From positions 62,001 through 126,000 of IMG/VR virus record IMGVR_UViG_3300047472_000155: a stretch of DNA of 64,000 nt. The stretch is one strand, 5' to 3'. The position numbers and the translations under genes were made by a program. Positions 1 to 64,000 of the stretch are shown in pieces. The DNA comes from a virus. The notes beneath the pieces are model-generated. The model had not been told where the DNA came from, did not search any database, and worked only from the letters and a program-made list of their open reading frames with translations. How positions within the stretch are numbered: the stretch's first letter is position 1; each line of letters opens with the position of its first letter.

Positions 1-713
1 CGATTAGTCATCGTGAAATTGAAAAATTATATAACACAATCGTATCAGAAAATTTCATTGAAGATGATGAAAATTTAAAACATCGTATTATCAATTATTT
101 TGATGTATGGGGCAATTCTAAAGACGGTTATGAAGTTAATAACATGTGTGAAGAAGGAGTAATAACATTGCACATGAACGCAACGAATGAAGATGTTCTG
201 AAAGCGCTTAAGAAATTCGGATTCTTCAAAAAACATGTGCGAATGAACATGGTTCAGTTTGATGACTCATTAATAGATATGTGGGAAATTAACGATTCAA
301 AAGGCAAACCTATCTGTCGTGTGGAACCAATTATTGAAGAACCAGATTACAAACACACTATAACATATGATAGTGAGCATGGTGAACGTGTTCAGAAACA
401 CTTTGAAACAAAGTCAGAAGTATATAAGTTTCTTGACACGTTGTCTAATGATTTAAATGATGTATGGACAGACTATAAAGAAGACGAATCCACAAAAGAG
501 GTGTTACAAATGGAAAAGGATAATATCAAAATCGAAGGTCACAGAGGAACATGGTATATAATTGATGAAGCTAAATACAATGGTGAAGCGGTATATTTGC
601 TTGAACATGAAGCATATGGAGATACCGCTGCTTGTTTAATTGTTCGTGGAGACCTATCCATTGTTTTAGATGATGTATGGAATGGGTTTGATGATTTAAA
701 TGATTTAGAGTAG
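1..713 (+). CDS. Unknown protein, 5' end cut by window edge
   Basis: The frame beginning at base 3 is open from the window edge to the stop at 711-713, so the gene starts upstream and at least 236 codons are present. An internal ATG at 144 has no good ribosome site. A TTG at 168 lies about 8 nt after GAAGGAG and could start a shorter form. The last 65 residues contain GTWYIID, YLLEHEAYGD and VWNGFDDL, which I recall from C-terminal domains of large polyvalent mobile-element proteins. No enzyme motif is visible. Confidence 0.7.
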   Translation, partial: ISHREIEKLYNTIVSENFIEDDENLKHRIINYFDVWGNSKDGYEVNNMCEEGVITLHMNATNEDVLKALKKFGFFKKHVRMNMVQFDDSLIDMWEINDSKGKPICRVEPIIEEPDYKHTITYDSEHGERVQKHFETKSEVYKFLDTLSNDLNDVWTDYKEDESTKEVLQMEKDNIKIEGHRGTWYIIDEAKYNGEAVYLLEHEAYGDTAACLIVRGDLSIVLDDVWNGFDDLNDLE

Positions 714-778
714 TTTCAGAATTGATTATGCCTTATATAACAACATATTATATAAGGCATTAATGAGTTATTGAAACT
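712..778 (+). repeat. Two-tier hairpin element, copy 1
   Basis: The inner stem is ATGCCTTATATAA (728-740) with its exact complement (748-760). The outer stem is AGTTTCA (712-718) with TGAAACT (772-778). Internal loops of 9 and 11 nt separate the tiers. It sits between a stop codon and the next ribosome site, with no T-run after it, so it is not a simple terminator. Confidence 0.75.
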
Positions 779-797
779 CAAGAAAGGATGATACAAT

Positions 798-1187
798 ATG
801 GATAACAAAACTAAACAGTTAATTTTTGAAGGTGCAGGATGGGAAATTGCTGAACATAATGGTGTAGGTAATTGTCGTATCAGAACAAGATTGACAAATA
901 AAGAAGGTAAATTTATTTACTTAGAAATGTCAGGCAATGATATTTCTAATTCCAGACGCCACCCATACAAAAAGGAATTTCCGTTTATTGGATATGTTCA
1001 GCATTGCTTTGAAAGTGATGATAACGAACATAGTGAATACAGAAAACTAGAAAATGTTCCTTTTCATTATTCCAAAAGTTCCATTTTAAGTATGGTAAAT
1101 GAAAAATTGAATTGCGATTATACTGAATTGGTTGTTATCAATGACAATTCAGTGAGAGTACATGATACAAAAAAACCATTGTGTTAA
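798..1187 (+). CDS. Unknown protein, 129 aa
   Basis: The ATG follows AAAGGATGATAC, a ribosome site shared by several genes in this part. The protein is soluble, of mixed charge, and shows no recognised motif. It lies downstream of hairpin element 1, which may shape its mRNA 5' end. Function unknown. Confidence 0.7.
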   Translation: MDNKTKQLIFEGAGWEIAEHNGVGNCRIRTRLTNKEGKFIYLEMSGNDISNSRRHPYKKEFPFIGYVQHCFESDDNEHSEYRKLENVPFHYSKSSILSMVNEKLNCDYTELVVINDNSVRVHDTKKPLC

Positions 1188-1222
1188 AATAAATTAAACT
1201 TAATAATAAGGGATGATATCAT

Positions 1223-1888
1223 ATGACAAAACAAAAGTTGGTACATGGAAACAAGAGAACGATGGAATATATAGGTGAAGATAATTTTAGCAATCCTATA
1301 TATAGATGTGTTGAAAATGACTCTTTGTGGAAAGATATAGCACTTGGAGAGAGCGAGATTCCACAATTGTATGATTGTGGAAATGAAATTGATGGCGATC
1401 CAGGATTTCCTATAAGACCTGAATTGGAATTACACTTTATTAGTAAGCCGCCATCAAAAGAAAATAAATTTAATTACATGATGCTCAGTAGAATGCAAAG
1501 CGATTGCGAATACTATCTTAATTATGGAAATCGTAGTAAAAACAGATTGTATTATGAAGATGAACAGAGACACATTGATGAAATGAGGAAATTGCATAAC
1601 GCATTTCCGGAAGACGGAAAGCCAGAATGGTTAACAATGGAGCAAATAGAGCAATATGAAGTGCAAATGGTTTCCGTAAAATGTCCATCCTGTGGTGAGT
1701 TATATAGTATATCAGAATGGAATAATAACACATTTGAGATTGTTTCGAACTTAAATAATTCAGACGATCCCATTACTTCATATCACAAAAGAAAAGAAGG
1801 AACGCTTTATCGCTGTCCCAATCAAAATTGTGAAGATGAAGTTATTACAGATTCAAATCTTTGTTTGAAGGTTCAAGATTCAGAATAA
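1223..1888 (+). CDS. LPD11-like domain protein with zinc ribbon
   Basis: 221 aa. Residues about 90-150 contain RMQSDCEYYLNYG, FPEDGKPEWLT and EQIEQYE, the pattern I know as the LPD11 domain of large polyvalent proteins of phages and conjugative elements. The C-terminal 70 residues hold CPSC and CPNQNC pairs that could bind zinc. The family is normally a module in very large proteins, so a small stand-alone copy is unusual. No catalytic function can be assigned. Confidence 0.75.
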   Translation: MTKQKLVHGNKRTMEYIGEDNFSNPIYRCVENDSLWKDIALGESEIPQLYDCGNEIDGDPGFPIRPELELHFISKPPSKENKFNYMMLSRMQSDCEYYLNYGNRSKNRLYYEDEQRHIDEMRKLHNAFPEDGKPEWLTMEQIEQYEVQMVSVKCPSCGELYSISEWNNNTFEIVSNLNNSDDPITSYHKRKEGTLYRCPNQNCEDEVITDSNLCLKVQDSE

Positions 1889-1940
1889 TATACTATGCTC
1901 TTTACTACATATAGTAGAGGGCATAAATACTTTTCTGAAT
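1878..1940 (+). repeat. Two-tier hairpin element, copy 2
   Basis: The outer stem is ATTCAGAA (1878-1885) with TTCTGAAT (1933-1940). The inner stem, 1895-1907 with 1912-1924, pairs over 13 positions with two G-U pairs. The G-U pairs favour a role as RNA rather than DNA. The left arm overlaps the end of the preceding gene. Confidence 0.75.
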
Positions 1941-1975
1941 AAGAAAAGAATTCAATAACAAAAGGATGATATAAC

Positions 1976-2344
1976 ATGACAAACCAAACTAAAAAATCAT
2001 TTGAATTCAATGGAAATTTTCCTGTGGTCGTAGAAATTGGTGAAAATAAAAATTTTATTCAAAAGAAAGAAATGACAGAATTTGAGTTGCGTGGTGTATA
2101 TTCATTTCTTGATGAATATCTAACAGAATTCTATGATGACGGAGAGAAATATGATTCAGCAACGGATCTTGCTTTGGGATATGTTGGAGGTGTTATCGCT
2201 TGCACAACGCAAACAGGACTTCCGGGAGCGCCACAAGAAGTTAAAGATTATCAGCTTCAATATTTTGCACTCACAGAGAACAATGTCTTGCTTGCTGTTG
2301 TTGAAGACGAGAACAACAAAAGTTATTATATTCGTATTAACTAA
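1976..2344 (+). CDS. Unknown protein, 122 aa
   Basis: The ATG follows AAAGGATGATATAAC. The middle contains a neutral stretch (LALGYVGGVIACTTQTGLPG) within an otherwise acidic protein. No family recognised. The next gene begins 15 nt later. Confidence 0.7.
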   Translation: MTNQTKKSFEFNGNFPVVVEIGENKNFIQKKEMTEFELRGVYSFLDEYLTEFYDDGEKYDSATDLALGYVGGVIACTTQTGLPGAPQEVKDYQLQYFALTENNVLLAVVEDENNKSYYIRIN

Positions 2345-2359
2345 AGGAGAGAATAAAAA

Positions 2360-2740
2360 ATGGAGACAACTAGTAAAAAATTTATATATCAAATTCAGAA
2401 TCATATTTATGATCGTTTGTCGGAAGACTTGACAACGGAATTAAGTGAACAGTTGAAAAATGCAATGGATGAATTCAATGATTGGTATTCTATACATGAA
2501 CGTCAGGTGATTCCAGATAAATATGATGCATTCAAAAAATGGCTATGGGGTATTCCATCTTGTTTGTCAGTAGAATATGTCTATTACAATATAATTGGCA
2601 CTCTTAAAGATTGGTTTTATGAGTGTGGAGAAAAGTATATTGAAACAGATGATCAAACGATAGATGCTGATCTTTACATGAACCTAATAACACGAGAATT
2701 TTTTAACATGTATAATAATCATTGCACTCAAGCAAAATAA
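2360..2740 (+). CDS. Unknown protein, 126 aa
   Basis: The ATG follows AAAGGAGAG. The product is soluble, rich in aromatic and acidic residues, and probably helical. No recognised motif. It is followed at once by hairpin element 3. Confidence 0.7.
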   Translation: METTSKKFIYQIQNHIYDRLSEDLTTELSEQLKNAMDEFNDWYSIHERQVIPDKYDAFKKWLWGIPSCLSVEYVYYNIIGTLKDWFYECGEKYIETDDQTIDADLYMNLITREFFNMYNNHCTQAK

Positions 2741-2798
2741 TCAGAACTTTATCATGTCCTTTACGTATAACACATAGAGGACATGAATACTTTTCTGA
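2741..2798 (+). repeat. Two-tier hairpin element, copy 3
   Basis: The outer stem is TCAGAA (2741-2746) with TTCTGA (2793-2798). The inner stem is ATGTCCT (2754-2760) with AGGACAT (2778-2784). The apical region holds GTATAACAC, resembling the loops of copies 4 and 5. Confidence 0.7.
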
Positions 2799-2834
2799 CC
2801 GAAAAGTAAATTCATTCTAAAGGATTGATTTATA

Positions 2835-3197
2835 GTGAATAATACAATGAAAGAAATGAAAGAAATGTTCAGAAATAGAATTGCAAAACAAATGTCGGAC
2901 TCAGTTGAGAAAATAAGTCTTGGTCAATTGTCTCCTCAAGTTCAAGAAAGTTTATATACGCTGAGTAGTGCAATTAGGGCAGAATATGTGGTAAAATCAA
3001 TTGAATTTGAAATAATGATGTTAAATTCTGCTGGTTTTAATGAAAACAATTACAACATGTCTGATATTATGTGGGAAATGATTCAAAGAGAGAGTGATTT
3101 CCATGAACACAGAAAGAAGTTTGAAAGAGTCTCAGGTTTTAAGTATATGGAGTTTAATAATCAAGAGTTGTACAATTTAATGCATAATATTCAATAA
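2835..3197 (+). CDS. Unknown helical protein, 120 aa
   Basis: The GTG start follows AAAGGATTGAT. The methionine-rich, alternating charged and hydrophobic sequence suggests helices. It is the first gene of a run of three after hairpin element 3. Function unknown. Confidence 0.65.
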   Translation: MNNTMKEMKEMFRNRIAKQMSDSVEKISLGQLSPQVQESLYTLSSAIRAEYVVKSIEFEIMMLNSAGFNENNYNMSDIMWEMIQRESDFHEHRKKFERVSGFKYMEFNNQELYNLMHNIQ

Positions 3198-3210
3198 AAG
3201 GAGAGGAAAA

Positions 3211-3600
3211 ATGAAAAAAATAAATGTAATGTTACAAACAAGCTTTGGAAAAATTCAGATTGGAGAAATTAGCTTAAATCCAAGTATAATAGGAAGTGTT
3301 TCAGAAGAATATGTTGTAGAACAATGGCTTGAAAGTTTAAATGTAAATATCGAACAAATTGCCAGAGTGTGGACACAAGCAGAACATCGTGTTTATTTAT
3401 ATGGAATTCATGGCAAAGCAAAAGACAGTGAAATTTATGGTAATTATGAATTCTATTACGTTTCAAGCGGTATGTTATATGATAAGCAAGAGTACTTCTC
3501 AGAAATTGAAGTGGGAGAATATTTGGGAGATTTAACAACGCTTGATCAGATAACCGCATTAGATACTTTCTTTGTTAAGGTAAAAGAAGAATTACAATAA
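3211..3600 (+). CDS. Unknown protein, 129 aa
   Basis: The ATG follows AAAAGGAGAGG, 13 nt after the previous stop, so it is probably co-transcribed. The C-terminal part (VGEYLGDLTTLDQI) has an alternating strand-like pattern. No family recognised. Confidence 0.7.
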   Translation: MKKINVMLQTSFGKIQIGEISLNPSIIGSVSEEYVVEQWLESLNVNIEQIARVWTQAEHRVYLYGIHGKAKDSEIYGNYEFYYVSSGMLYDKQEYFSEIEVGEYLGDLTTLDQITALDTFFVKVKEELQ

Positions 3601-3620
3601 TATAAAGGGGGTAGATAACA

Positions 3621-3965
3621 ATGAATAATAACAATCTTAAAAAAGTAATTTCAGAACTTGACAAAAGAACAGAATTCTTCAAAGATGCATTTGAAGAATA
3701 CAATATACCTCCAAAGATTAAAAATGCCTCTGAGTCCATTTGCATCAAGTTTAATATATATGGTATTTGTGATCCAATGTACATTGTAAATAGCATAGCT
3801 TATGAATTGGGTATAGGTGACGGATGCGGCAACTTCAATGACAATGAACCAGATTTATCAAAGCTTGATTATATTGCTGATAGACTTAAATTTTCGTATG
3901 GATGTAATATTCATGAAAAAGATACATTGCTAAGAATACTTGTAAAAAATATTGTTATGGAATAG
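3621..3965 (+). CDS. Unknown protein, 114 aa
   Basis: The ATG follows AAAGGGGGT. The protein has four or five cysteines (SICIKF, GICDPM, GDGCGN, GCNIH) without a regular zinc spacing. It precedes hairpin element 4. Function unknown. Confidence 0.65.
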   Translation: MNNNNLKKVISELDKRTEFFKDAFEEYNIPPKIKNASESICIKFNIYGICDPMYIVNSIAYELGIGDGCGNFNDNEPDLSKLDYIADRLKFSYGCNIHEKDTLLRILVKNIVME

Positions 3966-3966
3966 T

Positions 3967-4027
3967 TCAGAATAATATACCATACCTTTTATATAACACT
4001 ATATAGAAGGTATAAATGCTCTTCTGA
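3967..4027 (+). repeat. Two-tier hairpin element, copy 4
   Basis: The outer stem is TCAGAA (3967-3972) with TTCTGA (4022-4027). The inner stem, 3982-3994 with 4001-4013, is 13 pairs with one G-U. The loop is AACACT. The tiers are separated by 9 nt on the left and 8 nt on the right, as in copy 2. Confidence 0.75.
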
Positions 4028-4048
4028 GCAAGAAAGGAGTGTATTACA

Positions 4049-4231
4049 ATGACATCTAAGAAGTCAAAACAAAGAACACGTAATCAATTTACTATCTTAG
4101 CCAAATCAAAGGAGACTGACGAGGTTTATAAGAAAGTATTTTACAAATATATGGAAGTTGAAAAATGGGCAGAAAAACATAACATGGAAGTATTTAAGGT
4201 TGATATCAAGAAAGTAAAGGTGGAGGACTGA
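4049..4231 (+). CDS. Unknown small basic protein, 60 aa
   Basis: The ATG follows AAAGGAGTG. The product is lysine- and arginine-rich, with KKSKQRTRNQF at the N-terminus. It could bind nucleic acid, but no family is recognised. The next gene starts 3 nt after its stop. Confidence 0.6.
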   Translation: MTSKKSKQRTRNQFTILAKSKETDEVYKKVFYKYMEVEKWAEKHNMEVFKVDIKKVKVED

Positions 4232-4234
4232 CAA

Positions 4235-4426
4235 ATGAATTATAAACAATACATTTACCATAACACATTGACTGATGAGGTTGTTGGCTTTAATGCAAAC
4301 AGCTTAAGACAATCTAGGATCAGAATGACAAGATTGAGCAGAGTTCATTTTGTTGGCACTAAGGCAATTGATTGGAAGTTTGTTAAAACAGATAGAAAAA
4401 TAAAGAAATGGGAGATGTCAAAATGA
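4235..4426 (+). CDS. Unknown small basic protein, 63 aa
   Basis: The ATG follows GGTGGAGG, with which the preceding gene ends. The product is basic (RQSRIRMTRLSR). Its end overlaps the next start by 4 nt (ATGA), indicating translational coupling. Confidence 0.6.
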   Translation: MNYKQYIYHNTLTDEVVGFNANSLRQSRIRMTRLSRVHFVGTKAIDWKFVKTDRKIKKWEMSK

Positions 4427-4923
4427 GCAATCTTGAAGAAGCATTTTTAAAATTGATAAATTTGATCTTAAAAAAGGGAACGCATAACAAGAGTTCAGAA
4501 GTAGCATTAAAATGTATATATCTATTCTACAACAATACATCAGATTTAACATTGAAAAACGCTTTTGACTTTTATATTAAAAAAAGTAAAACAAATGAAA
4601 TGGACACACAAAAACTTGATGCTGCCATATCTTATGTAGAAGAAATGATAGACAATACTAAAAACATTAAAATGCTTAATGACAGAAATTTGCCAATAAT
4701 ATTGTTTGTGGCGAATCTTGCAATAGAAAAAGGAATGCCAAAACAAATATTTACATTGTATACGGAAGGATTTTTTGACTTGCTGAAATCAAATCAAATA
4801 TTTGATCAATTAGCGATATCATACATTCAGCTTTTAAATTTTGGTTCTATGAGGTGCGAAAATGTACAAAAAAGAATTCAAATATTAGCTGAAAATCATG
4901 GAATCGAATATATTTACAAATAA
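4423..4923 (+). CDS. Unknown helical protein, 166 aa
   Basis: I place the start at ATG 4423, which lies behind GGGAGATG. An upstream ATG at 4408 overlaps that site. The product is strongly helical, with repeat-like hydrophobic heptads, and may be a helical-repeat protein. No family recognised. Confidence 0.65.
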   Translation: MSNLEEAFLKLINLILKKGTHNKSSEVALKCIYLFYNNTSDLTLKNAFDFYIKKSKTNEMDTQKLDAAISYVEEMIDNTKNIKMLNDRNLPIILFVANLAIEKGMPKQIFTLYTEGFFDLLKSNQIFDQLAISYIQLLNFGSMRCENVQKRIQILAENHGIEYIYK

Positions 4924-4991
4924 TTCGGATTCACATACTATAACACTGACACGTACATATAACAAGTCGGTGTTATACATGTGACACTGAA
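4924..4991 (+). repeat. Two-tier hairpin element, copy 5
   Basis: The inner stem is ATAACACTGAC (4940-4950) with GTCGGTGTTAT (4966-4976), including one G-U pair. The outer tier pairs CACAT (4932-4936) with ATGTG (4979-4983) and TTCGG with CTGAA at the ends. This copy sits just upstream of a strong promoter and is the most divergent. Confidence 0.65.
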
Positions 4992-4998
4992 ATTATGC

Positions 4999-5026
4999 TT
5001 GCATAGTCGGTAAAATGTGGTATAAT
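4999..5026 (+). promoter_or_regulatory. SigA-type promoter, extended -10
   Basis: TTGCAT (4999-5004), a 16-bp spacer and TATAAT (5021-5026) preceded by TGG. It reads into the gene at 5075. Confidence 0.75.
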
Positions 5027-5044
5027 AGTAGATGGCACAAATAA

Positions 5045-5055
5045 AAGATAAAATA
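5045..5055 (+). promoter_or_regulatory. AGATAAAAT motif, solo copy
   Basis: AAGATAAAATA lies 19 nt past the -10 of the promoter at 4999, between the likely transcription start and the ribosome site. Confidence 0.55.
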
Positions 5056-5074
5056 TCAGAATGGAGGAATTAAC

Positions 5075-5407
5075 ATGGTCAACGTTGACAAAAACGGTTT
5101 ACCAGAATATTGTTACAGTATTCTTCTCTCTACAGGAGAGGTGATTATGATCCATCGTTATCAAGACGGATATTCACCTACTAGAGAAGACAACTTGCCA
5201 TGGTACGGGCAGGAAAATGCCGATGTTGCCAATGAAAAAATTGGTGTTTCAAAGGATCAAGAGTTGGCTATGAGTCATGGTTCAATGTTTGGATGGAATA
5301 CTATTGGAGCAAAACCAGAAACTTGGAAATTGAAGCTAACTAAAGAAGAAGTTGAAAATATTTTGGACAAAATTGATAAAGAAGAAGCGAATACAGACAT
5401 CGAATAA
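5075..5407 (+). CDS. Conserved unknown protein of mobile elements, 110 aa
   Basis: The ATG follows GGAGGAAT. The segment from about residue 45 (NADVANEKIGVSKDQELAM) to SMFGWNT resembles short proteins I recall from clostridial and bacillar integrative elements and polyvalent proteins. The catalytic role, if any, is unknown. It is the first gene after a strong promoter, so it is probably well expressed. Confidence 0.65.
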   Translation: MVNVDKNGLPEYCYSILLSTGEVIMIHRYQDGYSPTREDNLPWYGQENADVANEKIGVSKDQELAMSHGSMFGWNTIGAKPETWKLKLTKEEVENILDKIDKEEANTDIE

Positions 5408-5469
5408 TCATAGCATGATTATATCTTTCACACTATATATTAGTGAAAGGTATAAATGATTTTATGATT
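5406..5469 (+). repeat. Two-tier hairpin element, copy 6
   Basis: The outer stem is AATCATA (5406-5412) with TATGATT (5463-5469). The inner stem is ATATCTTTCAC (5421-5431) with GTGAAAGGTAT (5443-5453), including one G-U pair. The loops between tiers are 8 and 9 nt. Confidence 0.75.
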
Positions 5470-5497
5470 GGAAATCATGACATGAAAGGATGATACG

Positions 5498-5821
5498 ATG
5501 GAAATTTTAGTTATGTCTAATGGTCAAACTGAAATTATATCTGATGAAAAAGATTTGATTGAATTTATTGGAAGATTAATGGGATATGAAGTTAAGACAA
5601 TGATTGAAGCAATTGTTAAAAAGCCTGAAAAAGTTAGAGCTTACACAGATAGTGATTATGAATCATATGAAAGACAAGTAGAGGAAAATGTCAATGCTTT
5701 TGAAGAATTGGCTAATTTACTTGACACAGCATCATCGGAATTGAAAAAAGAAAGATTCAATAGGAAAGAATTAAAAAGGTTAATCGAAAGAATGGATAGT
5801 GTAGTTAGTAATCAGATATAA
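5498..5821 (+). CDS. Unknown coiled-coil protein, 107 aa
   Basis: The ATG follows GAAAGGATGATACG. The C-terminal half is highly charged and probably coiled-coil. It ends 13 nt before the helicase gene and may be its small partner, which is inference from position only. Confidence 0.65.
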   Translation: MEILVMSNGQTEIISDEKDLIEFIGRLMGYEVKTMIEAIVKKPEKVRAYTDSDYESYERQVEENVNAFEELANLLDTASSELKKERFNRKELKRLIERMDSVVSNQI

Positions 5822-5834
5822 AGGGGGAAGGAAA

Positions 5835-8150
5835 ATGACAATTACAGTATCAAAGGATTTCCATAAGCCACTGTGGGATAAGTTCAATGTACAACAACGT
5901 AAGGCGGTTAAGCAAGTAGATGGTGCAGTTCAAATATGTGCGATAGCAGGTAGTGGCAAGACAACGGTTATCGTTCATAGGGTAGAGCATATGATTAATG
6001 ACTTGGAAATTAACCCATCGTCAATTGCTCTAATGACATTTACATCTAAAGCATCAACAGAAATGGGTGAACGTCTGCAAAAGCTCATTGATAAGAAAGA
6101 TTATACATCCATGTTCTGCGGAACATCACACAGTTTTGGATTTAGAATTCTTGCGAAAGAGTACAAAGAAATGAATCACCCACTTGCTACATGTACACGT
6201 AGAGACTTTAAAGACCCAGGAGTCTTGCAGGGAAGTACATTGAAATATTTTAGTACAGCGGTGAAAGACAAATTACTAACCTTACCATTGGATTCTAAAA
6301 TAATCAGAGAAATTGAAGAAATTGCAGAAAATCAATTTTTGAAAGTTGTTAGCTTATGCAAGAATGCAGACATTGATCCTATGCAATACGAAGACTTATC
6401 TATCATGGAAGACCCAACGCCTAACAGATGGGCATACATCCATTACTATAAGATGTATGAGAAGATGAAGAACGAACGCAAATGCATTGATTTTGACGAC
6501 ATGCTATTTAAGGCAGTTCGCTTGTTGAGAGAACATCCTGAAATCTTGCGCAAATATCAAAAGCAATACAAATACATTACAGTTGACGAAACACAAGACA
6601 ACAACAAAACACAATATGCTCTTGCAGAAATGATTGCGTATCCAGAAAATAATATTTATGTTGTTGGTGATGATGATCAAAGCTTATACACATTCCGTGG
6701 GGCAGAACCGGATTTGTTTATCAACTTTACCAACAAGTACGACAATGCAATTCAAATTCCGCTTCAAGACAATTATCGTAGTAGAGCTGACATTATTAGG
6801 GTTGCTGGATTGTTGATCGCCCATAACACCAAACGCATTAAGAAACAACTTATAGCCAACAATAAATCGGATATAACATCGGTGTTTTATTCTAACTATG
6901 TTGATGAAATTCAGGAAGCAGAAAGTGTTGCAAAAGAAATTGATAATATTTGCAATGATCCAAATGCTGATTTCATGGATAGTGTCCCTTACAATAAGGT
7001 ATTCATCATCTATCGAACAAATGCTCAGAACAAAGAAATGGAAGATGCCTTAATTACGAAGGGAATTCCATATGTAATTCATGGAGGCATGAGCTTCTAT
7101 GAACGCAGAGAAGTTAAAGATGTATTGGCATATCTTAGACTTGCCAATGACACAAGCGACAATGAAGCCTTTAAACGTGTATACAATGTTCCTAGCCGTT
7201 TCTTAGGCAAAGCTTTTCTCAATAAGATTGATGATAACGGAAGAAGCTCTTTATGGGACAGATGTTCTAAGGTAGAGATGACAAAGAGAGAAGAACCAGG
7301 AATTGAAGGATTTAAATCTCTTGTTAATGCAATGTCAGAGTTAAATGAAAAGGGTGCAAAAATTGAGGAATTAATTGATTTCTTGATGAAGAACGGTTAT
7401 GAAGATCATCTCAAAAAAGACAACAAAGAAGACACAGAAGATGAAGAAAATGAAATTGTTGAAAAGTTAAAATTCTTTGTAAGAAGATTTGACAGTATCG
7501 ACAATCTTATTAAATACGTTGAAATGATGTCCGGTAAGCGCAAAGAGGATGTCAATGGTGTACAACTTATGACCGTACATGGAAGTAAGGGACTTGAGGC
7601 ACATGCTGTGTTCGGTATAGGTATCAACGAAGGACTTATGCCTCATGCACGAAGCCTTGAAGCATATGACACTGGCGAGAATTTGTTTGCCATTGAAGAA
7701 GAAAGAAGATTGGCTTATGTACTTGTGACAAGAGCGCAGGAATTAGCTTATTTATCTTCTACAAGTTCATTTAATGGCAAAAATTCTGGAAATTCAAGAT
7801 TCATTGAGGAAATGGGTTTATTAAAACCCCTTGGAACCGAAAAGAACAATAAGGAAATTGAGGTTTTGAATGAGATCAAAGAAGAAGTAAAGAAACCGTC
7901 CACGAAAGAAGCAGAATCTGAGTTTATTGAAGGAATTGGTAAACTTCAAGAGGTTATGGACATCAAAGATTACAATGCACTTCAGAAACTTCAAGATTTA
8001 GAAAAGAATGTGGTTACAGAAATCGAAGAATCAGAAGTAGAAGATGATGACATTCCTCCAGATGGATACGAATTTGTATATGATGAATTTCTTGGGAGAA
8101 TCGTAAAACCGTTGAAACTAGATTCTGTTACAAAAAAATACTTTAAGTAA
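5835..8150 (+). CDS. UvrD/PcrA-like superfamily 1 DNA helicase
   Basis: 771 aa, the usual length of UvrD/PcrA. This ATP-driven 3'-5' translocase unwinds DNA during replication, repair or recombination. Motifs in order: Walker A AIAGSGKTT (about 36-44), TFTSKASTEM (Ia), VDETQD (about 250, II), GDDDQSLYTFRG (about 277-288, III), NYRS (IV), VIHGGMSFYERREVKD, LMTVHGSKGLE (V) and EEERRLAYVLVTRA (VI). The tail after about residue 660 is long, acidic and rich in lysine/glutamate, as in PcrA linkers. A terminator follows directly. Confidence 0.95.
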   Translation: MTITVSKDFHKPLWDKFNVQQRKAVKQVDGAVQICAIAGSGKTTVIVHRVEHMINDLEINPSSIALMTFTSKASTEMGERLQKLIDKKDYTSMFCGTSHSFGFRILAKEYKEMNHPLATCTRRDFKDPGVLQGSTLKYFSTAVKDKLLTLPLDSKIIREIEEIAENQFLKVVSLCKNADIDPMQYEDLSIMEDPTPNRWAYIHYYKMYEKMKNERKCIDFDDMLFKAVRLLREHPEILRKYQKQYKYITVDETQDNNKTQYALAEMIAYPENNIYVVGDDDQSLYTFRGAEPDLFINFTNKYDNAIQIPLQDNYRSRADIIRVAGLLIAHNTKRIKKQLIANNKSDITSVFYSNYVDEIQEAESVAKEIDNICNDPNADFMDSVPYNKVFIIYRTNAQNKEMEDALITKGIPYVIHGGMSFYERREVKDVLAYLRLANDTSDNEAFKRVYNVPSRFLGKAFLNKIDDNGRSSLWDRCSKVEMTKREEPGIEGFKSLVNAMSELNEKGAKIEELIDFLMKNGYEDHLKKDNKEDTEDEENEIVEKLKFFVRRFDSIDNLIKYVEMMSGKRKEDVNGVQLMTVHGSKGLEAHAVFGIGINEGLMPHARSLEAYDTGENLFAIEEERRLAYVLVTRAQELAYLSSTSSFNGKNSGNSRFIEEMGLLKPLGTEKNNKEIEVLNEIKEEVKKPSTKEAESEFIEGIGKLQEVMDIKDYNALQKLQDLEKNVVTEIEESEVEDDDIPPDGYEFVYDEFLGRIVKPLKLDSVTKKYFK

Positions 8151-8162
8151 TTTAATCTTTTT

Positions 8163-8192
8163 AAAAGGCTTGAAATGTCAAGCCTTTTATAA
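8163..8192 (+). terminator. Rho-independent terminator after helicase
   Basis: A perfect 11-bp stem AAAAGGCTTGA (8163-8173) and its complement (8178-8188) with loop AATG. The right arm ends in four T. Confidence 0.85.
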
Positions 8193-8229
8193 AGGAATTA
8201 AATCCTTATAACTTGAGAGGAGAATGAAA

Positions 8230-8631
8230 ATGTCAGATAAATATATGAGCTATAACCGCAAAGAATTTGAGTCAGGTTTATTAAAAATAGCTAAAAATCT
8301 TAACTTACAAGTTGGCGATTACACAGAAAAACAGGGGAAGCAGAATATTGAGGAACGCGTTTATGAAATGACAACACCCAATCCTGTCATACGTATTTTA
8401 ATATATTCTTCTATTGACCCAAGAACAAATATCTCCAGAGAAGTTGGAGGTGATGCAATAAGAATTAATTTCTATTGCAAATTCAATGGAAAAACTTATT
8501 ATAAAAAGTTCAAGACACATCAGCGTATTAAGACTATGTTCGACAATATAGAAAAATCAATTCAAGAAATAAACAAAGAAAAAATGAAAAAAGAATTATC
8601 CAACTGGATTTACAAGGTGTCACAAAACTAG
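8230..8631 (+). CDS. Unknown protein, 133 aa
   Basis: Start ATG 8230 lies 7 nt after GAGAGGAG. An ATG at 8224 is too close to that site. The protein has a basic C-terminal helix. No recognised family. Confidence 0.65.
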   Translation: MSDKYMSYNRKEFESGLLKIAKNLNLQVGDYTEKQGKQNIEERVYEMTTPNPVIRILIYSSIDPRTNISREVGGDAIRINFYCKFNGKTYYKKFKTHQRIKTMFDNIEKSIQEINKEKMKKELSNWIYKVSQN

Positions 8632-8644
8632 TGAGGTGAAAGTA

Positions 8645-9064
8645 ATGATTAGAAAGTCTATTCACACTATTGAAGAAGTTTTGAGCCAAGCATTAATTCC
8701 AACATCACGAAAAAGAACTCCAGAAGGTAGAAAAATTATTGATGGTGATTGTATGCGCATGGATTCGCATAGATACTGGGTGTTCAAGCTTAAAGGCACA
8801 GAATGTGTAGAATGTCATATACAAGGAAAGTATTTTGCAAAAGAAAAGAGCAGCGAAAAAGACAATAGTTATCACTTCAATTTGTATGCAATTAACAACG
8901 AAGGCAAGGAAGTACTGATGACAAAAGATCATATTATGCCAAAGTCAAAAGGTGGCAAGGATCATATTGACAACTATCAGCCAATGTGCATTGTGTGCAA
9001 TATGGCAAAGGCAGACAAATTACCAGATGAATATAACGGAGGTCAGAAAGTAAATTGCAGCTAA
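8645..9064 (+). CDS. HNH endonuclease, small
   Basis: 139 aa, starting at ATG 8645 behind GAGGTG. It should cleave DNA with a single-metal HNH centre. The C-terminal motif is clear: DHIMPKSKGG (about 95-104), then N, CIVCN and K. A CVEC pair at about residue 58 may supply the other half of a zinc site. Such free-standing HNH genes are common in phages as homing or packaging-related nucleases. The next small gene overlaps its end. Confidence 0.85.
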   Translation: MIRKSIHTIEEVLSQALIPTSRKRTPEGRKIIDGDCMRMDSHRYWVFKLKGTECVECHIQGKYFAKEKSSEKDNSYHFNLYAINNEGKEVLMTKDHIMPKSKGGKDHIDNYQPMCIVCNMAKADKLPDEYNGGQKVNCS

Positions 9065-9189
9065 GTGTAACATATCAATGGAAAGATACATTCAAAGTAG
9101 TAGAAAGAGAATTTACATCTGATTATTGGCTTAAGTTTTATATAAAACATTGGCATGAGATTAACATCTTGAAGGTAAATAACATATAA
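9055..9189 (+). CDS. Small protein, 44 aa, overlapping the HNH gene
   Basis: A TTG start about 12 nt after CGGAGG opens a 45-codon frame rich in aromatic residues (TYQWKDTF, DYWLKFYIKHWHE). The ribosome site and non-random composition support it. No family recognised. Confidence 0.5.
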   Translation: MQLSVTYQWKDTFKVVEREFTSDYWLKFYIKHWHEINILKVNNI

Positions 9190-9215
9190 CATAAGGAGAC
9201 AGGTTTCAAATATCA

Positions 9216-9244
9216 TTGACAAGAAATAACAGAAATGATAGAAT
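9216..9244 (+). promoter_or_regulatory. Promoter upstream of the gene at 9279
   Basis: TTGACA (9216-9221), a 17-bp spacer and TAGAAT (9239-9244). The TTG could also be read as a start codon, but no ribosome site lies close by. Confidence 0.6.
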
Positions 9245-9278
9245 TGGGTTGCAAACAAATAATGAACGGAGGACTATT

Positions 9279-9518
9279 ATGGAAAGTGAAGAAGAAAGAC
9301 TTGAAAGAATTAAAAAGGCTCCAATTGGAGATTTAACGGTCATAGAAATAGTTGATTCTAATCGTGAAGAAGAGGCTAAAGCATTTGTTTCAAAAGCAAA
9401 AAAGACGATTGTATTAGGTCAATTTGATGACAAAGAATTGCATAGCATATTTCACAAACTTAACAATGGAGTCAAGTTAACAAAATCTCAAAAGAAACAT
9501 ATTAAAAAACTCTTCTGA
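9279..9518 (+). CDS. Unknown protein with DUF262-like tail, 79 aa
   Basis: ATG 9279 follows CGGAGGA. The C-terminus contains FHKLNNGVKLTKSQ, closely matching FLRLNNGTPLTKIE in the DUF262 protein encoded at 14955. The first 40 residues are acidic and helical. It may be a fragment or regulator derived from a DUF262 protein, which is inference from one short motif. Confidence 0.6.
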   Translation: MESEEERLERIKKAPIGDLTVIEIVDSNREEEAKAFVSKAKKTIVLGQFDDKELHSIFHKLNNGVKLTKSQKKHIKKLF

Positions 9519-9536
9519 TCATAGGAGGTAATTTAT

Positions 9537-9737
9537 ATGATGCTAGAATTCGCATTCGCATTAGTTGAACTTGGATATACAACAGGGTCATTAGGTGATG
9601 TGAAATACAATAGCGAAACTCAGACCGCAACAGCAACCATCGTGTATGAAGATGCAAGTACTATTGATGTAGAACTCAAAAGGAGTCCAGAAGGGTCATG
9701 GAAAAAGGTAAAGTCTACATCTGGCAATATATTGTGA
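9537..9737 (+). CDS. Unknown small protein, 66 aa
   Basis: ATG 9537 (with a second ATG adjacent) follows AGGAGG. The alternating hydrophobic and polar residues suggest a small beta-sheet protein. Function unknown. Confidence 0.6.
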   Translation: MMLEFAFALVELGYTTGSLGDVKYNSETQTATATIVYEDASTIDVELKRSPEGSWKKVKSTSGNIL

Positions 9738-9778
9738 ACAATTTTAAAATATAAAACATATTATTAGGAGGAATTATT

Positions 9779-10273
9779 ATGACAACAATTAAATCTTTTC
9801 AGCACAATTTGGGGCTTGTGGCAGTTGATCCAATCAGTGAGTTTGAAGGAGTCATTGTAAGTCGTGTTCATTATTTGTTTGGATGTTCACAATATGGTTT
9901 GGCATCCAAGAAAAATAATGATGGTTCAATACCTAACACAGAATACTTCGATGAAGCAAGAATTTCCATTGTTGAAGAAAAAATCAAAACTGATAGAACT
10001 AATGAGTTTTCTGAAATATTTGCTATTTCATTGGGCAAGAAAGCACGTGATAAAGTAACTGGATTCACAGGAATTATATCTTACGCAATAGAATATCTTT
10101 ATGGCTCCACTCAATACGGATTGTTGCCGCAGATTGATAAAGATGGAAAGGTAGGAGAAGGACAGCAATTTGACGAAGGTCGTATTGAAATTATTGACGA
10201 TGGGATCAAACCGGAAGATGTTCAGACTCCAATACGTGGCGGTGTAAACCGTGATGCTCCAAGAGGTAAATAA
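9779..10273 (+). CDS. Internally duplicated unknown protein, 164 aa
   Basis: The ATG follows AGGAGGAAT. Two halves repeat the same plan: G-F-G-I plus YLFGCSQYGL then FDEARI, and G-F-T-G-I plus YLYGSTQYGL then FDEGRI. Each unit is about 65 residues and looks like a small beta barrel. I infer tandem duplication of a binding domain. The ligand is unknown. Confidence 0.7.
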   Translation: MTTIKSFQHNLGLVAVDPISEFEGVIVSRVHYLFGCSQYGLASKKNNDGSIPNTEYFDEARISIVEEKIKTDRTNEFSEIFAISLGKKARDKVTGFTGIISYAIEYLYGSTQYGLLPQIDKDGKVGEGQQFDEGRIEIIDDGIKPEDVQTPIRGGVNRDAPRGK

Positions 10274-10274
10274 T

Positions 10275-10478
10275 ATGAAAAACGATGAATACAGAGTAAT
10301 TTACGACAAAAAGAATGGATTGACTGGCATAGATACTCCTTGGATGCCAAAAAGCCTTGTTGTAAAGGAAGTTGAAAGAATAAATAGCAATAAAAATCTA
10401 TCTATTAAAAAAATTCAACGCAAGATAATTACTGATGTCACCAGTGAATTTAGTGATATCAGTAATAAGGAGGAGTGA
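10275..10478 (+). CDS. Unknown small protein, 67 aa
   Basis: ATG 10275 follows AGAGG inside the end of the previous gene. The product is basic with lysine clusters. No family recognised. Confidence 0.55.
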   Translation: MKNDEYRVIYDKKNGLTGIDTPWMPKSLVVKEVERINSNKNLSIKKIQRKIITDVTSEFSDISNKEE

Positions 10479-10482
10479 CAAA

Positions 10483-10884
10483 ATGTTAAAAGATACATGG
10501 AAAGTAATGTCGAAAGTAACGACAGATGAAACGCTAGATTGGATATTTGAATCTTCTGAAAATGATGATGTTGTAATTTTGGTTACTGCACCAAATGAAT
10601 TCGATGCATGGAAAAAGTTGGATAAACTACTAGGTGCAAATGCGCCGAAACTTGAAGAAGATGAAGTTCAAAATATTGCTGACCTTCTCTTTAGAGAGAT
10701 TTCATTATCAATGAATGATCTTAAAAAATACACACAAATTGTAACTGAATACTTGTTAACTCCAAATTACATCAATGAAAGTACGTCATATGAACAAGCA
10801 TTGAATTGTGTAAAAATGTTCAATATTAGAACGGATGATTATAATCGTTTATTTGAAAAAATGAAGTCATTGGGTGCCAAATAA
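10483..10884 (+). CDS. MLK-W family paralog 1, 133 aa
   Basis: ATG 10483 follows AGGAGTG. The first 50 residues share a plan with the products at 11115, 18087, 18473 and 60141: MLK, a tryptophan near residue 6, a short strand ending in WIF or WHF, ILV plus A/T, then the helix EAWKKL with GxLLG. The C-terminal half is unique and helical. A small alpha/beta fold is likely. Function unknown. Confidence 0.65.
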   Translation: MLKDTWKVMSKVTTDETLDWIFESSENDDVVILVTAPNEFDAWKKLDKLLGANAPKLEEDEVQNIADLLFREISLSMNDLKKYTQIVTEYLLTPNYINESTSYEQALNCVKMFNIRTDDYNRLFEKMKSLGAK

Positions 10885-10908
10885 AGATATATAGGGGTTG
10901 ATAATCAT

Positions 10909-11076
10909 ATGAGTGCGTTCATGTATTACATTTTTTTTGGCGGTATGCTTACTATCGGTTCTTATTTTCTTGGAAGGTACGATGCTAATCGCATTAACGC
11001 CAAGAGATTAAAGAGAAAGAAAATTAAAGATGCCGAGTGGTTAAAAAAATGTCAAGATATAAAAATAGAGTCATAG
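10909..11076 (+). CDS. Single-pass membrane protein, 55 aa
   Basis: The ATG follows AGGGGTTG. Residues 4-22 (FMYYIFFGGMLTIGSYFL) form one membrane helix, followed by a strongly basic cytoplasmic tail. The stop lies inside palindrome copy 1. Confidence 0.65.
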   Translation: MSAFMYYIFFGGMLTIGSYFLGRYDANRINAKRLKRKKIKDAEWLKKCQDIKIES

Positions 11077-11097
11077 ATAAAACACATCTTTTATCTA
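11074..11097 (+). repeat. TAGATAAAA palindrome, copy 1
   Basis: TAGATAAAA (11074-11082), centre CACATC and TTTTATCTA (11089-11097). It lies between the gene at 10909 and the ribosome site of 11115. Confidence 0.85.
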
Positions 11098-11114
11098 CAG
11101 GGAGGATTAATAAA

Positions 11115-11435
11115 ATGTTAAAAACTGATTGGCTTATTAAGCCAGTAATATCTCTTGGATCAATGACTCATTGCATTTTTGCACCAAAAGACGATGAAGA
11201 CTTGACAATTTTAGTTAAAACAGATACAGAATCGGAAGCATGGGAAAAGCTAGGTGCATTATTGGGTAAGGAAGATAAGGGGAATGTTGAGACAGAAATT
11301 TTTGAAGGTGTCATAAATGTATATAGTTGCTACGGAGTTGAAAAAGCAGACGTTAGTTTCGGAGTAGCCAGTAGACTCACTGAATCCCTTGTAAAATATA
11401 AGGGAAAGCGTGTTAAGGTTACAGTAGAAATTTAA
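11115..11435 (+). CDS. MLK-W family paralog 2, 106 aa
   Basis: ATG 11115 follows GGGAGG. It shares MLKTDW, ILVKTDTESEAW and KLGALLGK with the other paralogs, and ETEIFEGVI with the one at 18473. The gene is bracketed by palindromes 1 and 2, as if the unit moves or duplicates as a cassette. Function unknown. Confidence 0.7.
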   Translation: MLKTDWLIKPVISLGSMTHCIFAPKDDEDLTILVKTDTESEAWEKLGALLGKEDKGNVETEIFEGVINVYSCYGVEKADVSFGVASRLTESLVKYKGKRVKVTVEI

Positions 11436-11438
11436 GGA

Positions 11439-11462
11439 TAGATAAAATCCGAGTTTTATCTA
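11439..11462 (+). repeat. TAGATAAAA palindrome, copy 2
   Basis: TAGATAAAA (11439-11447), centre TCCGAG and TTTTATCTA (11454-11462). It starts 3 nt after the previous stop. Confidence 0.85.
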
Positions 11463-11478
11463 TTGAGGGGAGGTAAAA

Positions 11479-11913
11479 ATGATGGTAAAAGCAAGAGTTA
11501 TAAAATTAACTGATCCAAATGGTTACAACTATAGAAATGATTGTGTAGACAAATTATTCGATTTAATTAGTATTGATTATGATGATACTTTGGGAAGATT
11601 ATTTACATTAGATACAACAGAATTATTGGGTTGTATTACGGTTTGGACAGAAGATTTTTTAAGCAACGACAGGAAAGAATTAGTTTTACCTGACACTATT
11701 ATAGAACGTCTTTCCAAGTCAGTGAGAGAATTTGAATATTTTGCTGATAAAGCAGAAAAAAAAGGTAATTACATTGAAGCACAAAAACTTAGGAGTTCAT
11801 CAGAAAGAGCGCGTTTAAGAATAGAAAAGAAAAGGAATGAGAGGGAAAATCCTATTGACCATTCCGAATTAACACCGTTAGAGATTGTAAGGATTAATTT
11901 AAAAAGGGAGTGA
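11479..11913 (+). CDS. TLDTTELLG family paralog A, 144 aa
   Basis: ATGATG follows GGGGAGG. Residues 1-60 match the product at 12119: VIKLTDPNGYNYRNDCV, TLDTTELLG and a tryptophan-containing strand. The C-terminal 70 residues are helical and charged (KAEKKGNYIEAQKLR). Its N-terminal domain is probably a small beta barrel. Function unknown. Confidence 0.7.
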   Translation: MMVKARVIKLTDPNGYNYRNDCVDKLFDLISIDYDDTLGRLFTLDTTELLGCITVWTEDFLSNDRKELVLPDTIIERLSKSVREFEYFADKAEKKGNYIEAQKLRSSSERARLRIEKKRNERENPIDHSELTPLEIVRINLKRE

Positions 11914-11920
11914 AAAACAC

Positions 11921-12052
11921 ATGTACATTACGCGCGAACAACGAGAAGAAGCTAGGCAGTACGTGCAACAGAAGTATGGTCACTATTGCAATAAAGCACG
12001 ACAAATGAATGTTAATCCCAGTATCTTATACTACGTTCAAGCAAGAATTTAA
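11921..12052 (+). CDS. Small basic protein, 43 aa
   Basis: The ATG starts 7 nt after the previous stop, and AAAGGGAG precedes it. It encodes an Arg/Gln/Tyr-rich peptide. The tight operon spacing supports it as real. No family recognised. Confidence 0.5.
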   Translation: MYITREQREEARQYVQQKYGHYCNKARQMNVNPSILYYVQARI

Positions 12053-12118
12053 TAAGGATATGAACGCTTCTATACGTTCTATTGTAGAGAAACTAAATAA
12101 ATAGGAGTGGATAATACT

Positions 12119-12487
12119 ATGAAAGCAATAGTCAAAAAGCTTACAGATGAAACAAAATACAACTTTAGGAATGAATGCGTTGGATTACCATTCAAAGTAC
12201 TGAAATTTGAAGACAAACTTTTTGGTGGCTTGTATACGTTGGACACAACTGAACTATTGGGTTGTGTCACAGCTTGGAAAAGTGAATTCTTGAATCTATT
12301 CCAAGATATCAAATTGGAAGGGGAATTCAAAGATGCTGATTCTTTCCAAGGCATCGTTAAGTTGGATCATGATGCAAACTTTGCATCATGCTACATTGAA
12401 GGGTTTGACGGACAAGACTCATCTATATATTTGAATAAATTTCAAGGGAAAAACGTAGTTATGATCATTAAGGAAATTACTATATAA
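12119..12487 (+). CDS. TLDTTELLG family paralog B, 122 aa
   Basis: ATG 12119 follows AGGAGTGG. It shares KLTDETKYNFRNECV, TLDTTELLGC and AWKSEFL with the product at 11479, whose C-terminal half differs. The pair appears to have arisen by duplication with tail replacement. Function unknown. Confidence 0.7.
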   Translation: MKAIVKKLTDETKYNFRNECVGLPFKVLKFEDKLFGGLYTLDTTELLGCVTAWKSEFLNLFQDIKLEGEFKDADSFQGIVKLDHDANFASCYIEGFDGQDSSIYLNKFQGKNVVMIIKEITI

Positions 12488-12508
12488 ATAATAAGGGTGG
12501 TGTAAAAG

Positions 12509-12790
12509 ATGCCAATTAAAACAGGAAAAAGAATGAGCGCAGCAGAAGCTGTTGCCAATCATTTAGGTTGGGATATTGCTGATGTTAAAGATGCACGTTA
12601 TAAATATGGTCATACATCTACACCAGTGTTTACCTCAGAAGATTACTACTATTGTGCATCTAAAAGTGATGGCAAGCCAGCTACCCGCTATCTTGCAAAT
12701 GATAGTTGGGATTGGGTTCAATGTGTACCCAATAACCCATTGAATGACAAGGTTAAGTGGATTGTCTGGAAGGCACATATGAACAAGTAG
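12509..12790 (+). CDS. Unknown protein, 93 aa
   Basis: The ATG follows AAGGGTGG. Tryptophan- and tyrosine-rich (SWDWVQCVP, WIVWKAHM). It is probably a compact domain and no family is recognised. Confidence 0.65.
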   Translation: MPIKTGKRMSAAEAVANHLGWDIADVKDARYKYGHTSTPVFTSEDYYYCASKSDGKPATRYLANDSWDWVQCVPNNPLNDKVKWIVWKAHMNK

Positions 12791-12801
12791 GAGATGATAC
12801 C

Positions 12802-13083
12802 ATGATTGACAGCGGACTAACTACAATTGAAAATGCAAGAAATTTATTTGAATCATTTTACAAAGAAGAGTCAAATATTCTTATAAAGATCAAATTAAAA
12901 TGTTGGATCAATCATTCGGAAAGCAGACATAAAAACAACAACTATCCTTTTTCATATGGAAATTATTCTATGTTCTTAAAGGAAATTGATATGTTGCTAC
13001 AAGTTAATTATGACATGATTGATTGTAGCGATATTGGCGGTAAAGAGTATGTCATTGAGTTTTTGAAAAATAAAATAAAATAA
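12802..13083 (+). CDS. Unknown protein, 93 aa
   Basis: ATG 12802 follows TAGGAGATG. Soluble, mixed composition, no recognised motif. It is the middle gene of a closely spaced run from 12509 to 13376. Confidence 0.6.
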   Translation: MIDSGLTTIENARNLFESFYKEESNILIKIKLKCWINHSESRHKNNNYPFSYGNYSMFLKEIDMLLQVNYDMIDCSDIGGKEYVIEFLKNKIK

Positions 13084-13096
13084 GGAGGTTAATTTT

Positions 13097-13279
13097 ATGA
13101 AAATTAAGTTTCGTGAAATAAGTGTTAGAAGTGGTGATTATCACGTTTTGTTAGAAGCCTATAATGAAAATGGTGATCATGAATACGAGATATTCAACAG
13201 AACTTTGCCATTCCAAAACTTTCGAAGAGGTAGACTTATCAAGAAGTTAAAAAGAAAAATGGAACAGCTTTATTCATAA
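13097..13279 (+). CDS. Unknown small basic protein, 60 aa
   Basis: The ATG follows AAGGAGG. The C-terminus is strongly basic (RRGRLIKKLKRKM), which would suit nucleic-acid contact. Function unknown. Confidence 0.6.
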   Translation: MKIKFREISVRSGDYHVLLEAYNENGDHEYEIFNRTLPFQNFRRGRLIKKLKRKMEQLYS

Positions 13280-13292
13280 GGAGTGTAAGAAT

Positions 13293-13376
13293 ATGAATAT
13301 GTTGGCGATTATTATAATTTCAATGATAGCGTTGCTTATTGAACGCATCTCAATGAAAAATGACAATTTGCACTAA
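13293..13376 (+). CDS. Membrane microprotein, 27 aa
   Basis: ATG 13293 follows AAGGAGTG. Residues 2-16 (NMLAIIIISMIALLI) make one hydrophobic helix, then a short charged tail. The ribosome site and composition support translation. Confidence 0.5.
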   Translation: MNMLAIIIISMIALLIERISMKNDNLH

Positions 13377-13379
13377 TAA

Positions 13380-13391
13380 AATATAAAATAA
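13380..13391 (+). promoter_or_regulatory. ATATAAAAT motif, solo copy
   Basis: AATATAAAATAA lies 20 bp upstream of the -35 at 13411. Confidence 0.5.
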
Positions 13392-13410
13392 AAATTATTT
13401 TACCAGTTTT

Positions 13411-13439
13411 TTGACATCCCCGACAACTTGATATATACT
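13411..13439 (+). promoter_or_regulatory. SigA-type promoter
   Basis: TTGACA (13411-13416), a 17-bp spacer and TATACT (13434-13439), reading into the gene at 13473. Confidence 0.85.
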
Positions 13440-13472
13440 TAAATAAGTTAGATTAATCAAGGGGGATTTCAC

Positions 13473-13691
13473 ATGCCAAAAAAATTCTTTAAAATCGGAG
13501 TAAGTGAACTAATTGATGGTAAAAAGTATTATGGTCTGTTTATATCAAATAATGAAGAATTTGCATGTGATTACGAATCGTTTGTAAGAGGCTGGGAGCT
13601 TAGTAAATTTGAAAACTTGAGTAATGAAGCGAAAGAGGAATGGATAAACGAATTGAAGAAAGATAGTCAGGAAGCCACAGAAGTAAAGTGA
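13473..13691 (+). CDS. Unknown small acidic protein, 72 aa
   Basis: The ATG follows AAGGGGGA, 34 nt past a consensus promoter. It is a single-gene unit closed by a hairpin and a terminator, so it is likely expressed on its own. No family recognised. Confidence 0.65.
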   Translation: MPKKFFKIGVSELIDGKKYYGLFISNNEEFACDYESFVRGWELSKFENLSNEAKEEWINELKKDSQEATEVK

Positions 13692-13702
13692 TTTGTGAAT
13701 AT

Positions 13703-13740
13703 ATAGGGATAGATTTCTCTGTGGGAGAAGTTATTCCTAT
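13703..13740 (+). repeat. Two-tier hairpin
   Basis: ATAGGGATA (13703-13711) pairs with TATTCCTAT (13732-13740), enclosing TTCTC with GAGAA. A small relative of the two-tier elements at 0.7-5.5 kb in architecture, not in sequence. Confidence 0.5.
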
Positions 13741-13760
13741 TATCTTCATAAGTATTTGAT

Positions 13761-13794
13761 ATAAAGGGACGTATGATAATGTACGTCCCTTTAT
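13761..13794 (+). terminator. Terminator hairpin
   Basis: A perfect 13-bp stem: ATAAAGGGACGTA (13761-13773) and its complement (13782-13794), loop TGATAATG, followed by ATTTGA. Confidence 0.75.
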
Positions 13795-13813
13795 ATTTGA
13801 GGAGGACTGTTAA

Positions 13814-14278
13814 ATGAATGCATATGAAGAATTAGAGCATTCCAGAGTAGTCAATGAATTAATGGAAGTTAAGGAAAAGATTAAACAAATGTTTCATATT
13901 GATCATGAAATAATCAAATGGAACTACACTAAGGCAAAGCAATGTGATGATCAAGCATCTGTTACAGTGTGGAGAAGCCTTATGATTGCATCGTGCAATG
14001 ACCACAGTTTTGAAGACATGTTTGAAGAAGATGGAACATATCTAGGTTTCATTTGCAAACATTGTACCGCGAACAGTGATGATGACGATGCCGAAAATGT
14101 AAAGCTTATAGTTCAAAGAAATTGTGAAACATGTACATTCAGGGGAGGAGGATCAGATTCGATATCTTGTAAACATCCGACCATAGATACATTAGAAGAT
14201 GTTCAGATTGATGAATGGATGAATAAGTATTTCAATGACAGTAAAAATTGTGTTCATTGGAAAGGAAAAATTGATTAA
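13814..14278 (+). CDS. Cysteine-rich unknown protein, 154 aa
   Basis: The ATG follows GGAGGAC. The first 60 residues are helical. The C-terminal half holds CKHC, CETC and two further cysteines with histidines, enough for one or two zinc sites. No recognised catalytic motif. Confidence 0.65.
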   Translation: MNAYEELEHSRVVNELMEVKEKIKQMFHIDHEIIKWNYTKAKQCDDQASVTVWRSLMIASCNDHSFEDMFEEDGTYLGFICKHCTANSDDDDAENVKLIVQRNCETCTFRGGGSDSISCKHPTIDTLEDVQIDEWMNKYFNDSKNCVHWKGKID

Positions 14279-14286
14279 AATAAGTG

Positions 14287-14315
14287 TTGCAACATCGTAA
14301 ATTGTATGATAAGAT
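14287..14315 (+). promoter_or_regulatory. Promoter upstream of 14358
   Basis: TTGCAA (14287-14292), a 17-bp spacer and TAAGAT (14310-14315). A degenerate AAGATAAAAC motif follows at 14327-14336. Confidence 0.6.
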
Positions 14316-14357
14316 AAGGTCAATGAAAGATAAAACTAAATCAAGGAGTGATTTAAA

Positions 14358-14744
14358 ATGCCATTGAATATTCCTGTGGTGAAAAGTTTGGTTACTTATA
14401 GGTTGGAAGATGAAAGATTCGCTGGTACGTATGGAGAAGGGAAGAGGGTTATCTTAGACCTTTTGGATTTATCCGATTATCAAGGTAGTCTTGAACGTAT
14501 CGAAATGTACAATCCATTCGGTAGCATTGTAAATGAAAATTATGAAAATGGACATAAAGAAGCGTTCGAAACCAGAACTTCTGGTGTAATTACTTACTAT
14601 AGGGAATTGAAATCAAATATAGGTTTGTTGCCTATCCCTATTAAAGTAATTTTTGAAATTGAGTATGTCTTAACCATTGAAACAGGTGATGACGAAATTG
14701 CATTTATGATTGGCGAAAAGGTTGAAGGATTCACAACAGAGTAA
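14358..14744 (+). CDS. Unknown protein, 128 aa
   Basis: The ATG follows AAGGAGTG. The sequence alternates strands and loops, suggesting a beta-rich fold. It forms its own unit between two promoters. No family recognised. Confidence 0.65.
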   Translation: MPLNIPVVKSLVTYRLEDERFAGTYGEGKRVILDLLDLSDYQGSLERIEMYNPFGSIVNENYENGHKEAFETRTSGVITYYRELKSNIGLLPIPIKVIFEIEYVLTIETGDDEIAFMIGEKVEGFTTE

Positions 14745-14866
14745 AACTTTCAAATATATTTTTTGCAAAATGTTTAAAGGCTTTGAATTCGGTTTATAAT
14801 GATATCATCAATGAAAAACGCCATAAAGTAACGGATTAAAAAAGTTTATTTTTTCCAAGAAAAACG

Positions 14867-14895
14867 TTGACTTCACTATTCATAAGTGATATGAT
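14867..14895 (+). promoter_or_regulatory. SigA-type promoter for the DUF262 gene
   Basis: TTGACT (14867-14872), a 17-bp spacer and TATGAT (14890-14895). The 120 nt before it, from 14745, hold no gene; I see only A/T-rich sequence there. Confidence 0.75.
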
Positions 14896-14954
14896 GAAAT
14901 CAACCAATAAACAAGTAAAATAAAAACAAAAAACGAAGGGTAAAGGTGATTATC

Positions 14955-16529
14955 ATGGCAAAGGGCGGCGCGGCAACAGTAAATGGATCAAGAAGAGGAC
15001 AGGGTGGCAAGACAACAACTCCACCAAGCGATTCTCAATTGACACTGGTTGACCAAGAAAAGGAATTGGAGCTTGATATTTTCCACAAAACAATGGGCAT
15101 TCGTTCTATTGTAGAACAAAGACGACTTATCAAGTTTGACATGGCGATTCAACGTAATGAAGTTTGGAAGGAAACAAAGGATGTGCATCAACAGTCACTC
15201 CTTATTGACTCCATTCTTCGGAAGTATCCAATTGGTCAAGTGTTCGTTATTCAAATGGGTGACGAATTCATGTGGATGGCTGATGGTAAACAACGTTGGA
15301 CAACAGTGTTCAAATTCATTGACAACAAATTCGCACTTGCCAAGGGTATTCGTCCCGTAAAGGCAAAGGATAACGAAACAGGCGAAGTCAAGGTGTACGA
15401 TATTGAAGGGAAATTCTTCAAAGACTTGGATAAAGTACTCCAATCAAAAATTATGGGGTACGAAATGGATGTCAAATTCCTCCAAAATGCTACACCAGCA
15501 GAGATTGAGGAAATCTTCCTTCGACTCAACAATGGTACACCATTGACCAAGATCGAATTAACACGTGTCGAACTTGGAGAGGTAAACATGATCAAAATTT
15601 CGGATATTGCCGAAAAACGTTTCTTCAAAACCATGTCATTCATTTCCGAAACGTCACGCAATCGCTTTATTGACCATGAAATGATCCTTCAAACGCTTAT
15701 GATCATTATGGACAGAGAATCCGGAATTTCAGGAAATGAAATCCGTGAATTTGCCAAGGCGATTAAGGTAAATGGCATTTCCGATGAAGTTATCAATGTT
15801 ATGAAAGGAACATCAGACTACCTTGCAGACGCATTCGAACAATTTGTTACGATTAAGGATGGCAAGGAAGAAATGCCATTCCTGAATAAAATGCTCAAAA
15901 AGGTTCATGTACCTATCATCTTTGCAACGGCTTATGAAGCCATCTATAAAGATGGAAGAGAGCTTGAGCCAGAAGTATTTGGATTGTGGGTGAAGTCATT
16001 CCTTGTCGACCGTAAAACTCCTATTGATTACAAGGACGCTACGGCAGGCGGTTCTGCTAAAAAGGATCAAGTCAATACTCGACTTCGTGAAATGAAAAAA
16101 GATTTCAAAAAGCACATTGAAAATGTGCAAAAAACATGGGAAGAAAATGAACCTATTCGTTTGAAGCTCAAACAAGATGCCGAAGAAGAGGCGGCACGAT
16201 TGGCGAAACTTGCAAACCCTGATGGTGATGGTGGAACTCATGAAAATGGTGGCAATGGTGAAGGTGATGGTGAAACGCCTCCTTCTGACTTGAATACACC
16301 TCCAAATGATACACCTCCAAGTGACGAAGAGGATAATACACCTCCTTCGGAAACTCCTCCAGTTGACGATGGAGAGAATGTTTCTTCCAATGATTCCAAT
16401 GATTCGAATGAAAATGGTGAAAATGGTAAAAACGGTGAAAGTGGAGAGCCTAATTCGGATAACGATGAAGGCACTGACAAGGACAAAGAACCGGAAAGCA
16501 ATGGTTCCGAAGATGGTTCCGAAGAATAA
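14955..16529 (+). CDS. DUF262 (ParB/Srx-fold) protein with acidic tail
   Basis: 524 aa, starting at ATG 14955 behind AAAGGTG. The N-terminal domain shows DUF262 signatures: FDMAIQRNEVW (about 60), DSILRKYPIG, MADGKQRW (about 107-114) and IFLRLNNGTPLT (about 190). DUF262 is the nucleotide-hydrolysing half of GmrSD-type modification-dependent restriction enzymes, but no HNH/DUF1524 half follows. Instead the last 105 residues are a disordered Pro/Gly/Asn/Asp/Glu tail with repeated TPPSD-like units. It forms a single-gene unit with promoter and terminator. It could be a solo defence or counter-defence factor, which is inference. Confidence 0.85.
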   Translation: MAKGGAATVNGSRRGQGGKTTTPPSDSQLTLVDQEKELELDIFHKTMGIRSIVEQRRLIKFDMAIQRNEVWKETKDVHQQSLLIDSILRKYPIGQVFVIQMGDEFMWMADGKQRWTTVFKFIDNKFALAKGIRPVKAKDNETGEVKVYDIEGKFFKDLDKVLQSKIMGYEMDVKFLQNATPAEIEEIFLRLNNGTPLTKIELTRVELGEVNMIKISDIAEKRFFKTMSFISETSRNRFIDHEMILQTLMIIMDRESGISGNEIREFAKAIKVNGISDEVINVMKGTSDYLADAFEQFVTIKDGKEEMPFLNKMLKKVHVPIIFATAYEAIYKDGRELEPEVFGLWVKSFLVDRKTPIDYKDATAGGSAKKDQVNTRLREMKKDFKKHIENVQKTWEENEPIRLKLKQDAEEEAARLAKLANPDGDGGTHENGGNGEGDGETPPSDLNTPPNDTPPSDEEDNTPPSETPPVDDGENVSSNDSNDSNENGENGKNGESGEPNSDNDEGTDKDKEPESNGSEDGSEE

Positions 16530-16540
16530 TTAATCAAATT

Positions 16541-16570
16541 AGCGCCACATGATATATGTGGCGCTTTCTA
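16541..16570 (+). terminator. Rho-independent terminator
   Basis: AGCGCCACAT (16541-16550) and its complement (16556-16565), loop GATAT, then TTCTATT. Confidence 0.85.
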
Positions 16571-16589
16571 TTATTTAGTATAGATTCTC

Positions 16590-16618
16590 TTGACAAATAA
16601 TTTCAGGGATTTTATACT
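16590..16618 (+). promoter_or_regulatory. SigA-type promoter
   Basis: TTGACA (16590-16595), a 17-bp spacer and TATACT (16613-16618). A motif copy follows directly. Confidence 0.85.
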
Positions 16619-16624
16619 AAGTAA

Positions 16625-16637
16625 TAGATAAAATGAA
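16625..16637 (+). promoter_or_regulatory. TAGATAAAATGAA motif, solo copy
   Basis: It begins 7 nt after the -10 at 16613, so it would overlap the transcription start. It has the left arm of the palindrome but no right arm. Confidence 0.6.
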
Positions 16638-16654
16638 TTGAAGGGATGATAAAA

Positions 16655-17365
16655 ATGAGTAAAAAAAGTTCTGAGAAGTTGAAAGAAACTATTCAAAAAT
16701 TGCTTGTAAAAGCAGGAGATAGTGGTGCTACTTTAGCAGAAAAAGACGAAGCTTACTTGTTAGCGCAACGACTAATGCTTAAACATAATATAGAAGAAGA
16801 TGAATTATATGAAAAGACACATGAACAAAAACGATTAGAGGAGATATATCATAAGCCAGCGACAGATTATATAAAGCCTAATTTTTGGCATAGAGGGTTG
16901 GCTAGAATTATTTCAACAAACTTTAAATGTATCCATTATTTAGATGGATGGCATGGAGACTACATGTCTAAAGATGCTAATAAATCAAGGCTTATGATGT
17001 TCGGAGTAAGAGAAGATGTTGAAATCGCTGTGCAAGTATATGAAGATGCATTCAAAGCAATTGAAGTATTTTCCAAAGAGTATATAGAAGGGAGAAAAGA
17101 TATTCCTAAAAATAGAAAAACACCAATTAAGAATGACTTTATTTCAGGTTATCTTGAAGGATTAAAATCCAAATTTGAAGATCAAGTTGCGAAATATCAG
17201 CTTGTTCTTGCAGTAAGTGCTCTTGTAACAAAGGAATATGATGATATGGGATTCTCCACAGCAAGAGCAGCAACTAGACTTACCGCACATGATCAACATG
17301 CCAAGGCTCAAGGATACGTCAAAGGTAGAAACTTTACTGGGGCGAATAAAGAACTTTTGAAATAA
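16655..17365 (+). CDS. DUF2786 domain protein
   Basis: 236 aa. ATG 16655 is preferred because ATG 16646 overlaps the AAGGGATG ribosome site. The N-terminal 45 residues fit DUF2786: IQKLLVKAGDSGAT, EKDEAYLLAQRLM and KHNIEEDEL. The middle (about 65-130) and a basic C-terminus with HDQHAKAQGYVKGR complete a form common in phages and Bacillota. I know of no biochemical function. Confidence 0.85.
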   Translation: MSKKSSEKLKETIQKLLVKAGDSGATLAEKDEAYLLAQRLMLKHNIEEDELYEKTHEQKRLEEIYHKPATDYIKPNFWHRGLARIISTNFKCIHYLDGWHGDYMSKDANKSRLMMFGVREDVEIAVQVYEDAFKAIEVFSKEYIEGRKDIPKNRKTPIKNDFISGYLEGLKSKFEDQVAKYQLVLAVSALVTKEYDDMGFSTARAATRLTAHDQHAKAQGYVKGRNFTGANKELLK

Positions 17366-17401
17366 AATTACACCAATGTCAAATGAACTAGGAGGAGTAA
17401 A

Positions 17402-17467
17402 ATGAAATTTGTATGGACTTTAATCATTTTGTTTGCAATGGTTGTAATGTCAATATTAACTAAATAA
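17402..17467 (+). CDS. Membrane microprotein, 21 aa
   Basis: The ATG follows AGGAGGAG. Nearly the whole product is one hydrophobic helix (FVWTLIILFAMVVMSIL). The strong ribosome site and position between two genes favour translation. Confidence 0.45.
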   Translation: MKFVWTLIILFAMVVMSILTK

Positions 17468-17482
17468 AGGAGAGAGAATATC

Positions 17483-17833
17483 ATGACAAAAGAAGCTACA
17501 AAAAGAGAAGGTCTTGAAATTACACTCAGAAAGTTTGATAAATCATGTAAGGGTCCAAATGATTACATTGAGTTGCTTGTTGTATTCCTTCGTGCAATAA
17601 AACCTGACAATGGATTGGCATGGTCAGAAGTAGAAGAGATTATTGAAACTATCACAACAGAGCGCGAAGCATTAAATATGAAAGATTCTCCACTTGACAT
17701 GTATTCGGTATTACAGGGAAAGAAACAGTTGATTGGAGAAATTGATCAATGGATGAACGTTGGTCATAGTATGCAAGAAAGTGTCTATCAACTAAAAAAG
17801 ATGTATTTTAATACTGTGGAGGAATTCAAATGA
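17483..17833 (+). CDS. Unknown helical protein, 116 aa
   Basis: The ATG follows AAGGAGAG. Acidic and helical, with no recognised motif. Its stop overlaps the next start (ATGA), so the two are coupled. Confidence 0.65.
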   Translation: MTKEATKREGLEITLRKFDKSCKGPNDYIELLVVFLRAIKPDNGLAWSEVEEIIETITTEREALNMKDSPLDMYSVLQGKKQLIGEIDQWMNVGHSMQESVYQLKKMYFNTVEEFK

Positions 17834-18066
17834 ATAAAGTCGAACAAGCTACAGAGTTAATGAAAACGTACAATGAAATTTCAGTTCAATATGAGGAAAT
17901 TTGCAAAAAAATGGGAGAAGAAGAAAGACGCATAACTCCCAATCTGAGAAATATTGTTCAACAGATGAATAAATCTGAATTGCTTGAGTTTTATAGTGGA
18001 ATAAATATTGCAACCGCTTTGAAGTTTGAGCTGTTTAAGTATATGAGGGAATTAAATCTACTATAA
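17830..18066 (+). CDS. Unknown helical protein, 78 aa
   Basis: ATG 17830 overlaps the previous stop by 4 nt behind GGAGG. Predicted helical throughout. Probably a partner of the preceding product, by coupling only. Confidence 0.6.
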   Translation: MNKVEQATELMKTYNEISVQYEEICKKMGEEERRITPNLRNIVQQMNKSELLEFYSGINIATALKFELFKYMRELNLL

Positions 18067-18086
18067 AAAAGGGGAGTGAAATGGGA

Positions 18087-18467
18087 ATGCTAAAAACAAA
18101 GTGGACTATTGAACGTTGTGGAACATATGCTGACAAAAATACATTGTGGCATTTCACATCAAGTGAAGATGATTCAACTTCACTTTATTTGAGAGCTGTT
18201 GACGAAGACAAAGCTTGGAACAAGTTAGGTAATCTATTGCACAAAGATGGGAAAGAAGCGTGGGAAGAGTTGGGCAAGTTATTGGACAAGGAAGAAGATA
18301 CATCAACTAAAACCTTTGAAGGTAAAATAATTTTAAGAGATATGTACGATTTAATTTTCTTTGACAATTATAGACCATCAATACCCACTCTTCACGAAAT
18401 GCTTATCCATGGTGGAATTGGAGAGGTAGAGGTAGAAGTCAGAGTTAAATCATTGAAAGGAGAGTGA
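18087..18467 (+). CDS. MLK-W family paralog 3, 126 aa
   Basis: Start chosen at ATG 18087 to match the MLK start of its paralogs. ATG 18081 is also possible behind GGGGAGTG. It has MLKTKW, LWHFTSSEDD, then AWNKLGNLLHK followed at once by AWEELGKLLDK. The EAW-KLG helix is thus duplicated, a feature not seen in the other copies. Function unknown. Confidence 0.65.
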   Translation: MLKTKWTIERCGTYADKNTLWHFTSSEDDSTSLYLRAVDEDKAWNKLGNLLHKDGKEAWEELGKLLDKEEDTSTKTFEGKIILRDMYDLIFFDNYRPSIPTLHEMLIHGGIGEVEVEVRVKSLKGE

Positions 18468-18472
18468 ATGAA

Positions 18473-18790
18473 ATGCTAAAAGATAGTTGGTATATTAAGC
18501 AAAAAAGTTGCGGGAATGATGGAACAGATTGGCACTTTCAATGTTCTAAGGACGAAGATTACATGATTCTAGTTCTTGCACCTACAGAATCGGAAGCATG
18601 GAAAAAGCTAGGTGTGTTATTAAATGAAAATGTTGAGACAGAAGTTTTTGAAGGTGTTATAAGTTCATGTAGTTTTTCCAGTCTTGAAAGTGCATTTGTG
18701 ACATTTAAAGTAAGTCAAGATTGTGCAACATCCCTTCTTAAACTTATGAATAAGAAAGTCGATGTTCAGTTAAAATTAAGGGATAGATAA
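18473..18790 (+). CDS. MLK-W family paralog 4, 105 aa
   Basis: ATG 18473 follows AAAGGAGAG, only 5 nt after the previous paralog. It shares MLKDSW, DWHFQCSKDED, ILVLAPTESEAWKKLG and ETEVFEGVI with the copy at 11115, its closest relative. Palindrome copy 3 overlaps its stop. Function unknown. Confidence 0.7.
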   Translation: MLKDSWYIKQKSCGNDGTDWHFQCSKDEDYMILVLAPTESEAWKKLGVLLNENVETEVFEGVISSCSFSSLESAFVTFKVSQDCATSLLKLMNKKVDVQLKLRDR

Positions 18791-18807
18791 AAACTTACTT
18801 TTATCTA
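18784..18807 (+). repeat. TAGATAAAA palindrome, copy 3
   Basis: TAGATAAAA (18784-18792), centre ACTTAC and TTTTATCTA (18799-18807). The TAA inside the left arm is the stop of the preceding gene. Confidence 0.85.
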
Positions 18808-18824
18808 CAGGAAGGGGATGGAAA

Positions 18825-19283
18825 ATGGGCAGAGTTTGGAGAGCAAGAGGAGGCAGAAAGGTAAGAAAATACTCAAAACCAGAAGAAAGGATAATTAGAG
18901 AAATCAAAAATAATAGACATCATGTATGTTATTTTTGCCTTAAACACATCGAAGAAGATGATGATTTGACCGTAGATCATCTTTATCCTTATGATGGCAA
19001 TAATACGAATGAGGAAAATTGTGTAATTTCTTGTAAATCATGCAATAATGAAAAAGGTGCAATGAATGAAGGTGAATATAGTTTATTTAAGTCTTACAAG
19101 TTAAATATGTCAGAAAAGACAACTGAGCTTATTCTATTAGAACAAGAAAGAGTGGTAGAAGAGTTAAAGAAACACAATAGAAAAGACAATTTTGCCTTTG
19201 ACGACGATAATATGTTATTAATGTACAAGGCGAAAGCAGTTCACATACTCTTAAAGGAGCGTGATTCAATTGGAAAAGTTTAA
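18825..19283 (+). CDS. HNH endonuclease
   Basis: 152 aa. The ATG follows GGAAGGGGATGG. The nuclease core is at about residues 33-75: CYFC, VDHLYPY with the catalytic His, N, then CKSCNNEKG, the usual zinc-bound HNH. The N-terminus is very basic (RARGGRKVRKY), suited to DNA binding. Unrelated in detail to the HNH gene at 8645. The next gene overlaps its end by 14 nt. Confidence 0.85.
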   Translation: MGRVWRARGGRKVRKYSKPEERIIREIKNNRHHVCYFCLKHIEEDDDLTVDHLYPYDGNNTNEENCVISCKSCNNEKGAMNEGEYSLFKSYKLNMSEKTTELILLEQERVVEELKKHNRKDNFAFDDDNMLLMYKAKAVHILLKERDSIGKV

Positions 19284-19551
19284 CTCAGTTCATGAAGCTT
19301 ATACACATTTGCTAATTGCAAGTAAAGAGATTGAGAAAAAAATTAAAGATATGGACCGTCACATGTCTTTCTTTCTGATGAACATTGAAAAAGATAATTT
19401 CAATATTAAAGGCAATCCACACCAGCGTAAACATGCAATTCAAGAGTTTGAATATCTTGTTAATTCATCTGACAACTTTGCAAAAGATGTTGAATACATT
19501 AAAAATCTTGGTGTTACATTATTTTATCAATTGAAGGAGAATGAATTATAA
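19270..19551 (+). CDS. Unknown helical protein, 93 aa
   Basis: The start is probably TTG 19270, about 10 nt after AAAGGAGC. A GTG at 19261 is too close to that site. Coiled-coil-like. The stop overlaps the next start (TAATG). Confidence 0.55.
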   Translation: MEKFNSVHEAYTHLLIASKEIEKKIKDMDRHMSFFLMNIEKDNFNIKGNPHQRKHAIQEFEYLVNSSDNFAKDVEYIKNLGVTLFYQLKENEL

Positions 19552-19805
19552 TGCATTCATTCCATGGTAAAACCGCTAACTTTCATTTCAACGGAGATAT
19601 GAGCGGTGGCGATCTGATTATTATGCCAAAGGACAAGGATGGCGAAGCATTGTTGGACAAGGATGGCGAATATGTGGAAGTTAGAATTGATGCAGATGAC
19701 ATTCTTAAGCTTGTTGCTTATCACTATGTATTATCCGAATCCATTGGTAAGCTTGAAGATATGGATTATCTGGAGCTACTGAGTATACTTAAATCAAAAG
19801 GTTGA
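19551..19805 (+). CDS. Unknown protein, 84 aa
   Basis: The ATG shares a base with the previous stop and follows AAGGAG. The N-terminal half looks beta-rich with repeated KDGE units. The C-terminal half is helical. No family recognised. Confidence 0.65.
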   Translation: MHSFHGKTANFHFNGDMSGGDLIIMPKDKDGEALLDKDGEYVEVRIDADDILKLVAYHYVLSESIGKLEDMDYLELLSILKSKG

Positions 19806-19831
19806 CAAGTGATGTTTCCCCGATGTAATAT
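19802..19831 (+). promoter_or_regulatory. Probable promoter with ATATAAAAT motif
   Basis: TTGACA (19802-19807), an 18-bp spacer and TAATAT (19826-19831), which is also the start of the motif copy TAATATAAAATAAAA (19826-19840). Confidence 0.55.
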
Positions 19832-19859
19832 AAAATAAAAGCACAAGGCGGTGTATTGT

Positions 19860-20171
19860 ATGGATAGAACGGTAATCGTATTAACTCCTACGGAGTGGGA
19901 AGATAGAAAGCCACTAGCTAAATGCCTTTCAGATGCATATCAGGAATTGCACTATACGAAATCAAGTGACTCATTGTTAGATGCCTTAATGCTATCGTTG
20001 TCTTTTAATCAAAAACAAGAGAATATGACCAAAGAAGAATTAATAGATGCAATAAATGAATTGCAAAGAATTAGAAAAGATATAATCTCTCATGTAAATA
20101 AAGCACAAACAATTATTGGAGCCATATCTACCGTAATTGACTATAAGGAAAGAACGGAAACAGTCTCCTAG
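19860..20171 (+). CDS. Unknown protein, 103 aa
   Basis: ATG 19860 follows AAGGCGGTG. An internal GTG at 19851 overlaps that site. Soluble and helical in the C-terminal half. The terminator begins inside its last codons. Confidence 0.6.
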   Translation: MDRTVIVLTPTEWEDRKPLAKCLSDAYQELHYTKSSDSLLDALMLSLSFNQKQENMTKEELIDAINELQRIRKDIISHVNKAQTIIGAISTVIDYKERTETVS

Positions 20172-20189
20172 ACTGTTTCTTTTTTTTGT
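20157..20189 (+). terminator. Rho-independent terminator overlapping a stop codon
   Basis: GAAACAGTCT (20157-20166) and its complement (20170-20179), loop CCT, followed by nine T. Confidence 0.9.
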
Positions 20190-20261
20190 TTATAGTCAAT
20201 GACACTTACAAGATAAAATCAAAAGATGTTACCAAATTGTGAAGTAAATAAATTCATGACT

Positions 20262-20274
20262 GATAACGGTTATC
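20262..20274. promoter_or_regulatory. Perfect palindrome, operator candidate
   Basis: GATAAC-G-GTTATC, 6-bp half-sites around one base, 75 bp upstream of the -35 at 20349. No second copy noticed. Confidence 0.4.
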
Positions 20275-20348
20275 GGTCCAATGTAAGTATCTCTACATTA
20301 ATAAAAGCAGATTTTTAAAAGATATTCCACAATTTAGGTAAAAAAATG

Positions 20349-20377
20349 TTGACTTGTCCATAAGTGCAATATATAAT
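20349..20377 (+). promoter_or_regulatory. SigA-type promoter
   Basis: TTGACT (20349-20354), a 17-bp spacer and TATAAT (20372-20377). It drives the pair 20514-22294 with a leader of about 130 nt. Confidence 0.85.
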
Positions 20378-20513
20378 GAAAACATGAACACGAAAGAATT
20401 GTGCACAATATAAATGGTAAATCGGGTAATAATAATGTGATTAAAAAAGGAATGTTTTGGGTATAATTATCATAAGATAAGTACAAGATAAACGAAAGGA
20501 GATTGGACAAGTT

Positions 20514-21317
20514 ATGAAAAGTCAAATTGAATTGAAGAAAGTACTTAATGAAACGTTGGAAACTTACAAACATAATAAGAATGTTTTGGAAAATGTCAAA
20601 ACACTGATGCAGAATTTTGGAATATTTAGAGGTGAAACACAAAAGATATTTACAGGAAAGACACTTTTTGAGGACATGAACAAGAGAATACTCATATTGA
20701 TTACTGATTCATTGCATCGAAGTACAAATGTTCACAACCTCAATCCTTACGGATACTTTTCTGATAAGGAGATCAAGGAAGCAAAAGCTCAAGAAATTGT
20801 AATTGAAACTGAAACAAGTGAATTTCCCATCACAATACATAATGCTATCAAAAAAGCCGAAGACACTTTTATCGCATTTGTCAAGGCGAAAGACATTGTT
20901 GCTCTTTACAATTCCAATCTCTTAGGCTATAATTATAGAATAAGTAATCAATACAAGATGGTACAAAAAAACGGCAAGTTGATTCAGACAATTGATATCA
21001 ATACCAAAGATGTAAAAGACATTGCACAAAAGATACTAAATAACGTTTACAACATGAATACAATCATTTTAAATGTTTTAGTAAATTCAAGCTTCTCTAC
21101 CGGAAAAAATGAAATTGAATATTCAAATGACACATTGACAATCAATGAAAGTACTGTAGAAATTATTAGTGGACTTCATGATTTGAGCGCTCTTGCTTAC
21201 ATTCTTGAAGACAACAAGAATATTGAATTGAAGGTTGAACTAATGGTCAAACACTATAACTCAGAACAAATGATAAACTTTTACAATGAACTAAATATAA
21301 AGGGTGGTGTAAACTAA
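20514..21317 (+). CDS. Unknown protein upstream of recombinase-fold gene, 267 aa
   Basis: The ATG follows AAAGGAGATTGG. The product is soluble, helical in the first third, and rich in Asn/Lys/Ile, with no recognised motif. Its last base overlaps the next start, so it is co-translated with the recombinase-fold protein and probably works with it. Function unknown. Confidence 0.7.
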   Translation: MKSQIELKKVLNETLETYKHNKNVLENVKTLMQNFGIFRGETQKIFTGKTLFEDMNKRILILITDSLHRSTNVHNLNPYGYFSDKEIKEAKAQEIVIETETSEFPITIHNAIKKAEDTFIAFVKAKDIVALYNSNLLGYNYRISNQYKMVQKNGKLIQTIDINTKDVKDIAQKILNNVYNMNTIILNVLVNSSFSTGKNEIEYSNDTLTINESTVEIISGLHDLSALAYILEDNKNIELKVELMVKHYNSEQMINFYNELNIKGGVN

Positions 21318-22294
21318 TGGAAAAGCATGAACTCTACAATGAAGAAGTAAAAGAGGATTTCTTGTCACAGAAGCATTTTTCAGAAGGGACAAGAGTTGTC
21401 TATCGTAGAATCTTTGAAAAAAGCAGAGCCAATGAAGAAGTCCTGAACAAGGATTTGTATGACTTCACAAGACAAGAGATTGAAGAGGTTCTGCATGATC
21501 TTAATCCATTGACACCTCCAATATCTCAGTCCAATGGAAGAGTTATCAGCTCATACATTATTTGGTGGATAGACAAGAATAAGCTTAATAAAATCAATCC
21601 ATTGGAGGCAGTTGGTGCCGAATGGTTTGATAGATTCGTAGATAAAACCAAGAAACTTTATTTTTCATATAAGGAAATCAAAAGAATTGTCGATCTATGC
21701 GAGAATGCTCAAGATGCTGTAATACTTCTATCATACTTTGAGGACATTGGTGGCAAAGATGGAAGTGAAATCAGAAATTTAAAAATCACTGATTTAGATG
21801 AAGACCTTAACACAGTAATTTTACGTGAAAAAGGTAAGACTCCAAGAGTACATGTTATCAGTGATGAATTGAAAAAGCTTATCATCTCAGCATCCAAACA
21901 AAAGACTTACATCAAAAAGGATGGTAAGATGATTGAAATTGATAACATTCGTCCAGACATTGACTTGGTTGAAAACGAATATGTTGTCAGAAATTCTTTG
22001 ACACGCACAGATTCATTGAATTCACCAGTTCATTCGTCAGTAATTTATCGTAGAATGAAGACGTTGAGTGAGTCGTTTGGCTTTCCTTACTTGACAGGTA
22101 AAAATGTGTTGAGATCAGGAATAATCTACTTTGCCTGGAAACTTCTGCAACAAGAAGGAGCACTTGGTAAAGAACAATATGAAAAAATTGCAGAAAAATT
22201 TAGATTGAAAAACTGGTATACACTAAAGGATTTTTGCAACTATGAAACCATTGAGAAGTTATACGGTGAAGTTGCTGCTACAATAAGTGCATAA
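21317..22294 (+). CDS. Tyrosine-recombinase-fold protein, catalytic residues eroded
   Basis: 325 aa. The N-terminal 105 residues resemble a core-binding (SAM-like) domain. From about 110 the catalytic-domain layout is recognisable: ILLSYFEDIGGKDGSEIRNL where an integrase has the first Arg, ILREKGKTPRVHVI for the beta-hairpin Lys/Arg, LRSGIIYFAWKL for box II, and NWYTLKDF near the end. The first Arg appears to be replaced and the box II His is absent, so strand exchange is doubtful. The SPbeta master repressor MrpR (YopR) is, as I recall, a tyrosine-recombinase-fold protein of similar length that binds dispersed operators. A repressor role here is inference. Followed by a terminator. Confidence 0.7.
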   Translation: MEKHELYNEEVKEDFLSQKHFSEGTRVVYRRIFEKSRANEEVLNKDLYDFTRQEIEEVLHDLNPLTPPISQSNGRVISSYIIWWIDKNKLNKINPLEAVGAEWFDRFVDKTKKLYFSYKEIKRIVDLCENAQDAVILLSYFEDIGGKDGSEIRNLKITDLDEDLNTVILREKGKTPRVHVISDELKKLIISASKQKTYIKKDGKMIEIDNIRPDIDLVENEYVVRNSLTRTDSLNSPVHSSVIYRRMKTLSESFGFPYLTGKNVLRSGIIYFAWKLLQQEGALGKEQYEKIAEKFRLKNWYTLKDFCNYETIEKLYGEVAATISA

Positions 22295-22299
22295 AAAAC

Positions 22300-22341
22300 A
22301 CGTAAATTAAAAAGGGGTTGTTGCCTCTTTTTAATTTACGT
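22300..22341 (+). terminator. Long terminator hairpin
   Basis: An 18-bp stem 22300-22317 with 22324-22341 and one G-U pair, loop TTGTTG. The arms carry A- and T-runs, so it could act in both directions. Confidence 0.8.
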
Positions 22342-22376
22342 TCATTAATTTAAGGGGGTGGTATTATAGATAAGTG

Positions 22377-22390
22377 AAATATAAAATAAA
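22377..22390 (+). promoter_or_regulatory. ATATAAAAT motif, solo copy
   Basis: AAATATAAAATAAA, 135 bp upstream of the next promoter, right after the terminator of the recombinase-fold gene. Confidence 0.5.
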
Positions 22391-22524
22391 AAACTATGCT
22401 AACTATGTATCTTTTGCGCAAATAACAAAAAGAACTGATTAAATGGTCCTATTTTTTATGGCAAAAATATACATAATCATGCACAAAATATTTCCTTTTT
22501 AGGTTATTATGTCGGGATTAGGCA

Positions 22525-22553
22525 TTGACAAAGACAACCATTACCTCTATACT
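22525..22553 (+). promoter_or_regulatory. Consensus SigA-type promoter
   Basis: TTGACA (22525-22530), a 17-bp spacer and TATACT (22548-22553). It reads towards 22671. Confidence 0.85.
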
Positions 22554-22670
22554 AATGGAAGAAAGTAATTATCCTTTATTACCCACATAGAGAGAAACCA
22601 AAACACAATTCAAACAAATTTTTATTAAAATTTTCATCATCATCATGTATTATAAAATGGGAGGAATAGT

Positions 22671-23084
22671 ATGCAAAACAGAAAAAAAATTAAATCTATT
22701 TTTGACGGAATGGATTTGTGCTTGGAATTGGGGATTAATAAATCCAATATTCCTCTGTTACATTCCCTTATATCCTCTTTAGAGGAGTTCGATGACTTTA
22801 TCACGAATTTTTGGGGGCAAAGCGAATGTCAAGGATTTGACATTGCTAATTTTCGTGCATACAAGTTAAATAAAATGAAAGTTAGCTTTACCCGACTAGA
22901 ACAAGTGTTCGGTCAAAATCCACAGCTTGCACTCGAAGAATTGACACAAAGACCTGTACACAAAAACACCACAAATGAAATAGTAAATGGTATTGCTAAT
23001 GGTAAATTTACCCTTATGACAATATTCGACAAATTTATGAGCAATAAAGATTTAAGCTTGTCAAGAATACTACTTGACATCTAA
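22671..23084 (+). CDS. Unknown helical protein, 137 aa
   Basis: The ATG follows GGGAGGAATAG. A monocistronic unit behind a strong promoter and ahead of a terminator-like hairpin. The helical sequence has no DNA-binding motif I can name. Its position makes it a candidate regulator. Confidence 0.65.
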   Translation: MQNRKKIKSIFDGMDLCLELGINKSNIPLLHSLISSLEEFDDFITNFWGQSECQGFDIANFRAYKLNKMKVSFTRLEQVFGQNPQLALEELTQRPVHKNTTNEIVNGIANGKFTLMTIFDKFMSNKDLSLSRILLDI

Positions 23085-23106
23085 AGTCTTTATCTAATGG
23101 GGGGTT

Positions 23107-23150
23107 CGGGTTTACTTATATAGTAGAGTAAGCCCGTTATGAATTTTTTC
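23107..23150 (+). terminator. Terminator-like hairpin
   Basis: CGGGTTTACT (23107-23116) with AGTAAGCCCG (23127-23136), one G-U pair, then a T-rich run ending near 23150. Confidence 0.7.
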
Positions 23151-23161
23151 TAAAATACTTG

Positions 23162-23191
23162 TTGACAACACAATATCGGATGTGATATTGT
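23162..23191 (+). promoter_or_regulatory. Probable promoter
   Basis: TTGACA (23162-23167), an 18-bp spacer and TATTGT (23186-23191). Confidence 0.5.
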
Positions 23192-23210
23192 TTTAGTTGT
23201 AAACAAATGG

Positions 23211-23223
23211 AATATAAAATGAA
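23211..23223 (+). promoter_or_regulatory. AATATAAAATGAA motif, solo copy
   Basis: It lies between the promoter at 23162 and the ribosome site of 23242. Confidence 0.55.
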
Positions 23224-23241
23224 CATAAAAGGAATGATCAT

Positions 23242-23475
23242 ATGTCAAGCTTCGAAGAGGTACATGTTGAATGTAAAAAAGATTTGAAAGGCAGAAATGA
23301 TGTCATTCTGTTTCAAACGGGAAAAAAGTACTTGGCTAGAGTATGGGCTACTTCCGCAGTTGTAAAAGATGAAAGTGGATGTTTCCGGTCCTTATATGAA
23401 ACTAAAAGCGATAAGTTTTACAAGGAATATTTTAAAGAAATACAAATAGAAGATAAAATCACAGAGGAGGAATAA
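23242..23475 (+). CDS. Unknown small protein, 77 aa
   Basis: The ATG follows AAAGGAATGATC. It begins the operon that carries the two kinases and ends 3 nt before the first. The composition suggests a small beta domain with an acidic tail. Function unknown. Confidence 0.65.
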   Translation: MSSFEEVHVECKKDLKGRNDVILFQTGKKYLARVWATSAVVKDESGCFRSLYETKSDKFYKEYFKEIQIEDKITEEE

Positions 23476-23478
23476 AAA

Positions 23479-24327
23479 ATGAATGAAGATTTTGTTAAAG
23501 ATTTTATTGCTTGCAATCAAGAAGTGACTTTACAAAAAGACGATACGGTTGATGATAAATTTGTTGACAAAATGTTAAATGTAAAAGCATATGTAGTGAA
23601 TGAAATGGCTACAGGAGATTTTGAAAAATTGGTGGACATCTTATTTAAAGAAGATATAAGTCCATTGTCATTAAATGATTCATATTTTGCTTCTTATAAG
23701 ATGTCAAAATTGGGGTACGGAAATTTCGGAAATGTTTATGAATTTGTTGGAAGTGATGGATACAGTTATGCAGTAAAAATTGCACGATTTGAAAAAGATA
23801 ATTACAGTGAACATGATGCAACTATTTTGTCAAAATTGCAGTCCATTAAAGGATACAATAAATTATTCTGTTACTTTGAAGGAACCTGCACATATGACTC
23901 ATGGGGAAATGTAAGAAAAAGAGATTTCCTTATAATGGTATCGAAAAAAGTGTATGGGTTTAGAATATCTGATGCCTTGAGAAATGAATTTTGCAAAAGA
24001 AACTTCTTTGACAACATTGGACCAGAAGTGATACAAGAGTTTCAAAAAACAATAAAAGAAACTTATTTAAATGGATATTTTCCAGATGATATTCATAGCG
24101 AAAATGTAATGGTGGATATGGATGAAAAGCAGGTTGTGATTGTTGATGTGGGATGCTATACACAGACAGAAGTAAAAGACGATATTTCAGAAGAAATGGT
24201 AAAAGATAAGGTATATGCATCAAGATTAATTGATCTGTGCGGACAATCAAATATTTTTTGTCGAGATGGTCAAAAATATCATGTGGAGGTGAAAACTAAA
24301 AATGACAGAGAAACTTATAAGTTTTAA
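23479..24327 (+). CDS. Eukaryote-like protein kinase, copy 1
   Basis: 282 aa. The ATG follows GAGGAGG. Kinase motifs in order: glycine loop LGYGNFGNVYEFVG (about 78), invariant Lys in YAVKIARF (about 100), catalytic loop PDDIHSENVMVD (about 202-213) and VDVG in place of DFG (about 222). The catalytic Asp, the Asn and the metal-binding Asp all appear present, so activity is plausible. The first 70 residues match the N-terminus of copy 2 (GDFEKLVDIL). The kinase lobe is short. It might act on host proteins or on a small molecule, as aminoglycoside-kinase relatives do. Confidence 0.8.
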   Translation: MNEDFVKDFIACNQEVTLQKDDTVDDKFVDKMLNVKAYVVNEMATGDFEKLVDILFKEDISPLSLNDSYFASYKMSKLGYGNFGNVYEFVGSDGYSYAVKIARFEKDNYSEHDATILSKLQSIKGYNKLFCYFEGTCTYDSWGNVRKRDFLIMVSKKVYGFRISDALRNEFCKRNFFDNIGPEVIQEFQKTIKETYLNGYFPDDIHSENVMVDMDEKQVVIVDVGCYTQTEVKDDISEEMVKDKVYASRLIDLCGQSNIFCRDGQKYHVEVKTKNDRETYKF

Positions 24328-25003
24328 AGTTACTACTCTCAATGGAATGGCGGATGGCGATTTTCAAAGATTACTTGCAATATTAATTGATGAAAAAGAA
24401 GGCATAACTTTCCACTCTCAGCATTGGGACATGGAACAAAGAGGATTAAAGCGTCTTGGTTTTGGTTGCTATGGTGATGTATATGAATTTATCGGAAGTA
24501 ATGGATATGAATATGCTGTTAAAATTTGTTCTTTTAAAAATAGTGCTCTTCAACACGATGGTGAAATTCTATCAAAACTTCAAGGAATTGTTGGATTTCC
24601 AAAACTATTCCTATATATTGATGGTGAATCCGAGACATCAGATTTCATGATAATGGTGTCACAGAAAATAAATGGTTTCACTATAGCAAAAATAGTTAAT
24701 CCTTGGAACGCTGATAAAATTTTGGTTCAACAATTCAAGGATACATTTGAGCCAGAAATTTTGAAGATATTTAATCAAACAATTCGTTCCTCATTCGCAA
24801 GAGGTTTACGTCCTGACGATGTTCATATTGAGAATGTAATGTATGATATCAACGAAAAAATCTTCTATGTTGTTGATGTAGGGAAATTTACAAATACAAA
24901 ATTCACAGAAGTTAGAGACAATGATATTTCAAGTTATAGAAATAACGCTAGAATCAGTGATCTTTTGCATATGGTAAATTATAAAAAAGAGGTGCTTGCA
25001 TAA
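24302..25003 (+). CDS. Eukaryote-like protein kinase, copy 2
   Basis: 233 aa. It overlaps copy 1 by 26 nt with its own GTGGAGGTG site. It repeats the plan: GDFQRLLAIL, LGFGCYGDVYEF (about 51), YAVKICSF (about 74), RPDDVHIENVMYD (about 169) and VVDVG (about 190). All core catalytic residues are visible. The two proteins are clear tandem duplicates that have diverged outside the motifs, suggesting different targets or a pair acting together. Confidence 0.8.
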   Translation: MTEKLISFKVTTLNGMADGDFQRLLAILIDEKEGITFHSQHWDMEQRGLKRLGFGCYGDVYEFIGSNGYEYAVKICSFKNSALQHDGEILSKLQGIVGFPKLFLYIDGESETSDFMIMVSQKINGFTIAKIVNPWNADKILVQQFKDTFEPEILKIFNQTIRSSFARGLRPDDVHIENVMYDINEKIFYVVDVGKFTNTKFTEVRDNDISSYRNNARISDLLHMVNYKKEVLA

Positions 25004-25227
25004 TGGAAAATATAGTTAAAGTATCTATTAGTATTGAGGCTTCGGTTCACGTAACAGATCAAATGAAAGATAAAATAAAATCCTTAAATCCTTTTGCCTA
25101 CGAACAATATAAAAATGATGAAGAGGCATTGGCTATGATAGCTTTTTATGATGCTATGGACTTACTTATTTCAAAAAAATCTAATCTAAACGAACATGTG
25201 AAAGGGTTGAAAGTTGTAACCATATAA
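25003..25227 (+). CDS. Unknown small protein, 74 aa
   Basis: The ATG overlaps the stop of kinase 2 by one base. Soluble, with an AGATAAAATAAAAT motif-like run inside its coding sequence at about 25067. Co-translated with the kinases and possibly a partner. Function unknown. Confidence 0.6.
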   Translation: MENIVKVSISIEASVHVTDQMKDKIKSLNPFAYEQYKNDEEALAMIAFYDAMDLLISKKSNLNEHVKGLKVVTI

Positions 25228-25356
25228 CAATCGACATCAGATATTCCAACTTGACTGAACTACTATCATAACATAAATTCAGAAAAAAGTCAATCACTAA
25301 AATTCGATGGAACTCTGAGTTACAAAAAATACATCATATATATGTTGCATAAATCG

Positions 25357-25387
25357 TTGACTTTTTTACAAATGTAATATAAAATGA
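25357..25387 (+). promoter_or_regulatory. Promoter whose -10 lies in a motif copy
   Basis: TTGACT (25357-25362), then 17 bp, then TAAAAT (25380-25385), which is the core of TAATATAAAATGA (25375-25387). The 130 nt before it hold no gene. Confidence 0.55.
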
Positions 25388-25421
25388 ATATATAACAAAC
25401 GAGAGGAAAGTGAACCGATCA

Positions 25422-25868
25422 ATGAATATCAAACAACAAGTCAAGGAAAATATTGTAAAGGCAATGAAGGAGAAGAATACTAAGCAACGCGACTTTCAAC
25501 GTATGTTGATGGATCGAATTCAGAAAAAAGAAAAGGAATTTCAGCGTGACATTACGGATGATGAAATTGTTGTATTGTTCCGCACATTCAAAAAGCAAAT
25601 TGAAGAAGAAGCATTTGCATATTTCCAATCTGGAAATGTAGTTAGACATGATGAATTGGTTCAAGATATCTCAGTGTTGTTTGCATATCTTCCACGTGAA
25701 ATGAGTGGAGAAGAGATTAAACATCTTGCGTCCACGGTTGTTAGCCAACTTGAAGGTCAAGGCGTATCTCCAAACAAGGGAAATGTCATGAAGTTGATCA
25801 TGCCTATGGTCAAGGGTAAGGCTGACAATAAACTCGTCATGGATATTGTGAATAGCATTTTTGCCTAA
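25422..25868 (+). CDS. YqeY/GatB-like domain protein
   Basis: 148 aa from ATG 25422. A GTG at 25410 is closer to GAGAGG and also possible. It matches the YqeY family: VKENIVKAMKEKN, RDFQRMLMDRI, LFAYLPREMSGEEI, and KGNVMKLIMPMVKGKAD with D, I and V to the end. YqeY is related to the tail domain of GatB, which contacts tRNA in the amidotransferase. The role of free YqeY is not established. A phage copy next to NAD and tRNA-repair genes is suggestive. Confidence 0.85.
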   Translation: MNIKQQVKENIVKAMKEKNTKQRDFQRMLMDRIQKKEKEFQRDITDDEIVVLFRTFKKQIEEEAFAYFQSGNVVRHDELVQDISVLFAYLPREMSGEEIKHLASTVVSQLEGQGVSPNKGNVMKLIMPMVKGKADNKLVMDIVNSIFA

Positions 25869-25879
25869 ATAATTTCAAC

Positions 25880-25997
25880 ACGACAGGTTACAAAAGTTTT
25901 GCTGAACTAATATATAATTATAACTCTGTTAAATTATTAAGTAAATTAACAGAATCAGTTAATATATTAGTTCAGCGAAAAAAGCGTAACCTGTCGT
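25880..25997. repeat. 118-nt nested inverted repeat upstream of pnuC
   Basis: Outer stem ACGACAGGTTAC (25880-25891) with its exact complement (25986-25997). Symmetric 9 x 9 internal loop. Middle stem GCTGAACTAATATAT (25901-25915) with its exact complement (25962-25976). Inner stem TAACT-CTGTTAA (25921-25932) with TTAACAG (25946-25952) and AGTTA (25957-25961), a 4-nt bulge and a 13-nt loop. It ends 34 nt before the pnuC start, so as RNA it would sit in the pnuC leader. No T-run follows closely. Confidence 0.9.
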
Positions 25998-26030
25998 AAA
26001 AACAAAACAATAATATTGGAGGAATTAACC

Positions 26031-26825
26031 ATGAAACTTAACAAAATACATGTGATTATTGCAAGTATTTTATTCTTCATCATTGGATATTTTACATCAT
26101 CTTCGGTGATTGAAATTGTTTCTGCCGTTTCCGGTTTGCTTTGTGTGTGGCTTGCCGCCAAAGAACACATATGGAATTATCCAATTGGATTCGTCAACAT
26201 AGCGGCGTTCATGTATGTGTTTTGGGGAGCTGGACTATATGCCGACTTTACACTACAAATTATCTTTGCGGCATTGAGCGCTTACGGATGGATATATTGG
26301 CTTAAAGGCAAAGGTGAAAAATCGGTTAAGCCAACAAAACGTGTAACGACTTCAGAAATTATTTTATACATTGTGATTGCAATTGTAGGAACATTCTTGT
26401 GGGCAAATGTCAATCTCAGAATTTTTAATGGTGTTGCATTGCCATACTTTGATGCATTCGTTGCTGTGTTAAGTGTAATTGCTCAAGTAATGTTGTCAAG
26501 AAAGCGGCTTGAGAATTGGTATGTATGGATTCTAGTAGATGTGTTATCCGTAGGAATGTATTGGTACAAAGACTTACACCTTGTATCTATCTTATATATC
26601 TTCTTCCTTGTCAATGCGGTATATGGATTGATTGCATGGAAAAAAGAATACAAAAAGTTTCAAGTTGAACAAACGGTAAATAAAATAATCAAAGAGACTC
26701 AAGCAAGTTCAGAAAATATCGGAAATGCTATGAAAACTCCGTGGCTTAAGTTTGTAGAAGAACATCAAAGAGCTTACTATACTACAGATGATCCAGAAAA
26801 TCCATTCAATAAAGGGGATAAGTGA
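26031..26825 (+). CDS. pnuC: Nicotinamide riboside transporter PnuC
   Basis: 264 aa from ATG 26031 behind TTGGAGGAA. PnuC imports nicotinamide riboside through the cytoplasmic membrane by facilitated diffusion, trapped by later phosphorylation. Seven or so hydrophobic segments are visible from residue 4 to about 205. Family landmarks include WNYPIGFVNIAAFMYVFW, YGWIYW and RRLENWYVWILVDVLSV-like KRLENWYVWILVDV. The last 55 residues are a soluble tail. The downstream NadR-like enzyme completes the pathway to NAD+. Confidence 0.92.
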   Translation: MKLNKIHVIIASILFFIIGYFTSSSVIEIVSAVSGLLCVWLAAKEHIWNYPIGFVNIAAFMYVFWGAGLYADFTLQIIFAALSAYGWIYWLKGKGEKSVKPTKRVTTSEIILYIVIAIVGTFLWANVNLRIFNGVALPYFDAFVAVLSVIAQVMLSRKRLENWYVWILVDVLSVGMYWYKDLHLVSILYIFFLVNAVYGLIAWKKEYKKFQVEQTVNKIIKETQASSENIGNAMKTPWLKFVEEHQRAYYTTDDPENPFNKGDK

Positions 26826-26827
26826 TA

Positions 26828-27064
26828 ATGGGAGAAATTATATTCAAAACTTATTCCCTTGGAGAAATCGTTGACAACTTAGGTGAAAATGAAATTGCTA
26901 TAAAAATTGACGGAACTAGTGTGGGGGATAGAATTTATAAGAACAATGAGACATGTCAGCTTAGACGAGTGAATATAGATTCTTGTATGGATATTCCATT
27001 GATGATTAATACTATTGAAGTTTTGGAAAAAAGTGTTTGGATCATTTTGAAGGAGGAATCCTAA
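26828..27064 (+). CDS. Unknown small protein between pnuC and nadR, 78 aa
   Basis: ATG 26828 follows GGGGATAAG, and the stop overlaps the next ATG (TAATG). The product is acidic with mixed strands. By coupling it belongs to the NAD salvage unit. I do not recognise a family. Confidence 0.65.
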   Translation: MGEIIFKTYSLGEIVDNLGENEIAIKIDGTSVGDRIYKNNETCQLRRVNIDSCMDIPLMINTIEVLEKSVWIILKEES

Positions 27065-28104
27065 TGAAGACAGGTTTAATTCTAGGCAAATTCATGCCTT
27101 TACATCTAGGGCATGAATACCTTATCAATACAGGACTAACAGCATGTGATGTGCTTCATGTTGTTGTATGTAGCCTATCAAGTGAACCGATTGATGGAAA
27201 TTTGCGTTACGAGTGGGTTAAACATAGATTTTGTCAAGAAATTTTGAAGGGACGCATTGTTGTTCATCACCTCAAAGAAGATTGGATGCCACAAGAACCA
27301 AGTGATTGCATCTCTGAGGAAGCTTTCTTTGGATGTTGGGCGGGTGTAATGGAGTCTTTGTGTAATACTAAGTTTGACGTTATGTTCGCATCAGAAATGT
27401 ATATACATCGTATGTCAAATCAACTTAATTGCACTCCTATTCTTGTTGACCTTGAGCGTAAGAATGTTCCTATTAGTGGAACAATGGTTCGTGACAATCC
27501 AATTGGAAATTGGAAGTTTATTAACAGGAATGTAAAAAAGTATTTTGCAAAGCGTGTACTCATTATTGGCGGTGAAAGCACCGGAAAGTCAATTATGACT
27601 CAAATGCTTGACGAATATTACGAAGACAAAGGTTATCTTACTTATGGTTCTCAAGAATATGCTAGAGATTATATTGACCAAGTTTATAATGGTAATATGG
27701 AAAAGTTAACATTTGACGACATCACACATTTTGGTCAATCACAAATGAGAGATGTTGATAGCGCTATACAAAGTGGATTCCAAATTGTATTTTCTGACAC
27801 GGACGCTATTGTGTCTAAGGTATTTCAACAAACATACTACGGAAAGACATCTCCTGAACTTGATGAAGTCATTGACAAAGAACAATGGGATTTGGTTCTA
27901 TTCCTTGAAAACGATGTACCATGGGTTGATGATGGTCAACGTAATCTTGGAGAGAAGAAGCAAAGAGAATTATTCCAACATAAACTCTACGTTGAAGTAT
28001 ATAACAAAAAGAAAATGCGTAATATCGTGTTTATTAACGGAGATTGGGAACAACGATTTGAAAAGGCAAAAAAATCTGTTGACAAGTTGCTTCAACTAAT
28101 GTAA
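27064..28104 (+). CDS. nadR: NadR-like NMN adenylyltransferase / ribosylnicotinamide kinase
   Basis: 346 aa. ATG 27064 follows GGAGGA. The N-terminal domain has the nucleotidyltransferase motif GKFMPLHLGH (8-17) and ISGTMVRDNP (about 135) and should join NMN and ATP to NAD+. The C-terminal domain has the P-loop GGESTGKS (about 169-176) and should phosphorylate nicotinamide riboside to NMN. The N-terminal repressor domain of enterobacterial NadR is absent, so this is a pure enzyme. With PnuC it gives a two-step route from imported riboside to NAD+. Phage homologues are known, for example in KVP40. Confidence 0.93.
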   Translation: MKTGLILGKFMPLHLGHEYLINTGLTACDVLHVVVCSLSSEPIDGNLRYEWVKHRFCQEILKGRIVVHHLKEDWMPQEPSDCISEEAFFGCWAGVMESLCNTKFDVMFASEMYIHRMSNQLNCTPILVDLERKNVPISGTMVRDNPIGNWKFINRNVKKYFAKRVLIIGGESTGKSIMTQMLDEYYEDKGYLTYGSQEYARDYIDQVYNGNMEKLTFDDITHFGQSQMRDVDSAIQSGFQIVFSDTDAIVSKVFQQTYYGKTSPELDEVIDKEQWDLVLFLENDVPWVDDGQRNLGEKKQRELFQHKLYVEVYNKKKMRNIVFINGDWEQRFEKAKKSVDKLLQLM

Positions 28105-28116
28105 GATAAAATGAAA
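28098..28116 (+). promoter_or_regulatory. AATGTAAGATAAAATGAAA motif, solo copy
   Basis: A full-length copy overlapping the last codons of nadR, ahead of the gene at 28140. No -35 is visible. Confidence 0.6.
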
Positions 28117-28139
28117 GAGCGAAAGGAATTGATGACTAT

Positions 28140-28484
28140 ATGAGTAAGAATGGCGATATTAAAATTGCTGGAGATGAAAGACACAAAGTTCCAAACTCAG
28201 AAGTAAGAGGATATATTAATCAATTAAAAAAAGATGAAAAGAAAAATTATTCTAGAAGCTTAGAATTGTTGAATGCGCAAATTTCTACATCTTCTGACGT
28301 ATTTGTCAGCATGTTGTTTTCATCTGTAGTCGGACTTATTGCAACACACTTCTACCCTCAATTTAACAGTGGAGGCTATTGGATTGCATTGTTTCTAAGC
28401 ACAGGTTTTTTAAATTCATTGAAACTTAACTATAAAAAAGTAATTAGAGATGACTATACCCCTAGTTGGAAAAAGGAGAAATAA
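28140..28484 (+). CDS. Two-pass membrane protein, 114 aa
   Basis: The ATG follows AAAGGAATTG. A charged N-terminal half of about 55 residues precedes two membrane helices (FVSMLFSSVVGLIATHF and YWIALFLSTGFLNSL). No family recognised. It lies between NAD salvage and the ACP-like gene. Confidence 0.65.
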   Translation: MSKNGDIKIAGDERHKVPNSEVRGYINQLKKDEKKNYSRSLELLNAQISTSSDVFVSMLFSSVVGLIATHFYPQFNSGGYWIALFLSTGFLNSLKLNYKKVIRDDYTPSWKKEK

Positions 28485-28485
28485 T

Positions 28486-28731
28486 ATGACAACATTGACA
28501 GTACAACAAAAGGTAAAAAGCGTAATTGGAAAAATTAAAGGGATTCCATCAAAAGAGATTAGTATCAAAGATTCATTTGAAGACCTTGAATTTGATGGAT
28601 TTGATATGGATGAAATGATTGAAGTTCTTTCGGATTATTATGACATTGATCTTGAAGTTGAATTTAATTATGTAAAACATACACATGTAGGGCATGTCGT
28701 TAAGTTGGTAGAGAAGCTTTTTAATTGGTAG
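28486..28731 (+). CDS. Acyl-carrier-protein-like, serine replaced
   Basis: 81 aa from ATG 28486, with AAAGGAG before it. It has the acyl carrier fold pattern: VIGKIKGIPSKEISIKDSF, FDGFDMDEMIEVL and YDIDL. In true carriers a DSL motif holds the phosphopantetheine serine. Here the position reads DGF (Gly38), so it cannot be charged in the usual way. It may be a structural or regulatory mimic. Identification by pattern; fairly sure of the fold. Confidence 0.75.
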   Translation: MTTLTVQQKVKSVIGKIKGIPSKEISIKDSFEDLEFDGFDMDEMIEVLSDYYDIDLEVEFNYVKHTHVGHVVKLVEKLFNW

Positions 28732-28733
28732 AA

Positions 28734-28755
28734 ACAAATATAAAATAAAACGAAA
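28734..28755 (+). promoter_or_regulatory. ACAAATATAAAAT motif, solo copy
   Basis: A copy reading ACAAATATAAAATAAAACG and two further bases, directly after the ACP-like gene and before the next ribosome site. Confidence 0.55.
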
Positions 28756-28766
28756 GTGGTGGTAAT

Positions 28767-29021
28767 ATGCTTTGGTTAATAACAATCTGGGTTGTTTCAA
28801 TAATTTTATGTTTTTTCATTGGAAAAAAATCTTTATCTATTAATGACGATATGTTTGACGAAGAATTAGAAAATTTAATAATTTTTATTGTAGTTGGATT
28901 GATTCCATGCCTAAATTTGATCATATATTTAATAGTTCTTACATGTGTTTATTGCGAAGAAAGAGATTCAGGGATAAGTGATCTTGCAAAAGTGATCTTT
29001 CATGCAAAGAATGATAAGTGA
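28767..29021 (+). CDS. Two-pass membrane protein, 84 aa
   Basis: The ATG follows AAGTGGTGG. Two hydrophobic helices (LWLITIWVVSIILCFFIG and LIIFIVVGLIPCLNLIIYLI) surround an acidic loop. Function unknown. Confidence 0.65.
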   Translation: MLWLITIWVVSIILCFFIGKKSLSINDDMFDEELENLIIFIVVGLIPCLNLIIYLIVLTCVYCEERDSGISDLAKVIFHAKNDK

Positions 29022-29077
29022 TGGCATTGGTAATATGTGGTTTGGAAATGAGAAATGGTCAATAAGGAGGAATGAAA

Positions 29078-30205
29078 GTGTTAAATTTTACAAAAGAAGA
29101 TTACATGGAATATGTTGATCAAGGATATATCTCGCGTAAAGAACATCCAGAAGACTCAAATGTAGTTATTTTAAATTATACAGAAAAAACCGTATTTGAA
29201 CGCAAATGGAATGACATAACACTTCAATGCAGAGGTTTGATCTTGAATGAAGCGACATGTGAAGTGTTGGCAAGACCTTTCCCTAAGTTTTTTAATTATG
29301 GTGAAGCGAATGGTCTTAACATTTCTATTCCACAAACACAGCCAGAGATTACCATTAAGCATGACGGATCATTGGGAATCATGTATCGTCTACATGGTAA
29401 AATTCGATGGGCGACAAGGGGTAGTTTTGTGTCAGAACAGGCTAATATTGCACAAAGAATTTGGGATAAAGAATACGCCCAATATGAGCATTTAATTCCG
29501 AATTCCTTAACATTGTTGGCAGAAATAATTCACCCATTGACAAGAGTGGTTGTTAATTACAATGGACTTGAAGATTTGATTTTGATTGGCATTATTAATA
29601 GATTTGATGGATCAGATTACAATCATCTTACTATTACCAATTTTAGAAATCAATATGTTCCAATGCCAGTAACAGAAAAGATAGTGGGTAACGTTGATAA
29701 TATTATAGAAATCGCAAAAACCCTTGATCACAATGAAGAGGGGTTTGTATTGTGTTGGGACAATCCCAATTTTACATTTGACGAACAACAACCGTATCGC
29801 CTTAAGGTCAAGGGACAACAATACCTTGAAGTTCACCGTATCATTCATGGTATGAGCTTGAAGCAAAAAGTTGAGTCGTGGGCTAATGGCAACTTGAATG
29901 AATATATTGCATCATTACCAGAAGAGTTTCGTCCAGAGATCGAAGAAACTGCTTCCGAATGTGAGAATATTTATAGTTATATTATGATAAATGTAGCAAA
30001 AAAGTATCAAATAGCAGAAAAACGTGGACGCAAGAATTATGCTCTATGGATGCAAAAGAATGCTCCTAGCTATCTTCATGGTTTTTTATGGCTCAAATAT
30101 GATAATGAAATTGAACAAATGCAAGATAAAATTAAACAATATATTGTCAAAAATTATAGAGAATTGATTGGAGGAAATAACAGTGCAAGTGAGCAAATTG
30201 AATAA
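29078..30205 (+). CDS. T4 Rnl1-like RNA ligase
   Basis: 375 aa. GTG 29078 is about 8 nt after AAGGAGG. ATG 29072 is too close. It joins 3'-OH and 5'-phosphate RNA ends through enzyme-AMP and RNA-adenylate steps, classically to reseal nicked tRNA anticodon loops. Motif I is KHDGS with Lys94 as AMP acceptor. Further motifs are LLAEIIHP (IIIa), EEGFVLCW (IV) and RLKVKGQQYL (V). The length equals that of T4 Rnl1. It overlaps the kinase gene by 23 nt, so end healing and sealing are translationally coupled. Confidence 0.9.
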   Translation: MLNFTKEDYMEYVDQGYISRKEHPEDSNVVILNYTEKTVFERKWNDITLQCRGLILNEATCEVLARPFPKFFNYGEANGLNISIPQTQPEITIKHDGSLGIMYRLHGKIRWATRGSFVSEQANIAQRIWDKEYAQYEHLIPNSLTLLAEIIHPLTRVVVNYNGLEDLILIGIINRFDGSDYNHLTITNFRNQYVPMPVTEKIVGNVDNIIEIAKTLDHNEEGFVLCWDNPNFTFDEQQPYRLKVKGQQYLEVHRIIHGMSLKQKVESWANGNLNEYIASLPEEFRPEIEETASECENIYSYIMINVAKKYQIAEKRGRKNYALWMQKNAPSYLHGFLWLKYDNEIEQMQDKIKQYIVKNYRELIGGNNSASEQIE

Positions 30206-31229
30206 ACTTATAATCTTGGTTGGTATTCCTGGAAGTGGCAAAAGTACTAAGGCAAAAGAGATTTTGGATGAAAATCAAAATACAGTTTTAATTTCCTCAG
30301 ATGCAATTAGAGAAGAGTTGGGTGATGTAAATGATCAATCCAAGAACGATAAAGTTTTTGAGTTGTATTATAAACGTGCCGAAGAATCTCTTAAAGAAGG
30401 TAAAGATGTCATTCTTGATGCAACTAACACAACCGTAAAGTCAAGACGTATTGCAGTTGAACGATTGAAGAAACATGTAACAACCATTGAAGCTCATTAC
30501 TTCAATGTAGATTATTGGACTTCTTGGGGAAGAAATTGTAAAAGAGATAGATTCGTCCCAGAACATGTTATCGAAAGAATGTATAAATCTCTTCAAATTC
30601 CCACTTATGCAGAGGGATTTGATCAAATTGTATTTCACAATGAAAAAGAAAAAATGGATGAAAACAAGATAGTAACCTATAGTCGTAGTGGAATGATTTT
30701 CATATCTAGTTTGAAGGAACTTGAGGATTTCATTTCTTTGAATCAAAAATATGAGCGCATTATGGGAGAGCAGAAATATTTTGCACATGACTTACATGAT
30801 ATTTGGGAACTTCCACAAGATAATTCATTTCATTCTTTCAGCGTAAGTAGACATACTTATCATGTATGGAAATATATTCTTGAAAATTACAATGGGGAAG
30901 ATAAGATTGCCATGCTGTGGTCAGGATTGTTTCATGATGTTGGTAAAGCATTTTGCAAAAACTTCAAAAAATATGAAGATGGAACCGTATCACGATACGC
31001 TAACTTCATTGGACATGAGAATGTTTCTGCGCAACTTGCAGCAACACGTTTAAGTCAATACTATGATACAGAATTTGTGTTGAAGGTAGTTGAGATTATT
31101 CAATATCATATGCGTTTGATGCAAGTAGGGGATAGTGAAAAATCCATTAACAAATTGCAAAAATTTGTTGGCGTTGAGTTGATGAATAAACTTGAATTTT
31201 TCTATGAAGCAGATACGAGTGCAAAATAA
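30183..31229 (+). CDS. Polynucleotide kinase fused to HD phosphohydrolase
   Basis: 348 aa. GTG 30183 follows TTGGAGGAAATA. The N-terminal half is a P-loop 5'-kinase: LVGIPGSGKST (P-loop 14-22), SSDAIREELGD, DATNTTVKSRR and an Arg-rich lid. The C-terminal half has HD residues: SRHTYHVW, LFHDVGKAF and GHE. The known HD-Pnk enzymes have the opposite domain order and heal RNA ends by removing 2',3'-cyclic phosphate and adding 5'-phosphate. Here HD replaces the HAD phosphatase of T4 Pnkp. It should prepare cut RNA for the ligase upstream. Confidence 0.87.
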   Translation: MQVSKLNKLIILVGIPGSGKSTKAKEILDENQNTVLISSDAIREELGDVNDQSKNDKVFELYYKRAEESLKEGKDVILDATNTTVKSRRIAVERLKKHVTTIEAHYFNVDYWTSWGRNCKRDRFVPEHVIERMYKSLQIPTYAEGFDQIVFHNEKEKMDENKIVTYSRSGMIFISSLKELEDFISLNQKYERIMGEQKYFAHDLHDIWELPQDNSFHSFSVSRHTYHVWKYILENYNGEDKIAMLWSGLFHDVGKAFCKNFKKYEDGTVSRYANFIGHENVSAQLAATRLSQYYDTEFVLKVVEIIQYHMRLMQVGDSEKSINKLQKFVGVELMNKLEFFYEADTSAK

Positions 31230-31247
31230 AAGGGAGATGAATATATA

Positions 31248-32135
31248 ATGTTCAAAAATATTAAGAGATATGATAGTTCAGAAGGCGTAGTTTGGAAGTA
31301 TGTCTTTGAAAAAGAAGATGCCGTAACAGAAGCAGTTCTTTATAAGTACAATACTTTTGAAGATAGAACAGTGGTATGTTGTTCTGTCCAGTCAGGATGT
31401 CCTATCGGATGTACATTTTGTGGTACTGGAAATAAGTTTATTAGAAATTTAACTCCAGATGAAATTGTAGCTCAAGTAACACATGTATTTAGTGATATGG
31501 ATATCAAGGACATAAATAGTAGATGTAAAAAATTGCAAATTATGTTCATGAGCATGGGTGAACCTATGACAAATTGGAAGAATGTCGAAGAAGCAATTTC
31601 ACAATTAAATAACCTTTATCCTAACGCTCAATTACTTATCTCTACTATCGGAGTAGATAATGATGCAATTTTCTCTAAAATAATTCAAACGTCAAAAAGA
31701 ATATCAAAAGTTGGACTTCAATTCTCTATTCATCAAGCTTTTGATACTGATAGAGATAATCTCATTCCATTTAAAAATAAAATGTCACTTAGAAAAATAA
31801 GAGACGCAGGAACAATTTGGAGCCAAGAAACAGGACGAAAAGTGTATTTAAATTATTGTGTTGATGGAAAGAATGTTTCCAAAGAACACTTAGACAGATT
31901 AAAAGACTTGTTCAGTCCTACAACTTTTAATTTTACATTTAGCGTTGTGTGTAGCGCAGATGAAACAATGAAAGATTCTGGATATAGAAATCATGAAAAG
32001 ATTAAAGAAGTAATGAGTTCATTTTTAGAGGATGGATACAATGTAAGAATGTTTGATCCTGCGGGACAAGATGATATTGGTGGTGGATGTGGTCAGTTGT
32101 GGTATGTTCAACAATGGATGAATGAATATAAATAA
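31248..32135 (+). CDS. RlmN/Cfr-like radical SAM RNA methyltransferase
   Basis: 295 aa. The ATG follows AAAGGGAGATG. The iron-sulfur motif is CPIGCTFC (Cys51, 55, 58). FMSMGEPMTN binds SAM. Cys44 lies seven residues before the cluster and Cys281 (GGGCGQL) near the end, matching the two mechanistic cysteines of RlmN. Family members make 2- or 8-methyladenosine in 23S rRNA and, for RlmN, in tRNA position 37. The N-terminal domain of about 90 residues is missing, so substrate recognition must differ. Placed among tRNA-repair enzymes, tRNA is the likelier substrate. Confidence 0.88.
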   Translation: MFKNIKRYDSSEGVVWKYVFEKEDAVTEAVLYKYNTFEDRTVVCCSVQSGCPIGCTFCGTGNKFIRNLTPDEIVAQVTHVFSDMDIKDINSRCKKLQIMFMSMGEPMTNWKNVEEAISQLNNLYPNAQLLISTIGVDNDAIFSKIIQTSKRISKVGLQFSIHQAFDTDRDNLIPFKNKMSLRKIRDAGTIWSQETGRKVYLNYCVDGKNVSKEHLDRLKDLFSPTTFNFTFSVVCSADETMKDSGYRNHEKIKEVMSSFLEDGYNVRMFDPAGQDDIGGGCGQLWYVQQWMNEYK

Positions 32136-32154
32136 AAAAGGAGATGAAATAAAT

Positions 32155-33063
32155 ATGACACAGAAAAAGTTTACAGATGTGGTACGCATGGGTCATAAGA
32201 CAACACAAGGAGTATTTCATATTGATGATCCAATTACGATAACAGAGAAGATTGATGGTGCAAACGCAAGCTTTAAACGTGAAGGCGACAAGGTTCTTGC
32301 ATTCTCTCGTAACAATCATCTTGATGAATCAAGTGATCTTGGCGGATTCTATCAATGGGTTCAAGCTAATATTGACCCTACAAAGCTTTTGGAAGGAGTC
32401 ATTATGTTTGGAGAGTGGCTTAATCCTCACAAGGTTAAATATGCACCTGAACACACTAAAACATTCATCTTGTTTGCTATCTTCAATGAGTTTACACAAG
32501 AATATGTTAGTTTTTCTATGGTTAAAGATGAGGCAAGACGATTGAATCTCAAGCTTGTCCCTGTGTTTTATGAAGGTGTATATCAATCTTATGAACATCT
32601 TCAATCATTTGTAGGAAAAACTGAACTTGGTGGGACTCTTGGCGGCGAAACCACAGGTGAAGGAATTGTAGTAGTTAACTATGACTATAAAGATAGATAT
32701 GGTGATCAAGTTTTCACAAAGATGGTTGTTGATAAATTTGCTGAGGTTCAACATCAAAAATCTCCACGCGATCCCAATACCCCTGAAACTATTGAGGCTC
32801 TTTGGGTAAAAGATAATATGACAAAAGCCCGTATAGAAAAACTCTTGCTTAAATTAGTAGATGAAGGTATAATTGAAGAAGAGTTTGGCATTGAAGACAT
32901 GGGAACTATTCTTAAGAATATCAATCGGCGCTTGATTGATGATATGATTAAGGAAGAGGTTGACTATTTACCAGAAGGATATGAACTCAAAGAAATTGGT
33001 CGCGCTGTTGCTGGCAAATCTCCTAATATTATTAAGGAGATTATTAAAGAAAGACAAATGTAA
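32155..33063 (+). CDS. Rnl2-type RNA ligase
   Basis: 302 aa from ATG 32155 behind AAAGGAGATG. Motif I EKIDGANASF puts AMP on Lys32. RNNHLDE (Ia), MFGEWLNP (III), GEGIVVVNY (IV) and TKMVVDKFAE (V) follow. This is the RNA_ligase family of T4 Rnl2, which seals nicks in duplex RNA. The last 90 residues are helical, as in the Rnl2 C-terminal domain. Two ligases of different type in one cluster suggest that different breaks are repaired. Confidence 0.9.
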   Translation: MTQKKFTDVVRMGHKTTQGVFHIDDPITITEKIDGANASFKREGDKVLAFSRNNHLDESSDLGGFYQWVQANIDPTKLLEGVIMFGEWLNPHKVKYAPEHTKTFILFAIFNEFTQEYVSFSMVKDEARRLNLKLVPVFYEGVYQSYEHLQSFVGKTELGGTLGGETTGEGIVVVNYDYKDRYGDQVFTKMVVDKFAEVQHQKSPRDPNTPETIEALWVKDNMTKARIEKLLLKLVDEGIIEEEFGIEDMGTILKNINRRLIDDMIKEEVDYLPEGYELKEIGRAVAGKSPNIIKEIIKERQM

Positions 33064-33073
33064 TATAAAATGA
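33054..33073 (+). promoter_or_regulatory. ACAAATGTAATATAAAATGA motif
   Basis: It overlaps the last two codons and stop of the Rnl2-type gene and precedes the ribosome site of 33089. Confidence 0.6.
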
Positions 33074-33088
33074 TTGGAGGAATTTATA

Positions 33089-33310
33089 ATGGCAAAAGAA
33101 GTCGGAATTGGATTGACAACAAAGACAGTTTTGCATTTCTTAAACATACAAGACGATAGAGATGTGACTTTGATTACAAATGAGGTTAGTGTCAAAGATG
33201 TTTTGAAGATCATGATAGAAAATGACTTGCCTGTAAATTGTCTTATTAATAAGAAAATTAGACAGGTTAGAGATGGAATTTTTACAATAACAGCAATAAC
33301 CTTTGAATAA
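33089..33310 (+). CDS. Unknown small protein in RNA-repair cluster, 73 aa
   Basis: ATG 33089 follows TTGGAGGAA. Small alpha/beta composition (LHFLNIQDDRDVTLI, VLKIMIENDLPVN). Not recognised. It is co-directional between an RNA ligase and the CCA-adding enzyme. Confidence 0.65.
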   Translation: MAKEVGIGLTTKTVLHFLNIQDDRDVTLITNEVSVKDVLKIMIENDLPVNCLINKKIRQVRDGIFTITAITFE

Positions 33311-33326
33311 AATAGGAGGAATGAAT

Positions 33327-34559
33327 ATGATTCATATTAATATCCCCAAAAAAGTCAATCACATTATGGATGTAATTGGCGACTATAGTCATTCAGTGTA
33401 TGTCGTAGGAGGATGCATAAGAGATTCAATCTTAGGCATCACTCCTAAAGATTGGGACATTGCCACAAGTATGCGTCCAGAAATCGTAATAGCGGCTTTC
33501 AATAACCTTGGATATACCGTTGTCCCTACCGGATTGAAGCATGGAACAGTGACAATCGTAATTGATGGAGAACATTTTGAGGTTACAACATATCGCAAAG
33601 ATGGAGTATACTCAGATGGTCGAAGACCAGATGATGTTGTGTTTACACATGACATTAACGAGGACTTGTCACGAAGAGACTTTACTATTAATGCTATGGC
33701 ATACAATGAAGATGGATTAATTGATCCATTCAATGGCTACCATGATCTTCAAGCTAAATTCATTAGAGCGGTTGGTAATCCATCAGAAAGATTCAAGGAA
33801 GATGGGTTACGTATGTTACGTGCAATTCGTTTTTCGTCAACACTTGGATTTCATATTGCTCCTAGCACATATCGTGCTATTTGCGAAAAATATCGTTTAC
33901 TAAAGGATATTTCTGTTGAGCGTAAACGCGAAGAATTATATAAAATCTTGCTTTCCGACAATGCTCATTATGGAATTAGACATCTCATTAACACAGGATT
34001 AATGGATTATATCATTCATGAAATTAGTGATATGACTTTTCCTAAATTGGATGAGATTCCACAATATTATGGCTTGCGTTTAGCTTATTTGTTACTTGAT
34101 TTCCATGAAGATAAGGTAAGAGAGATTTTGAATAAATTGAAAGTTGACAATGAAACAAAACGTTTAGTGATAAATGGAATCAATGCTTATGATCAAATTG
34201 ACGATAAGCTAAAATTAACAAGATCAGATATGAAGATGATTATTCGCGTTTATGGATCACACGAATTGTGGGGTGCGTTATTGATTGCCAAAACAATACA
34301 TGAAAGTAAACATGGTAGATATAATGAAATGATGCGTCAATTTCTTAATATCATGGAAAACAATAAGAATGGGAAAGAACCTATTTGGATTAAGGATTTA
34401 GATGTCAAAGGCAATGACTTGATTGATCTTGGCTTTGAAGGTAAGCAAATAGGAGAAATGCTAAATCGTATTCTTGATTTTGTGACAATTCATCCTATAG
34501 AAAACGATAAAAGTAAATTAGTTCAACAAATTGAAGGAGGATATTTTAATTATGTATAA
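33327..34559 (+). CDS. cca: CCA-adding tRNA nucleotidyltransferase (class II)
   Basis: 410 aa. ATG 33327 is 8 nt after AGGAGGA. It adds or repairs the 3' CCA of tRNA using CTP and ATP. Motifs: VVGGCIRDSILG with DWD (28-44, metal-binding Asp42 and Asp44), ISRRDFTINAMA-like LSRRDFTINAMAY (about 115), DPFNGYHDL, then ERFKEDGLRMLRAIRFS (EDxxR templating region). Full length for the bacterial family. EDxxR suits a true CCA enzyme better than a poly(A) polymerase, though the two can be hard to separate. Confidence 0.9.
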   Translation: MIHINIPKKVNHIMDVIGDYSHSVYVVGGCIRDSILGITPKDWDIATSMRPEIVIAAFNNLGYTVVPTGLKHGTVTIVIDGEHFEVTTYRKDGVYSDGRRPDDVVFTHDINEDLSRRDFTINAMAYNEDGLIDPFNGYHDLQAKFIRAVGNPSERFKEDGLRMLRAIRFSSTLGFHIAPSTYRAICEKYRLLKDISVERKREELYKILLSDNAHYGIRHLINTGLMDYIIHEISDMTFPKLDEIPQYYGLRLAYLLLDFHEDKVREILNKLKVDNETKRLVINGINAYDQIDDKLKLTRSDMKMIIRVYGSHELWGALLIAKTIHESKHGRYNEMMRQFLNIMENNKNGKEPIWIKDLDVKGNDLIDLGFEGKQIGEMLNRILDFVTIHPIENDKSKLVQQIEGGYFNYV

Positions 34560-34773
34560 GTTTCTTGGTGTACTATTGATTATTGTTGGGGTTTTGGCAT
34601 TCTTATATCTTGGAATTGGACTTGGAATCATCGGTTTTGTTCACATCTTTACAGGAGTAGGATCATTGTTTTGGAACATTTGTCTTATCGCTTTCCGTGG
34701 AGTAATTGCATTGATTGTTGGAGGATTAGCGGTGTTTGGTGGATGTTACTTGTGGGCAATAGGTGAAAAATGA
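34552..34773 (+). CDS. Membrane protein, 73 aa
   Basis: ATG 34552 follows AAGGAGG and overlaps the cca stop by 8 nt. Two glycine-rich hydrophobic helices cover most of the product. Translationally coupled to cca at its start and to the next gene at its end (ATGA). Confidence 0.65.
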   Translation: MYKFLGVLLIIVGVLAFLYLGIGLGIIGFVHIFTGVGSLFWNICLIAFRGVIALIVGGLAVFGGCYLWAIGEK

Positions 34774-34940
34774 TATTTATAATTATGATTTCGATTATGG
34801 CGGCTGTGTGTAATGCAATTAGAGATACAAGTCATTTGCCTGAGGGGAAAGTATTTTTACCAATAATGTTACATGAATTCATTTCTATTGTTGTAATAAT
34901 TCTTGCTCTTATTGTGGGCAATTGGATCAAGTGTTTATAA
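34770..34940 (+). CDS. Membrane protein, 56 aa
   Basis: ATG 34770 overlaps the previous stop. Residues 1-14 and 37-51 (ISIVVIILALIVGNW) are hydrophobic. The stop/start overlap supports it as a partner of the preceding membrane protein. Confidence 0.55.
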   Translation: MIFIIMISIMAAVCNAIRDTSHLPEGKVFLPIMLHEFISIVVIILALIVGNWIKCL

Positions 34941-34957
34941 GTGTAAGATAAAATAAA
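34941..34957 (+). promoter_or_regulatory. GTGTAAGATAAAATAAA motif, solo copy
   Basis: It ends directly before the inverted repeat that covers the promoter at 34963. Confidence 0.6.
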
Positions 34958-34991
34958 TTCTCTTGACTTTATCCGGTCAAGAGAATATAAT
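34958..34991 (+). promoter_or_regulatory. Promoter covered by an inverted repeat
   Basis: TTGACT (34963-34968), a 17-bp spacer and TATAAT (34986-34991). TTCTCTTGAC (34958-34967) and its exact complement (34976-34985) form a 10-bp inverted repeat from the -35 to the base before the -10, an obvious operator layout. Confidence 0.8.
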
Positions 34992-35033
34992 ACATATATA
35001 AGATCAAACAAGGGAGATAAAGGAGATAAGACT

Positions 35034-35174
35034 ATGGCATTTTACGGCAAGGTTATTGATGGCAAGCCAAGCATTGTTGTAGCAAACGGAATCAGCAAAG
35101 GCAATCACATGTCTCTGGAATGGTTTATTAAAATCAAGCAAGGGTTGAAAGAGAGAATGACGAATGAAAGATAA
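35034..35174 (+). CDS. Small protein, 46 aa, behind the operator promoter
   Basis: ATG 35034 follows AAAGGAGATAAG. The sequence MAFYGKVIDGKPS starts a strand-rich region, followed by a helix. Being first behind a palindromic operator it could be autoregulatory, which is only positional inference. A motif copy overlaps its stop. Confidence 0.55.
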   Translation: MAFYGKVIDGKPSIVVANGISKGNHMSLEWFIKIKQGLKERMTNER

Positions 35175-35180
35175 AATAAA
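35163..35180 (+). promoter_or_regulatory. AATGAAAGATAAAATAAA motif
   Basis: It contains the stop codon of the gene at 35034 and precedes the gene at 35216. Confidence 0.55.
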
Positions 35181-35215
35181 ATCTGATTACAAATAAAAAA
35201 TGGAGTTGATTAAAA

Positions 35216-35680
35216 ATGAGTACCCATGAAAGAGTAATGGAGTTCATCAATCTTATCAAAGGTCACAAAAATGCAAAAGAGTGTTATGATGCTCATCGAA
35301 TACTGAATAAAATATATCGAAATGGAAATTGCTACATGTTTGCTAAAGCGTTACAATTCGTATTTCCTCAAGCTGTGCTTTATAATCAATACGAATTTGG
35401 ATATCATATAGTTGCATGTTGCAATGGAGTCTTTTATGATATCACAGGAATGCTCAAAGACCAAGATTTGATCAACTATTCAATTTTGACGGAAACTCAA
35501 GAAGAGTGGGCAAGAACATGGTGTTATTCAGAATATCATGATCGTGCTTATGGTCTTCATGACCATGAACACAATAGAATTGATTCTTTAAAAGGTTTAA
35601 AGCTTAAACCTTCAAATGATGGATGGGATGTTGATTCAAAAGAGGTAAGAGAAGAAGTAAAGGAAATTGAATACACATGA
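35216..35680 (+). CDS. Unknown protein, possible cysteine-peptidase-like fold, 154 aa
   Basis: The ATG follows TGGAGTTG. GNCYMFAKAL (about 39-48), GYHIVACCNGVFYDITG (about 63-79) give a Cys...His...Asp order like papain or transglutaminase folds seen in phage proteins. Activity is uncertain. The stop overlaps the next start (ATGA). Confidence 0.6.
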   Translation: MSTHERVMEFINLIKGHKNAKECYDAHRILNKIYRNGNCYMFAKALQFVFPQAVLYNQYEFGYHIVACCNGVFYDITGMLKDQDLINYSILTETQEEWARTWCYSEYHDRAYGLHDHEHNRIDSLKGLKLKPSNDGWDVDSKEVREEVKEIEYT

Positions 35681-35913
35681 CGGAGTTAATGCGTCATAGT
35701 GGAAATTTTATTGAGAAACGTTGCGAGAAGTGTGGTAGTCATATTATTCAAAATCTTTGGGGTCAAAGATGGTGTATGAGCATTCGTAAATGTGGATGGT
35801 TTGATTCTACTATAACGAATGATTTACCTCTTCCACAAGTCGAAGATAAAACGAAAAAAGTTGTTAAACCTCCAAAAAAAGGAAGACCAAAAGGAACTGT
35901 TAAGAAAGGATAG
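35677..35913 (+). CDS. Zinc-ribbon protein with AT-hook-like tail, 78 aa
   Basis: The ATG overlaps the previous stop. CEKCGSH (18-24) and CMSIRKCGW (about 38-46) form a zinc ribbon. The tail PPKKGRPKGTVKKG contains GRPKG, the AT-hook core. It probably binds DNA. Specific target unknown. Confidence 0.7.
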   Translation: MTELMRHSGNFIEKRCEKCGSHIIQNLWGQRWCMSIRKCGWFDSTITNDLPLPQVEDKTKKVVKPPKKGRPKGTVKKG

Positions 35914-35920
35914 TGATTAT

Positions 35921-36319
35921 GTGGGCATCACTAAATCAGGCTTGGAGTTCATGTATTTGAAAAGAAAAGAAAATAGTTTATTTGTTCCACGCGAAGCGTT
36001 GGTGAGAGCAGTTGAATTGATTGAAGAAGAATATGAAGATAGTAGTAAATATAACAAATATGTTTACCAAACATTGAAAAGAATCGAAACATGGAAAAAA
36101 TATGATGAAAGAAAATTGATGATTGTGAAAAATTCATCTATTGTAGCCTTCCATTTAACAGGAAGTTACACATTAGTTGAAGGAGAACCAATAAGCATTC
36201 AACAAGAATCAAAAAACTTTTATTTTGGAATGGGATACTACTCTAGCTTTATGGATGTATTACATCTTAAAGAGTCATTGCGTGAACCAACAGAAGAAGA
36301 AATTAAAAAATATAGTTAA
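35921..36319 (+). CDS. Unknown protein, 132 aa
   Basis: GTG 35921 is 8-10 nt after AAAGGAT. Longer in-frame starts lie inside the previous gene and are unlikely. Soluble, helical N-terminus, strand-rich C-terminus. No family recognised. Confidence 0.6.
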   Translation: MGITKSGLEFMYLKRKENSLFVPREALVRAVELIEEEYEDSSKYNKYVYQTLKRIETWKKYDERKLMIVKNSSIVAFHLTGSYTLVEGEPISIQQESKNFYFGMGYYSSFMDVLHLKESLREPTEEEIKKYS

Positions 36320-36337
36320 TAGAAAGAGGCGATACAA

Positions 36338-36526
36338 ATGTCGGTGGCATATCTTGACATGACAATGCATCAATTATCCAATATTCTTGCTAACGTATCT
36401 CAAAAACCAAGCGAACGTGGATGCAATGACGCATTGGATAGTATTAGACGTATGCTTGAAGAGTATCAACGTGCAGGTGGCAAAGTGAATCTTACAGATT
36501 ATCGTGAAACTAGAAGGGTGTGGTAA
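36338..36526 (+). CDS. Unknown small helical protein, 62 aa
   Basis: The ATG follows AAAGAGGCG. Helical, with an Arg-rich C-terminus. It ends 1 nt before the next start, so it is coupled to it. Confidence 0.6.
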   Translation: MSVAYLDMTMHQLSNILANVSQKPSERGCNDALDSIRRMLEEYQRAGGKVNLTDYRETRRVW

Positions 36527-36527
36527 T

Positions 36528-36905
36528 ATGAACGATAGAGAGATTTTTAGTAAGATTCGTGCATGGGAACTACGTGCGGGAGAGTCGTTTGTTGATTATT
36601 GGGGTTCAAACTTAAATACACCTAATTTCATGTTTTGGTGTGTTGGCAAGGGTATATTGACACAAGCCCAATTTAATGTATGGGAACGTGACTATACATC
36701 AGAAGGAATATATGCTGGACTAACTGCTAATGACCCCAATTATTTTATTGACGGTGACACTACCGAAGGATTGCCATATGCTATCGGAGACATGGACAAT
36801 GAACAATTCTATGGATTAATCGTATTATCTCAATTTATTGCAGATAGCATGATCTATCAAAAGAGGTTGATCGACTTCTTGAATGACGAAGAGGATGATG
36901 AATAA
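36528..36905 (+). CDS. Unknown protein, 125 aa
   Basis: ATG 36528 follows AGAAGGGTGTGG. Tryptophan- and acid-rich with a long helix at the end. No recognised family. Confidence 0.65.
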   Translation: MNDREIFSKIRAWELRAGESFVDYWGSNLNTPNFMFWCVGKGILTQAQFNVWERDYTSEGIYAGLTANDPNYFIDGDTTEGLPYAIGDMDNEQFYGLIVLSQFIADSMIYQKRLIDFLNDEEDDE

Positions 36906-36913
36906 TTTATAAA

Positions 36914-37279
36914 TTGATTATTGCTGGAGGTAGAGATTTCGAAGACTTTGATCTCCTTGAGAAAGAAGTAAAACTTTTTCTTAAAGGTAAAAGACCAAGT
37001 GAAATAGAGATTGTTAGTGGGGCGGCAGATGGTGCGGATACGTTGGGAGAAGATTTTGCCAAGAAGTATAAGTGTAAACTTCACAGGAAGAGAGCGAATT
37101 GGACTAAATACGGAAATGCAGCAGGACCAATACGCAACAAAGAAATGGCTATTTACGCGAGTCAAGGCGAAACTAAAGGTGGATGCATTTGCTTTTGGGA
37201 CGGGAAAAGTAAAGGTACTAAAAACATGATTGGTCTTGCTAAAAAATACGGATTAGAATTAAAAGTGATTATGTATTGA
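36914..37279 (+). CDS. DUF2493 / SLOG-like nucleotide-binding protein
   Basis: About 121 aa. The Rossmann-like pattern is clear: LIIAGGRDFEDF, IVSGAADGADTLGEDFA, ANWTKYGNAAGPIRNKEM and CICFWDGKSKGTKNM. SLOG-type folds bind nucleotides or their derivatives and occur in phage and defence genes. The start is odd. TTG 36914 lacks a spaced ribosome site, whereas ATT at 36905 would give IYKLIIAGGR, lie about 11 nt after GAGG and overlap the previous stop. Confidence 0.82.
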   Translation: MIIAGGRDFEDFDLLEKEVKLFLKGKRPSEIEIVSGAADGADTLGEDFAKKYKCKLHRKRANWTKYGNAAGPIRNKEMAIYASQGETKGGCICFWDGKSKGTKNMIGLAKKYGLELKVIMY

Positions 37280-37293
37280 AAGGATGATTATTA

Positions 37294-38022
37294 ATGGCTA
37301 TCATTTTTATTGATGATGAAATTCGTGGACAATTAGCTAATTCCATTAGACTTACAAGAGACTTGTATAGTAAACCAAGTAATATCCTGTTGGCTCACCC
37401 TAATGGAATTGATTATATCGTATTGAAGAATAGGCATTATTATAATCACCAAAAACAAGTTCGTCCATCGGATATTAATGAATATACTAAGTTAAATGTA
37501 GATGTTGTTAGATATACTTTTATTCGTCTAGGATTTATTTTAGGGGCAAAAGAGTTAAATTTAAACGGCATGAATTTGCTGATTGATGAGGATTTTTTGA
37601 ATCCTAATGGAAAGAAAATTTTAAAGGAGATGATTAGCGTGAGTGAGAATAATTTTGAAATTGGAGATAAAGTAGTGCCAATTGGAGATAGTATATATAT
37701 TTCATTGGAAGAAGCTGTTGCTTGGGAAGAAGCAAATGAAATCAATCAACCGTTCCTTTATGTTGTTGGATTTAGTAAAGAAAAAGGAAAAAAATCGGTT
37801 AATGTAACTGCATATTTAAATGGTGATGGACATCGGAGTTACTTTGAAAAAGAAAATTTAAAGCATTATGAAGAACCAAAAACAGGAGTCAAGGAATTGG
37901 AGGAAGTAGAAAAAGAAACTCATGATGATCCTCTTGAATGCACAATTGAGGAATTAAGTATTCTTATTAAAACAGGAATTCTTCAACCCCAAGATATTGT
38001 ATTGGTCAAACGTATAAAATAG
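37294..38022 (+). CDS. GDKVxP-family protein with N-terminal extension, 242 aa
   Basis: The ATG follows AAAGGATG. Residues from about 121 (FEIGDKVVPIGDS, AVAWEEANEINQPFLYVV, then LSILIKTGILQPQDIVLV) are paralogous to the products at 38644 and 59728. An internal GTG at 37639 with AAGGAG upstream could start that domain separately. The N-terminal 115 residues are unlike the paralogs, so this looks like a fusion of two neighbouring genes. Function unknown. Confidence 0.7.
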   Translation: MAIIFIDDEIRGQLANSIRLTRDLYSKPSNILLAHPNGIDYIVLKNRHYYNHQKQVRPSDINEYTKLNVDVVRYTFIRLGFILGAKELNLNGMNLLIDEDFLNPNGKKILKEMISVSENNFEIGDKVVPIGDSIYISLEEAVAWEEANEINQPFLYVVGFSKEKGKKSVNVTAYLNGDGHRSYFEKENLKHYEEPKTGVKELEEVEKETHDDPLECTIEELSILIKTGILQPQDIVLVKRIK

Positions 38023-38031
38023 TGAATACAA

Positions 38032-38049
38032 GTAATAGATAAAACGAAA
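38032..38049 (+). promoter_or_regulatory. GTAATAGATAAAACGAAA motif, solo copy
   Basis: A half palindrome between 38022 and 38062, with the GAAAGG ribosome site in its right end. Confidence 0.55.
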
Positions 38050-38061
38050 GGAATGGGAAGC

Positions 38062-38289
38062 ATGAGCATAATGAATATAGCAGATATCGTTTTTGAGCAA
38101 ACACATGACTTTAAATTCATTATTAGAAAAAGCAAAGTAAGTAATGTTGGTCATACGTGTAGTTCAGGTGTGGTAGAAGATGCATTTAATAGTTGGGTAT
38201 ATAGAGTTTTGATAATTGATTCAGAAAACAATATTTTATCAGATAACAAGGTGGAACGAAAAGGAATTGCAAAAATACTGGATAGATAA
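38062..38289 (+). CDS. Unknown small protein, 75 aa
   Basis: ATG 38062 is better spaced from AAAGGAA than ATG 38053. Two cysteines, no zinc pattern. Palindrome copy 4 overlaps its stop, as with the gene at 18473. Confidence 0.6.
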   Translation: MSIMNIADIVFEQTHDFKFIIRKSKVSNVGHTCSSGVVEDAFNSWVYRVLIIDSENNILSDNKVERKGIAKILDR

Positions 38290-38308
38290 AACCAAACTTT
38301 TATCTATC
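38281..38308 (+). repeat. TAGATAAAA palindrome, copy 4
   Basis: Extended 11-bp arms GATAGATAAAA (38281-38291) and TTTTATCTATC (38298-38308), centre CCAAAC. Confidence 0.85.
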
Positions 38309-38327
38309 ACTCAAAAAGGAGGATACT

Positions 38328-38651
38328 ATGAGCGAGATTTCATATATGAATATTGAAGAATTCTTCAATGATGGCTATTTGCAAGAAGTCAATAGAAGAT
38401 TCTTTCATCCTCTTGGATTGGCTCTAGAAGTTAATACTCATGAGGACGGAACCAAGACTTTAGGTGGTATTTGGGACTATCGTGAAGACCCAGAAGGAAT
38501 AAGGTTTTCTGATGGTATTACAAAACTTGAGAAGTTTAAAAGTCGTGCAGAGAGATTCGATGAATTATTTCAAAAAAGACTACTTGAGCGCTATAACCTT
38601 CTAGGATATGGAATTCAAGAGCCTACTAATGGAGATGATCAAAATGTATAA
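38328..38651 (+). CDS. Conserved unknown phage protein, 107 aa
   Basis: The ATG follows AAAGGAGG. RFFHPLGLALEV and IWDYREDPEGIRF are phrases I recall from small uncharacterised phage proteins. The second half is helical. Overlaps the next gene by 8 nt. Confidence 0.7.
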   Translation: MSEISYMNIEEFFNDGYLQEVNRRFFHPLGLALEVNTHEDGTKTLGGIWDYREDPEGIRFSDGITKLEKFKSRAERFDELFQKRLLERYNLLGYGIQEPTNGDDQNV

Positions 38652-38955
38652 AAAAGGTGATAAAGTAAGACCAATAGCAAAGACTGTAGGAATGTCTTGG
38701 GAAAATTGTTGTGCTAAAGCCGAAATGGAAAGACTAAATCAAGATTTCCTTTATATTACCCGCGATTATCTAAACAATAGGTTTGGCTGCAATGTTATGG
38801 ATTGTGATGGTGTTTTGAGCGAATTTGCTTTTAGTGATCTTGAGCCATATGAAGAGTATCCAAATCTCATAAAAATAAACAGAGATGTGTTACTTGAATT
38901 GTTGCAAAAAGACATTTTCAAGGAAGATATTCGGTTTTACGTGTCTAAGCCATAG
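38644..38955 (+). CDS. GDKVxP-family paralog, 103 aa
   Basis: ATG 38644 follows GGAGATG. MYKKGDKVRP, AEMERLNQDFLYI and LEPYEEYP match the product at 59728 (MYKLGDKVVP, KSNYQEFLYV, LTPYIE). The N-terminus looks like a small SH3-like barrel. Palindrome copy 5 overlaps its stop. Confidence 0.7.
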   Translation: MYKKGDKVRPIAKTVGMSWENCCAKAEMERLNQDFLYITRDYLNNRFGCNVMDCDGVLSEFAFSDLEPYEEYPNLIKINRDVLLELLQKDIFKEDIRFYVSKP

Positions 38956-38978
38956 ATAAAATGTGAATTTTATCTATG
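38951..38978 (+). repeat. TAGATAAAA palindrome, copy 5
   Basis: Arms CATAGATAAAA (38951-38961) and TTTTATCTATG (38968-38978), centre TGTGAA. Confidence 0.85.
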
Positions 38979-39008
38979 AGTAAAAAATTGGAATGGAGAG
39001 TGACTTAC

Positions 39009-39506
39009 ATGTGGTGGTGGATACTTGGTCTTGCCATATTTATTACTATAATATATATCATAATCTCGTTTATTCTAAGCAAAATTTTCAAACAGGATTA
39101 TAATACATCACAAATTGCATCATTTCTGATATCTGTTACTATTATTCCGTTGTTATTTTGTATTGATATGTCAAATCAAAGGTATGAATATTACAACACC
39201 AGAACTCTCTCAGCCATGCAAGATAGTCAATCATATGTTGTTTCTAGATATGATGTTGAATCGGAGCTTAAGTATCTTTACATGTACAAAACCGGAGACG
39301 ATACGTATCGTGCAAGTCAAGCACCATCAAATAGATCAACTATTCACATATCTACAAAAGACTATAAAGTTGAGATTTATAAAGAAAAAAAGAAAATCAA
39401 ATTCTTTAACTTGATTCTTCCAAGTCAGTATGTTGATGCGTATAAATTTGAGTTTTATATTCCGAAAGATGGTCTTATTTCAGAGTTCAAGGTTGATTTA
39501 AAATAA
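39009..39506 (+). CDS. Membrane protein, 165 aa
   Basis: ATG 39009 follows TGGAGAG. An ATG at 38976 has no site and lies in the palindrome. Two membrane helices (WWWILGLAIFITIIYIII and IASFLISVTIIPLLFCI) are followed by a soluble domain of about 110 residues. No family recognised. Confidence 0.65.
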   Translation: MWWWILGLAIFITIIYIIISFILSKIFKQDYNTSQIASFLISVTIIPLLFCIDMSNQRYEYYNTRTLSAMQDSQSYVVSRYDVESELKYLYMYKTGDDTYRASQAPSNRSTIHISTKDYKVEIYKEKKKIKFFNLILPSQYVDAYKFEFYIPKDGLISEFKVDLK

Positions 39507-39524
39507 GCAAGGAGATGAATAACA

Positions 39525-39850
39525 GTGGACATAAATAGCCTTTCGCTAGAAAAGAAGAAAGAGATTTACAATCAATTGCTTATTATATTGGCATCAAGAA
39601 TTATGAGATTAATAATCTTTCTGTGAAAAATGGTAAAGTTGTAAAGTATTCTCGCGGATATGGTCCATATGATGATGAATGGATTGAAGTTTCCGCAAAT
39701 AGACAAGGTAATGCAATTGAGAAGTTTAAGCTTATGGTGGATTTGGATAAAAAAATAGAAGAAGAAGTACATCAAAAATATTTGAATCTAAATGACACAA
39801 TTAATAAGTTGGCATTAAAATATTCAGAAGAAGACTTGAGAATGGACTAA
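39525..39850 (+). pseudogene. Gene split by a -1 frame change
   Basis: GTG 39525 behind AAGGAGATG opens a frame (VDINSLSLEKKKEIYNQLL) that ends at 39624. The frame one base earlier is open from 39539 to 39850. There the sequence AYYIGIKNYEINNLSVKNGK continues naturally from the first, then GYGPYDDEWIEVSANRQG. Joined near 39575-39590 they give one protein of about 108 aa. No canonical slippery heptamer is evident. Explanations are a true mutation, a sequencing error or programmed frameshifting. Confidence 0.65.
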
Positions 39851-39863
39851 AAGGAGGATTAAA

Positions 39864-40238
39864 ATGGAAATTATACACAAGACAAAAAAAGTACTTAGAC
39901 TTATTGATGAACAAACGCCAGTTTATGTTGTTGACGGAAGGGAGTTTATAGACGAAAAAACAGCATTAACATTTGAAAGAAGAAGTAAAGTTAGATTTGT
40001 TGAGCTTAAAGGAATTTCGCAAATAGGGATAAGTGATCTTACTAACTGCAAAGAAGATATTCACGACTTAGACATAAGAGTTGAAGGAGATGAAGTTTAC
40101 CCTTGCATAATTGGAGTTGAAAAAGATAGAGACTCAGCATATAAAATTGATTTAAGCGATATAGATGAACTTATCAATGATCTTCAAGTTTTTCGAAGTG
40201 AAGTTTATCAATTCATCTTTAAAAAGGGGAGAGATTAA
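39864..40238 (+). CDS. Unknown protein, 124 aa
   Basis: The ATG follows AAGGAGG. Strand-rich with an acidic C-terminal helix. No family recognised. Closely followed by a membrane microprotein. Confidence 0.65.
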   Translation: MEIIHKTKKVLRLIDEQTPVYVVDGREFIDEKTALTFERRSKVRFVELKGISQIGISDLTNCKEDIHDLDIRVEGDEVYPCIIGVEKDRDSAYKIDLSDIDELINDLQVFRSEVYQFIFKKGRD

Positions 40239-40240
40239 CA

Positions 40241-40390
40241 ATGACAACAACTAAGCGTCAAGTAATGTATGACGAATACGGAAATATTACACATATGTCA
40301 CGTGAAGTTGAGGTTAAAACACCTATTCAAGTATTAACTGAATTTTGTATTGGTCTTGCAATTGTAGGTCTTATTGTTGTGTTAGTATAA
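40241..40390 (+). CDS. Single-pass membrane protein, 49 aa
   Basis: ATG 40241 follows GGGGAGAG, 2 nt after the previous stop. A polar N-terminus of 28 residues precedes one helix (VLTEFCIGLAIVGLIVVLV). Probably a C-tail-anchored small protein. Confidence 0.6.
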   Translation: MTTTKRQVMYDEYGNITHMSREVEVKTPIQVLTEFCIGLAIVGLIVVLV

Positions 40391-40406
40391 GACAAGGAGA
40401 GATACT

Positions 40407-40727
40407 ATGTCAACGATTCCAGATAGAGCGCTATGGTTCCTTGAAAGCGAAGTAAAAAGCTTGTTTGTAGGATATTCATGCAAAAGAGTGTCTAGTCATC
40501 TTGAATATGTAGAATGTACATCTAAAATGTTAATGTCATTCAAGTCTTTTTGTGGAGTCAAGTATAAAAAGCAATATGCTACTATGTCTAAAAAAATTTT
40601 ATTTTCAAATACTTTCATTAAGAACTATAAATGGAGAGAATTTATGATCAAGTGTGCAGTTGACGAAAACAAGAAAAAGATTTACTGGCAAGCTGAAAGA
40701 ACTTACTCAGAAATGGAGTGGTCATAA
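40407..40727 (+). CDS. Unknown basic protein, 106 aa
   Basis: The ATG follows AAGGAGAG. Basic, with four cysteines not in a zinc pattern. No family recognised. Confidence 0.65.
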   Translation: MSTIPDRALWFLESEVKSLFVGYSCKRVSSHLEYVECTSKMLMSFKSFCGVKYKKQYATMSKKILFSNTFIKNYKWREFMIKCAVDENKKKIYWQAERTYSEMEWS

Positions 40728-40729
40728 TA

Positions 40730-41122
40730 ATGACTGCAGTTGAATTACCACTATTTGATGAAGAGATGCACAAGAAAAGTTTGCTTAAATATTACCTTAA
40801 AGAAATTGAAAAGCTAGGATTTGTTACAAGTATAACGGAAAAAGATAACACTACATTTGCTCTAATTGTTGACCCACTTGATATTGATCTCGATTCGACA
40901 AAAGAGATTCCAGATTATGGAGATTTATTTGAATTAGATGAGTTTATTGACATGTGTGAATCTGGAAGTCTTATTGATTATGATGGTTATGGAGATATTG
41001 TTTATAATAACAAGATTATTCATGAACTTATATCTCCATCTGATGTAGATATTTATAAAAATCAACTTGAAGACTTACAGGAAAAGCTTGGCAAAATACA
41101 GATTATGTGGTATAATAAGTAG
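40730..41122 (+). CDS. Unknown acidic protein, 130 aa
   Basis: ATG 40730 follows GGAGTGG at the end of the previous gene. Strongly acidic, with a C-terminal coiled segment. No family recognised. Confidence 0.65.
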   Translation: MTAVELPLFDEEMHKKSLLKYYLKEIEKLGFVTSITEKDNTTFALIVDPLDIDLDSTKEIPDYGDLFELDEFIDMCESGSLIDYDGYGDIVYNNKIIHELISPSDVDIYKNQLEDLQEKLGKIQIMWYNK

Positions 41123-41132
41123 TATAAGGAGA

Positions 41133-41148
41133 GTGAAAGATAAAATCA
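41133..41148 (+). promoter_or_regulatory. GTGAAAGATAAAATCA motif, solo copy
   Basis: Just upstream of the terminator that closes the 34.9-41.1 kb gene run. Confidence 0.5.
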
Positions 41149-41160
41149 TATTATAGAATT

Positions 41161-41186
41161 AGGGCGATAAGCCCTATATTTTTTTG
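41161..41186 (+). terminator. Rho-independent terminator
   Basis: AGGGC (41161-41165), loop GATAA, GCCCT (41171-41175), then ATATT and a T-run. Short but GC-rich stem. Confidence 0.75.
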
Positions 41187-41236
41187 ACAACCGGGTCTGA
41201 GCCAGTGACATTTGAAAAATAAATGATCATCAGCTA

Positions 41237-41265
41237 TTGACAAGTGGCAGATAAAATGATATAAT
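41237..41265 (+). promoter_or_regulatory. Composite promoter with motif in spacer
   Basis: TTGACA (41237-41242), a 17-bp spacer that ends in GCAGATAAAATGA, and TATAAT (41260-41265). It drives the SSB-like gene. A further copy of the motif (41301-41320) precedes the ribosome site. Confidence 0.9.
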
Positions 41266-41300
41266 AAAGACCTAGCGACAAAGAATTAAGTAAGTGCTTT

Positions 41301-41320
41301 ACAAATATAAGATAAAATTA
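41301..41320 (+). promoter_or_regulatory. ACAAATATAAGATAAAATTA motif
   Basis: Second motif copy in the leader of the SSB-like gene, 35 bp past the -10. Confidence 0.6.
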
Positions 41321-41338
41321 CATGGAGGTAATAACAAA

Positions 41339-42439
41339 ATGGCAAAAAAAGAAAAAGAAGTTAAACAATTGGTGCAAACAAAGTCAGCTTTCACGTTTAA
41401 AGGTATTGTTGACGGTATGGGCAATGAAAATGCTTGGAGAGAAGATTCGATTGGCAAGGGGAAAAACAAGGGCAGATCTTATCGTGCAATTCGTTTCTTG
41501 CTTCAAACAAGCAAGTTCAATAAATTGTCAGTAGAATTGTTTGGTATGGAACAAGAATTCGTTTATCCTTATAGCAAAGCAGAAAAGAAATCAATGAAGG
41601 TTCCATTTGCTAAACGCGACAATTTGCCTAAAGGTTATCACCTTATTGGTATCAATGTAGGTCTTGAACAAAATGATGGAGGCAAAAACATTCGTAAGAG
41701 CCTTGCAGATTATGATGCAGCAGAATATATTTGGGAAAATCTTAATGATGGTGATAGCGTAACGGTAAGTGGAGAAGTAACATTCTCAACATATGAAAAT
41801 TCCGAAGGAGAACTTATTAATCAAACAAAATATGCTATTAAGAACATTTATCGTGAAAAACAACCAATTGATTTTGATGTGGTGAATGAAGAAGGTGAAA
41901 GCACATTTGAAGAAGTGAATGCTTTTGAACAGGAAGTCGTATTTGTTGGATCGGAATTTGACAAAGATGAAGGTGCAGTATACGTCACAGGTTATACTAT
42001 TCAATATGGTAATAAGTTTACACCAGCTAAGTTCGTTATTCGTCCAGAAGGAAATAAGAACATCGAAAAGACCGCTAACGCATTTGTTAAGAAGATGAAA
42101 GGTGGAGACTTTGTAAAAGTATACGGTATTGCATTGAATAAAGCAGAAACAATTGAAATCGACTCTTCGGAAGTAGAAGATAATGATGATGATATCTTTG
42201 GTGGCGAAAAGCCAAAGGGTCTTGGAAAGAGTGCAATTACAAGCTACGTTAATGAATTGCGTATCACAGGTGCTGATGGTTCCACATACGAAAAAGGCTT
42301 GTATGATCTTGACACAGACTTTGTAATTGAAGAACTTGTAGAAGAAGAAAATATTAACTTCGGTAGTGATGAAGATGATGACGAGATTGACTTCGGAGGA
42401 AAGCCAGTTGATATTTCAGATGATGATCTTCCGTTCTGA
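41339..42439 (+). CDS. SSB-like ssDNA-binding protein
   Basis: 366 aa from ATG 41339 behind GGAGG. The last residues, VDISDDDLPF, copy the acidic tip by which bacterial SSB recruits replication and repair partners. The body looks like two oligonucleotide-binding-fold units (about 15-180 and 195-330), with SVTVSGEVTFSTYENSEG typical of such barrels. Acidic linkers precede the tail. It lies at the head of the recombination/replication run and directly upstream of the Sak4-like ATPase. The fold assignment is inference; the tail is visible. Confidence 0.75.
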   Translation: MAKKEKEVKQLVQTKSAFTFKGIVDGMGNENAWREDSIGKGKNKGRSYRAIRFLLQTSKFNKLSVELFGMEQEFVYPYSKAEKKSMKVPFAKRDNLPKGYHLIGINVGLEQNDGGKNIRKSLADYDAAEYIWENLNDGDSVTVSGEVTFSTYENSEGELINQTKYAIKNIYREKQPIDFDVVNEEGESTFEEVNAFEQEVVFVGSEFDKDEGAVYVTGYTIQYGNKFTPAKFVIRPEGNKNIEKTANAFVKKMKGGDFVKVYGIALNKAETIEIDSSEVEDNDDDIFGGEKPKGLGKSAITSYVNELRITGADGSTYEKGLYDLDTDFVIEELVEEENINFGSDEDDDEIDFGGKPVDISDDDLPF

Positions 42440-42450
42440 TCTTAACAAGT

Positions 42451-42466
42451 ACAATATAAAATGAAA
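42451..42466 (+). promoter_or_regulatory. ACAATATAAAATGAAA motif
   Basis: Between the SSB-like gene and the palindromic hairpin at 42472. Confidence 0.55.
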
Positions 42467-42471
42467 TGGTT

Positions 42472-42501
42472 GTGTGGAGAAACATATATGTTTCTCCACA
42501 C
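42472..42501 (+). terminator. 30-bp perfect palindrome, terminator-like
   Basis: GTGTGGAGAAACATA (42472-42486) abuts its exact complement (42487-42501). As RNA it folds with an ATAT-type loop. Only a weak T-tail follows, so attenuation or mRNA end protection is possible. Confidence 0.65.
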
Positions 42502-42539
42502 TCATTAAAATGAAATAAATCGAGAGGATGTTTTAATAA

Positions 42540-43613
42540 ATGGCAATCAATCTTAAAGGATTAAAAGTAAATGTACCACAAATTGCACTGGAAGACTATT
42601 TTTGGGTAATCGCAGGTGTTCCAAAAGCAGGAAAAACATCGCTTTTTGCGAATATTACAAAAGAATATTTCGGAGATATGTCAAAATCAATTCTTCTTGC
42701 ATTTGAAAAAGGATATCAAGCATTGCAAGTTCAAGCGCAGGATGTTAATGATTGGTCTGACTTTGATGAAATCGTAGATCAGTTAATTGATGACAAAAAA
42801 GAATTGGGAATAGAGTTGATTGGCATTGACACAGCAGATATTCTTTTTGAAATGGCTACAGCAGAAGTTATTCGAGAATGGAACACAAAAAATCCTAGCA
42901 AAAGAACTAAGGACATCGGTGGCGTTGGGGCAAAAGGAAAATCTGATCAAGGTTTTGGTGTAGGATATCAATTAGTAAGACAAAAAATTAGAGGTAATAT
43001 TGACAAGCTTCAAAAAGCAGGATATGGAGTTATGGTGCTTACTCACTCTAAAGATAAAAAAATAGAACAAAAAGATGGATTAGAGTATGATCAATTAAAT
43101 GTATCGCTTCCATCGTCAGCTAGAGAAATTTTTATCAATATGGCTGATTTCATTGTATTCATCACAATTGAAAAAGAAAAAGTTGACGATGAAATTCTGA
43201 CTAAACGCTACATGTATTTCCGTTCAGATGGATTCGTTGAAGCAGGAAGTAGATTTAAAAATGTTCCTTTGAGAATTGAATATGATACAAAAGAGTTTTT
43301 GAATGTATTCAAACATGCAGTTCAATCAGAGTTTGATGCAGGAGTAAGTCTTGAACAAATCAAGGAAGAACAGGCAGCACGAAAAGAAAAGGCAGCAGAA
43401 GCTTTCATTCAAGAACAAAAATCACTTGACACTCCAGAAGATTTAATTGCTGTTCTTGACAATAAGATTAAAGGATTGACTGATGAACAAAAAACCGAAG
43501 GTAAAATTAGTGAGAAATTTAAGAAGGTGCTTGGTGGCACAAACAATTACAAAAAAGTCGATGATATTGAACTTTTGAAAAAATGTATTGACATCGTAGA
43601 CAAGTTGGTGTAA
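42540..43613 (+). CDS. Sak4-like RecA-fold ATPase
   Basis: 357 aa. The ATG follows GAGAGGATG. Walker A is GVPKAGKTS (about 24-32), LIGIDTAD is Walker B, and VMVLTHSKDKK is the sensor strand. This matches the AAA_24 family, including phage Sak4 proteins that assist SSB in strand annealing and recombination. The C-terminal 110 residues are helical and charged. Pairing with an SSB-like gene upstream fits, because Sak4 is known to work with a phage SSB. Confidence 0.88.
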   Translation: MAINLKGLKVNVPQIALEDYFWVIAGVPKAGKTSLFANITKEYFGDMSKSILLAFEKGYQALQVQAQDVNDWSDFDEIVDQLIDDKKELGIELIGIDTADILFEMATAEVIREWNTKNPSKRTKDIGGVGAKGKSDQGFGVGYQLVRQKIRGNIDKLQKAGYGVMVLTHSKDKKIEQKDGLEYDQLNVSLPSSAREIFINMADFIVFITIEKEKVDDEILTKRYMYFRSDGFVEAGSRFKNVPLRIEYDTKEFLNVFKHAVQSEFDAGVSLEQIKEEQAARKEKAAEAFIQEQKSLDTPEDLIAVLDNKIKGLTDEQKTEGKISEKFKKVLGGTNNYKKVDDIELLKKCIDIVDKLV

Positions 43614-43634
43614 TATGGTAAGAGTGGTTGTACG

Positions 43635-43653
43635 AATGAAAGATAAAATGAAA
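43635..43653 (+). promoter_or_regulatory. AATGAAAGATAAAATGAAA motif
   Basis: Full copy in the 93-nt gap before the lytic transglycosylase gene. No -35 seen at the right distance. Confidence 0.6.
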
Positions 43654-43706
43654 TTTATCCGGTAATTTGTATGACCACAAATCCTATAGATGTGAGAGGT
43701 AGCTAG

Positions 43707-44516
43707 ATGAATACTAAGAACGTAGTTATTGCAGGAATCGTTGCTCTATCGGTAGTGTTGGGAGGTTGTTCTACACTAGCGGAAGCAAGGAAAGGCAGTA
43801 ATGAAGTTGCTAAAGTTCCTACTTTAAGTGCTGACGTACCATTTAAAGTAGAACTACCTTTTTTGTACAGTCAAAAACCTTTTTCGTTAGATGAAGTATA
43901 TGTAACGAAATCAACTTTGACAAAAGATGTGCAAAAAAAAGGAGTGCAAGAATCTCCTAAAGTGACTTCTGCCAAGGAAATATTTGAACAACTACCCAAA
44001 CAAAAAGTTGTCGTTCAAGAGGTATCCGTGGTTGAGGATGATGGTTTCAAGTATTATGATAACATTCCTTTGGACAAGGAATTACAAAGAAAGATTTCAA
44101 AATTTGCTGAGAAGAAGGGGATTGAAGTAACCCTTGAGTATGCGTTAATGGCACAAGAGAGCCACTTTGATCCAAAATTAATAAGCCCTACTCATGATCA
44201 TGGAATTTCTCAGATCAATCGTGGTAATTTCAAATGGATCACAAAAGATTTAGAAGATGAATATGGTATTGATTTTACGTGGTCAAATCCATATGAAAAT
44301 GCTGTGGCAAGTATTCACTATTTGGCATTAATCAAGGAATCGTGGGAAGGTAAGGTAAGTAATAAAAATTTAATTCCAACAATCTTGCTTTCGTATAACA
44401 TGGGAACTGGTAATGCGAACAAGTATTTGAAGAGTCATAGTGCAAATGATTGGAAGTATGTTCAAAAAGTTTTGAACTATAAATCTATGATTGAAAGAGG
44501 GGAAAAGGTTGAGTAG
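43707..44516 (+). CDS. Lytic transglycosylase lipoprotein (SLT domain)
   Basis: 269 aa. The N-terminus is a lipoprotein signal ending LGGC, so Cys21 would be lipidated and the enzyme held outside the membrane. A linker to about residue 125 precedes an SLT domain: ALMAQESHFDP with catalytic Glu151, GISQINRGNF, NPYENAVASIHYL and SYNMGTGN. It cuts glycan strands of peptidoglycan. In a replication-gene neighbourhood it is unlikely to be a tail lysozyme. Remodelling of the infected cell wall or superinfection blocking are possible roles. Confidence 0.88.
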   Translation: MNTKNVVIAGIVALSVVLGGCSTLAEARKGSNEVAKVPTLSADVPFKVELPFLYSQKPFSLDEVYVTKSTLTKDVQKKGVQESPKVTSAKEIFEQLPKQKVVVQEVSVVEDDGFKYYDNIPLDKELQRKISKFAEKKGIEVTLEYALMAQESHFDPKLISPTHDHGISQINRGNFKWITKDLEDEYGIDFTWSNPYENAVASIHYLALIKESWEGKVSNKNLIPTILLSYNMGTGNANKYLKSHSANDWKYVQKVLNYKSMIERGEKVE

Positions 44517-45066
44517 AGTAGGAGAATTAATAACAATTAAAGAAGATTCATTTGATGATATAAAAAAATGTTATAGATTTGAAAAATGGAGCGATAAATT
44601 GCAATTTTTAACAAAAAAATCAAAGTTTGAAATTAAAAAGCACTACGGAGAAGATGATGTTATTGTATATAATTTCGAAGTTTCTTCTGTGGATTATCCC
44701 GAAGTTGTAATTGCTCTTAAAGGCATGGAAATAAATGATCTTTTAAATCAAGATGAAGTTAGCACTTATGAGCAAAAAGGCAAGGAACTTGGTGCGCTTG
44801 TTGATCGTAAACAAGCCGCATACGGTAACGCGATAACTCAAACTTACGAAGTTGTCAAAGCTTTTATGACTCCATACTACAATGAAGATGATAAGACTTA
44901 CACAATTCCTCAAAGCCTATTACAACACCTTTTGTTGCAAGTACGGATAATCGACAAACAAAATCGAATTTTCAATAATCCCGATTTTGACCTTATGGAC
45001 GAAAGTCCGTATTCTGATCTTGGTGGTTACGGCTTACTTGGTAGCAATATGGTTATTGACAAATAG
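44509..45066 (+). CDS. Conserved unknown phage protein, 185 aa
   Basis: TTG 44509 follows AGAGGGGAAAAGG and overlaps the previous stop. ATG 44491 is an alternative. The middle has GKELGALVDRKQAAYGNAI, the phrase of a widespread siphophage family, then LLQVRIIDKQNRIF. In that family the same order (AYG, then R-I-DK-RI) is usual, and the function is unknown to me. A terminator follows. Confidence 0.75.
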   Translation: MSRVGELITIKEDSFDDIKKCYRFEKWSDKLQFLTKKSKFEIKKHYGEDDVIVYNFEVSSVDYPEVVIALKGMEINDLLNQDEVSTYEQKGKELGALVDRKQAAYGNAITQTYEVVKAFMTPYYNEDDKTYTIPQSLLQHLLLQVRIIDKQNRIFNNPDFDLMDESPYSDLGGYGLLGSNMVIDK

Positions 45067-45080
45067 AATATAAAATGAAA
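45064..45080 (+). promoter_or_regulatory. TAGAATATAAAATGAAA motif
   Basis: It includes the stop codon of the gene at 44509 and lies before the terminator at 45094. Confidence 0.55.
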
Positions 45081-45093
45081 TTGCACACATTTG

Positions 45094-45137
45094 ATGCCTA
45101 CTATTCGTAAATACTGATAGTAGGCATTGCTTTTTAT
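45094..45137 (+). terminator. Rho-independent terminator
   Basis: ATGCCTACTAT (45094-45104) and its exact complement (45117-45127), 12-nt loop, then TGCTTTTTAT. Confidence 0.88.
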
Positions 45138-45139
45138 CC

Positions 45140-45168
45140 TTGACAAATGAAAGATAAAGTGATATACT
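45140..45168 (+). promoter_or_regulatory. Composite promoter with motif in spacer
   Basis: TTGACA (45140-45145), spacer AATGAAAGATAAAGTGA (17 bp) and TATACT (45163-45168). It follows a terminator directly. Confidence 0.9.
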
Positions 45169-45210
45169 ATATACATTAAGAGCCGGATAGAAATTACAGG
45201 GAGGTAATAA

Positions 45211-45519
45211 ATGGATAAACCATCTTTTATTGTAGGAGAACCATATTTAGATTATTTTGATGTTATGAAATATTTACAAGAAAAATACGAGTTCACGCAT
45301 AGCGAAAAAAGACATTTTTGGAAATGGATTTTAGATGATTCAATGAATGATGTTCATAATGGATGTTTTATTTATCTTCCCATATATAATTTTCATGAAA
45401 GATATTACATTCAAGACATTGAAAAATTTAACGATGATCATCCAATTGTTGTTGAAATTATCAACATGTTATGGAACGAATATGGCAAAGAAGATTTGAA
45501 GTTTTATGTGTCTTGGTAA
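45211..45519 (+). CDS. Unknown protein, 102 aa
   Basis: The ATG follows GGGAGG, 43 nt after a consensus promoter. Aromatic-rich and acidic (FWKWILDD, FHERYYIQDIEKF). No family recognised. Confidence 0.65.
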   Translation: MDKPSFIVGEPYLDYFDVMKYLQEKYEFTHSEKRHFWKWILDDSMNDVHNGCFIYLPIYNFHERYYIQDIEKFNDDHPIVVEIINMLWNEYGKEDLKFYVSW

Positions 45520-45546
45520 ATTAAAGTATGCGAAGGAGACATTAAA

Positions 45547-45753
45547 ATGGAAGAATACATTGAATTATGGACTTGTCATAATGGAATTCAATTATTGAGT
45601 AATAAAAAATTCTTTTGGGCAACTGATAAAAAAGGTAATGAATGTAAGTTTCCTGTTGAGGTTCAAAAAGAATTTGTAGAAAAGTTTACTGACAATTATC
45701 ACATTAATCCTAAAGGTGTAAAAGAGATTTGTGACTATACGAATGTAAGATAA
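45547..45753 (+). CDS. Unknown small protein, 68 aa
   Basis: The ATG follows GAAGGAGAC. Compact mixed composition. A motif copy overlaps its last codons. Function unknown. Confidence 0.6.
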   Translation: MEEYIELWTCHNGIQLLSNKKFFWATDKKGNECKFPVEVQKEFVEKFTDNYHINPKGVKEICDYTNVR

Positions 45754-45760
45754 AATAAAA
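45742..45760 (+). promoter_or_regulatory. AATGTAAGATAAAATAAAA motif
   Basis: It includes the stop of the gene at 45547 and abuts the AAAGGAG site of 45775. Confidence 0.6.
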
Positions 45761-45774
45761 AAGGAGATGTAATT

Positions 45775-46119
45775 GTGCGAAACACCAAACTGTTTATTGG
45801 TTCAAAGATTGAACAACCAAGAAATATTTATCTTCTTGACATTAAATTGATGCATGGTGATGCAGACGTTTATACGCATTTAGAACTTAAGTTTAAAGAT
45901 GTAGAGAAAAATGAGTTGATTGCCACTATTGATGTCTTGAGCCAGTTGATTCCATGGGATTACGAACGATATCATAAAATACAGGGTTTCTCAGAACTTC
46001 TTTCCGATGATTGGAATTCAGATGTAACTTGTGATGAATTTCTTGCATCGTATGATAGACACGAATTATATTATTTCAACCAAGATGGTGAAAAGTTTAA
46101 TGTTAAGGTAGTAAATTAG
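45775..46119 (+). CDS. Unknown protein, 114 aa
   Basis: GTG 45775 follows AAGGAGATG. Strand-rich start, helical middle. No family recognised. Confidence 0.65.
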   Translation: MRNTKLFIGSKIEQPRNIYLLDIKLMHGDADVYTHLELKFKDVEKNELIATIDVLSQLIPWDYERYHKIQGFSELLSDDWNSDVTCDEFLASYDRHELYYFNQDGEKFNVKVVN

Positions 46120-46136
46120 AAGGGGAATAAAAAAAC

Positions 46137-46367
46137 ATGTATGAAAAATTTCATCATGGCGGTGGTCATCATGGCAGAACACATGATGCAACCAAATTAG
46201 CACCCATAATGCTTAAACGTCCTAAGTCAAAAACACGTAAATATCCTATTGCTCAACATGGTAACATTAATATGTTTTGCGGTGATACCGCTAAAAAGTT
46301 AGCCAAACAAAGACACAAAAAGAAGTCAAGGAGCTACAATAAGAAAATGTGCGAACAAACAAACTAG
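46137..46367 (+). CDS. Small basic His-rich protein, 76 aa
   Basis: ATG 46137 follows AAGGGGAAT. It begins YEKFHHGGGHHGRTHD and is rich in Lys and Arg (KKLAKQRHKKKSRSYNKK). It may bind nucleic acid or metal. No family recognised. Confidence 0.6.
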   Translation: MYEKFHHGGGHHGRTHDATKLAPIMLKRPKSKTRKYPIAQHGNINMFCGDTAKKLAKQRHKKKSRSYNKKMCEQTN

Positions 46368-46379
46368 GAGGAACTAAAA

Positions 46380-46586
46380 TTGGACAATGTAGAAATTGAT
46401 GATGAAATCATTATTACAAATGCTGGATTGACTTTGGGAGACTATAACAATGGTCAGGTCATGATTGTAAAATCAGTAGATAAATATGGTGTAATTGTTT
46501 ATCCCTATAGTGATGATGAAGGTGATGTTACATTTATTAGTCATGATGAATATGAAATTACAAAAAAAGAAAATAAAATTAAATAG
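46380..46586 (+). CDS. Small acidic SH3-like protein, 68 aa
   Basis: TTG 46380 follows AGGAGG. The pattern DEIIITNAGLTLGDYNNGQVMIVKSV then GVIVYPYSDDEGD (written here in parts) suggests a KOW/SH3-like barrel. Function unknown. Confidence 0.55.
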   Translation: MDNVEIDDEIIITNAGLTLGDYNNGQVMIVKSVDKYGVIVYPYSDDEGDVTFISHDEYEITKKENKIK

Positions 46587-46600
46587 GAGAGTGGAAGGAA

Positions 46601-48100
46601 ATGGCAACTGCAACAATTGATATGGTTGGAGTTTCCTTCCTTCGAGATGGGGCAAATGGTTGGTATACTGATGCAATAATTTGTCTTTGCTCATGTGGAA
46701 GAAGATTCAATTCAACCAAAGATAAAAAAGAGTCATTAACATGTGAATGTGGAAATAAATATTTTAAATTAATAAGTCGTCCATCGAAAAATGTCAAAAC
46801 AAATATAGGCGGTATTTTTGAATGCACTGAAAGTACAAACAACTCTTTCAAGATCAAGAAAACGGAATTGATCGCAAATATTGTTGTTGATGAAGAAAAA
46901 AGCAGTTATTATCGTAAAGCGGATGACTTTGCAGTAACATTTTCTACCGCGAAAGAGTACACATTAGACTACTCTCTTAGAGATAAGAGATATGATGTAT
47001 ATTGTGGAGATAAATTGCTTGAAAAAGATGGCAAAGATAAAGATTTGTTTTTTAGAGGAAAGATTGATAAAAATGAATTGTTGGATTGTATTGACAATGA
47101 AGCATTGAAATATATTCTTAAATTTGCATTTGATTATCTTGGCAAAGTAAGAGATCAAAAAATAAAAAAATGGTCAATAGCACTTGAAAGACTATTCAAA
47201 AATCCTTATATTGAATTGCTCAATAATTGTGGACTAGGAAGACATTTGGGCTATATTTACCAAAGATACAATTATTACGGAAATTTAAAAATGATTGAAG
47301 GTTTTACCAAGCCTCATGAATTCTTTCAAGTTCCCAAATATATGATGAAATATATAAAAGAAATACAAAGTGTAAGTGATCAAATGCTAAATGCTTTTAG
47401 AAATTTTGATAAAACATTTGATAGCAATAAATTCCAAGTTATTATGCAAATTTTCAAAGAGGAAAGCACTCTTGATATTTTGTATAATAATAGTTCAATT
47501 ATAACTGAATTGTATTCAAAATATGGATACAAAGACATCAAAAAGCTTGCCATATATGTAACTAGAGATGCAAAGCTTCAACAAGGTATTATGCGTCCAA
47601 CAGAAGCACTTACACTTCTTAGAGACTATGCTAAAATGTCTACCAATATGGAAATTCCTTATGATAAATTTCCAAAGTCTCTTAAGAAGGAACATGATGT
47701 CACTGCAATGAACTATAAAGTAGTAGAAAATGAAATGAAGAATAAGGAGTTTAGCCAGGCAATAGGGCTTTATGAGTCATTAGCATATACAACTAAGAAA
47801 GATTTATACGAAATAATTCTTCCAACTTCCGCATCAGATTTAGTTAAAGAAGGAAGTGCTTTAAATCATTGTATAGCCTCATATGTTGACAACGTAATCG
47901 CAGGATCATGTCAAATCGTATTTTTAAGATGGAAAGAAGATATTGATAAACCATTCATATCTATTGAGATAAGAGATGGGAATATCCGTCAAGCACGTGG
48001 TCAATCGAATAAAAGCATAACTAATGAATATTATGAAGAACCACATGAATTTTTTGTCAAGTGGGCTGAAAAGAATGAGTTGCAAATAAATCTTTGGTGA
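46601..48100 (+). CDS. PcfJ-like domain protein
   Basis: 499 aa. The ATG follows AGAGTGGAAGG. Residues 20-50 hold CSCGRRF and CECGNKYF, a zinc ribbon. The C-terminal part, from about 400, reads EGSALNHCIASYVDNV, FLRWKEDIDKPFISIEI and QARGQSNK, as in PcfJ proteins of conjugative plasmids and phages. PcfJ was first named in the pCF10 transfer region. Its biochemical activity is not known to me. The middle is long and helical. Confidence 0.82.
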   Translation: MATATIDMVGVSFLRDGANGWYTDAIICLCSCGRRFNSTKDKKESLTCECGNKYFKLISRPSKNVKTNIGGIFECTESTNNSFKIKKTELIANIVVDEEKSSYYRKADDFAVTFSTAKEYTLDYSLRDKRYDVYCGDKLLEKDGKDKDLFFRGKIDKNELLDCIDNEALKYILKFAFDYLGKVRDQKIKKWSIALERLFKNPYIELLNNCGLGRHLGYIYQRYNYYGNLKMIEGFTKPHEFFQVPKYMMKYIKEIQSVSDQMLNAFRNFDKTFDSNKFQVIMQIFKEESTLDILYNNSSIITELYSKYGYKDIKKLAIYVTRDAKLQQGIMRPTEALTLLRDYAKMSTNMEIPYDKFPKSLKKEHDVTAMNYKVVENEMKNKEFSQAIGLYESLAYTTKKDLYEIILPTSASDLVKEGSALNHCIASYVDNVIAGSCQIVFLRWKEDIDKPFISIEIRDGNIRQARGQSNKSITNEYYEEPHEFFVKWAEKNELQINLW

Positions 48101-48121
48101 CAAATGCAAGATAAAATGAAA
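48100..48121 (+). promoter_or_regulatory. ACAAATGCAAGATAAAATGA motif
   Basis: One of the best copies, starting at the stop codon of the PcfJ-like gene and running into the ribosome site of the methyltransferase gene. Confidence 0.65.
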
Positions 48122-48132
48122 GGCGGTTTAGT

Positions 48133-49275
48133 ATGACATCATGGAATTTCACAAACAATACAAATACAAGAGCTATAAGTGGCTATGAGGATGTGTTGGA
48201 TGAATTAAAGACATTTACAAAAGACGAATACACCAATGAAAATACTACAAATGAAAGAAAAAATGAAATGATTGAAGATGTTTTTGCTATTTATCGTGGC
48301 AAAAACATCTTCCCTATCACGTATTATAATGAGGATGGTATTAATGATGAAATTAAAAAGTGCATTGAGAAAGACGTTTCGTTTGATGGTAAAGTTCTTG
48401 ATCTTAAGTTCAATCAAGGTCAAAGTCTTTGTCGTTATCTATTCTCCAATCTTGCTGTAGTTGATGCTAAGATCGCAAACAATAGTATGTGGGATAGGTT
48501 TTATGATGACCACAAACTTAAACGTGCTATTGATTTCTCATTGAGATTTAAGAAATCAGTTACTCCAACAGAGATTCGCACAAGCCTTGAGATGATTGGT
48601 GGTAACGTAGCTACTAACTTCAAGACAATGAATGCTAAGGCATTGTATGAGAAGTATGTGCCTAAAGGTGGTACAATCTATGACTTCTCAGCGGGATTTG
48701 GTGGACGTATGCTTGCGGCATTAACATCTAAGAATAACTACAAGTATCTTGGTGTTGAACCTTGTGTAGAGACTTATAATAATTTACTTCAATTAGGAGA
48801 ACATATTGACAATGTTGTTGGAATAGAAGTAGATCATAATATGATAGGCAAATCACGTTGGAAGGTCTTCTGTCAAGGTAGTGAAGATTATCGACATAAG
48901 GCTGGTAACTTTGTAGACTTTGCCTTTAGTAGTCCGCCATATTTCAATCTTGAGAAGTATTCGGATGAAGACACACAATGTTACAATAAGTTCCCTACAC
49001 TTGACGAATGGTTCCAAGGTTATGTCCGTCAAACTATTAAGAATATTTACTTTATGCTCAAACCAAATGCCCATTATGCTGTTAATATTGCAGACTTCAA
49101 TATTGGCAAAGATAAAGTTGAATTCGTTGACAAGTGGATTCAACTCTCCGTTGAAGAGGGTTTTGAACCATGTGAGAAGATTGACATGAAATTGCAAAAA
49201 AGAGTTGGCACAGGGCATGATAATATCAAACAAGAGGGAATCTTTGTTTTTAAGAAAATCGCAAAGGAGTCCTGA
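48133..49275 (+). CDS. DNA methyltransferase, SPPY type
   Basis: 380 aa. The ATG follows AAAGGCGG. The SAM-binding strand is IYDFSAGFGGRML (about 181-193). The catalytic motif is FSSPPYFN (about 263-270), the SPPY form typical of N4-cytosine and some N6-adenine enzymes. No restriction gene lies nearby, so it is an orphan enzyme, probably protecting phage DNA. The N-terminal 160 residues are unlike common methyltransferases and may recognise the target or carry another function. Confidence 0.8.
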   Translation: MTSWNFTNNTNTRAISGYEDVLDELKTFTKDEYTNENTTNERKNEMIEDVFAIYRGKNIFPITYYNEDGINDEIKKCIEKDVSFDGKVLDLKFNQGQSLCRYLFSNLAVVDAKIANNSMWDRFYDDHKLKRAIDFSLRFKKSVTPTEIRTSLEMIGGNVATNFKTMNAKALYEKYVPKGGTIYDFSAGFGGRMLAALTSKNNYKYLGVEPCVETYNNLLQLGEHIDNVVGIEVDHNMIGKSRWKVFCQGSEDYRHKAGNFVDFAFSSPPYFNLEKYSDEDTQCYNKFPTLDEWFQGYVRQTIKNIYFMLKPNAHYAVNIADFNIGKDKVEFVDKWIQLSVEEGFEPCEKIDMKLQKRVGTGHDNIKQEGIFVFKKIAKES

Positions 49276-49276
49276 T

Positions 49277-49543
49277 ATGCTTGAGTATAGAGTATATGTA
49301 AAGGTTTCTGAGAATTGTGATATACGATTCAAAAATGACTTAGAGAAACTATTTGAAGAAAAGGGTGGAAGACCTTATATTGTTGGTGTTGGCAATGTTA
49401 CTCCTTCAACTTTAGACAAAGCAACGATGAAATATAAGGTTAGATATCCTAATCTCGAATATGGATATCTAAATTTCAATAATTTTAATAAATTTTTTGA
49501 ATTTACAAAAGATGAAATGGAGGGTTCGAATGGATACTTTTGA
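49277..49543 (+). CDS. Unknown protein, 88 aa
   Basis: ATG 49277 follows AAAGGAG. Small alpha/beta pattern. Overlaps the next gene by 14 nt. Confidence 0.6.
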   Translation: MLEYRVYVKVSENCDIRFKNDLEKLFEEKGGRPYIVGVGNVTPSTLDKATMKYKVRYPNLEYGYLNFNNFNKFFEFTKDEMEGSNGYF

Positions 49544-49712
49544 AGAATTTATTGGAAAAACAGTTAAAGATATTGTCAAAGAAAATGATTCATTTATTAC
49601 AATTAAATTTACTGACGAAAGTAGTATTAGCATTGGTGTTGATAGTGTAAATATAAGTTGTTGGTGTCATCCTGAATACGAATACTATCTTGACATTGAA
49701 ACTCATTTGTGA
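49530..49712 (+). CDS. Unknown small protein, 60 aa
   Basis: ATG 49530 follows ATGGAGGG inside the previous gene. Beta-rich and acidic, with a CWCHPE patch. Function unknown. Confidence 0.6.
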   Translation: MDTFEEFIGKTVKDIVKENDSFITIKFTDESSISIGVDSVNISCWCHPEYEYYLDIETHL

Positions 49713-49739
49713 TAAAATTCCATTAGGAGGCGATTGCAT

Positions 49740-49934
49740 ATGAGTGACATCAAAACCTTGAAAGAAATAGCCGAATATAATAGAGAATTGTACCGCGCAG
49801 GACATATTTCACGTGAAGAAGCAAAAAATAAGATTGAGCCTTACCTTGAAGAGTGTAACAATAAGGCAAGAGAATTAGCCAAAAAATTCAATCAAAAGCC
49901 TAAAAAAATGGAATTCATATCATATGTGAGATAA
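49740..49934 (+). CDS. Unknown small helical protein, 64 aa
   Basis: ATG 49740 is 8-9 nt after AGGAGGCG. Charged helical sequence throughout. Function unknown. Confidence 0.6.
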   Translation: MSDIKTLKEIAEYNRELYRAGHISREEAKNKIEPYLEECNNKARELAKKFNQKPKKMEFISYVR

Positions 49935-49952
49935 CAATTGGAGGGCATTATA

Positions 49953-50192
49953 TTGGCTAGAGTTTACTTAAAAAACAGTTGGGAACTAAAGCAAAATCTT
50001 ACAAAAAAGAAAAACGTGAAATTTGACTTGTCAGATGGACATGGAATTATAGTCTTTATACGAGGCAAGGTTAAGGTCACAATCATACCGAATGGGGAAA
50101 GTCCAACAATATTTGGTGGAACTTTTTCCGATTTAGATAAACTTCTAAATAAATTCGAAAATCCAGAACTTTATATTGATGATGATGAATAG
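49953..50192 (+). CDS. Unknown protein, 79 aa
   Basis: TTG 49953 is 8 nt after GGAGGG. Strand-rich (IIVFIRGKVKVTII) with an acidic end. The stop lies in the loop of the hairpin at 50172. Confidence 0.6.
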   Translation: MARVYLKNSWELKQNLTKKKNVKFDLSDGHGIIVFIRGKVKVTIIPNGESPTIFGGTFSDLDKLLNKFENPELYIDDDE

Positions 50193-50206
50193 TCATCATC
50201 AATATA
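50172..50206 (+). repeat. Hairpin over a stop codon
   Basis: A perfect 14-bp stem TATATTGATGATGA (50172-50185) with its complement (50193-50206), 7-nt loop holding the stop. No T-run, so perhaps an mRNA end structure. Confidence 0.7.
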
Positions 50207-50207
50207 G

Positions 50208-50225
50208 GTATAAAATAAAATGAAA
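50208..50225 (+). promoter_or_regulatory. GTATAAAATAAAATGAAA motif
   Basis: Between the hairpin at 50172 and the ribosome site of 50227. Confidence 0.5.
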
Positions 50226-50226
50226 G

Positions 50227-50697
50227 GTGGAGATTGATATTAGTAATTCAGATGAAAAAGATGTTGATTTAATAGCACTTCCGAAAGACGATATCAACAA
50301 GCGTGTCGATATTCTGGAATTCGCTCTTAATAAAGAGCGTAAAATTCAAGTTTTAGGGAAAATTAAAAAGGATTTAAAAGACTTCTTTGATAAACACGCT
50401 GATAAATTCGAAGAACTTGAATTACCATTGCCTACATCTATTGAGATAGAATACTGTAGAGATAGTGAATTTGTCAATGTAGAAGACTTTATTCTTTATG
50501 ATTCGGAAGATAGAAGCATTGATTATGACGAATATGCATACATCCGTATAGATATTGATGATGAATATTCAGAAGATATTTGTGACGCAATTAGAGAGTG
50601 TATTTATGATTCTGTTGATACTGAATATTTAGTTAATTATACTTCATGGGAAGGTTACAGAATTGTTTTTGGCGATACTTACAATCAATCAATTTAA
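50227..50697 (+). CDS. Unknown acidic protein, about 156 aa
   Basis: GTG 50227 is the nominal start, but it lies within the AAAGGTGGAG ribosome site. ATT at 50239 (then SNSDEKDVD) has better spacing. The protein is very acidic (DEYAYIRIDIDDEYSEDICD). No family recognised. Confidence 0.6.
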   Translation: MEIDISNSDEKDVDLIALPKDDINKRVDILEFALNKERKIQVLGKIKKDLKDFFDKHADKFEELELPLPTSIEIEYCRDSEFVNVEDFILYDSEDRSIDYDEYAYIRIDIDDEYSEDICDAIRECIYDSVDTEYLVNYTSWEGYRIVFGDTYNQSI

Positions 50698-50709
50698 AGG
50701 GAGATGATT

Positions 50710-50970
50710 TTGTTGAAAGTGAATGATACAAGAACAACAAAGTTAAATCAGATTATGGTAGGAGATTTTCTTGTTTCCGATGACAATGAGTTGTTTGTGA
50801 TAGCTGACATATCTCAGCGTTCAGGATATCAATATGGCTATATTAATATTAGAAACCTTATTCTTGAAGATGCTGAAGATACTATGGAAGAACTTTTAGA
50901 ATCGTTTGAAAACAGATACTTTTTAAAAGAGATTATTTCTCAAGATAGAATGTCAATAAATATCTCTTGA
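50710..50970 (+). CDS. Unknown protein, 86 aa
   Basis: TTG 50710 or 50713 follows AAAGGGAGATG. ATG 50704 is too close to the site. Strand-rich N-terminus, acidic helix after it. Function unknown. Confidence 0.6.
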   Translation: MLKVNDTRTTKLNQIMVGDFLVSDDNELFVIADISQRSGYQYGYINIRNLILEDAEDTMEELLESFENRYFLKEIISQDRMSINIS

Positions 50971-50995
50971 CAAAATCTGATTTTTATGATAACAT
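50967..50995 (+). promoter_or_regulatory. SigA-type promoter
   Basis: TTGACA (50967-50972, overlapping the previous stop), a 17-bp spacer and TAACAT (50990-50995). Confidence 0.75.
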
Positions 50996-51002
50996 TATAG
51001 AT

Positions 51003-51023
51003 ACAAATAAAAGATAAAATAAA
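51003..51023 (+). promoter_or_regulatory. ACAAATAAAAGATAAAATAA motif
   Basis: It starts 8 bp after the -10 at 50990, so it covers the expected transcription start. Confidence 0.6.
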
Positions 51024-51039
51024 TGGGAGGTAATTTAAC

Positions 51040-51351
51040 TTGATTAAAACGCAAATTGTTTCTAAAGAGGTAGTGAGTTACGAAAAAGTAGAACAAATTG
51101 TAAGTGTAGACATTTCAGACTCAGGAGGAAGTAGCATTGTAGTAACATCCAATTCAGCGGAAGATAGCGATACAAGTCTGCTCAATGCAAAATACAGTCT
51201 TTATGATTTAGAAAAAATTTACATTAAAATTGAAGAAGATGAAACAGCGGTTATTGGATTAACGGCAAAACAAACATTGGAATTAGGTGAATCACTAGTT
51301 TCTATGGCAAATTTTTTACTTGATCAATCAAAATATACGGAGGCTAAATAA
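51040..51351 (+). CDS. Unknown protein, 103 aa
   Basis: TTG 51040 is 8 nt after GGGAGG. Beta-rich first half, helical end. Its stop overlaps the next start (TAATG). Function unknown. Confidence 0.65.
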   Translation: MIKTQIVSKEVVSYEKVEQIVSVDISDSGGSSIVVTSNSAEDSDTSLLNAKYSLYDLEKIYIKIEEDETAVIGLTAKQTLELGESLVSMANFLLDQSKYTEAK

Positions 51352-51602
51352 TGGCAAAAGTGTTCGGTAGTGGTGCAAGCTCAAAGGTAAATAGTGCAAG
51401 AAAACAAGCTGTTAGTGCATTGGGTTTGTTTGCAAAGGCAAACGCGAAACTTCAAAAAGCTAATGAGAAATTGTTGAAGACGGAAGATGAGGCTAGACAA
51501 GAAGCGGAAGCATTGATCCAAGAGGCAACCCGCGCAAGAGCAGAACGAGAGTCAAATCAACTTGTTCAAGAAAAGTTGAAAGACTTTATTCCTCAAGTAT
51601 AA
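51351..51602 (+). CDS. Coiled-coil protein, 83 aa
   Basis: The ATG overlaps the previous stop. After a Ser/Gly-rich start the sequence is one long Ala/Glu/Lys coiled coil. Translationally coupled, probably a structural or scaffold partner. Confidence 0.65.
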   Translation: MAKVFGSGASSKVNSARKQAVSALGLFAKANAKLQKANEKLLKTEDEARQEAEALIQEATRARAERESNQLVQEKLKDFIPQV

Positions 51603-51618
51603 ATGAAAGATAAAATGA
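51602..51618 (+). promoter_or_regulatory. AATGAAAGATAAAATGA motif
   Basis: It starts at the last base of the previous stop and runs into the left arm of the hairpin at 51617. Confidence 0.55.
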
Positions 51619-51650
51619 GTGGACTATAAATAAGTCCACTCTATTTATTT
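51617..51650 (+). terminator. Terminator-like hairpin
   Basis: GAGTGGACT (51617-51625) and its exact complement (51633-51641), 7-nt loop, then TATTTATTT. Confidence 0.75.
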
Positions 51651-51663
51651 AAGGAGGTAAAAC

Positions 51664-52269
51664 ATGGCAAAAGAGGTCATGTGTCAACAATGTAAAAGTA
51701 AGTCACCAAAGGAAGAAATGGTTATACATGTTCATGTAACAAGCACAGGAAACAAAAAGAACATGAATTTTCACGAAGATTGTCTTAAGGTATATTTAAC
51801 AGAAAAAGAATCAAAAGACAAAGAACAAGCAGAAAAGGATGAGTTTCATGAAGTAGTAAAGCGAATTCATAATTTAGATGTTGTACCTCCAAATTTCTAT
51901 AGAGACTATGCAGAGCCTCTACGTGGCGGATTCTTTAAAAGCGGCAATAAGGTTAAGAGATATAAAGAAGGAATCCCTTATAGTGTCATGAAAGATTCTT
52001 ATCTTTATATTGAAAAAACAGTTGAATATTACCGCAAAAATAAAGAGTTTAAAGGATCATTAGAATTTCTAAGATACACATTTACAATTATGGTTGACAA
52101 AATGCCAATGGCAAAGAAAAAGAAAAAGCAAGAAGATTTTGCAAAGATTATTGAAAATGAAAATACAACTATACAGCAATCGCATGACGACATTGCATTT
52201 GCAGAACGTGAATATAAATTTAAGAAAAAAACAAACGGTGGAGTTGACATGTCGGAATTCTTAGATTAA
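51664..52269 (+). CDS. Zinc-finger protein upstream of helicase, 201 aa
   Basis: The ATG follows AAGGAGG. MCQQCKS and FHEDC (residues 6-43) give a treble-clef-like zinc site. The rest is charged and helical with RNLDVVPPNFYRDY-like HNLDVVPPNFYRDY at about 70. It lies 12 nt upstream of the DnaB-type helicase, where a loader or partner would be expected. That role is inference. Confidence 0.65.
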   Translation: MAKEVMCQQCKSKSPKEEMVIHVHVTSTGNKKNMNFHEDCLKVYLTEKESKDKEQAEKDEFHEVVKRIHNLDVVPPNFYRDYAEPLRGGFFKSGNKVKRYKEGIPYSVMKDSYLYIEKTVEYYRKNKEFKGSLEFLRYTFTIMVDKMPMAKKKKKQEDFAKIIENENTTIQQSHDDIAFAEREYKFKKKTNGGVDMSEFLD

Positions 52270-52281
52270 GGTGGTAATTAA

Positions 52282-53892
52282 ATGGCAGTAAAGACAACAG
52301 CACCTCAGATGAAAAAGGAAGACTGCTTAGAGAAAGCAAAAGAGGAGGTTGTAATATCAGAAGCATATCTCACCGCTTTGTTTTGGTCCAATCCAGATCA
52401 ATATGCATTCTTTCCAGAAGAAAAGATAAATCGTAAAACATTCTTGAATCCAGTATGGGGGTTCTATTTTGGACTTGGAATGCACATGTACAAAGAGGGT
52501 ATTCGTTCATTTGACGATATATCAATAATGAAGCATGTTAAAGATATAAATGCTGAAAAGACCTTCGACAAATATGGGGGATTTGATACGGTAAGCGAGG
52601 TAATGGAGGAGGTTGAGGGAAGACTTGAAAATCTTGATGCCTACTATGCCAATATAAAGAAATATAGACTACTTTCCGATTTGTCAGATTTATTTGGAAC
52701 TCAAGTATTTAAGACTTCGGAAAAATATGATTATCATAAATTTGACAAAGAAAGTTTATTCACATTTTGGATGGACAAAGTAAATAAACTTGGACTTGAT
52801 GGTGATGCAAGATATGATGAACATTTTCTATTAGATGGACTTGAAGATGACATTATTGAATGGAGTGAAAGTCCAGATGTTGGATTACCTTTTTATAGTA
52901 GTCCACTTATGACTAAGATATGCACAGGTTGGGATTATGGTAATATGTATATCTATGGTGGGTTTGGTGGTTCAGGTAAAACATCATTGACATTTAATAA
53001 AATAATTATGTCATGTATTGAAAATCAAGAGAAGTTATTGATTATTGCAAATGAGCAAGGAATCAAAGAGTTTAAGAAATTGCTTATTGCAACTGCATTG
53101 GGTATTAAGAAAGAATACTTGAAACGTCAACGATTAAACGAAGGAGAATTTACTGCCGAAGAGAATAAAAAGCTTGAAAGTGCAGTAAAATGGGTTAGAG
53201 AGTTCTCGAAAGACAATAATAAACTTATTGCTTTCACCTTTATGGAAGACTACGTAATAAAAGATGTAAAGAAACTTATTCGTCATTATGCCAATCGTGG
53301 ATATAAATCGGTTCTTATTGATACAGGTAAGCCAAGCGAATCAGCAGGTGATAAGCAACGTTGGGAAATATTCACAGATGACTTTAAAGAGCTTTACAAA
53401 ATGTGTAGACCTAATGGTGGTGGCTTAAATCTTAGAATGTGGGTTAACGTTCAATTAGCAGATAACGCATTGGGACGAAGATTCTTAGATGAAGCAGCAT
53501 TTGGTGACTCTAAGAAGATCAAGAATGAGGCATCTGTTGTGTTTATGGGTAGAAACGTTTGGGAAGATGAGTTTGAGGGAGGAGACAAAGAATTAAAGGT
53601 ATTCAAGTGGGTTCCAAAAGGATCAGAAGAAGATGACAACCCTTTCTCAGACGAAGAAAAGAATGACAACGGATTTGATCTTATGAAGAAGGTGTTTACT
53701 CTTAAAAGATTCCATCAAGACAAACATGGAAACCAACATCCTTGTCAATACCTTTTATTGTTCACTCCTAAGAATCGTAGAGGAACAGATCAAAAAGGTG
53801 GTCAACATGTACTTGTATTACAATCAAACTTTAATAGTAACACATGGTATGAAATCGGTTGGACTACTATTCACAATGATAGAAATTACTAA
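52282..53892 (+). CDS. DnaB-like replicative helicase
   Basis: 536 aa. The ATG follows AAGGTGGT. The RecA-type motor has GGFGGSGKTSL (Walker A, about 228-238), LIIANEQG, SVLIDTG (Walker B) and a long C-terminal part with FTLKRFHQDKHG. The N-terminal 190 residues are helical, as in DnaB family primase-interacting domains. It unwinds DNA at the phage fork. Toprim primase and RecJ-type genes lie downstream. The order recalls yorI-yorJ-yorK of SPbeta, from memory. Confidence 0.87.
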   Translation: MAVKTTAPQMKKEDCLEKAKEEVVISEAYLTALFWSNPDQYAFFPEEKINRKTFLNPVWGFYFGLGMHMYKEGIRSFDDISIMKHVKDINAEKTFDKYGGFDTVSEVMEEVEGRLENLDAYYANIKKYRLLSDLSDLFGTQVFKTSEKYDYHKFDKESLFTFWMDKVNKLGLDGDARYDEHFLLDGLEDDIIEWSESPDVGLPFYSSPLMTKICTGWDYGNMYIYGGFGGSGKTSLTFNKIIMSCIENQEKLLIIANEQGIKEFKKLLIATALGIKKEYLKRQRLNEGEFTAEENKKLESAVKWVREFSKDNNKLIAFTFMEDYVIKDVKKLIRHYANRGYKSVLIDTGKPSESAGDKQRWEIFTDDFKELYKMCRPNGGGLNLRMWVNVQLADNALGRRFLDEAAFGDSKKIKNEASVVFMGRNVWEDEFEGGDKELKVFKWVPKGSEEDDNPFSDEEKNDNGFDLMKKVFTLKRFHQDKHGNQHPCQYLLLFTPKNRRGTDQKGGQHVLVLQSNFNSNTWYEIGWTTIHNDRNY

Positions 53893-53911
53893 TTACAAAG
53901 GAGAGATAAAA

Positions 53912-55354
53912 ATGAATAACAACTTAGAAACGGCAAGAGATTTGTTGGATCAAGCAAGTGAATATATTTCAGACGCGAAATGGGTGGAGCAATTTAAACA
54001 ATTGCTCCAAACTCCATCAAATGAATACCAATCACCAAGATCAAGAGAGCTTATTAAAAAACTATATTTGCTACAAGGTAAAACAATATTGACAGGTCAA
54101 CATGATTATATTGAGTCGCCATATTCATATTCAAGTAAAATTTTAGGATTAACAGGATACAATACAATGATTAAGGGAGTTGAATTCGGAGGGATTACTG
54201 GTCAAGATGCTGCCACTCTATTCAAACAAAGACAGGGTATTGTTGATGCTTGCAAAGCATGGGATGCTAAAGATGGAATTGTTTCAGCAACATATCATGC
54301 ATCATACCCAGGATTGCTAAATACTTGGAGCAACGTTCAACGTGCTACAACACAAGCCGAATTTGATCAAATTATAACACCAGGAAATAATTTTTATAAG
54401 GCTTTGATTGACGACCTTGACATTTTAGCTAATCATCTTTCAGTATTGAGAGACAATGATATTCCAGTTTTGTGGCGACCATATCATGAAATGAATGGTG
54501 GATGGTTTTGGTGGGGAAAGAAAAACAACTTTAAAGCGCTTTGGAATATCATGTACGACAGGTTTGTAAATGTTCATGGTCTTGATAATCTAATTTGGGT
54601 GTGGTGTCCAAATGCTAAAAACGCATGGTGTGATGACATTGAAAACTATTATGTAGGAACATCTAAGGCTGATGTATTAGCGTTGGACATCTACAATAAT
54701 GACTTTAAACAAGAGCATCACGATTCATTATTGAAACTTGGAAAAGGAAAGCTTATAGCGATTGGTGAAAATGGAGAACTGCCAAGCATATCAAAACTTA
54801 TAACGACACAGAATAAGTATTCATGGTTCATGACATGGGGTAGTATGCTTAATGAAAACAATAAAGATGATGTGATCAAAGAAGTATATGGCAATAGTTA
54901 TACTCTTAAGAGAGGTCAAGAATACTCTCCATTTGGAGATGGTCTTAAAGGAGAATACTTTGATGGCGTTAACTTTAATACATTAAAGCTTACTAGAATT
55001 GATAATAATATTAATTTTAATTGGGGTGGCAATAAACCAGTTGATTCATTAAAAGCTGACAACTTCTCTATTAGATGGAGTGGTTACATTTTGCCTAAGT
55101 ATAGTGAGCAATACAAATTTATTATTCATTCTGACGATGGAGCAAGATTGATCATTAATAATGTAATTGTTGCGGAAAGATGGAAAAACGGAGATAGTTG
55201 GATTTCTGGAATAGTTGATCTTGTTGCTGGTGTTAAATATCCTATTACTGTAGAGTATTATGATTCAACAGGTGCAGCGGTGATTGATTTAATTTGGTCA
55301 AGTGCTTCTCAAGTATCTCAATTGATTCCTAAAGAACAATTATATTCAAAATAA
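53912..55354 (+). CDS. GH26 beta-mannanase-like enzyme with PA14 domain
   Basis: 480 aa from ATG 53912 behind AAAGGAGAG. Residues about 40-325 form a glycoside hydrolase 26 barrel: GQHDYIE, VSATYHA, LWRPYHEMNGGWFWWG with acid/base Glu193, WVWCPN, and IGENGELP with Glu286 as probable nucleophile, then SWFMTWGSM. Residues about 343-475 are PA14-like: GLKGEYFDG, FSIRWSGYI, HSDDGARLIINN and VEYYDSTGAA. There is no signal peptide. Base composition and ribosome site match the neighbours. GH26 cuts beta-1,4-mannans, and PA14 often binds sugars. Between helicase and primase this is unexpected. Confidence 0.9.
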   Translation: MNNNLETARDLLDQASEYISDAKWVEQFKQLLQTPSNEYQSPRSRELIKKLYLLQGKTILTGQHDYIESPYSYSSKILGLTGYNTMIKGVEFGGITGQDAATLFKQRQGIVDACKAWDAKDGIVSATYHASYPGLLNTWSNVQRATTQAEFDQIITPGNNFYKALIDDLDILANHLSVLRDNDIPVLWRPYHEMNGGWFWWGKKNNFKALWNIMYDRFVNVHGLDNLIWVWCPNAKNAWCDDIENYYVGTSKADVLALDIYNNDFKQEHHDSLLKLGKGKLIAIGENGELPSISKLITTQNKYSWFMTWGSMLNENNKDDVIKEVYGNSYTLKRGQEYSPFGDGLKGEYFDGVNFNTLKLTRIDNNINFNWGGNKPVDSLKADNFSIRWSGYILPKYSEQYKFIIHSDDGARLIINNVIVAERWKNGDSWISGIVDLVAGVKYPITVEYYDSTGAAVIDLIWSSASQVSQLIPKEQLYSK

Positions 55355-55366
55355 GGAGTGCTCTTA

Positions 55367-55621
55367 ATGTTATATAAGATAAAGTCAAACAAAGACTTAT
55401 TTGATAAATGGACAAAGATTGCTAAGAAAACATCTAAACATCTTAATTCCATATCGTTTATTCAAAACGATATGGAAGTTTCTAAAAACGATATGAACAA
55501 GTGGTATCATGAGTCGTTAGAAGATATTCAAAAAATGGATCAAGATTTTAAAGATACGATTCAAGAGATGTTGAAAATTAGACAAGAAATAATTAAAGAT
55601 ATTAAAAATCAAATCAAATAA
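55367..55621 (+). CDS. Coiled-coil protein, 84 aa
   Basis: ATG 55367 follows AAGGAGTG. Charged helical sequence with QNDMEVSKNDMNKWYHE at its centre. Position after the GH26 gene gives no clear role. Confidence 0.6.
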   Translation: MLYKIKSNKDLFDKWTKIAKKTSKHLNSISFIQNDMEVSKNDMNKWYHESLEDIQKMDQDFKDTIQEMLKIRQEIIKDIKNQIK

Positions 55622-55634
55622 GGAGCGATAACAT

Positions 55635-55991
55635 ATGACACATTTATGGGAAGAAGATCATTCGTATTATTGTGATAAAGATGGAAGCGGAGAAAAATAT
55701 AGTAATCTAGAAGATTTTCTTGATGAGTGGGGAGAATGTGACATGGATTACAATCTCTTATTTAGATGGGATTGGGAAGAGTACAATCCAAGTGATTACG
55801 AATATGAAGAAGATGAGACAGAAGAAGAACATTCTACGAAAGATACATTATATGTTTTTTGGATGCATCAACGTAAAGGAAGGTATCATTATTGTGAAGT
55901 CAAAGTGACTAAAGACGAAGAAGATCAAGTAAAAGAGTTCCTTAAACCACGATGGGAATATATGAAAGCTATATGGGAACCGTTAGCGTAA
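55635..55991 (+). CDS. Unknown acidic protein, 118 aa
   Basis: The ATG follows AAGGAGCG. Very acidic and tryptophan-rich first half, then TLYVFWMHQRKGRYHYCEV. I recall similar phrases in short phage proteins of unknown role. Confidence 0.65.
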   Translation: MTHLWEEDHSYYCDKDGSGEKYSNLEDFLDEWGECDMDYNLLFRWDWEEYNPSDYEYEEDETEEEHSTKDTLYVFWMHQRKGRYHYCEVKVTKDEEDQVKEFLKPRWEYMKAIWEPLA

Positions 55992-55997
55992 AAATAC

Positions 55998-56026
55998 TTG
56001 ACAAATAGAAGATAAAATGATATAAT
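55998..56026 (+). promoter_or_regulatory. Composite promoter with motif in spacer
   Basis: TTGACA (55998-56003), spacer AATAGAAGATAAAATGA (17 bp) and TATAAT (56021-56026). It drives the primase pair. Confidence 0.92.
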
Positions 56027-56050
56027 TTTAATTATGGAGGTGACTAATAT

Positions 56051-56218
56051 ATGGCAAAGAAAAATAGAAAAGTCAAAAATGAAACCACGGTCAACCTTGA
56101 ATTATATCGCAAAACTCGTAATAGAGTATGGGGCATTAAACCAGTGACACAAATCGTCCCAAATAAGAAAGCTCGACAACGAAAACAAGCTTGTAGAAGT
56201 AAGGTAGGCGAAGAATAA
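56051..56218 (+). CDS. Small basic protein coupled to primase, 55 aa
   Basis: ATG 56051 follows TGGAGGTGAC. Lys/Arg-rich (KKARQRKQACRSK). Its stop overlaps the primase start (TAATG). A possible DNA-binding partner. Confidence 0.6.
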   Translation: MAKKNRKVKNETTVNLELYRKTRNRVWGIKPVTQIVPNKKARQRKQACRSKVGEE

Positions 56219-57261
56219 TGTCGGACCTTCAAGATATCAAAAGAGCAATATATGAAGATGGACGTATAGAAGAGGTTCTTGATCTTTTGGGATGTAAAAA
56301 TATACATCCCGAAAGAAATAGAATTGTAGCATCACTTCCGAATGGCAATAATATGCGATCTGTTCAAGTGAGAATAGATAAAGACCTTTATTCAAATATT
56401 AGGTCTAAAAGCATCAACGGAGATATATTTGCTATCGTATCTTACATCAAATTCAATTGTAGTACCAAAGCAGAGATATATGATAACCTATTTGATGCTA
56501 AGATGTGGATTGTGGAGGAATTGGATTACTTCCACCTTGTAAGCAAAGACAATAAGAAAGAAAAGAAACAAACATACAATAGCTGGCTTAAAGACATGAG
56601 AAAGAAGAGAGGAAAAAAGATAAGTCTAGAAGACTTGCATCCCAACATACCAATTCCAGAATCAACCAAGGACAAGTATTTGATGGAGCCTTATTATCTT
56701 TGGATAAAAGAAGGAATAAGTTGGGAGACTCAAAAAGAATGGGAAATAGGTTTTTGTTGGGAAAGCCATCGTATTATTACTTTGATACGAAACATCACAG
56801 GAGAACTTATTGGTGTTAAAGGCAGAGCAATGGATGACAATAACCCATGGAAATATCTTTATGTTGAAGAAATGAATAAGAGTATAGAATTATTTGGATT
56901 GCATAAAACATTGCCTTATATCCTAGAACAAAAAGAGGTTATTCTTTTTGAGGGATACAAGAGTGTTTTTAAGGCTTGGCAAATGGGATACAAGAATGTT
57001 GCAAGTATTGAGGGTGATGACATATCACCAGCACAAGTTGCATTAATTAAAAGTTTCGGTCTTGACATTAAGATTGTCATGTGTTATGATAAAGACAAGA
57101 CGGAAGATAAAATCATTGAACAAGTTTCAAGGTTCGGTAATCGTAAAGTTTATTATACCCTTGACAAGAAGAAATTCCTTGGTGAAAAGCAGTCACCAGT
57201 GGATAAAGGGTTGATAACATGGCAAAGGCTTTATGAAAACAAAATTGAATTTACCCCTTGA
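56218..57261 (+). CDS. Toprim DNA primase
   Basis: 347 aa. The Toprim catalytic part has VILFEGYKS (about 240, metal-binding Glu) and VMCYDKDK (about 287-294). The first 85 residues align in layout with the CHC2 zinc domain (RNRIVASLPNG, then NGDIFAIVSYI) but the zinc cysteines are gone. It should make RNA primers for the phage fork with the helicase upstream. Loss of the zinc site implies another way of choosing template sites, or that the domain is purely structural. Confidence 0.85.
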   Translation: MSDLQDIKRAIYEDGRIEEVLDLLGCKNIHPERNRIVASLPNGNNMRSVQVRIDKDLYSNIRSKSINGDIFAIVSYIKFNCSTKAEIYDNLFDAKMWIVEELDYFHLVSKDNKKEKKQTYNSWLKDMRKKRGKKISLEDLHPNIPIPESTKDKYLMEPYYLWIKEGISWETQKEWEIGFCWESHRIITLIRNITGELIGVKGRAMDDNNPWKYLYVEEMNKSIELFGLHKTLPYILEQKEVILFEGYKSVFKAWQMGYKNVASIEGDDISPAQVALIKSFGLDIKIVMCYDKDKTEDKIIEQVSRFGNRKVYYTLDKKKFLGEKQSPVDKGLITWQRLYENKIEFTP

Positions 57262-57286
57262 CATTCATCGGTAAATTTGATATAAT
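57258..57286 (+). promoter_or_regulatory. SigA-type promoter
   Basis: TTGACA (57258-57263, overlapping the primase stop), a 17-bp spacer and TATAAT (57281-57286). Its spacer lacks the motif. The motif follows at once. Confidence 0.9.
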
Positions 57287-57287
57287 A

Positions 57288-57309
57288 ACAAATGTAAGAT
57301 AAAACGAAA
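57288..57309 (+). promoter_or_regulatory. ACAAATGTAAGATAAAACGA motif
   Basis: It begins 2 bp after the -10 at 57281, covering the expected start of transcription. Confidence 0.65.
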
Positions 57310-57329
57310 CATAAAGGAAGTGAAGTTTT

Positions 57330-57464
57330 ATGGTCATGTCTTATGTGATATGCACTACATGTGGTTCATATGCATATAGACACTCATATTCAGAATGTCC
57401 TAATGAATGGTGTTCATCTCATTCTGATGATGAAGAAGAAGATAAGGAGGATGAGAAATGCTAG
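57330..57464 (+). CDS. Zinc-knuckle-like small protein, 44 aa
   Basis: ATG 57330 follows AAAGGAAG. CTTC (8-11) and CPNEWC (23-28) could bind one zinc. An acidic tail follows. It overlaps the next gene by 7 nt. Confidence 0.55.
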   Translation: MVMSYVICTTCGSYAYRHSYSECPNEWCSSHSDDEEEDKEDEKC

Positions 57465-57658
57465 GAGGATTTTTGTTTAATGCAATTATCGGATCGTTGT
57501 TGTGTGGATTTTTTCTCAGTACGTTCGATATAGATGCTAAATTTACTGCATCACTTAATGAAATGTTTCCTAAAAAGCATTTCAAAGGAAACTCGATTTA
57601 TTACATGCTATTTTTTATAGCAGGAGTAGTTATTGGTTTGGTCAACTTCTTTATCTAA
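57458..57658 (+). CDS. Two-pass membrane protein, 66 aa
   Basis: ATG 57458 follows AAGGAGG inside the previous gene. Hydrophobic helices at 3-20 and 47-65. Function unknown. Confidence 0.65.
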   Translation: MLGGFLFNAIIGSLLCGFFLSTFDIDAKFTASLNEMFPKKHFKGNSIYYMLFFIAGVVIGLVNFFI

Positions 57659-57660
57659 TA

Positions 57661-57682
57661 ACAAATGTAAGATAAAATAAAA
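57661..57682 (+). promoter_or_regulatory. ACAAATGTAAGATAAAATAA motif
   Basis: Full-length copy between 57658 and the ribosome site of 57708. No TTGACA upstream. Confidence 0.6.
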
Positions 57683-57707
57683 AATAACTTATTGGAGGAA
57701 TTATAAA

Positions 57708-57989
57708 ATGGCTAAATATTACGCAACCGGAACAAAGAAAGTAGAAGTAAAGAACGAACAAGGAAAGAAAAGTGTTGTAGAGACTCCAGTTGTTATTGAA
57801 TTTGATAGCTTGATTGTGAATACTCGCGTACAAGCGGTTAATGAAGCAAAACGATGGGCAAAGAAGGATAGCATTGTTCTTGATGGCATTGATGGAGTAC
57901 ATGTTTTGCAAGGCACACAGAAAGGTGGAGATACGTTGACAAAACGTATTCAAGTCTTGAAAGCTACAGGTAAATTGCCTAAGTTCTAA
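57708..57989 (+). CDS. Unknown protein, 93 aa
   Basis: The ATG follows TTGGAGGAA. Strand-rich first half (VETPVVIEFDSLIV) and basic second half. A hairpin closes the unit. Function unknown. Confidence 0.65.
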   Translation: MAKYYATGTKKVEVKNEQGKKSVVETPVVIEFDSLIVNTRVQAVNEAKRWAKKDSIVLDGIDGVHVLQGTQKGGDTLTKRIQVLKATGKLPKF

Positions 57990-57994
57990 TTGCA

Positions 57995-58026
57995 AAGGGC
58001 TTTTATAGGAAAGTATAAAAGCCCTT
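57995..58026 (+). terminator. Terminator-like hairpin
   Basis: A perfect 13-bp stem AAGGGCTTTTATA (57995-58007) and its complement (58014-58026). The T-run lies in the arm rather than after it. Confidence 0.7.
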
Positions 58027-58039
58027 GAAATAAATTAAC

Positions 58040-58060
58040 ACAAATGCAATATAAAATAAA
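58040..58060 (+). promoter_or_regulatory. ACAAATGCAATATAAAATAA motif
   Basis: Between the hairpin at 57995 and the ribosome site of 58081. Confidence 0.6.
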
Positions 58061-58080
58061 AAATGAGAGAAGGAATTTAA

Positions 58081-58668
58081 ATGATGAATCCAGAGAAACT
58101 TTTTTACGAACAGTTGGAAGTAACAAAACAAATGGTTGAAGAACTTAAGAATATCAATAGCAAGCTTTCTGAAATTAAATCTAAAATTGACCAGAGCAAG
58201 GATAGTTCTCCATTTAGTGTTGAAGATTTTCTTAGTGGTATTTTTGGAATTGATACTACAAATGGTTCACTACTTGCTACGGAACTTGAAGATGATCTTG
58301 AAGATGAGCTTGATAGTCTTTTTATTGATGGTTATGATGATGATGACGATAATGTTAATAATCTTGACCTTCTTGAATTGTTGGCAATCGAGGATGTAAT
58401 TGATCTTCTTGATTCTAAACAGTTGCCATTTACATTTTATGGAGCTAAAAAATACGGATATGAGCCATACAGTGATAGTGATGTTACTTTTGTAACTGAT
58501 TACTTTAATAACAAAGTAGTGGCAAAACTTTGGTTCAATGGAGAGCTTGCAAAAGAAGGTGTTGCAAAATGCGATCCATCAGATGTATTCATTGAAGAAA
58601 CTGGAAAAGCAATTGCATTGCGGCGGTTGTTTGATCTCAACATTCCAGAATCATTGCTTCAACATTAA
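58081..58668 (+). CDS. Unknown acidic protein, 195 aa
   Basis: ATGATG follows GAAGGAAT. A coiled N-terminus (about 5-40), a run of Asp/Glu at about 70-100, then a folded C-terminal half. The composition suggests a protein that binds basic partners or mimics nucleic acid. No family recognised. Confidence 0.65.
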   Translation: MMNPEKLFYEQLEVTKQMVEELKNINSKLSEIKSKIDQSKDSSPFSVEDFLSGIFGIDTTNGSLLATELEDDLEDELDSLFIDGYDDDDDNVNNLDLLELLAIEDVIDLLDSKQLPFTFYGAKKYGYEPYSDSDVTFVTDYFNNKVVAKLWFNGELAKEGVAKCDPSDVFIEETGKAIALRRLFDLNIPESLLQH

Positions 58669-58687
58669 TTAATAGGAGATGTGACTT

Positions 58688-58936
58688 ATGACGCAAAAGC
58701 AATTAGACATCATTGAGTTTACTAAAAACGTTCTAAACAAGCACATCTTCGATTATGAAGAGAAAATTTTAAAAAACTATGATGAATTCCGTTCGTGGTC
58801 AACCTATGATGAATGGGTTAGACCACAGAAACGGGAAAACCAGTACATCTACAATATTTGGATGTGCTATAATGAGTACCTAAATGGAACGCTTGATTTG
58901 AACGCAATGAAAATTTCAAACTTGGTGGTGAAGTAA
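58688..58936 (+). CDS. Unknown protein, 82 aa
   Basis: The ATG follows TAGGAGATG. Aromatic- and acid-rich (SWSTYDEWVRP). Closely spaced with the next gene. Function unknown. Confidence 0.6.
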   Translation: MTQKQLDIIEFTKNVLNKHIFDYEEKILKNYDEFRSWSTYDEWVRPQKRENQYIYNIWMCYNEYLNGTLDLNAMKISNLVVK

Positions 58937-58937
58937 G

Positions 58938-59219
58938 TTGGAAGTAAGGGTTGATAAAATTGTCGAACCAGAAAGTCTTGACCTTGGAGATATTGTAGTA
59001 CTCAATTGTGACGATGAAATTTATGTAACTTTAGTGACACTGATTCCTGGCAAAGAACTTTCTTTTTGCTTAGTTGGATTAAATAAAGGAAATGTTTGGT
59101 CTTCCGCAAAAACTCTTGAGAAGCTATACGAAGATACTAGAGATAGGTATCCATTTGAAAAATATAGTTTCACAATTTACAAGTCCTCAAAATATTTATT
59201 ACAATTAACTAAAAAGTAA
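58938..59219 (+). CDS. Unknown protein, 93 aa
   Basis: TTG 58938 follows GGTGGTGAAG, 1 nt after the previous stop. Strand-rich, perhaps a small barrel. Function unknown. Confidence 0.6.
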   Translation: MEVRVDKIVEPESLDLGDIVVLNCDDEIYVTLVTLIPGKELSFCLVGLNKGNVWSSAKTLEKLYEDTRDRYPFEKYSFTIYKSSKYLLQLTKK

Positions 59220-59225
59220 CACCAA

Positions 59226-59259
59226 AAGCCCATAGAGACGTAAAAGTTTTTGTGGGCTT
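59226..59259 (+). terminator. Weak terminator-like hairpin
   Basis: AAGCCCA (59226-59232) with TGGGCTT (59253-59259), a 20-nt loop that contains a T-run. Could be an attenuator before the lipoprotein gene. Confidence 0.45.
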
Positions 59260-59278
59260 AACTTTTAAGGAGGATAAC

Positions 59279-59677
59279 ATGAAAAAGAAATCATTTTTTA
59301 AAACTTTATTTTTAGCAAGCTTCGTAGTCATTCTTGGTGCTTGTTCCGATGCTGATATTGCATCCGAAAACTTATCAAAAGCCGCTGACAACTTTGAAAT
59401 CAATAGACGAGTTGTGTTTTACAACGGAATTACAGACACTTACTTGTTGACCATTGAAGGACTTTGTTCGTTAGGCAATGACGATGACCGCTCTAAGCAA
59501 TTGACGGTGACATGCAAAACATCTCCAACTACTTACAAGAAGCATTTCTTAGGATTGTCGGACAATGTTACTTATATTGCCGAACAACTAGAACCAGCAA
59601 GTGTTGGTGTATATCATTATCGTGTTACATTTAAACCACAAGTCATCTTGCCAGATATTGACCTGAGAATTGAATAG
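59279..59677 (+). CDS. Beta-sandwich-like lipoprotein, 132 aa
   Basis: ATG 59279 follows AAGGAGG. A basic start, a hydrophobic core and LGAC place the lipidated Cys at 22. The mature part is strand-rich: RVVFYNGITDTYLLTIEG, LTVTCK, VGVYHYRVTFKP. I recall similar short lipoproteins in phages, some acting in superinfection exclusion, but this one is not identified. It should sit on the outer face of the membrane. Confidence 0.78.
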   Translation: MKKKSFFKTLFLASFVVILGACSDADIASENLSKAADNFEINRRVVFYNGITDTYLLTIEGLCSLGNDDDRSKQLTVTCKTSPTTYKKHFLGLSDNVTYIAEQLEPASVGVYHYRVTFKPQVILPDIDLRIE

Positions 59678-59680
59678 CCA

Positions 59681-59704
59681 TAGATAAAACGTTTCTTTTA
59701 TCTA
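59681..59704 (+). repeat. TAGATAAAA palindrome, copy 6
   Basis: TAGATAAAA (59681-59689), centre CGTTTC and TTTTATCTA (59696-59704), 4 nt after the lipoprotein stop. Confidence 0.85.
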
Positions 59705-59727
59705 CTGAAAAATAAGGAGGAAGCAAA

Positions 59728-60078
59728 ATGTATAAATTAGGTGACAAAGTAGTGCCACACGACAAAAGTAGAGGTTGTAACTTGAAACATTCCAGAGAAT
59801 GGGAAAAGGCAAAGAGTAATTATCAAGAATTCCTTTATGTTACTTGCATTGATGACGATAACGATATATGGTGTGCTTATAAGAATCATGATGTTCAATC
59901 TGAAGTTTTTATCGAAGAAGATTTAACACCATATATTGAAGAAAAAATCGAAGGAAAGGTACTTTTTCAAGAAAATATGGGTGTAAAATACACAGAATTA
60001 AAGGTAAAAGACCTAATTGACCTAGTAGATAAGGGGATTGTCAAGGAAACAGATGTGATTATCGTGGGTCGAAAATGA
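59728..60078 (+). CDS. GDKVxP-family paralog, 116 aa
   Basis: The ATG follows AAGGAGG. MYKLGDKVVP, QEFLYVTCI, LTPYIE and the tail KDLIDLVDKGIVKETDVIIV link it to the products at 38644 and 37294. It stands between palindrome copies 6 and 7, as the 11115 paralog stands between copies 1 and 2. Function unknown. Confidence 0.7.
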   Translation: MYKLGDKVVPHDKSRGCNLKHSREWEKAKSNYQEFLYVTCIDDDNDIWCAYKNHDVQSEVFIEEDLTPYIEEKIEGKVLFQENMGVKYTELKVKDLIDLVDKGIVKETDVIIVGRK

Positions 60079-60086
60079 AAAAGTGA

Positions 60087-60110
60087 TAGATAAAACTTCG
60101 ATTTTATCTA
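60087..60110 (+). repeat. TAGATAAAA palindrome, copy 7
   Basis: TAGATAAAA (60087-60095), centre CTTCGA and TTTTATCTA (60102-60110). Confidence 0.85.
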
Positions 60111-60140
60111 TGGCTAAATTTATTAAAGGAGAGATGAAAT

Positions 60141-60497
60141 GTGATTAAAGAAACGTGGGAAATTGATGATGTAACTATAACGGCTAAGGGATATTTTACT
60201 ATTTTTAAAAACTTGGAAGACGAAGATATTATGATTTCAATTTTCTCAAAAACAGAACATGAAGCATGGACGAAACTTGAAGCATCTTTAAAGTCACAAT
60301 TAACTACAAAACAAATTCTTGAAAAGTTGCATGATCATGAAAGAAAAACATCGACAATGAAAGAATTATCTGAAAAGATATGGGATGCATTTGAAATTAT
60401 TACAAAAGAAGCAATAGGAGAAAACTTATCTGGAAGCGACTATCTAGTCATTAACGCAGTATTATACAGTTTTCTAGAAGGAATAATGAACGAATGA
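60141..60497 (+). CDS. MLK-W family paralog 5, 118 aa
   Basis: GTG 60141 follows AAAGGAGAG. IKETWEIDD, DEDIMISIFSKTEHEAWTKLEASL follows the family plan in its first 50 residues. The C-terminal part is helical, as in the copy at 10483. Preceded by palindrome copy 7. Function unknown. Confidence 0.65.
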   Translation: MIKETWEIDDVTITAKGYFTIFKNLEDEDIMISIFSKTEHEAWTKLEASLKSQLTTKQILEKLHDHERKTSTMKELSEKIWDAFEIITKEAIGENLSGSDYLVINAVLYSFLEGIMNE

Positions 60498-60586
60498 TAG
60501 TTGGATTTGTTTTATTTTATATCTCTATTCTATGTTTTATATTATCATTTTTTAAAGGAGCCAATAACAATGAAACTAAAAAATAA
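60494..60586 (+). CDS. Membrane microprotein, 30 aa
   Basis: ATG 60494 overlaps the previous stop (ATGA). Residues 2-20 (IVGFVLFYISILCFILSFF) form a membrane helix. It also overlaps the start of the next gene, which has its own site. Confidence 0.5.
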   Translation: MIVGFVLFYISILCFILSFFKGANNNETKK

Positions 60587-60929
60587 TTTTGAATTTTACA
60601 GCAAGAACGACAAAGATTTTATTTATAGAGTAACTGTACAAGGTGACAGTTGTCTGCTTGAATGGGGAGCGGGAAAATGCACTGATAATACCTCATTTTC
60701 TTACAACAGTGTAGTAAAATATATTGAAAATGGAGATTGGATAGTGGTCAAGCAAACACAAGAGTTGGTAGAAGTTATTGAAATTGGAGAATTAACACAT
60801 TATTTTGCCGAATTAGCAAATGGAGAAATTATTGTATTTAGAGGCAATAAATATGATGATAAGCCACTATATACAACAATTACACAACAAGACTTTAATA
60901 GCATTAAAAAGATTATTGATCTAACATGA
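60570..60929 (+). CDS. Unknown protein, 119 aa
   Basis: ATG 60570 follows AAAGGAG. Strand-rich (YRVTVQGDSCLLEWGAG). It precedes the RecJ-type gene by 14 nt. Function unknown. Confidence 0.65.
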   Translation: MKLKNNFEFYSKNDKDFIYRVTVQGDSCLLEWGAGKCTDNTSFSYNSVVKYIENGDWIVVKQTQELVEVIEIGELTHYFAELANGEIIVFRGNKYDDKPLYTTITQQDFNSIKKIIDLT

Positions 60930-60943
60930 AAGGTATTGATTAA

Positions 60944-62578
60944 ATGAGTAAATTTAAACTTAGAAATAAATATGACTTTAATAAAAAAGAAGATATTGTT
61001 ACTTCTTTATTGAAAGCCAGAGGAATTTCTGATATTCAGGAATTCCTCTCTCCTTCAATAAATGTTCTGAACTCAGCATATTTGCTTGGAGAAATGGGTC
61101 TTGTAGTAGCAAGAATATTGAGTGCAATTAAAAACAATGAAAGAATATGTATTAGCGCAGATCCAGATAGTGATGGTGTTTGTTCTACGGCAATTATGGT
61201 AAGGTATATATCAAAGTTCACAAACAACTATTATATATCTTATGCACAGCGTTCCGAAGGTCATGGTATAGAATATCAACTTGAGTTTATTGACACAAAA
61301 AACACAGACCTCTTAATTATACTTGATTCCTCGACCAATTCCACAGAAGCTTGTGAAATATTGTCTAAATCCATGAATATTATTATTCTTGACCATCATG
61401 ACGTTGAAGAGGTTAACCCTTATGCATACATTGTCAATCCTAAGAATGATAAGACATATCCTAATAAAAACATTAGTGGAGCAGGTGTTGTGTACAAAGT
61501 AATTCAAGCACTTGACGAAAGACTTGGAAGTGGAGAGGTTGGTGATTTAATTGACCTTGTAGCTGTTGGAATGTACGCAGATATGATGCCAATGGATGTA
61601 TTGGAAAATCGCCACTTAGTTATTCAAGGAATGAAGAATATCAAAAATCCAGGATTGCTTAAAGTCCTTGAGATTGCCAATGTGTCACTTGATAAGGTGA
61701 ACTCTCAAACCATTGGATTCACTATTAGTCCATTGCTCAACGGTTGTGCGCGTAAAGATAAGCTTGAACTTGGTATTGAGTTGCTTATATGTGATGATGA
61801 TCAGAGATGCACAGAACTTGTTATGGAAATGAGAGCATTAAATGATGAGCGAAGACAAGAAGAAAAAATTCTGTATGAAAATTATCTTACTAAAATTGAT
61901 CCAAATGATAAAGTTTTGATTGCTATTGATGAAAATGCATCAAAGAATTTTAATGGTCTTATTGCAAATAAATTTTCTCAAGAATTTCATCGTCCTGCAA
62001 TTGTTATGCGTGAACATGAAGGAAGTCTTGCAGGTTCTTACAGAGGATTTGCGTCTTTTGATATGAAAGGATTTTTGAACCGCAAGGAAATAAGAAAGTA
62101 TCTTAAATATGCATTAGGACATCCATCTGCTGGAGGCGTGGGACTAAAGTCTTCTAACTTCAAGGCATTTAAAGAAGCTATAAACAAGGCTCTTAAGCAT
62201 TATGACTTCAATTCAGACATCTATTATGATTATGAAATTGATGCAAGCTTAATTACGCCCAAGCTAGTCAATCAAATACAAGAATTTGATTATTGTAGTG
62301 GTCAAGGATTCCCTCCTGCAATGTTCTACGTTAGAGAAATATACGTTGAAGACAATGAAGATAGGGTTGTTATGGGGAAAAATAGAGACACGGTAAAAAT
62401 AAAGTCTTGTGATGTTGATGTCATTAAATTTAAGACAAATGAAAATTGGGCTTCTGATGTTGGTACGATGGATACCATTGATGTTGTAGGTCAATTATCT
62501 CTTAATGAATGGATAAAGTGGAATGGCGAAGTTGTAATTACCACTCAAGTTGTTGCTGACTCATATTTAATTGTATAA
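60944..62578 (+). CDS. RecJ-like ssDNA exonuclease (DHH family)
   Basis: 544 aa. The ATG follows GAAAGGTATTG. Motif I is DPDSDG (73-78), motif II ILDSS (Asp128) and motif III DHH (150-152), all metal ligands. The DHHA1 part has AGSYRGFASFD and GHPSAGGVG. The C-terminal barrel resembles the RecJ OB domain. It should degrade single-stranded DNA 5'-3' in recombination or repair at phage forks. The length and place after helicase and primase recall SPbeta YorK. Confidence 0.9.
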   Translation: MSKFKLRNKYDFNKKEDIVTSLLKARGISDIQEFLSPSINVLNSAYLLGEMGLVVARILSAIKNNERICISADPDSDGVCSTAIMVRYISKFTNNYYISYAQRSEGHGIEYQLEFIDTKNTDLLIILDSSTNSTEACEILSKSMNIIILDHHDVEEVNPYAYIVNPKNDKTYPNKNISGAGVVYKVIQALDERLGSGEVGDLIDLVAVGMYADMMPMDVLENRHLVIQGMKNIKNPGLLKVLEIANVSLDKVNSQTIGFTISPLLNGCARKDKLELGIELLICDDDQRCTELVMEMRALNDERRQEEKILYENYLTKIDPNDKVLIAIDENASKNFNGLIANKFSQEFHRPAIVMREHEGSLAGSYRGFASFDMKGFLNRKEIRKYLKYALGHPSAGGVGLKSSNFKAFKEAINKALKHYDFNSDIYYDYEIDASLITPKLVNQIQEFDYCSGQGFPPAMFYVREIYVEDNEDRVVMGKNRDTVKIKSCDVDVIKFKTNENWASDVGTMDTIDVVGQLSLNEWIKWNGEVVITTQVVADSYLIV

Positions 62579-62583
62579 AATGC

Positions 62584-62612
62584 TTGACAAATAGAAGATA
62601 AAATGATATGAT
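62584..62612 (+). promoter_or_regulatory. Composite promoter with motif in spacer
   Basis: TTGACA (62584-62589), spacer AATAGAAGATAAAATGA (17 bp, identical to the one at 55998) and TATGAT (62607-62612). Confidence 0.9.
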
Positions 62613-62643
62613 TGACCTATCAAATATAAGGTGGTTATTATAA

Positions 62644-62853
62644 ATGATAGGTCAAAAAAAACAAAATGTAGTCATCCCAATGGGAACTGATACAAAAATT
62701 TCATTTGAGATCAACAATAAATATGAACACATTAACACAAGTAATACAACATTTCTCATTACCGATAGTCGCTCACAAGCTTTAGTCACATTTAGTGAAA
62801 TGAAGAGAATAATACAAGAATTGCAAGAATTGATTAATACCGGAGAGAACTAA
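62644..62853 (+). CDS. Unknown small protein, 69 aa
   Basis: The ATG follows AAGGTGG. The C-terminus (VTFSEMKRIIQELQELI) matches in layout the end of the product at 63678 (FTVREFEELIGNLQSMVDYI). A one-gene unit behind its own promoter. Function unknown. Confidence 0.65.
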   Translation: MIGQKKQNVVIPMGTDTKISFEINNKYEHINTSNTTFLITDSRSQALVTFSEMKRIIQELQELINTGEN

Positions 62854-62861
62854 AATTGTAA

Positions 62862-62890
62862 TTGACAAATGTAAGATAAAATGATACAAT
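62862..62890 (+). promoter_or_regulatory. Composite promoter with motif in spacer
   Basis: TTGACA (62862-62867), spacer AATGTAAGATAAAATGA (17 bp) and TACAAT (62885-62890). Confidence 0.9.
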
Positions 62891-62925
62891 TACTATTGTA
62901 AGATATCAAGAAGGAGAGATAAATA

Positions 62926-63264
62926 ATGAGCAAAAGTAAATTGGAGATTTTAAACGAATTGAAACAATATGTTGATGAACGTAAGATTATTCACTACGAT
63001 TACATTCAGGTTAAAGAAAGCGGATATGTAAGTTATGATTCTCTTGGTTTTATTGCTAATCAAATTGGAATTGAAGATGACGTTCTATTAGAATTACATG
63101 GAGATTCTATTGATTCGGCACATGTAGGAACAAAAGAGTTTGCAGAAAATTTGATTGAGGCAGGATTTTCTCTTGACGAACTTGCAGAGTTGCAAATTCT
63201 GAATGATTCTTCCCCTGTAGAAGAATTGTTGGAATATATCAATGTTTTGATTGAAGAGTTATAA
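62926..63264 (+). CDS. Unknown acidic helical protein, 112 aa
   Basis: The ATG follows AAGGAGAG. Soluble, acidic, with a C-terminal helix. A one-gene unit behind a composite promoter. Function unknown. Confidence 0.65.
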   Translation: MSKSKLEILNELKQYVDERKIIHYDYIQVKESGYVSYDSLGFIANQIGIEDDVLLELHGDSIDSAHVGTKEFAENLIEAGFSLDELAELQILNDSSPVEELLEYINVLIEEL

Positions 63265-63319
63265 TAATAATGTTAGCATCATAGAATAACAATATAGAAT
63301 TAAAATGAGGAGTGGAAAT

Positions 63320-63586
63320 ATGATCCAAGAATTAAAAAATGAAAAATTTGTTAAGAAAGTGTCGGTTGAATATGTAGATGGAACAAGTGAAGTATTTGAT
63401 GGTGAATTCCTTGTACTTATCACCGATAATGGAAATGATGGCAAGTGGAATGTAAAATTGTCAGAGGACGCAGAAATGGAAAAGGTTTTGAGCTTTGCCT
63501 ATGATGCTGTAGATGAAATTGAAAATGCAAGTTTGGATGAAGCTATTCCTCAAAAAGCATCTCATTTGAGGTTAATAAAAGGATAA
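63320..63586 (+). CDS. Unknown protein, 88 aa
   Basis: ATG 63320 follows GAGGAGTGG. Begins with strands (KVSVEYVDGTSEVFDGEFLV in parts) and ends basic. No promoter seen in the 55-nt gap, so it is probably read through from 62862. Confidence 0.65.
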   Translation: MIQELKNEKFVKKVSVEYVDGTSEVFDGEFLVLITDNGNDGKWNVKLSEDAEMEKVLSFAYDAVDEIENASLDEAIPQKASHLRLIKG

Positions 63587-63615
63587 TGATTGGATTTACT
63601 TGTTTATTGTATGCA

Positions 63616-63644
63616 TTGACAAATGCAAGATAAAGTGAAACAAT
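63616..63644 (+). promoter_or_regulatory. Composite promoter with motif in spacer, weak -10
   Basis: TTGACA (63616-63621), spacer AATGCAAGATAAAGTGA (17 bp) and AACAAT (63639-63644). Confidence 0.75.
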
Positions 63645-63677
63645 ATTATCATTAAACGAAAGGAATGGTTGAAACTA

Positions 63678-63953
63678 ATGAGCAAAATTTTGGTCAAACA
63701 CATGATTGTCAAGGCTCCAGCACAAGAGGTTATTATAAATCTCGATAATAAAATGAGGATTTCTATTAGTCCCAACAGACTAGAAAACAATGTTCCTAGT
63801 TTAGAGAAAACAAGGGAAGCATACCGACAAGATTACGATTATCAAGCAATATTCATTAAAGAAGATGGTGGATATTATGATTCGTTTACGGTAAGAGAGT
63901 TTGAAGAATTGATTGGCAATTTGCAAAGCATGGTTGATTACATCAAGAGTTAA
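63678..63953 (+). CDS. Unknown protein, 91 aa
   Basis: ATG 63678 follows AAAGGAATGG. A distant paralog of the product at 62644, sharing the ending REFEELIGNLQ. Probably a small alpha/beta protein. Function unknown. Confidence 0.65.
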   Translation: MSKILVKHMIVKAPAQEVIINLDNKMRISISPNRLENNVPSLEKTREAYRQDYDYQAIFIKEDGGYYDSFTVREFEELIGNLQSMVDYIKS

Positions 63954-63987
63954 ATAAAAATCACAATATAAGAAAGTAGGATGTTAA

Positions 63988-64000
63988 ATGAGTAAGACAA
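63988..64000 (+). CDS. Start of a gene cut by the window edge
   Basis: ATG 63988 follows GTAGGATG. Only four codons (MSKT) are in view, so nothing can be said of the product. Confidence 0.5.

Follow-up and report, generated by a model that had tools for sequence, protein, structure and literature searches.

We have analyzed a stretch of 64,000 nucleotides (the window), corresponding to positions 62001–126000 of a virus record of 166,838 bp (G000). The gene of interest, mrpR in what follows, codes for a protein of 325 aa, and a sequence-only reading had described it as an eroded tyrosine recombinase and candidate master regulator. It is preceded by a YopQ-like gene, the last codon of which (a stop) runs into the ATG of mrpR (TAATG), and the gene order is that of yopQ-yopR in SPbeta. 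Orthologues of the yopQ-like gene are located immediately 5' of mrpR in G001 and G002, two IMG/VR relatives of G000 (G002 was found by a search from a four-sequence alignment), and are missing in some members of the family, e.g., PJN02. Neither the YopQ-like protein nor the product of the ORF at 22671–23084 gave a significant sequence match in the PDB. The gene had been said to sit between strong promoters with palindromes. Strong promoter-like sequences were indeed found on both sides, but the adjoining palindromes are intrinsic terminators (Table 1). The same operon promoter, with a repeated element in the same register, is present in G001 (at 60541), and the copy of this element over the −10 box in the window, ATAAGTGCAATATATAATGA, is a candidate autoregulatory operator of the mrpR operon.

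Downstream of mrpR we found two tandem paralogous kinase-like genes (23479–24327 and 24302–25003; PHROG 18305), the first of which also matches Pfam Pkinase (1.3e-7), and a gene for a YqeY-like protein (25410–25868; PF09424, 1e-22), related to tRNA-amidotransferase domains and unusual in a phage. Elsewhere in the window, a 527-aa ORF (14946–16529) has a DUF262-like N-terminal half and a long acidic C-terminal tail rich in Pro and Asn.

Table 1. Features of the mrpR operon, element copies and N6-centred palindromes (window positions unless marked G000; PWM, score of the element).
Feature	Position	Strand	Details
Intrinsic terminator of the preceding operon (palindrome)	20156..20180	+	
Weaker element copy 5' of the operon	20202..20221	+	PWM 14.3 bits
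Probable promoter of the yopQ-mrpR operon	20349..20377	+	TTGACT-17-TATAAT, 11/12
Element over the −10 of the operon promoter	20360..20379	+	ATAAGTGCAATATATAATGA, PWM ~18 bits
YopQ-like gene	20514..21317	+	267 aa; PHROG 5732 1.3e-39; tblastn YopQ 5.6e-12
MrpR/SroF-family (predicted) repressor gene	21317..22294	+	325 aa; core-binding domain ~6–85, degenerate catalytic domain ~115–318
Intrinsic terminator 3' of mrpR (second palindrome)	22300..22341	+	
Element copy downstream of mrpR	22370..22389	+	PWM 20.1 bits
Promoter-like sequence upstream of ORF 22671–23084	22525..22553	+	TTGACA-17-TATACT, 11/12; without element
Element copy with exact AGATAAAATGA	16617..16636	+	17 bits
Class 2 element between adjoining genes	28095..28114	+	24 bits
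Class 2 element overlapping the upstream stop codon	33054..33073	+	26 bits; 15 nt before next ATG
Weaker promoter-free element between gene end and terminator hairpin	41129..41148	+	
Class 1 promoter, element as 17-bp spacer	41237..41265	+	element 41240–41259
Class 2 element	43632..43651	+	27.5 bits
Promoterless element just 3' of a stop codon	45059..45078	+	directly 5' of an intrinsic terminator
Class 1 promoter/operator (predicted)	45140..45168	+	element 45143–45162; −10 TATACT
Class 2 element between adjoining genes	48100..48119	+	29.8 bits
Class 2 element between adjoining genes	51599..51618	+	26 bits; then T-rich hairpin
Class 1 promoter/operator (predicted)	55998..56026	+	element 56001–56020
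Class 1 promoter/operator (predicted)	62584..62612	+	element 62587–62606; −10 TATGAT
Class 1 promoter/operator (predicted)	62862..62890	+	element 62865–62884; −10 TACAAT
Palindromes ATAGATAAAA-N6-TTTTATCTAT in the window	11074–11097, 11439–11462, 18784–18807, 38283–38306, 38953–38976, 59681–59704, 60087–60110		
Palindromes ATAGATAAAA-N6-TTTTATCTAT elsewhere	G000: 14920, 30995, 149479		

Family, fold and active site of the 325-aa protein

The protein matches both Pfam domains of MrpR, MrpR_N_CB (PF22822, 5.8e-25, 88 bits) and MrpR_C_cat (PF22823, 1e-12, 49 bits), well above the cutoff of 27 bits that applies to each, and the generic Phage_integrase model merely at 0.016. PHROG 5830 matches it at 1.4e-83, and its sequence matches in the PDB are SroF (1.6e-30) and MrpR (9e-28). 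The AlphaFold (AF2) model has a pLDDT of 90. Its top structural match is the DNA-bound SroF of phage phi3T (9RD5; Z 31.0, 2.4 A over 310 residues), followed by SPbeta YopR/MrpR (Z 27–28) and only then by XerA (14.9) and Cre (13.6), so that the structure comparison proposed with the original reading places the protein nearest to SroF and MrpR, ahead of ordinary recombinases. Homologues were found in 46 phage records, with identities of 40% in KKP_3916 (Alicyclobacillus), 34–36% in the Bacillus phages 136, FADO and PJN02 and 28% in SPbeta (YopR/MrpR); the IMG/VR relatives G001 and G002 have proteins with 71% and 51% identity. We have little hesitation in assigning the protein to the MrpR/SroF family, an assignment that is close to certain, and the relation to tyrosine recombinases is real. 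Relatives with 35–36% identity also appear in the bacterial assemblies of Shimazuella kribbensis and Shimazuella alba (in the latter on a contig of 163 kb), and related phages may reside in Shimazuella as prophages.

The active site was assigned by sequence alignment, using family alignments together with the MrpR residues tabulated in PMC10516654. The first catalytic Arg is replaced by Asp148 (GGKDGSE in place of the TGLRxSE of active enzymes) and the box II His by Lys262/Asn263, the two losses that had been suspected from the sequence. The nucleophilic Tyr (Tyr304 of SPbeta MrpR) is gone as well, with Phe306 at its position. Glu151, the second Arg (Arg266) and probably the hairpin Lys (Lys172) are kept. 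The catalytic set of active enzymes, R-(D/E)-K-H-R-(H/W)-Y, is incomplete. The same Phe is found in G001, 136, PJN02, E3, Sundance and Perkons; SPbeta and KKP_3916 retain the Tyr. Judging from these alignments, the protein is catalytically dead and cannot be a normal tyrosine recombinase.

We have considered nevertheless that it might be a working tyrosine recombinase (an integrase or a dimer resolvase), in line with the annotation of its Tyrovirus homologues. The fold is of the Cre/Xer type (Z 13–15), the homologues are labelled integrase or recombinase in databases, and three recombinases have been claimed for Tyroviruses (PMC9703825). However, three catalytic residues have been substituted (Arg I, the His of box II and the Tyr nucleophile), most of the aligned relatives carry Phe at the Tyr position, the closest solved structures are repressors, and G000 encodes two further tyrosine recombinases (12456–13433 and 47342–48436) that retain most of the catalytic set. 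An active enzyme is extremely improbable; on the aligned residues, the missing nucleophile refutes it in practice.

The repeated element and its probable reader

The dispersed AGATAAAATGA sites had been proposed as targets of the protein. With at most one mismatch, AGATAAAATGA appears 39 times in the window (8.2 expected), always on the + strand, and it is the core of an asymmetric element of 20 bp, ACAAATGNAAGATAAAATGA (21 bits). Above a threshold of 13 bits, the whole of G000 holds 99 sites, where a Markov model predicts ~2; above 11 bits the count rises to 106 (5–8 expected). Intergenic copies are co-directional with the downstream gene in 74 of 80 cases. Two classes were distinguished. In class 1 (22 strict sites, pattern TTGACAAATGaAAGATAAAATGgTATAATA) the element is itself the spacer between the −35 and −10 boxes of a sigma-A promoter. 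Class 2 comprises 56 sites, 41 of them intergenic, and a logo of 120 bp around them shows the element alone; they lie 10–60 nt 5' of a start codon, often touching the stop codon of the preceding gene, and the intergenic ones are oriented with transcription in 37 of 41 cases. A few copies cover a −10 box, one of them in the promoter of the mrpR operon. Most sites are conserved at the homologous place in G001 (20/22 of class 1 and 36/52 of the class 2 sites that could be mapped, against 4% in the null), with 89% identity between both genomes within the element and 81% beside it. A scan of IMG/VR for the exact element recovered the relative G001 alone, and its distribution therefore cannot be mapped by exact match. 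We also considered that AGATAAAATGA could be a bare −10 box, which was ruled out since class 1 promoters have a separate TATAAT after the word, which lies in the spacer. A signal at the RNA level is disfavoured, as the class 1 copies share the full word 5' of the transcription start.

In SPbeta, MrpR occupies the SPBRE sequence by ChAP-seq and binds it in vitro (PMC10516654). We recovered SPBRE de novo from the MrpR-bound promoters as gACAAATACAAATAATATGTATATAAT, an asymmetric sequence located in the promoter spacer. The G000 element has the same spacer register and a similar word, and like SPBRE it is repeated at many promoters, 22 of which have it as spacer. A related element is a leading de novo motif in G001, PJN02 (ACAAaTGATACAAATAATGATATAA), KKP_3916 (ACAAatgCAaCAATAAGT) and G003 (ACAAGTGTAAAAAATAATGAA). 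A repeated asymmetric element was also found de novo in Sundance, and phage 136 has one in the same spacer register, there one of several repeats and ranked below a palindrome. E3, the Staphylococcus SPbeta-like phage and G010 carry MrpR relatives and gave no clear comparable element de novo, and the motif obtained with the Perkons seed was in the wrong orientation and is not trusted. Over 36 pairs from nine phages the cross-enrichment of the elements tracks the identity of the MrpR proteins (rho 0.75, a correlation confounded by genome kinship), and in SPO1, used as the phage without MrpR, the element is not enriched.

These data suggest that the G000 element is very probably the operator of the MrpR-type protein. 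Another of the numerous small DNA-binding proteins found in large phages could read the element, with MrpR binding elsewhere. We find this improbable. The register is that of SPBRE, which is bound by MrpR in vivo and in vitro (PMC10516654), and the word is similar, the element co-varies with MrpR, it lies over the promoter of the mrpR operon in both G000 and G001, and 20 bp without symmetry suit a clamp of two domains. The AGATAAAATGA sites can be kept as candidate targets of the protein; they are enriched, and the element of which they form the core sits in promoters as SPBRE does.

The original proposal can be refined in two respects. The candidate target is asymmetric and would act as a single site. 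The palindromic version belongs to a separate family and is probably not the main target of the repressor. These palindromes, ATAGATAAAA-N6-TTTTATCTAT, number ten in G000 and ten in G001 (0–1 in shuffled sequences) and were found in none of 14 other MrpR phages. They are always intergenic, mostly shortly 5' of a gene start, and some pairs flank one or two small genes. The N6 centre is unique to each locus, yet conserved between G000 and G001 (95%, with 100% in the arms and 50–57% in the flanks). By sequence, they look like core sites of a tyrosine recombinase with locus-specific overlaps. We tentatively suggest that the operator of the repressor derives from a half-site of these palindromes, which may themselves still serve an active recombinase of the phage; the only support for this is the shared AGATAAAA. 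A second type of repeated operator was observed in PJN02, 136, KKP_3916, G002 and G003, made of palindromes, many of them centred on TTGACA, e.g., TAAATCCGTTGACAACGGATTTA (34 copies in PJN02), TATCTgTTGACAAcAGATA (about 70 in phage 136) and AATTGTTtCACGTGgAACAATT (27 in G002). They are possibly the targets of a second repressor, which would act at −35 boxes.

Promoterless copies of the element

About 33 intergenic copies are oriented with transcription and have no promoter above background. Many asymmetric sites outside promoters that follow the direction of transcription are what would characterize stoperators, and by analogy class 2 sites could act in this way, halting the elongating polymerase, a reading that we hold only tentatively. 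The elements at 45059 and, more weakly, at 41129 lie between the end of a gene and a terminator, with a class 1 promoter following. Sites so placed cannot usefully be promoters; at 45059 the intrinsic terminator follows directly. Hairpins after the sites are not in significant excess (11/41 in class 2 against 3/22 in class 1).

It is also conceivable, if rather unlikely, that MrpR works at promoters only and that class 2 is a second class of promoters, with the element inside a phage-specific promoter or providing an internal −10 (TAAAAT/TATAAA). Eight of the 41 intergenic class 2 sites in G000 score at least 11.5 as sigma-A promoters, mostly with an internal −10, class 2 regions outscore control genes (p=0.0007), and many of the sites lie 10–40 nt 5' of a start codon. 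Against this, −35 boxes are not in significant excess over a flank-swapped null in G000 (p=0.14; p=0.04 in G001), no other conserved block appears within 50 bp on either side, several sites abut intrinsic terminators, a position in which a promoter would serve no purpose, and YonO, the RNA polymerase that we searched for, has no homologue in G000 (tblastn, 1e-3). Altogether, 5–8 of the 41 sites, including that of the mrpR operon, do look promoter-like, in a second register that places the −10 within the element, and for the rest the sequences mostly reject ordinary promoters. Since roughly one in four class 2 sites scores as a promoter, our count of the promoterless class may be too high. In SPbeta the ChAP-seq peaks of MrpR are in promoter regions only (PMC10516654), and SPbeta therefore gives no support to a block of elongation. 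We still prefer stoperators for the promoterless sites, at the tentative level given above.

Lineage, proposed mechanism and known systems

With a genome of 166,838 bp, within the 160–170 kb of the Tyroviruses, and three homologues of tyrosine recombinases (mrpR and the two mentioned above; one of the three is in the tail module), G000 shows a trait of this group. It shares just 49–52 of 181 proteins with PJN02 and 136, not above the 48 shared with Sundance, and falls outside the tight gene-content cluster of the Tyroviruses. Based on this sharing we therefore name it a sister lineage, and not a member, of the group. No serine recombinase was found in G000, and neither were homologues of AimR, YosL or YonO (tblastn), the arbitrium receptor and the other SPbeta switch genes that were searched for being absent from the matches. 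Outside the window, G000 has a gene of the TubZ/FtsZ family (45073–46194; PF00091, 1.2e-12), common to G000, G001, G002 and G007. The small ORF that precedes it (44785–45069) may be TubR, and both likely form a plasmid-partition module. A recombinase gene lies nearby, as does a gene for a putative antirepressor of the BRO type (49889–50782 of G000). A plasmid-prophage state has been proposed for Tyroviruses (PMC9703825). Because of this proposal and of the TubZ/FtsZ-family gene, we suggest that the prophage of G000 may be plasmid-like and silenced by the MrpR-type repressor.

From the computed family, fold, dead active site, element, site classes, orientation and conservation we infer a model in which the protein would bind the element and repress. 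It appears likely, with good though not full confidence, that this is a master repressor of the MrpR/SroF type, derived from a dead recombinase and acting on an asymmetric 20-bp operator found at three kinds of sites. The protein would be a monomeric clamp that places its two domains on one asymmetric site, ACAAATGNAAGATAAAATGA, in effect half of a recombination core site, and the single element ACAAATGCAAGATAAAATGA would be its predicted target. At ~22 promoters, where the element is the −35/−10 spacer, binding would exclude the sigma-A polymerase of the host. At a few others, among them the promoter of its own yopQ-mrpR operon, the element lies over the −10 and autoregulation is expected. 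At the ~33 promoterless intergenic sites, arranged along transcription, the bound repressor would probably stop the elongating polymerase. The three kinds of sites together would keep most lytic operons silent in the lysogen, which would probably be maintained as a plasmid. The proposal of an MrpR-like regulator is thus supported by family, modelled fold, lost catalytic residues and dispersed candidate sites. The larger claim, that a dead tyrosine recombinase was turned into a monomeric elongation roadblock through dozens of directional, promoter-free stoperators, convergent with the L5 repressor and widespread in MrpR phages, is one that we put forward as possible, slightly on the doubtful side.

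In 2023, MrpR was reportedly presented as an isolated, unusual example of a recombinase that had become a repressor. Our comparison suggests that many large phages of Firmicutes have a protein of this type, together with a repeated, directional operator of their own. Genome sequences could then reveal the specificity of repressor and operator, and groups of superinfection immunity would be predictable.

Among known systems, SPbeta MrpR (YopR; PDB 8A0A/8BPZ) resembles the G000 protein over its full length (28% identity), with two domains, a dead active site, YopQ as operon partner and an asymmetric operator in the promoter spacer. In contrast, it keeps the Tyr where the G000 protein has Phe, it has 10 ChAP-seq peaks against about 100 predicted sites in G000, many of them promoterless, and SPbeta carries arbitrium genes and a serine integrase (SprA), neither of which we found in G000. 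SroF of phi3T (PDB 9RD5, a complex with DNA; 9RGL, a complex with the antirepressor Sar) is the best structural match and provides the DNA-bound arrangement of the domains, although its identity to the G000 protein is only 29%. A third relative is gp175, counted as the third, Xer-type recombinase of Tyroviruses (136, PJN02, FADO) (PMC9703825). We draw the link through the homologues in 136 and PJN02 (34–36% identical), phages listed as Tyroviruses, and not through Tsamsa (KC481682). From these sequences the recombinase label of gp175 is probably wrong and gp175 would be an MrpR-type repressor; the missing repressor of the Tyroviruses may well be this supposed third tyrosine recombinase.

The repressors of cluster A mycobacteriophages (L5 gp71, TipsytheTRex) are monomers that use two DNA-binding domains to hold an asymmetric site, and they stop elongation in one orientation of that site (PMC9283540; PMC6550527). 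Their stoperators, 20–30 sites mostly in short intergenic gaps, run along transcription, with some in promoters, as in G000. Unlike the G000 protein, they combine a helix-turn-helix with a stoperator domain, and the block of elongation is experimental there and predicted here. Searches of the 325-aa protein in Pfam, PDB sequences and structures gave no homology to L5 gp71, and the resemblance is one of analogy only. An independent origin of elongation-blocking stoperators outside mycobacteriophages would, with the sites of G000 at hand, become directly testable.

What the first reader, a model, noticed from the sequence alone, without database searches (positions are those of the whole stretch)
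25880..34559. NAD resynthesis and RNA repair joined in one candidate counter-defence island
PnuC and a NadR-like bifunctional enzyme can rebuild NAD+ from imported riboside. Directly downstream, co-directional and mostly closely spaced, are an Rnl1-type ligase, a kinase-HD end-healing enzyme, an RlmN-like methyltransferase, an Rnl2-type ligase and a CCA-adding enzyme. Each family is known. Both functions answer host immunity that kills by NAD depletion or by tRNA cutting. The combination with an ACP-like protein, a YqeY-like protein and a structured leader looks like one programme. That reading is inference.
Basis: partly seen in the sequence, partly recalled or inferred. Interest (0 to 1): 0.88.

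Follow-up and report, generated by a model that had tools for sequence, protein, structure and literature searches.

The report
Phage NAD salvage and RNA repair
A large temperate phage of Bacillus-type bacteria carries, in one tight row, genes to rebuild the coenzyme NAD and genes to mend broken tRNA; every enzyme is of a known kind, and relatives show two modules that sometimes sit together rather than one fixed programme.

Summary
Co-directional genes at 25,410-34,559 encode YqeY-like, PnuC, NadR, Rnl1, Pnk-HD, RlmN-like, Rnl2 and CCA-adding proteins, with gaps from -38 to 50 nt from PnuC to CCA. The leader is real: a long hairpin (z -12) with compensatory changes in the one close relative and a second copy elsewhere in both genomes. 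The 'ACP' lacks its attachment serine.

'One programme' is only partly supported. The close relative G001 keeps the whole row except RlmN. In wider relatives the halves separate: FADO has Rnl1-PnkHD-Rnl2-YqeY without NadR or CCA; G007 and G008 carry NadR-PnuC at least 40 kb from the repair genes; LysYB1 has NadR-PnuC without Rnl1. NadR lies within 10 kb of an Rnl1-type ligase in 5 of 12 records holding both (1.3 expected), so the pairing recurs but is optional. The phage also encodes NAMPT-NMNAT (NARP2-like) 51 kb away, which fits NAD-depleting immunity more directly, and 22 tRNAs, 20 without an encoded CCA.

Both functions were already proposed as phage counter-defence (PMC7824862, PMC9503650). 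What is new is the combination and the hairpin. No function was tested.

The parts
25357..25385 (+). candidate promoter of the unit (TTGACT-17-TAAAAT) upstream of yqeY
   Evidence: 10 of 12 consensus matches; hexamers and surroundings conserved in L007. Promoter-like sites as a class are at chance level in this region.
25410..25868 (+). YqeY-like protein (GatB/YqeY; phrog_1460)
   Evidence: PF09424 E 1e-22; also in the clusters of L007 and the FADO group
25880..25997 (+). long hairpin (leader of pnuC): outer stem CGACAGGTTAC/GTAACCTGTCG, asymmetric internal loop, inner stem GCTGAACTAATATA/TATATTAGTTCAGC, variable tip
   Evidence: z -12.1; 25-pair model paired in 99% of cells over four copies, two pairs with double compensatory changes and one pair lost on both sides together; second copy in the same genome at G000:48478-48616
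26031..26825 (+). PnuC nicotinamide riboside transporter
   Evidence: PF04973 E 1e-53, TIGR01528 above cut-off
26822..27064 (+). small protein of unknown family, coupled to pnuC and nadR
   Evidence: overlapping start and stop codons; no family
27064..28104 (+). NadR-like NMN adenylyltransferase / ribosylnicotinamide kinase
   Evidence: phrog_3462 E 5e-80; motifs intact; solved NadR relatives
28140..28484 (+). unknown protein, 114 aa, kept in the close relative
   Evidence: 69% identity in L007
28486..28731 (+). ACP-like fold without the phosphopantetheine serine
   Evidence: PF00550 barely above cut-off; serine absent in both phages
28767..29021 (+). small hydrophobic protein of unknown function
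   Evidence: ORF; 33% identity in L007
29072..30205 (+). Rnl1 (T4 RNA ligase 1 type), KxDG motif K96-D98-G99
   Evidence: profile match to T4 Rnl1 including its C-terminal part; motif invariant in 28 homologues
30168..31229 (+). Pnk-HD: N-terminal 5' polynucleotide kinase, C-terminal HD phosphoesterase
   Evidence: AlphaFold model pLDDT 86, kinase matches C. thermocellum Pnkp; HD matches that of a poly(A) polymerase / CCA-type enzyme
31248..32135 (+). RlmN/Cfr-like radical SAM methyltransferase without the N-terminal domain
   Evidence: TIGR00048 E 7e-35, positions 74-342; CxxxCxxC and both catalytic Cys present; absent from G001, where a GIY-YIG homing endonuclease sits
32155..33063 (+). Rnl2-type RNA ligase
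   Evidence: PF09414 E 2e-23; phrog_548 E 4e-61
33089..33310 (+). small protein of unknown function kept in the relative
   Evidence: 62% identity in L007
33327..34559 (+). CCA-adding enzyme
   Evidence: PF01743 E 5e-37, PF12627, PF13735

Best explanation
The stretch is one co-transcribed accessory unit of a large temperate phage (SPbeta-type MrpR repressor) of Bacillaceae, made from two older modules. The first, PnuC-NadR, imports nicotinamide riboside, phosphorylates it to NMN and adenylylates NMN to NAD+. The second is a tRNA-type repair set: Pnk phosphorylates 5'-OH ends, its HD domain clears 2',3'-cyclic or 3'-phosphate ends, Rnl1 seals anticodon-loop breaks, Rnl2 seals nicks in duplex RNA, and the CCA enzyme restores or completes tRNA 3' ends. 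The RlmN-like enzyme is a late addition, probably an RNA adenine methyltransferase. Together they keep NAD+ and working tRNAs available while host immunity or phage takeover drains them. Shown: families, catalytic motifs, order, spacing, conservation in one relative. Inferred: activities, substrates, co-expression and the counter-immunity role. The joining looks opportunistic, not obligatory.
For: Families and motifs. Tight co-directional spacing. Gene order kept in G001. Rnl1 and Pnk are neighbours in many Rnl1 loci, and PnuC lies next to NadR in nearly all NadR loci, so each half is a module of its own. Repair clusters without NAD genes in FADO, PJN02 and Bacillus/Metabacillus contigs L169-L170. 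NAD and repair genes neighbouring in a few other phages. Published proposals that phage NadR/NadV and Rnl/Pnk/CCA genes answer NAD depletion and tRNA cleavage (PMC9503650; PMC7824862).
Against: No expression or infection data. Nicotinamide riboside is not what TIR or SIR2 NADases release (nicotinamide plus ADP-ribose), so PnuC-NadR is a less direct answer than the phage's own NAMPT-NMNAT. Host CCA enzyme and host NAD synthesis could suffice. Several interspersed ORFs have no assigned role.
Confidence: 0.55

Rival explanations
1. Two unrelated modules became neighbours by phage mosaicism; each answers its own threat or need, and their adjacency carries no functional meaning.
For: Halves separate in FADO, G007, G008 and LysYB1; NadR within 10 kb of 1 of 80 Rnl1 loci; NAMPT within 10 kb of Rnl1 in only one of eight records holding both; homing endonuclease in place of RlmN in G001 shows a fluid locus.
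Against: NadR-Rnl1 proximity in 5 of 12 records holding both, 1.27 expected, though the uniform-placement null is lenient and some records are related; a second contiguous case in the unrelated phage L067.
Confidence: 0.4
2. General takeover metabolism, not counter-defence: NAD+ for phage DNA synthesis, and RNA enzymes to mature and maintain the phage's own 22 tRNAs. The CCA enzyme finishes the 20 tRNA genes that encode no CCA.
For: 22 tRNAs, 17 of 20 amino acids, only Gln and Trp genes with a CCA end; no PADLOC defence assignment for the set.
Against: FADO (15 tRNAs, about 12 without CCA) and G007 (21, about 14 without) have no phage CCA enzyme, and G009 has the enzyme but only three tRNAs, all with CCA: presence of the enzyme does not track need. 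A kinase plus HD phosphoesterase plus Rnl1 is not needed for ordinary maturation of intronless tRNAs.
Confidence: 0.3
3. The hairpin before pnuC is not a regulatory leader of the NAD genes but a shared RNA-processing/stability hairpin of the upstream genes, or a DNA site for a recombinase or other DNA-binding protein.
For: Second copy in both genomes lies 3' of a different gene and before a terminator, between convergent genes, one of them a tyrosine-recombinase-like gene; it folds equally well on both strands; no Rfam match; stop codon to element 8-13 nt in all four copies.
Against: Position directly before the pnuC ribosome-binding site in both phages leaves a role on pnuC possible; only four copies are known.
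Confidence: 0.6

Closest known systems
Phage NAD+ salvage: PnuC-NadR (KVP40-, ICP1-, Herelleviridae-type) and NARP2 (NAMPT + NMNAT)
   Same: Same NadR and PnuC families, side by side in nearly all NadR loci; NadR relatives in 755 phage records
   Different: Nicotinamide riboside route in the island; the NAMPT-NMNAT route is 51 kb away in this genome. LysYB1, the nearest NadR relative in the phage collection, has no Rnl1 repair genes.
T4 Pnkp-Rnl1 tRNA repair
   Same: Kinase plus Rnl1 next to each other; Rnl1 matches T4 Rnl1 through its C-terminal part
   Different: End healing uses a C-terminal HD domain instead of the HAD phosphatase of T4 Pnkp
RNA repair cluster of FADO/PJN02-type Bacillus phages
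   Same: Rnl1, Pnk-HD and Rnl2 in the same order, with YqeY nearby
   Different: No NadR-PnuC, no CCA enzyme (FADO), no RlmN; DNA ligase and ParA in between
Bacterial HD-Pnk end-healing enzyme (Runella type; from memory)
   Same: Kinase and HD phosphoesterase in one chain
   Different: Reversed order: here the kinase is N-terminal (phrog_6931 has its kinase at 182-339)
RlmN / Cfr
   Same: Radical SAM motif and both catalytic cysteines
   Different: Lacks the N-terminal domain; far below the curated RlmN cut-off (120 against 290 bits)

Membership tests
NARP2 (NAMPT + NMNAT NAD+ reconstitution) | NAMPT and NMNAT genes together | tested here: not met
   Not in the island; NAMPT-NMNAT-Nudix lie at G000 ~142.0-144.7 kb, 51 kb away
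PnuC-NadR salvage | PnuC transporter next to a NadR with both kinase and adenylyltransferase motifs | tested here: met
PnuC-NadR salvage | NAD+ made from nicotinamide riboside | not testable with these tools
   needs an enzyme assay
T4-type tRNA repair | Rnl1 ligase with KxDG motif and T4-like C-terminal region | tested here: met
T4-type tRNA repair | Pnkp with HAD 3'-phosphatase | tested here: not met
   HD domain instead
T4-type tRNA repair | restores infection against anticodon nucleases | not testable with these tools
   needs phage genetics
RlmN | CxxxCxxC and two catalytic cysteines | tested here: met
RlmN | full-length protein with N-terminal domain, above curated score | tested here: not met
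   starts at profile position 74; 120.5 against 290 bits
Acyl carrier protein | serine for 4'-phosphopantetheine | tested here: not met
   DGFDMDEM in both phages
CCA-adding enzyme | PolyA_pol head, RNA-binding and C-terminal domains | tested here: met
NAD+ or other known riboswitch | match to an Rfam family | tested here: not met
   none at gathering score; none credible with permissive search
One conserved NAD + RNA repair island | linkage kept in relatives | tested here: inconclusive
   kept in G001; recurs in a few others; broken in FADO, G007, G008, LysYB1

The most novel reading that the evidence does not exclude
NAD resynthesis and tRNA repair were joined more than once, independently (window/G001 lineage; L067; possibly G011, G012, FBKp34), because one immune event can require both, making this a selected two-arm anti-immunity operon; its hairpin would be a new phage control element shared with a locus that holds a tyrosine-recombinase-like gene.
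Probability: 0.22. Interest if true: 0.65.

Novelty: new variant of a known kind. Interest (0 to 1): 0.45.

Why it matters
If the two arms are used together, the locus would be a ready test bed for whether phages meet NAD-depleting and tRNA-cutting immunity with one coordinated response. Even if they are not, it adds a temperate Bacillaceae lineage with two NAD salvage routes, a large tRNA set and a multi-enzyme RNA repair set, and an unexplained conserved hairpin. Comparing relatives shows which links deserve experiments: PnuC-NadR and Rnl1-Pnk are conserved pairs, the bridge between them is not.

Tried and rejected
Nucleotide search of the island in the phage collection: no match. NAD riboswitch for the leader: no credible Rfam match even with permissive limits, and the second copy has no gene behind it. 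CCA enzyme explained only by CCA-less phage tRNAs: rejected as sufficient, because presence of the enzyme does not track need in FADO, G007 and G009. Island as a phage-borne defence system: no convincing PADLOC hit; weak Cas3-HD hits come from the HD domain. General NAMPT-Rnl1 linkage: not enriched (one of eight records within 10 kb). The hairpin in other phages: none in 15 further records with the RNA model, and the exact outer motif occurs in IMG/VR only in G001. The element's resemblance to folded single-strand recombination sites (attC-like layout) is recalled from memory and was not tested.

Full report
What was checked. The window is positions 62,001-126,000 of a 166,838-base viral record. 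It has no nucleotide relative in the phage collection. Its best protein relatives are phages and contigs of Bacillus and related bacteria, and it carries an SPbeta-type MrpR repressor-like gene at 21,317-22,294, so a temperate Bacillaceae phage is the likely source (inference).

The genes. NadR has the adenylyltransferase and kinase motifs. Rnl1 has the KxDG motif and matches T4 RNA ligase 1 from position 45 to 363. The kinase-HD protein has all HD-type residues invariant over 18 homologues; its predicted structure (pLDDT 86) matches the C. thermocellum Pnkp kinase, and its HD part matches the HD domain of a solved poly(A) polymerase / CCA-type enzyme by profile. The RlmN-like protein begins at RlmN position 74 but keeps the radical SAM motif and both catalytic cysteines. 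The CCA enzyme has all three expected domains. The ACP-like protein lacks the attachment serine in both phages, so it cannot act as a classical carrier. From pnuC to cca the gaps are -38 to 50 nt, which fits one transcript; a candidate promoter precedes yqeY and is conserved in the relative.

Linkage in relatives. The close relative G001 (L007; 170,562 bases) keeps the row at 68-86% identity for the main enzymes, but a GIY-YIG homing endonuclease sits where RlmN is in the window. In FADO and PJN02 the cluster Rnl1, Pnk-HD, Rnl2, YqeY exists without neighbouring NadR; FADO has no NadR and no CCA enzyme anywhere. In G007 and G008 NadR-PnuC and Rnl1 coexist 52 kb and about 40-119 kb apart, depending on whether the map is circular. 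LysYB1 has NadR-PnuC but no Rnl1. Among the loci collected, PnuC sits next to NadR in nearly all NadR loci, and Rnl1 next to a Pnk in many Rnl1 loci, whereas NadR lies within 10 kb of only one of 80 Rnl1 loci, the close relative.

Chance test. In 12 records that hold both NadR and an Rnl1-type ligase, 5 have them within 10 kb on the same strand; uniform placement predicts 1.27 (P about 0.005; 4 of 11 and P about 0.02 without the window lineage). This null is lenient, some records are related, and G007 was included because it was already known to hold both genes. L067 (G013) is the clearest independent case: PRPP synthetase, NAMPT, PnuC, NadR, Rnl1, HNH and Pnk-HAD in a row. For NAMPT and Rnl1 there is no enrichment: one of eight records within 10 kb. 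The short RlmN-like gene neighbours a Pnk-HD gene and PRPP synthetase-NAMPT in L009, and PRPP synthetase-NAMPT in L011.

What the genome says about function. Outside the window, at about 142.0-144.7 kb, the phage encodes NAMPT, an NMN adenylyltransferase-like protein and a Nudix protein. That pair would use the nicotinamide released by NADase immunity, so it is the more direct NARP2-like answer to NAD depletion; PnuC-NadR depends on imported nicotinamide riboside. The phage also has 22 tRNA genes, two with an encoded CCA end. This makes tRNA maturation a natural rival for the CCA enzyme, but in relatives presence of the enzyme does not follow need. A 29-base promoter-like repeat, TTGACAAATGAAAGATAAAATGGTATAAT, occurs about 24 times in the genome, including near the tRNA genes and before the NAMPT region, but not before the island, which suggests separate regulation.

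The hairpin. Between yqeY and pnuC an element of about 118 bases folds at -52 kcal/mol (z -12.1; -13.6 in the relative). A second copy exists in each genome, 3' of a gene for a protein of unknown family and facing a tyrosine-recombinase-like gene. Across the four copies 99% of 98 pair cells are kept, against about 26-35% when the arms are slid; two pairs show double compensatory changes and one pair is lost on both sides together. The shuffle control is weak for four sequences (17 of 500 shuffles reach the observed covariation score). The outer stem and the internal loop are nearly invariant. Because the element folds on both strands and the second copy has no gene behind it, a pnuC-specific riboswitch is unlikely; an RNA processing or stability hairpin, or a protein-binding DNA site, is more likely. 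No other phage examined has it.

Literature. Phage NadR and NadV as answers to NAD depletion, and RNA ligases, kinases and CCA enzymes as answers to tRNA cleavage, were proposed by Iyer and colleagues (PMC7824862, PMC9503650). NARP1 and NARP2 are established counter-defence pathways (PMC12774641, PMC13232231, PMC12028318). The paper searches found no report of this particular combination in one row in a temperate Bacillus-type phage, but the library is partial.

Verdict. The interpretation as one programme is possible but not established: relatives show two robust modules with an optional bridge. All functional steps are inference from families.

Noticed in passing
G000:C1:48478-48616 (L018:8478-8616, minus strand): Second copy of the pnuC-leader hairpin, between the 3' end of a gene of unknown family (251 aa) and a convergent tyrosine-recombinase-like gene, followed by a terminator-like sequence; the orthologous copy exists in G001 at 29.4 kb. 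The two copies per genome lie in opposite orientation, 37-39 kb apart.
   Followed up: yes
whole record; in the window 41248, 45151, 56009, 62595, 62873, 63627 (+): A 29-base promoter-like repeat TTGACAAATGAAAGATAAAATGGTATAAT with a conserved spacer occurs about 24 times; candidate early promoter/operator class, possibly the site of the MrpR-like repressor.
   Followed up: partly
G000:C1 about 142.0-144.7 kb (L020:16094-18763): NAMPT, NMN adenylyltransferase-like and Nudix genes in a row (NARP2-like), plus an HD_4 protein at L020:14425-15096 resembling alarmone hydrolases.
   Followed up: partly
G000:C1:28456-39171: 22 tRNA genes covering 17 amino acids, only two with an encoded CCA end.
   Followed up: yes
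G000:C1:45073-46194 (L018:5073-6194): Tubulin/FtsZ-family gene resembling TubZ, suggesting plasmid-like partition in the prophage state.
   Followed up: no
window 23479-25003: Two adjacent related genes, the first with a weak protein kinase match (PF00069 at its cut-off), kept in L007.
   Followed up: no
L009:8919-10891 and L011: The short RlmN-like gene sits next to Pnk-HD and PRPP synthetase-NAMPT genes in L009, and next to PRPP synthetase-NAMPT in L011; it may travel with NAD and RNA repair genes.
   Followed up: partly
L003:9001-10045 (Moorella phage MTATph1): The Rnl1 gene is split into two frames in this record (frameshift or sequencing error).
   Followed up: no
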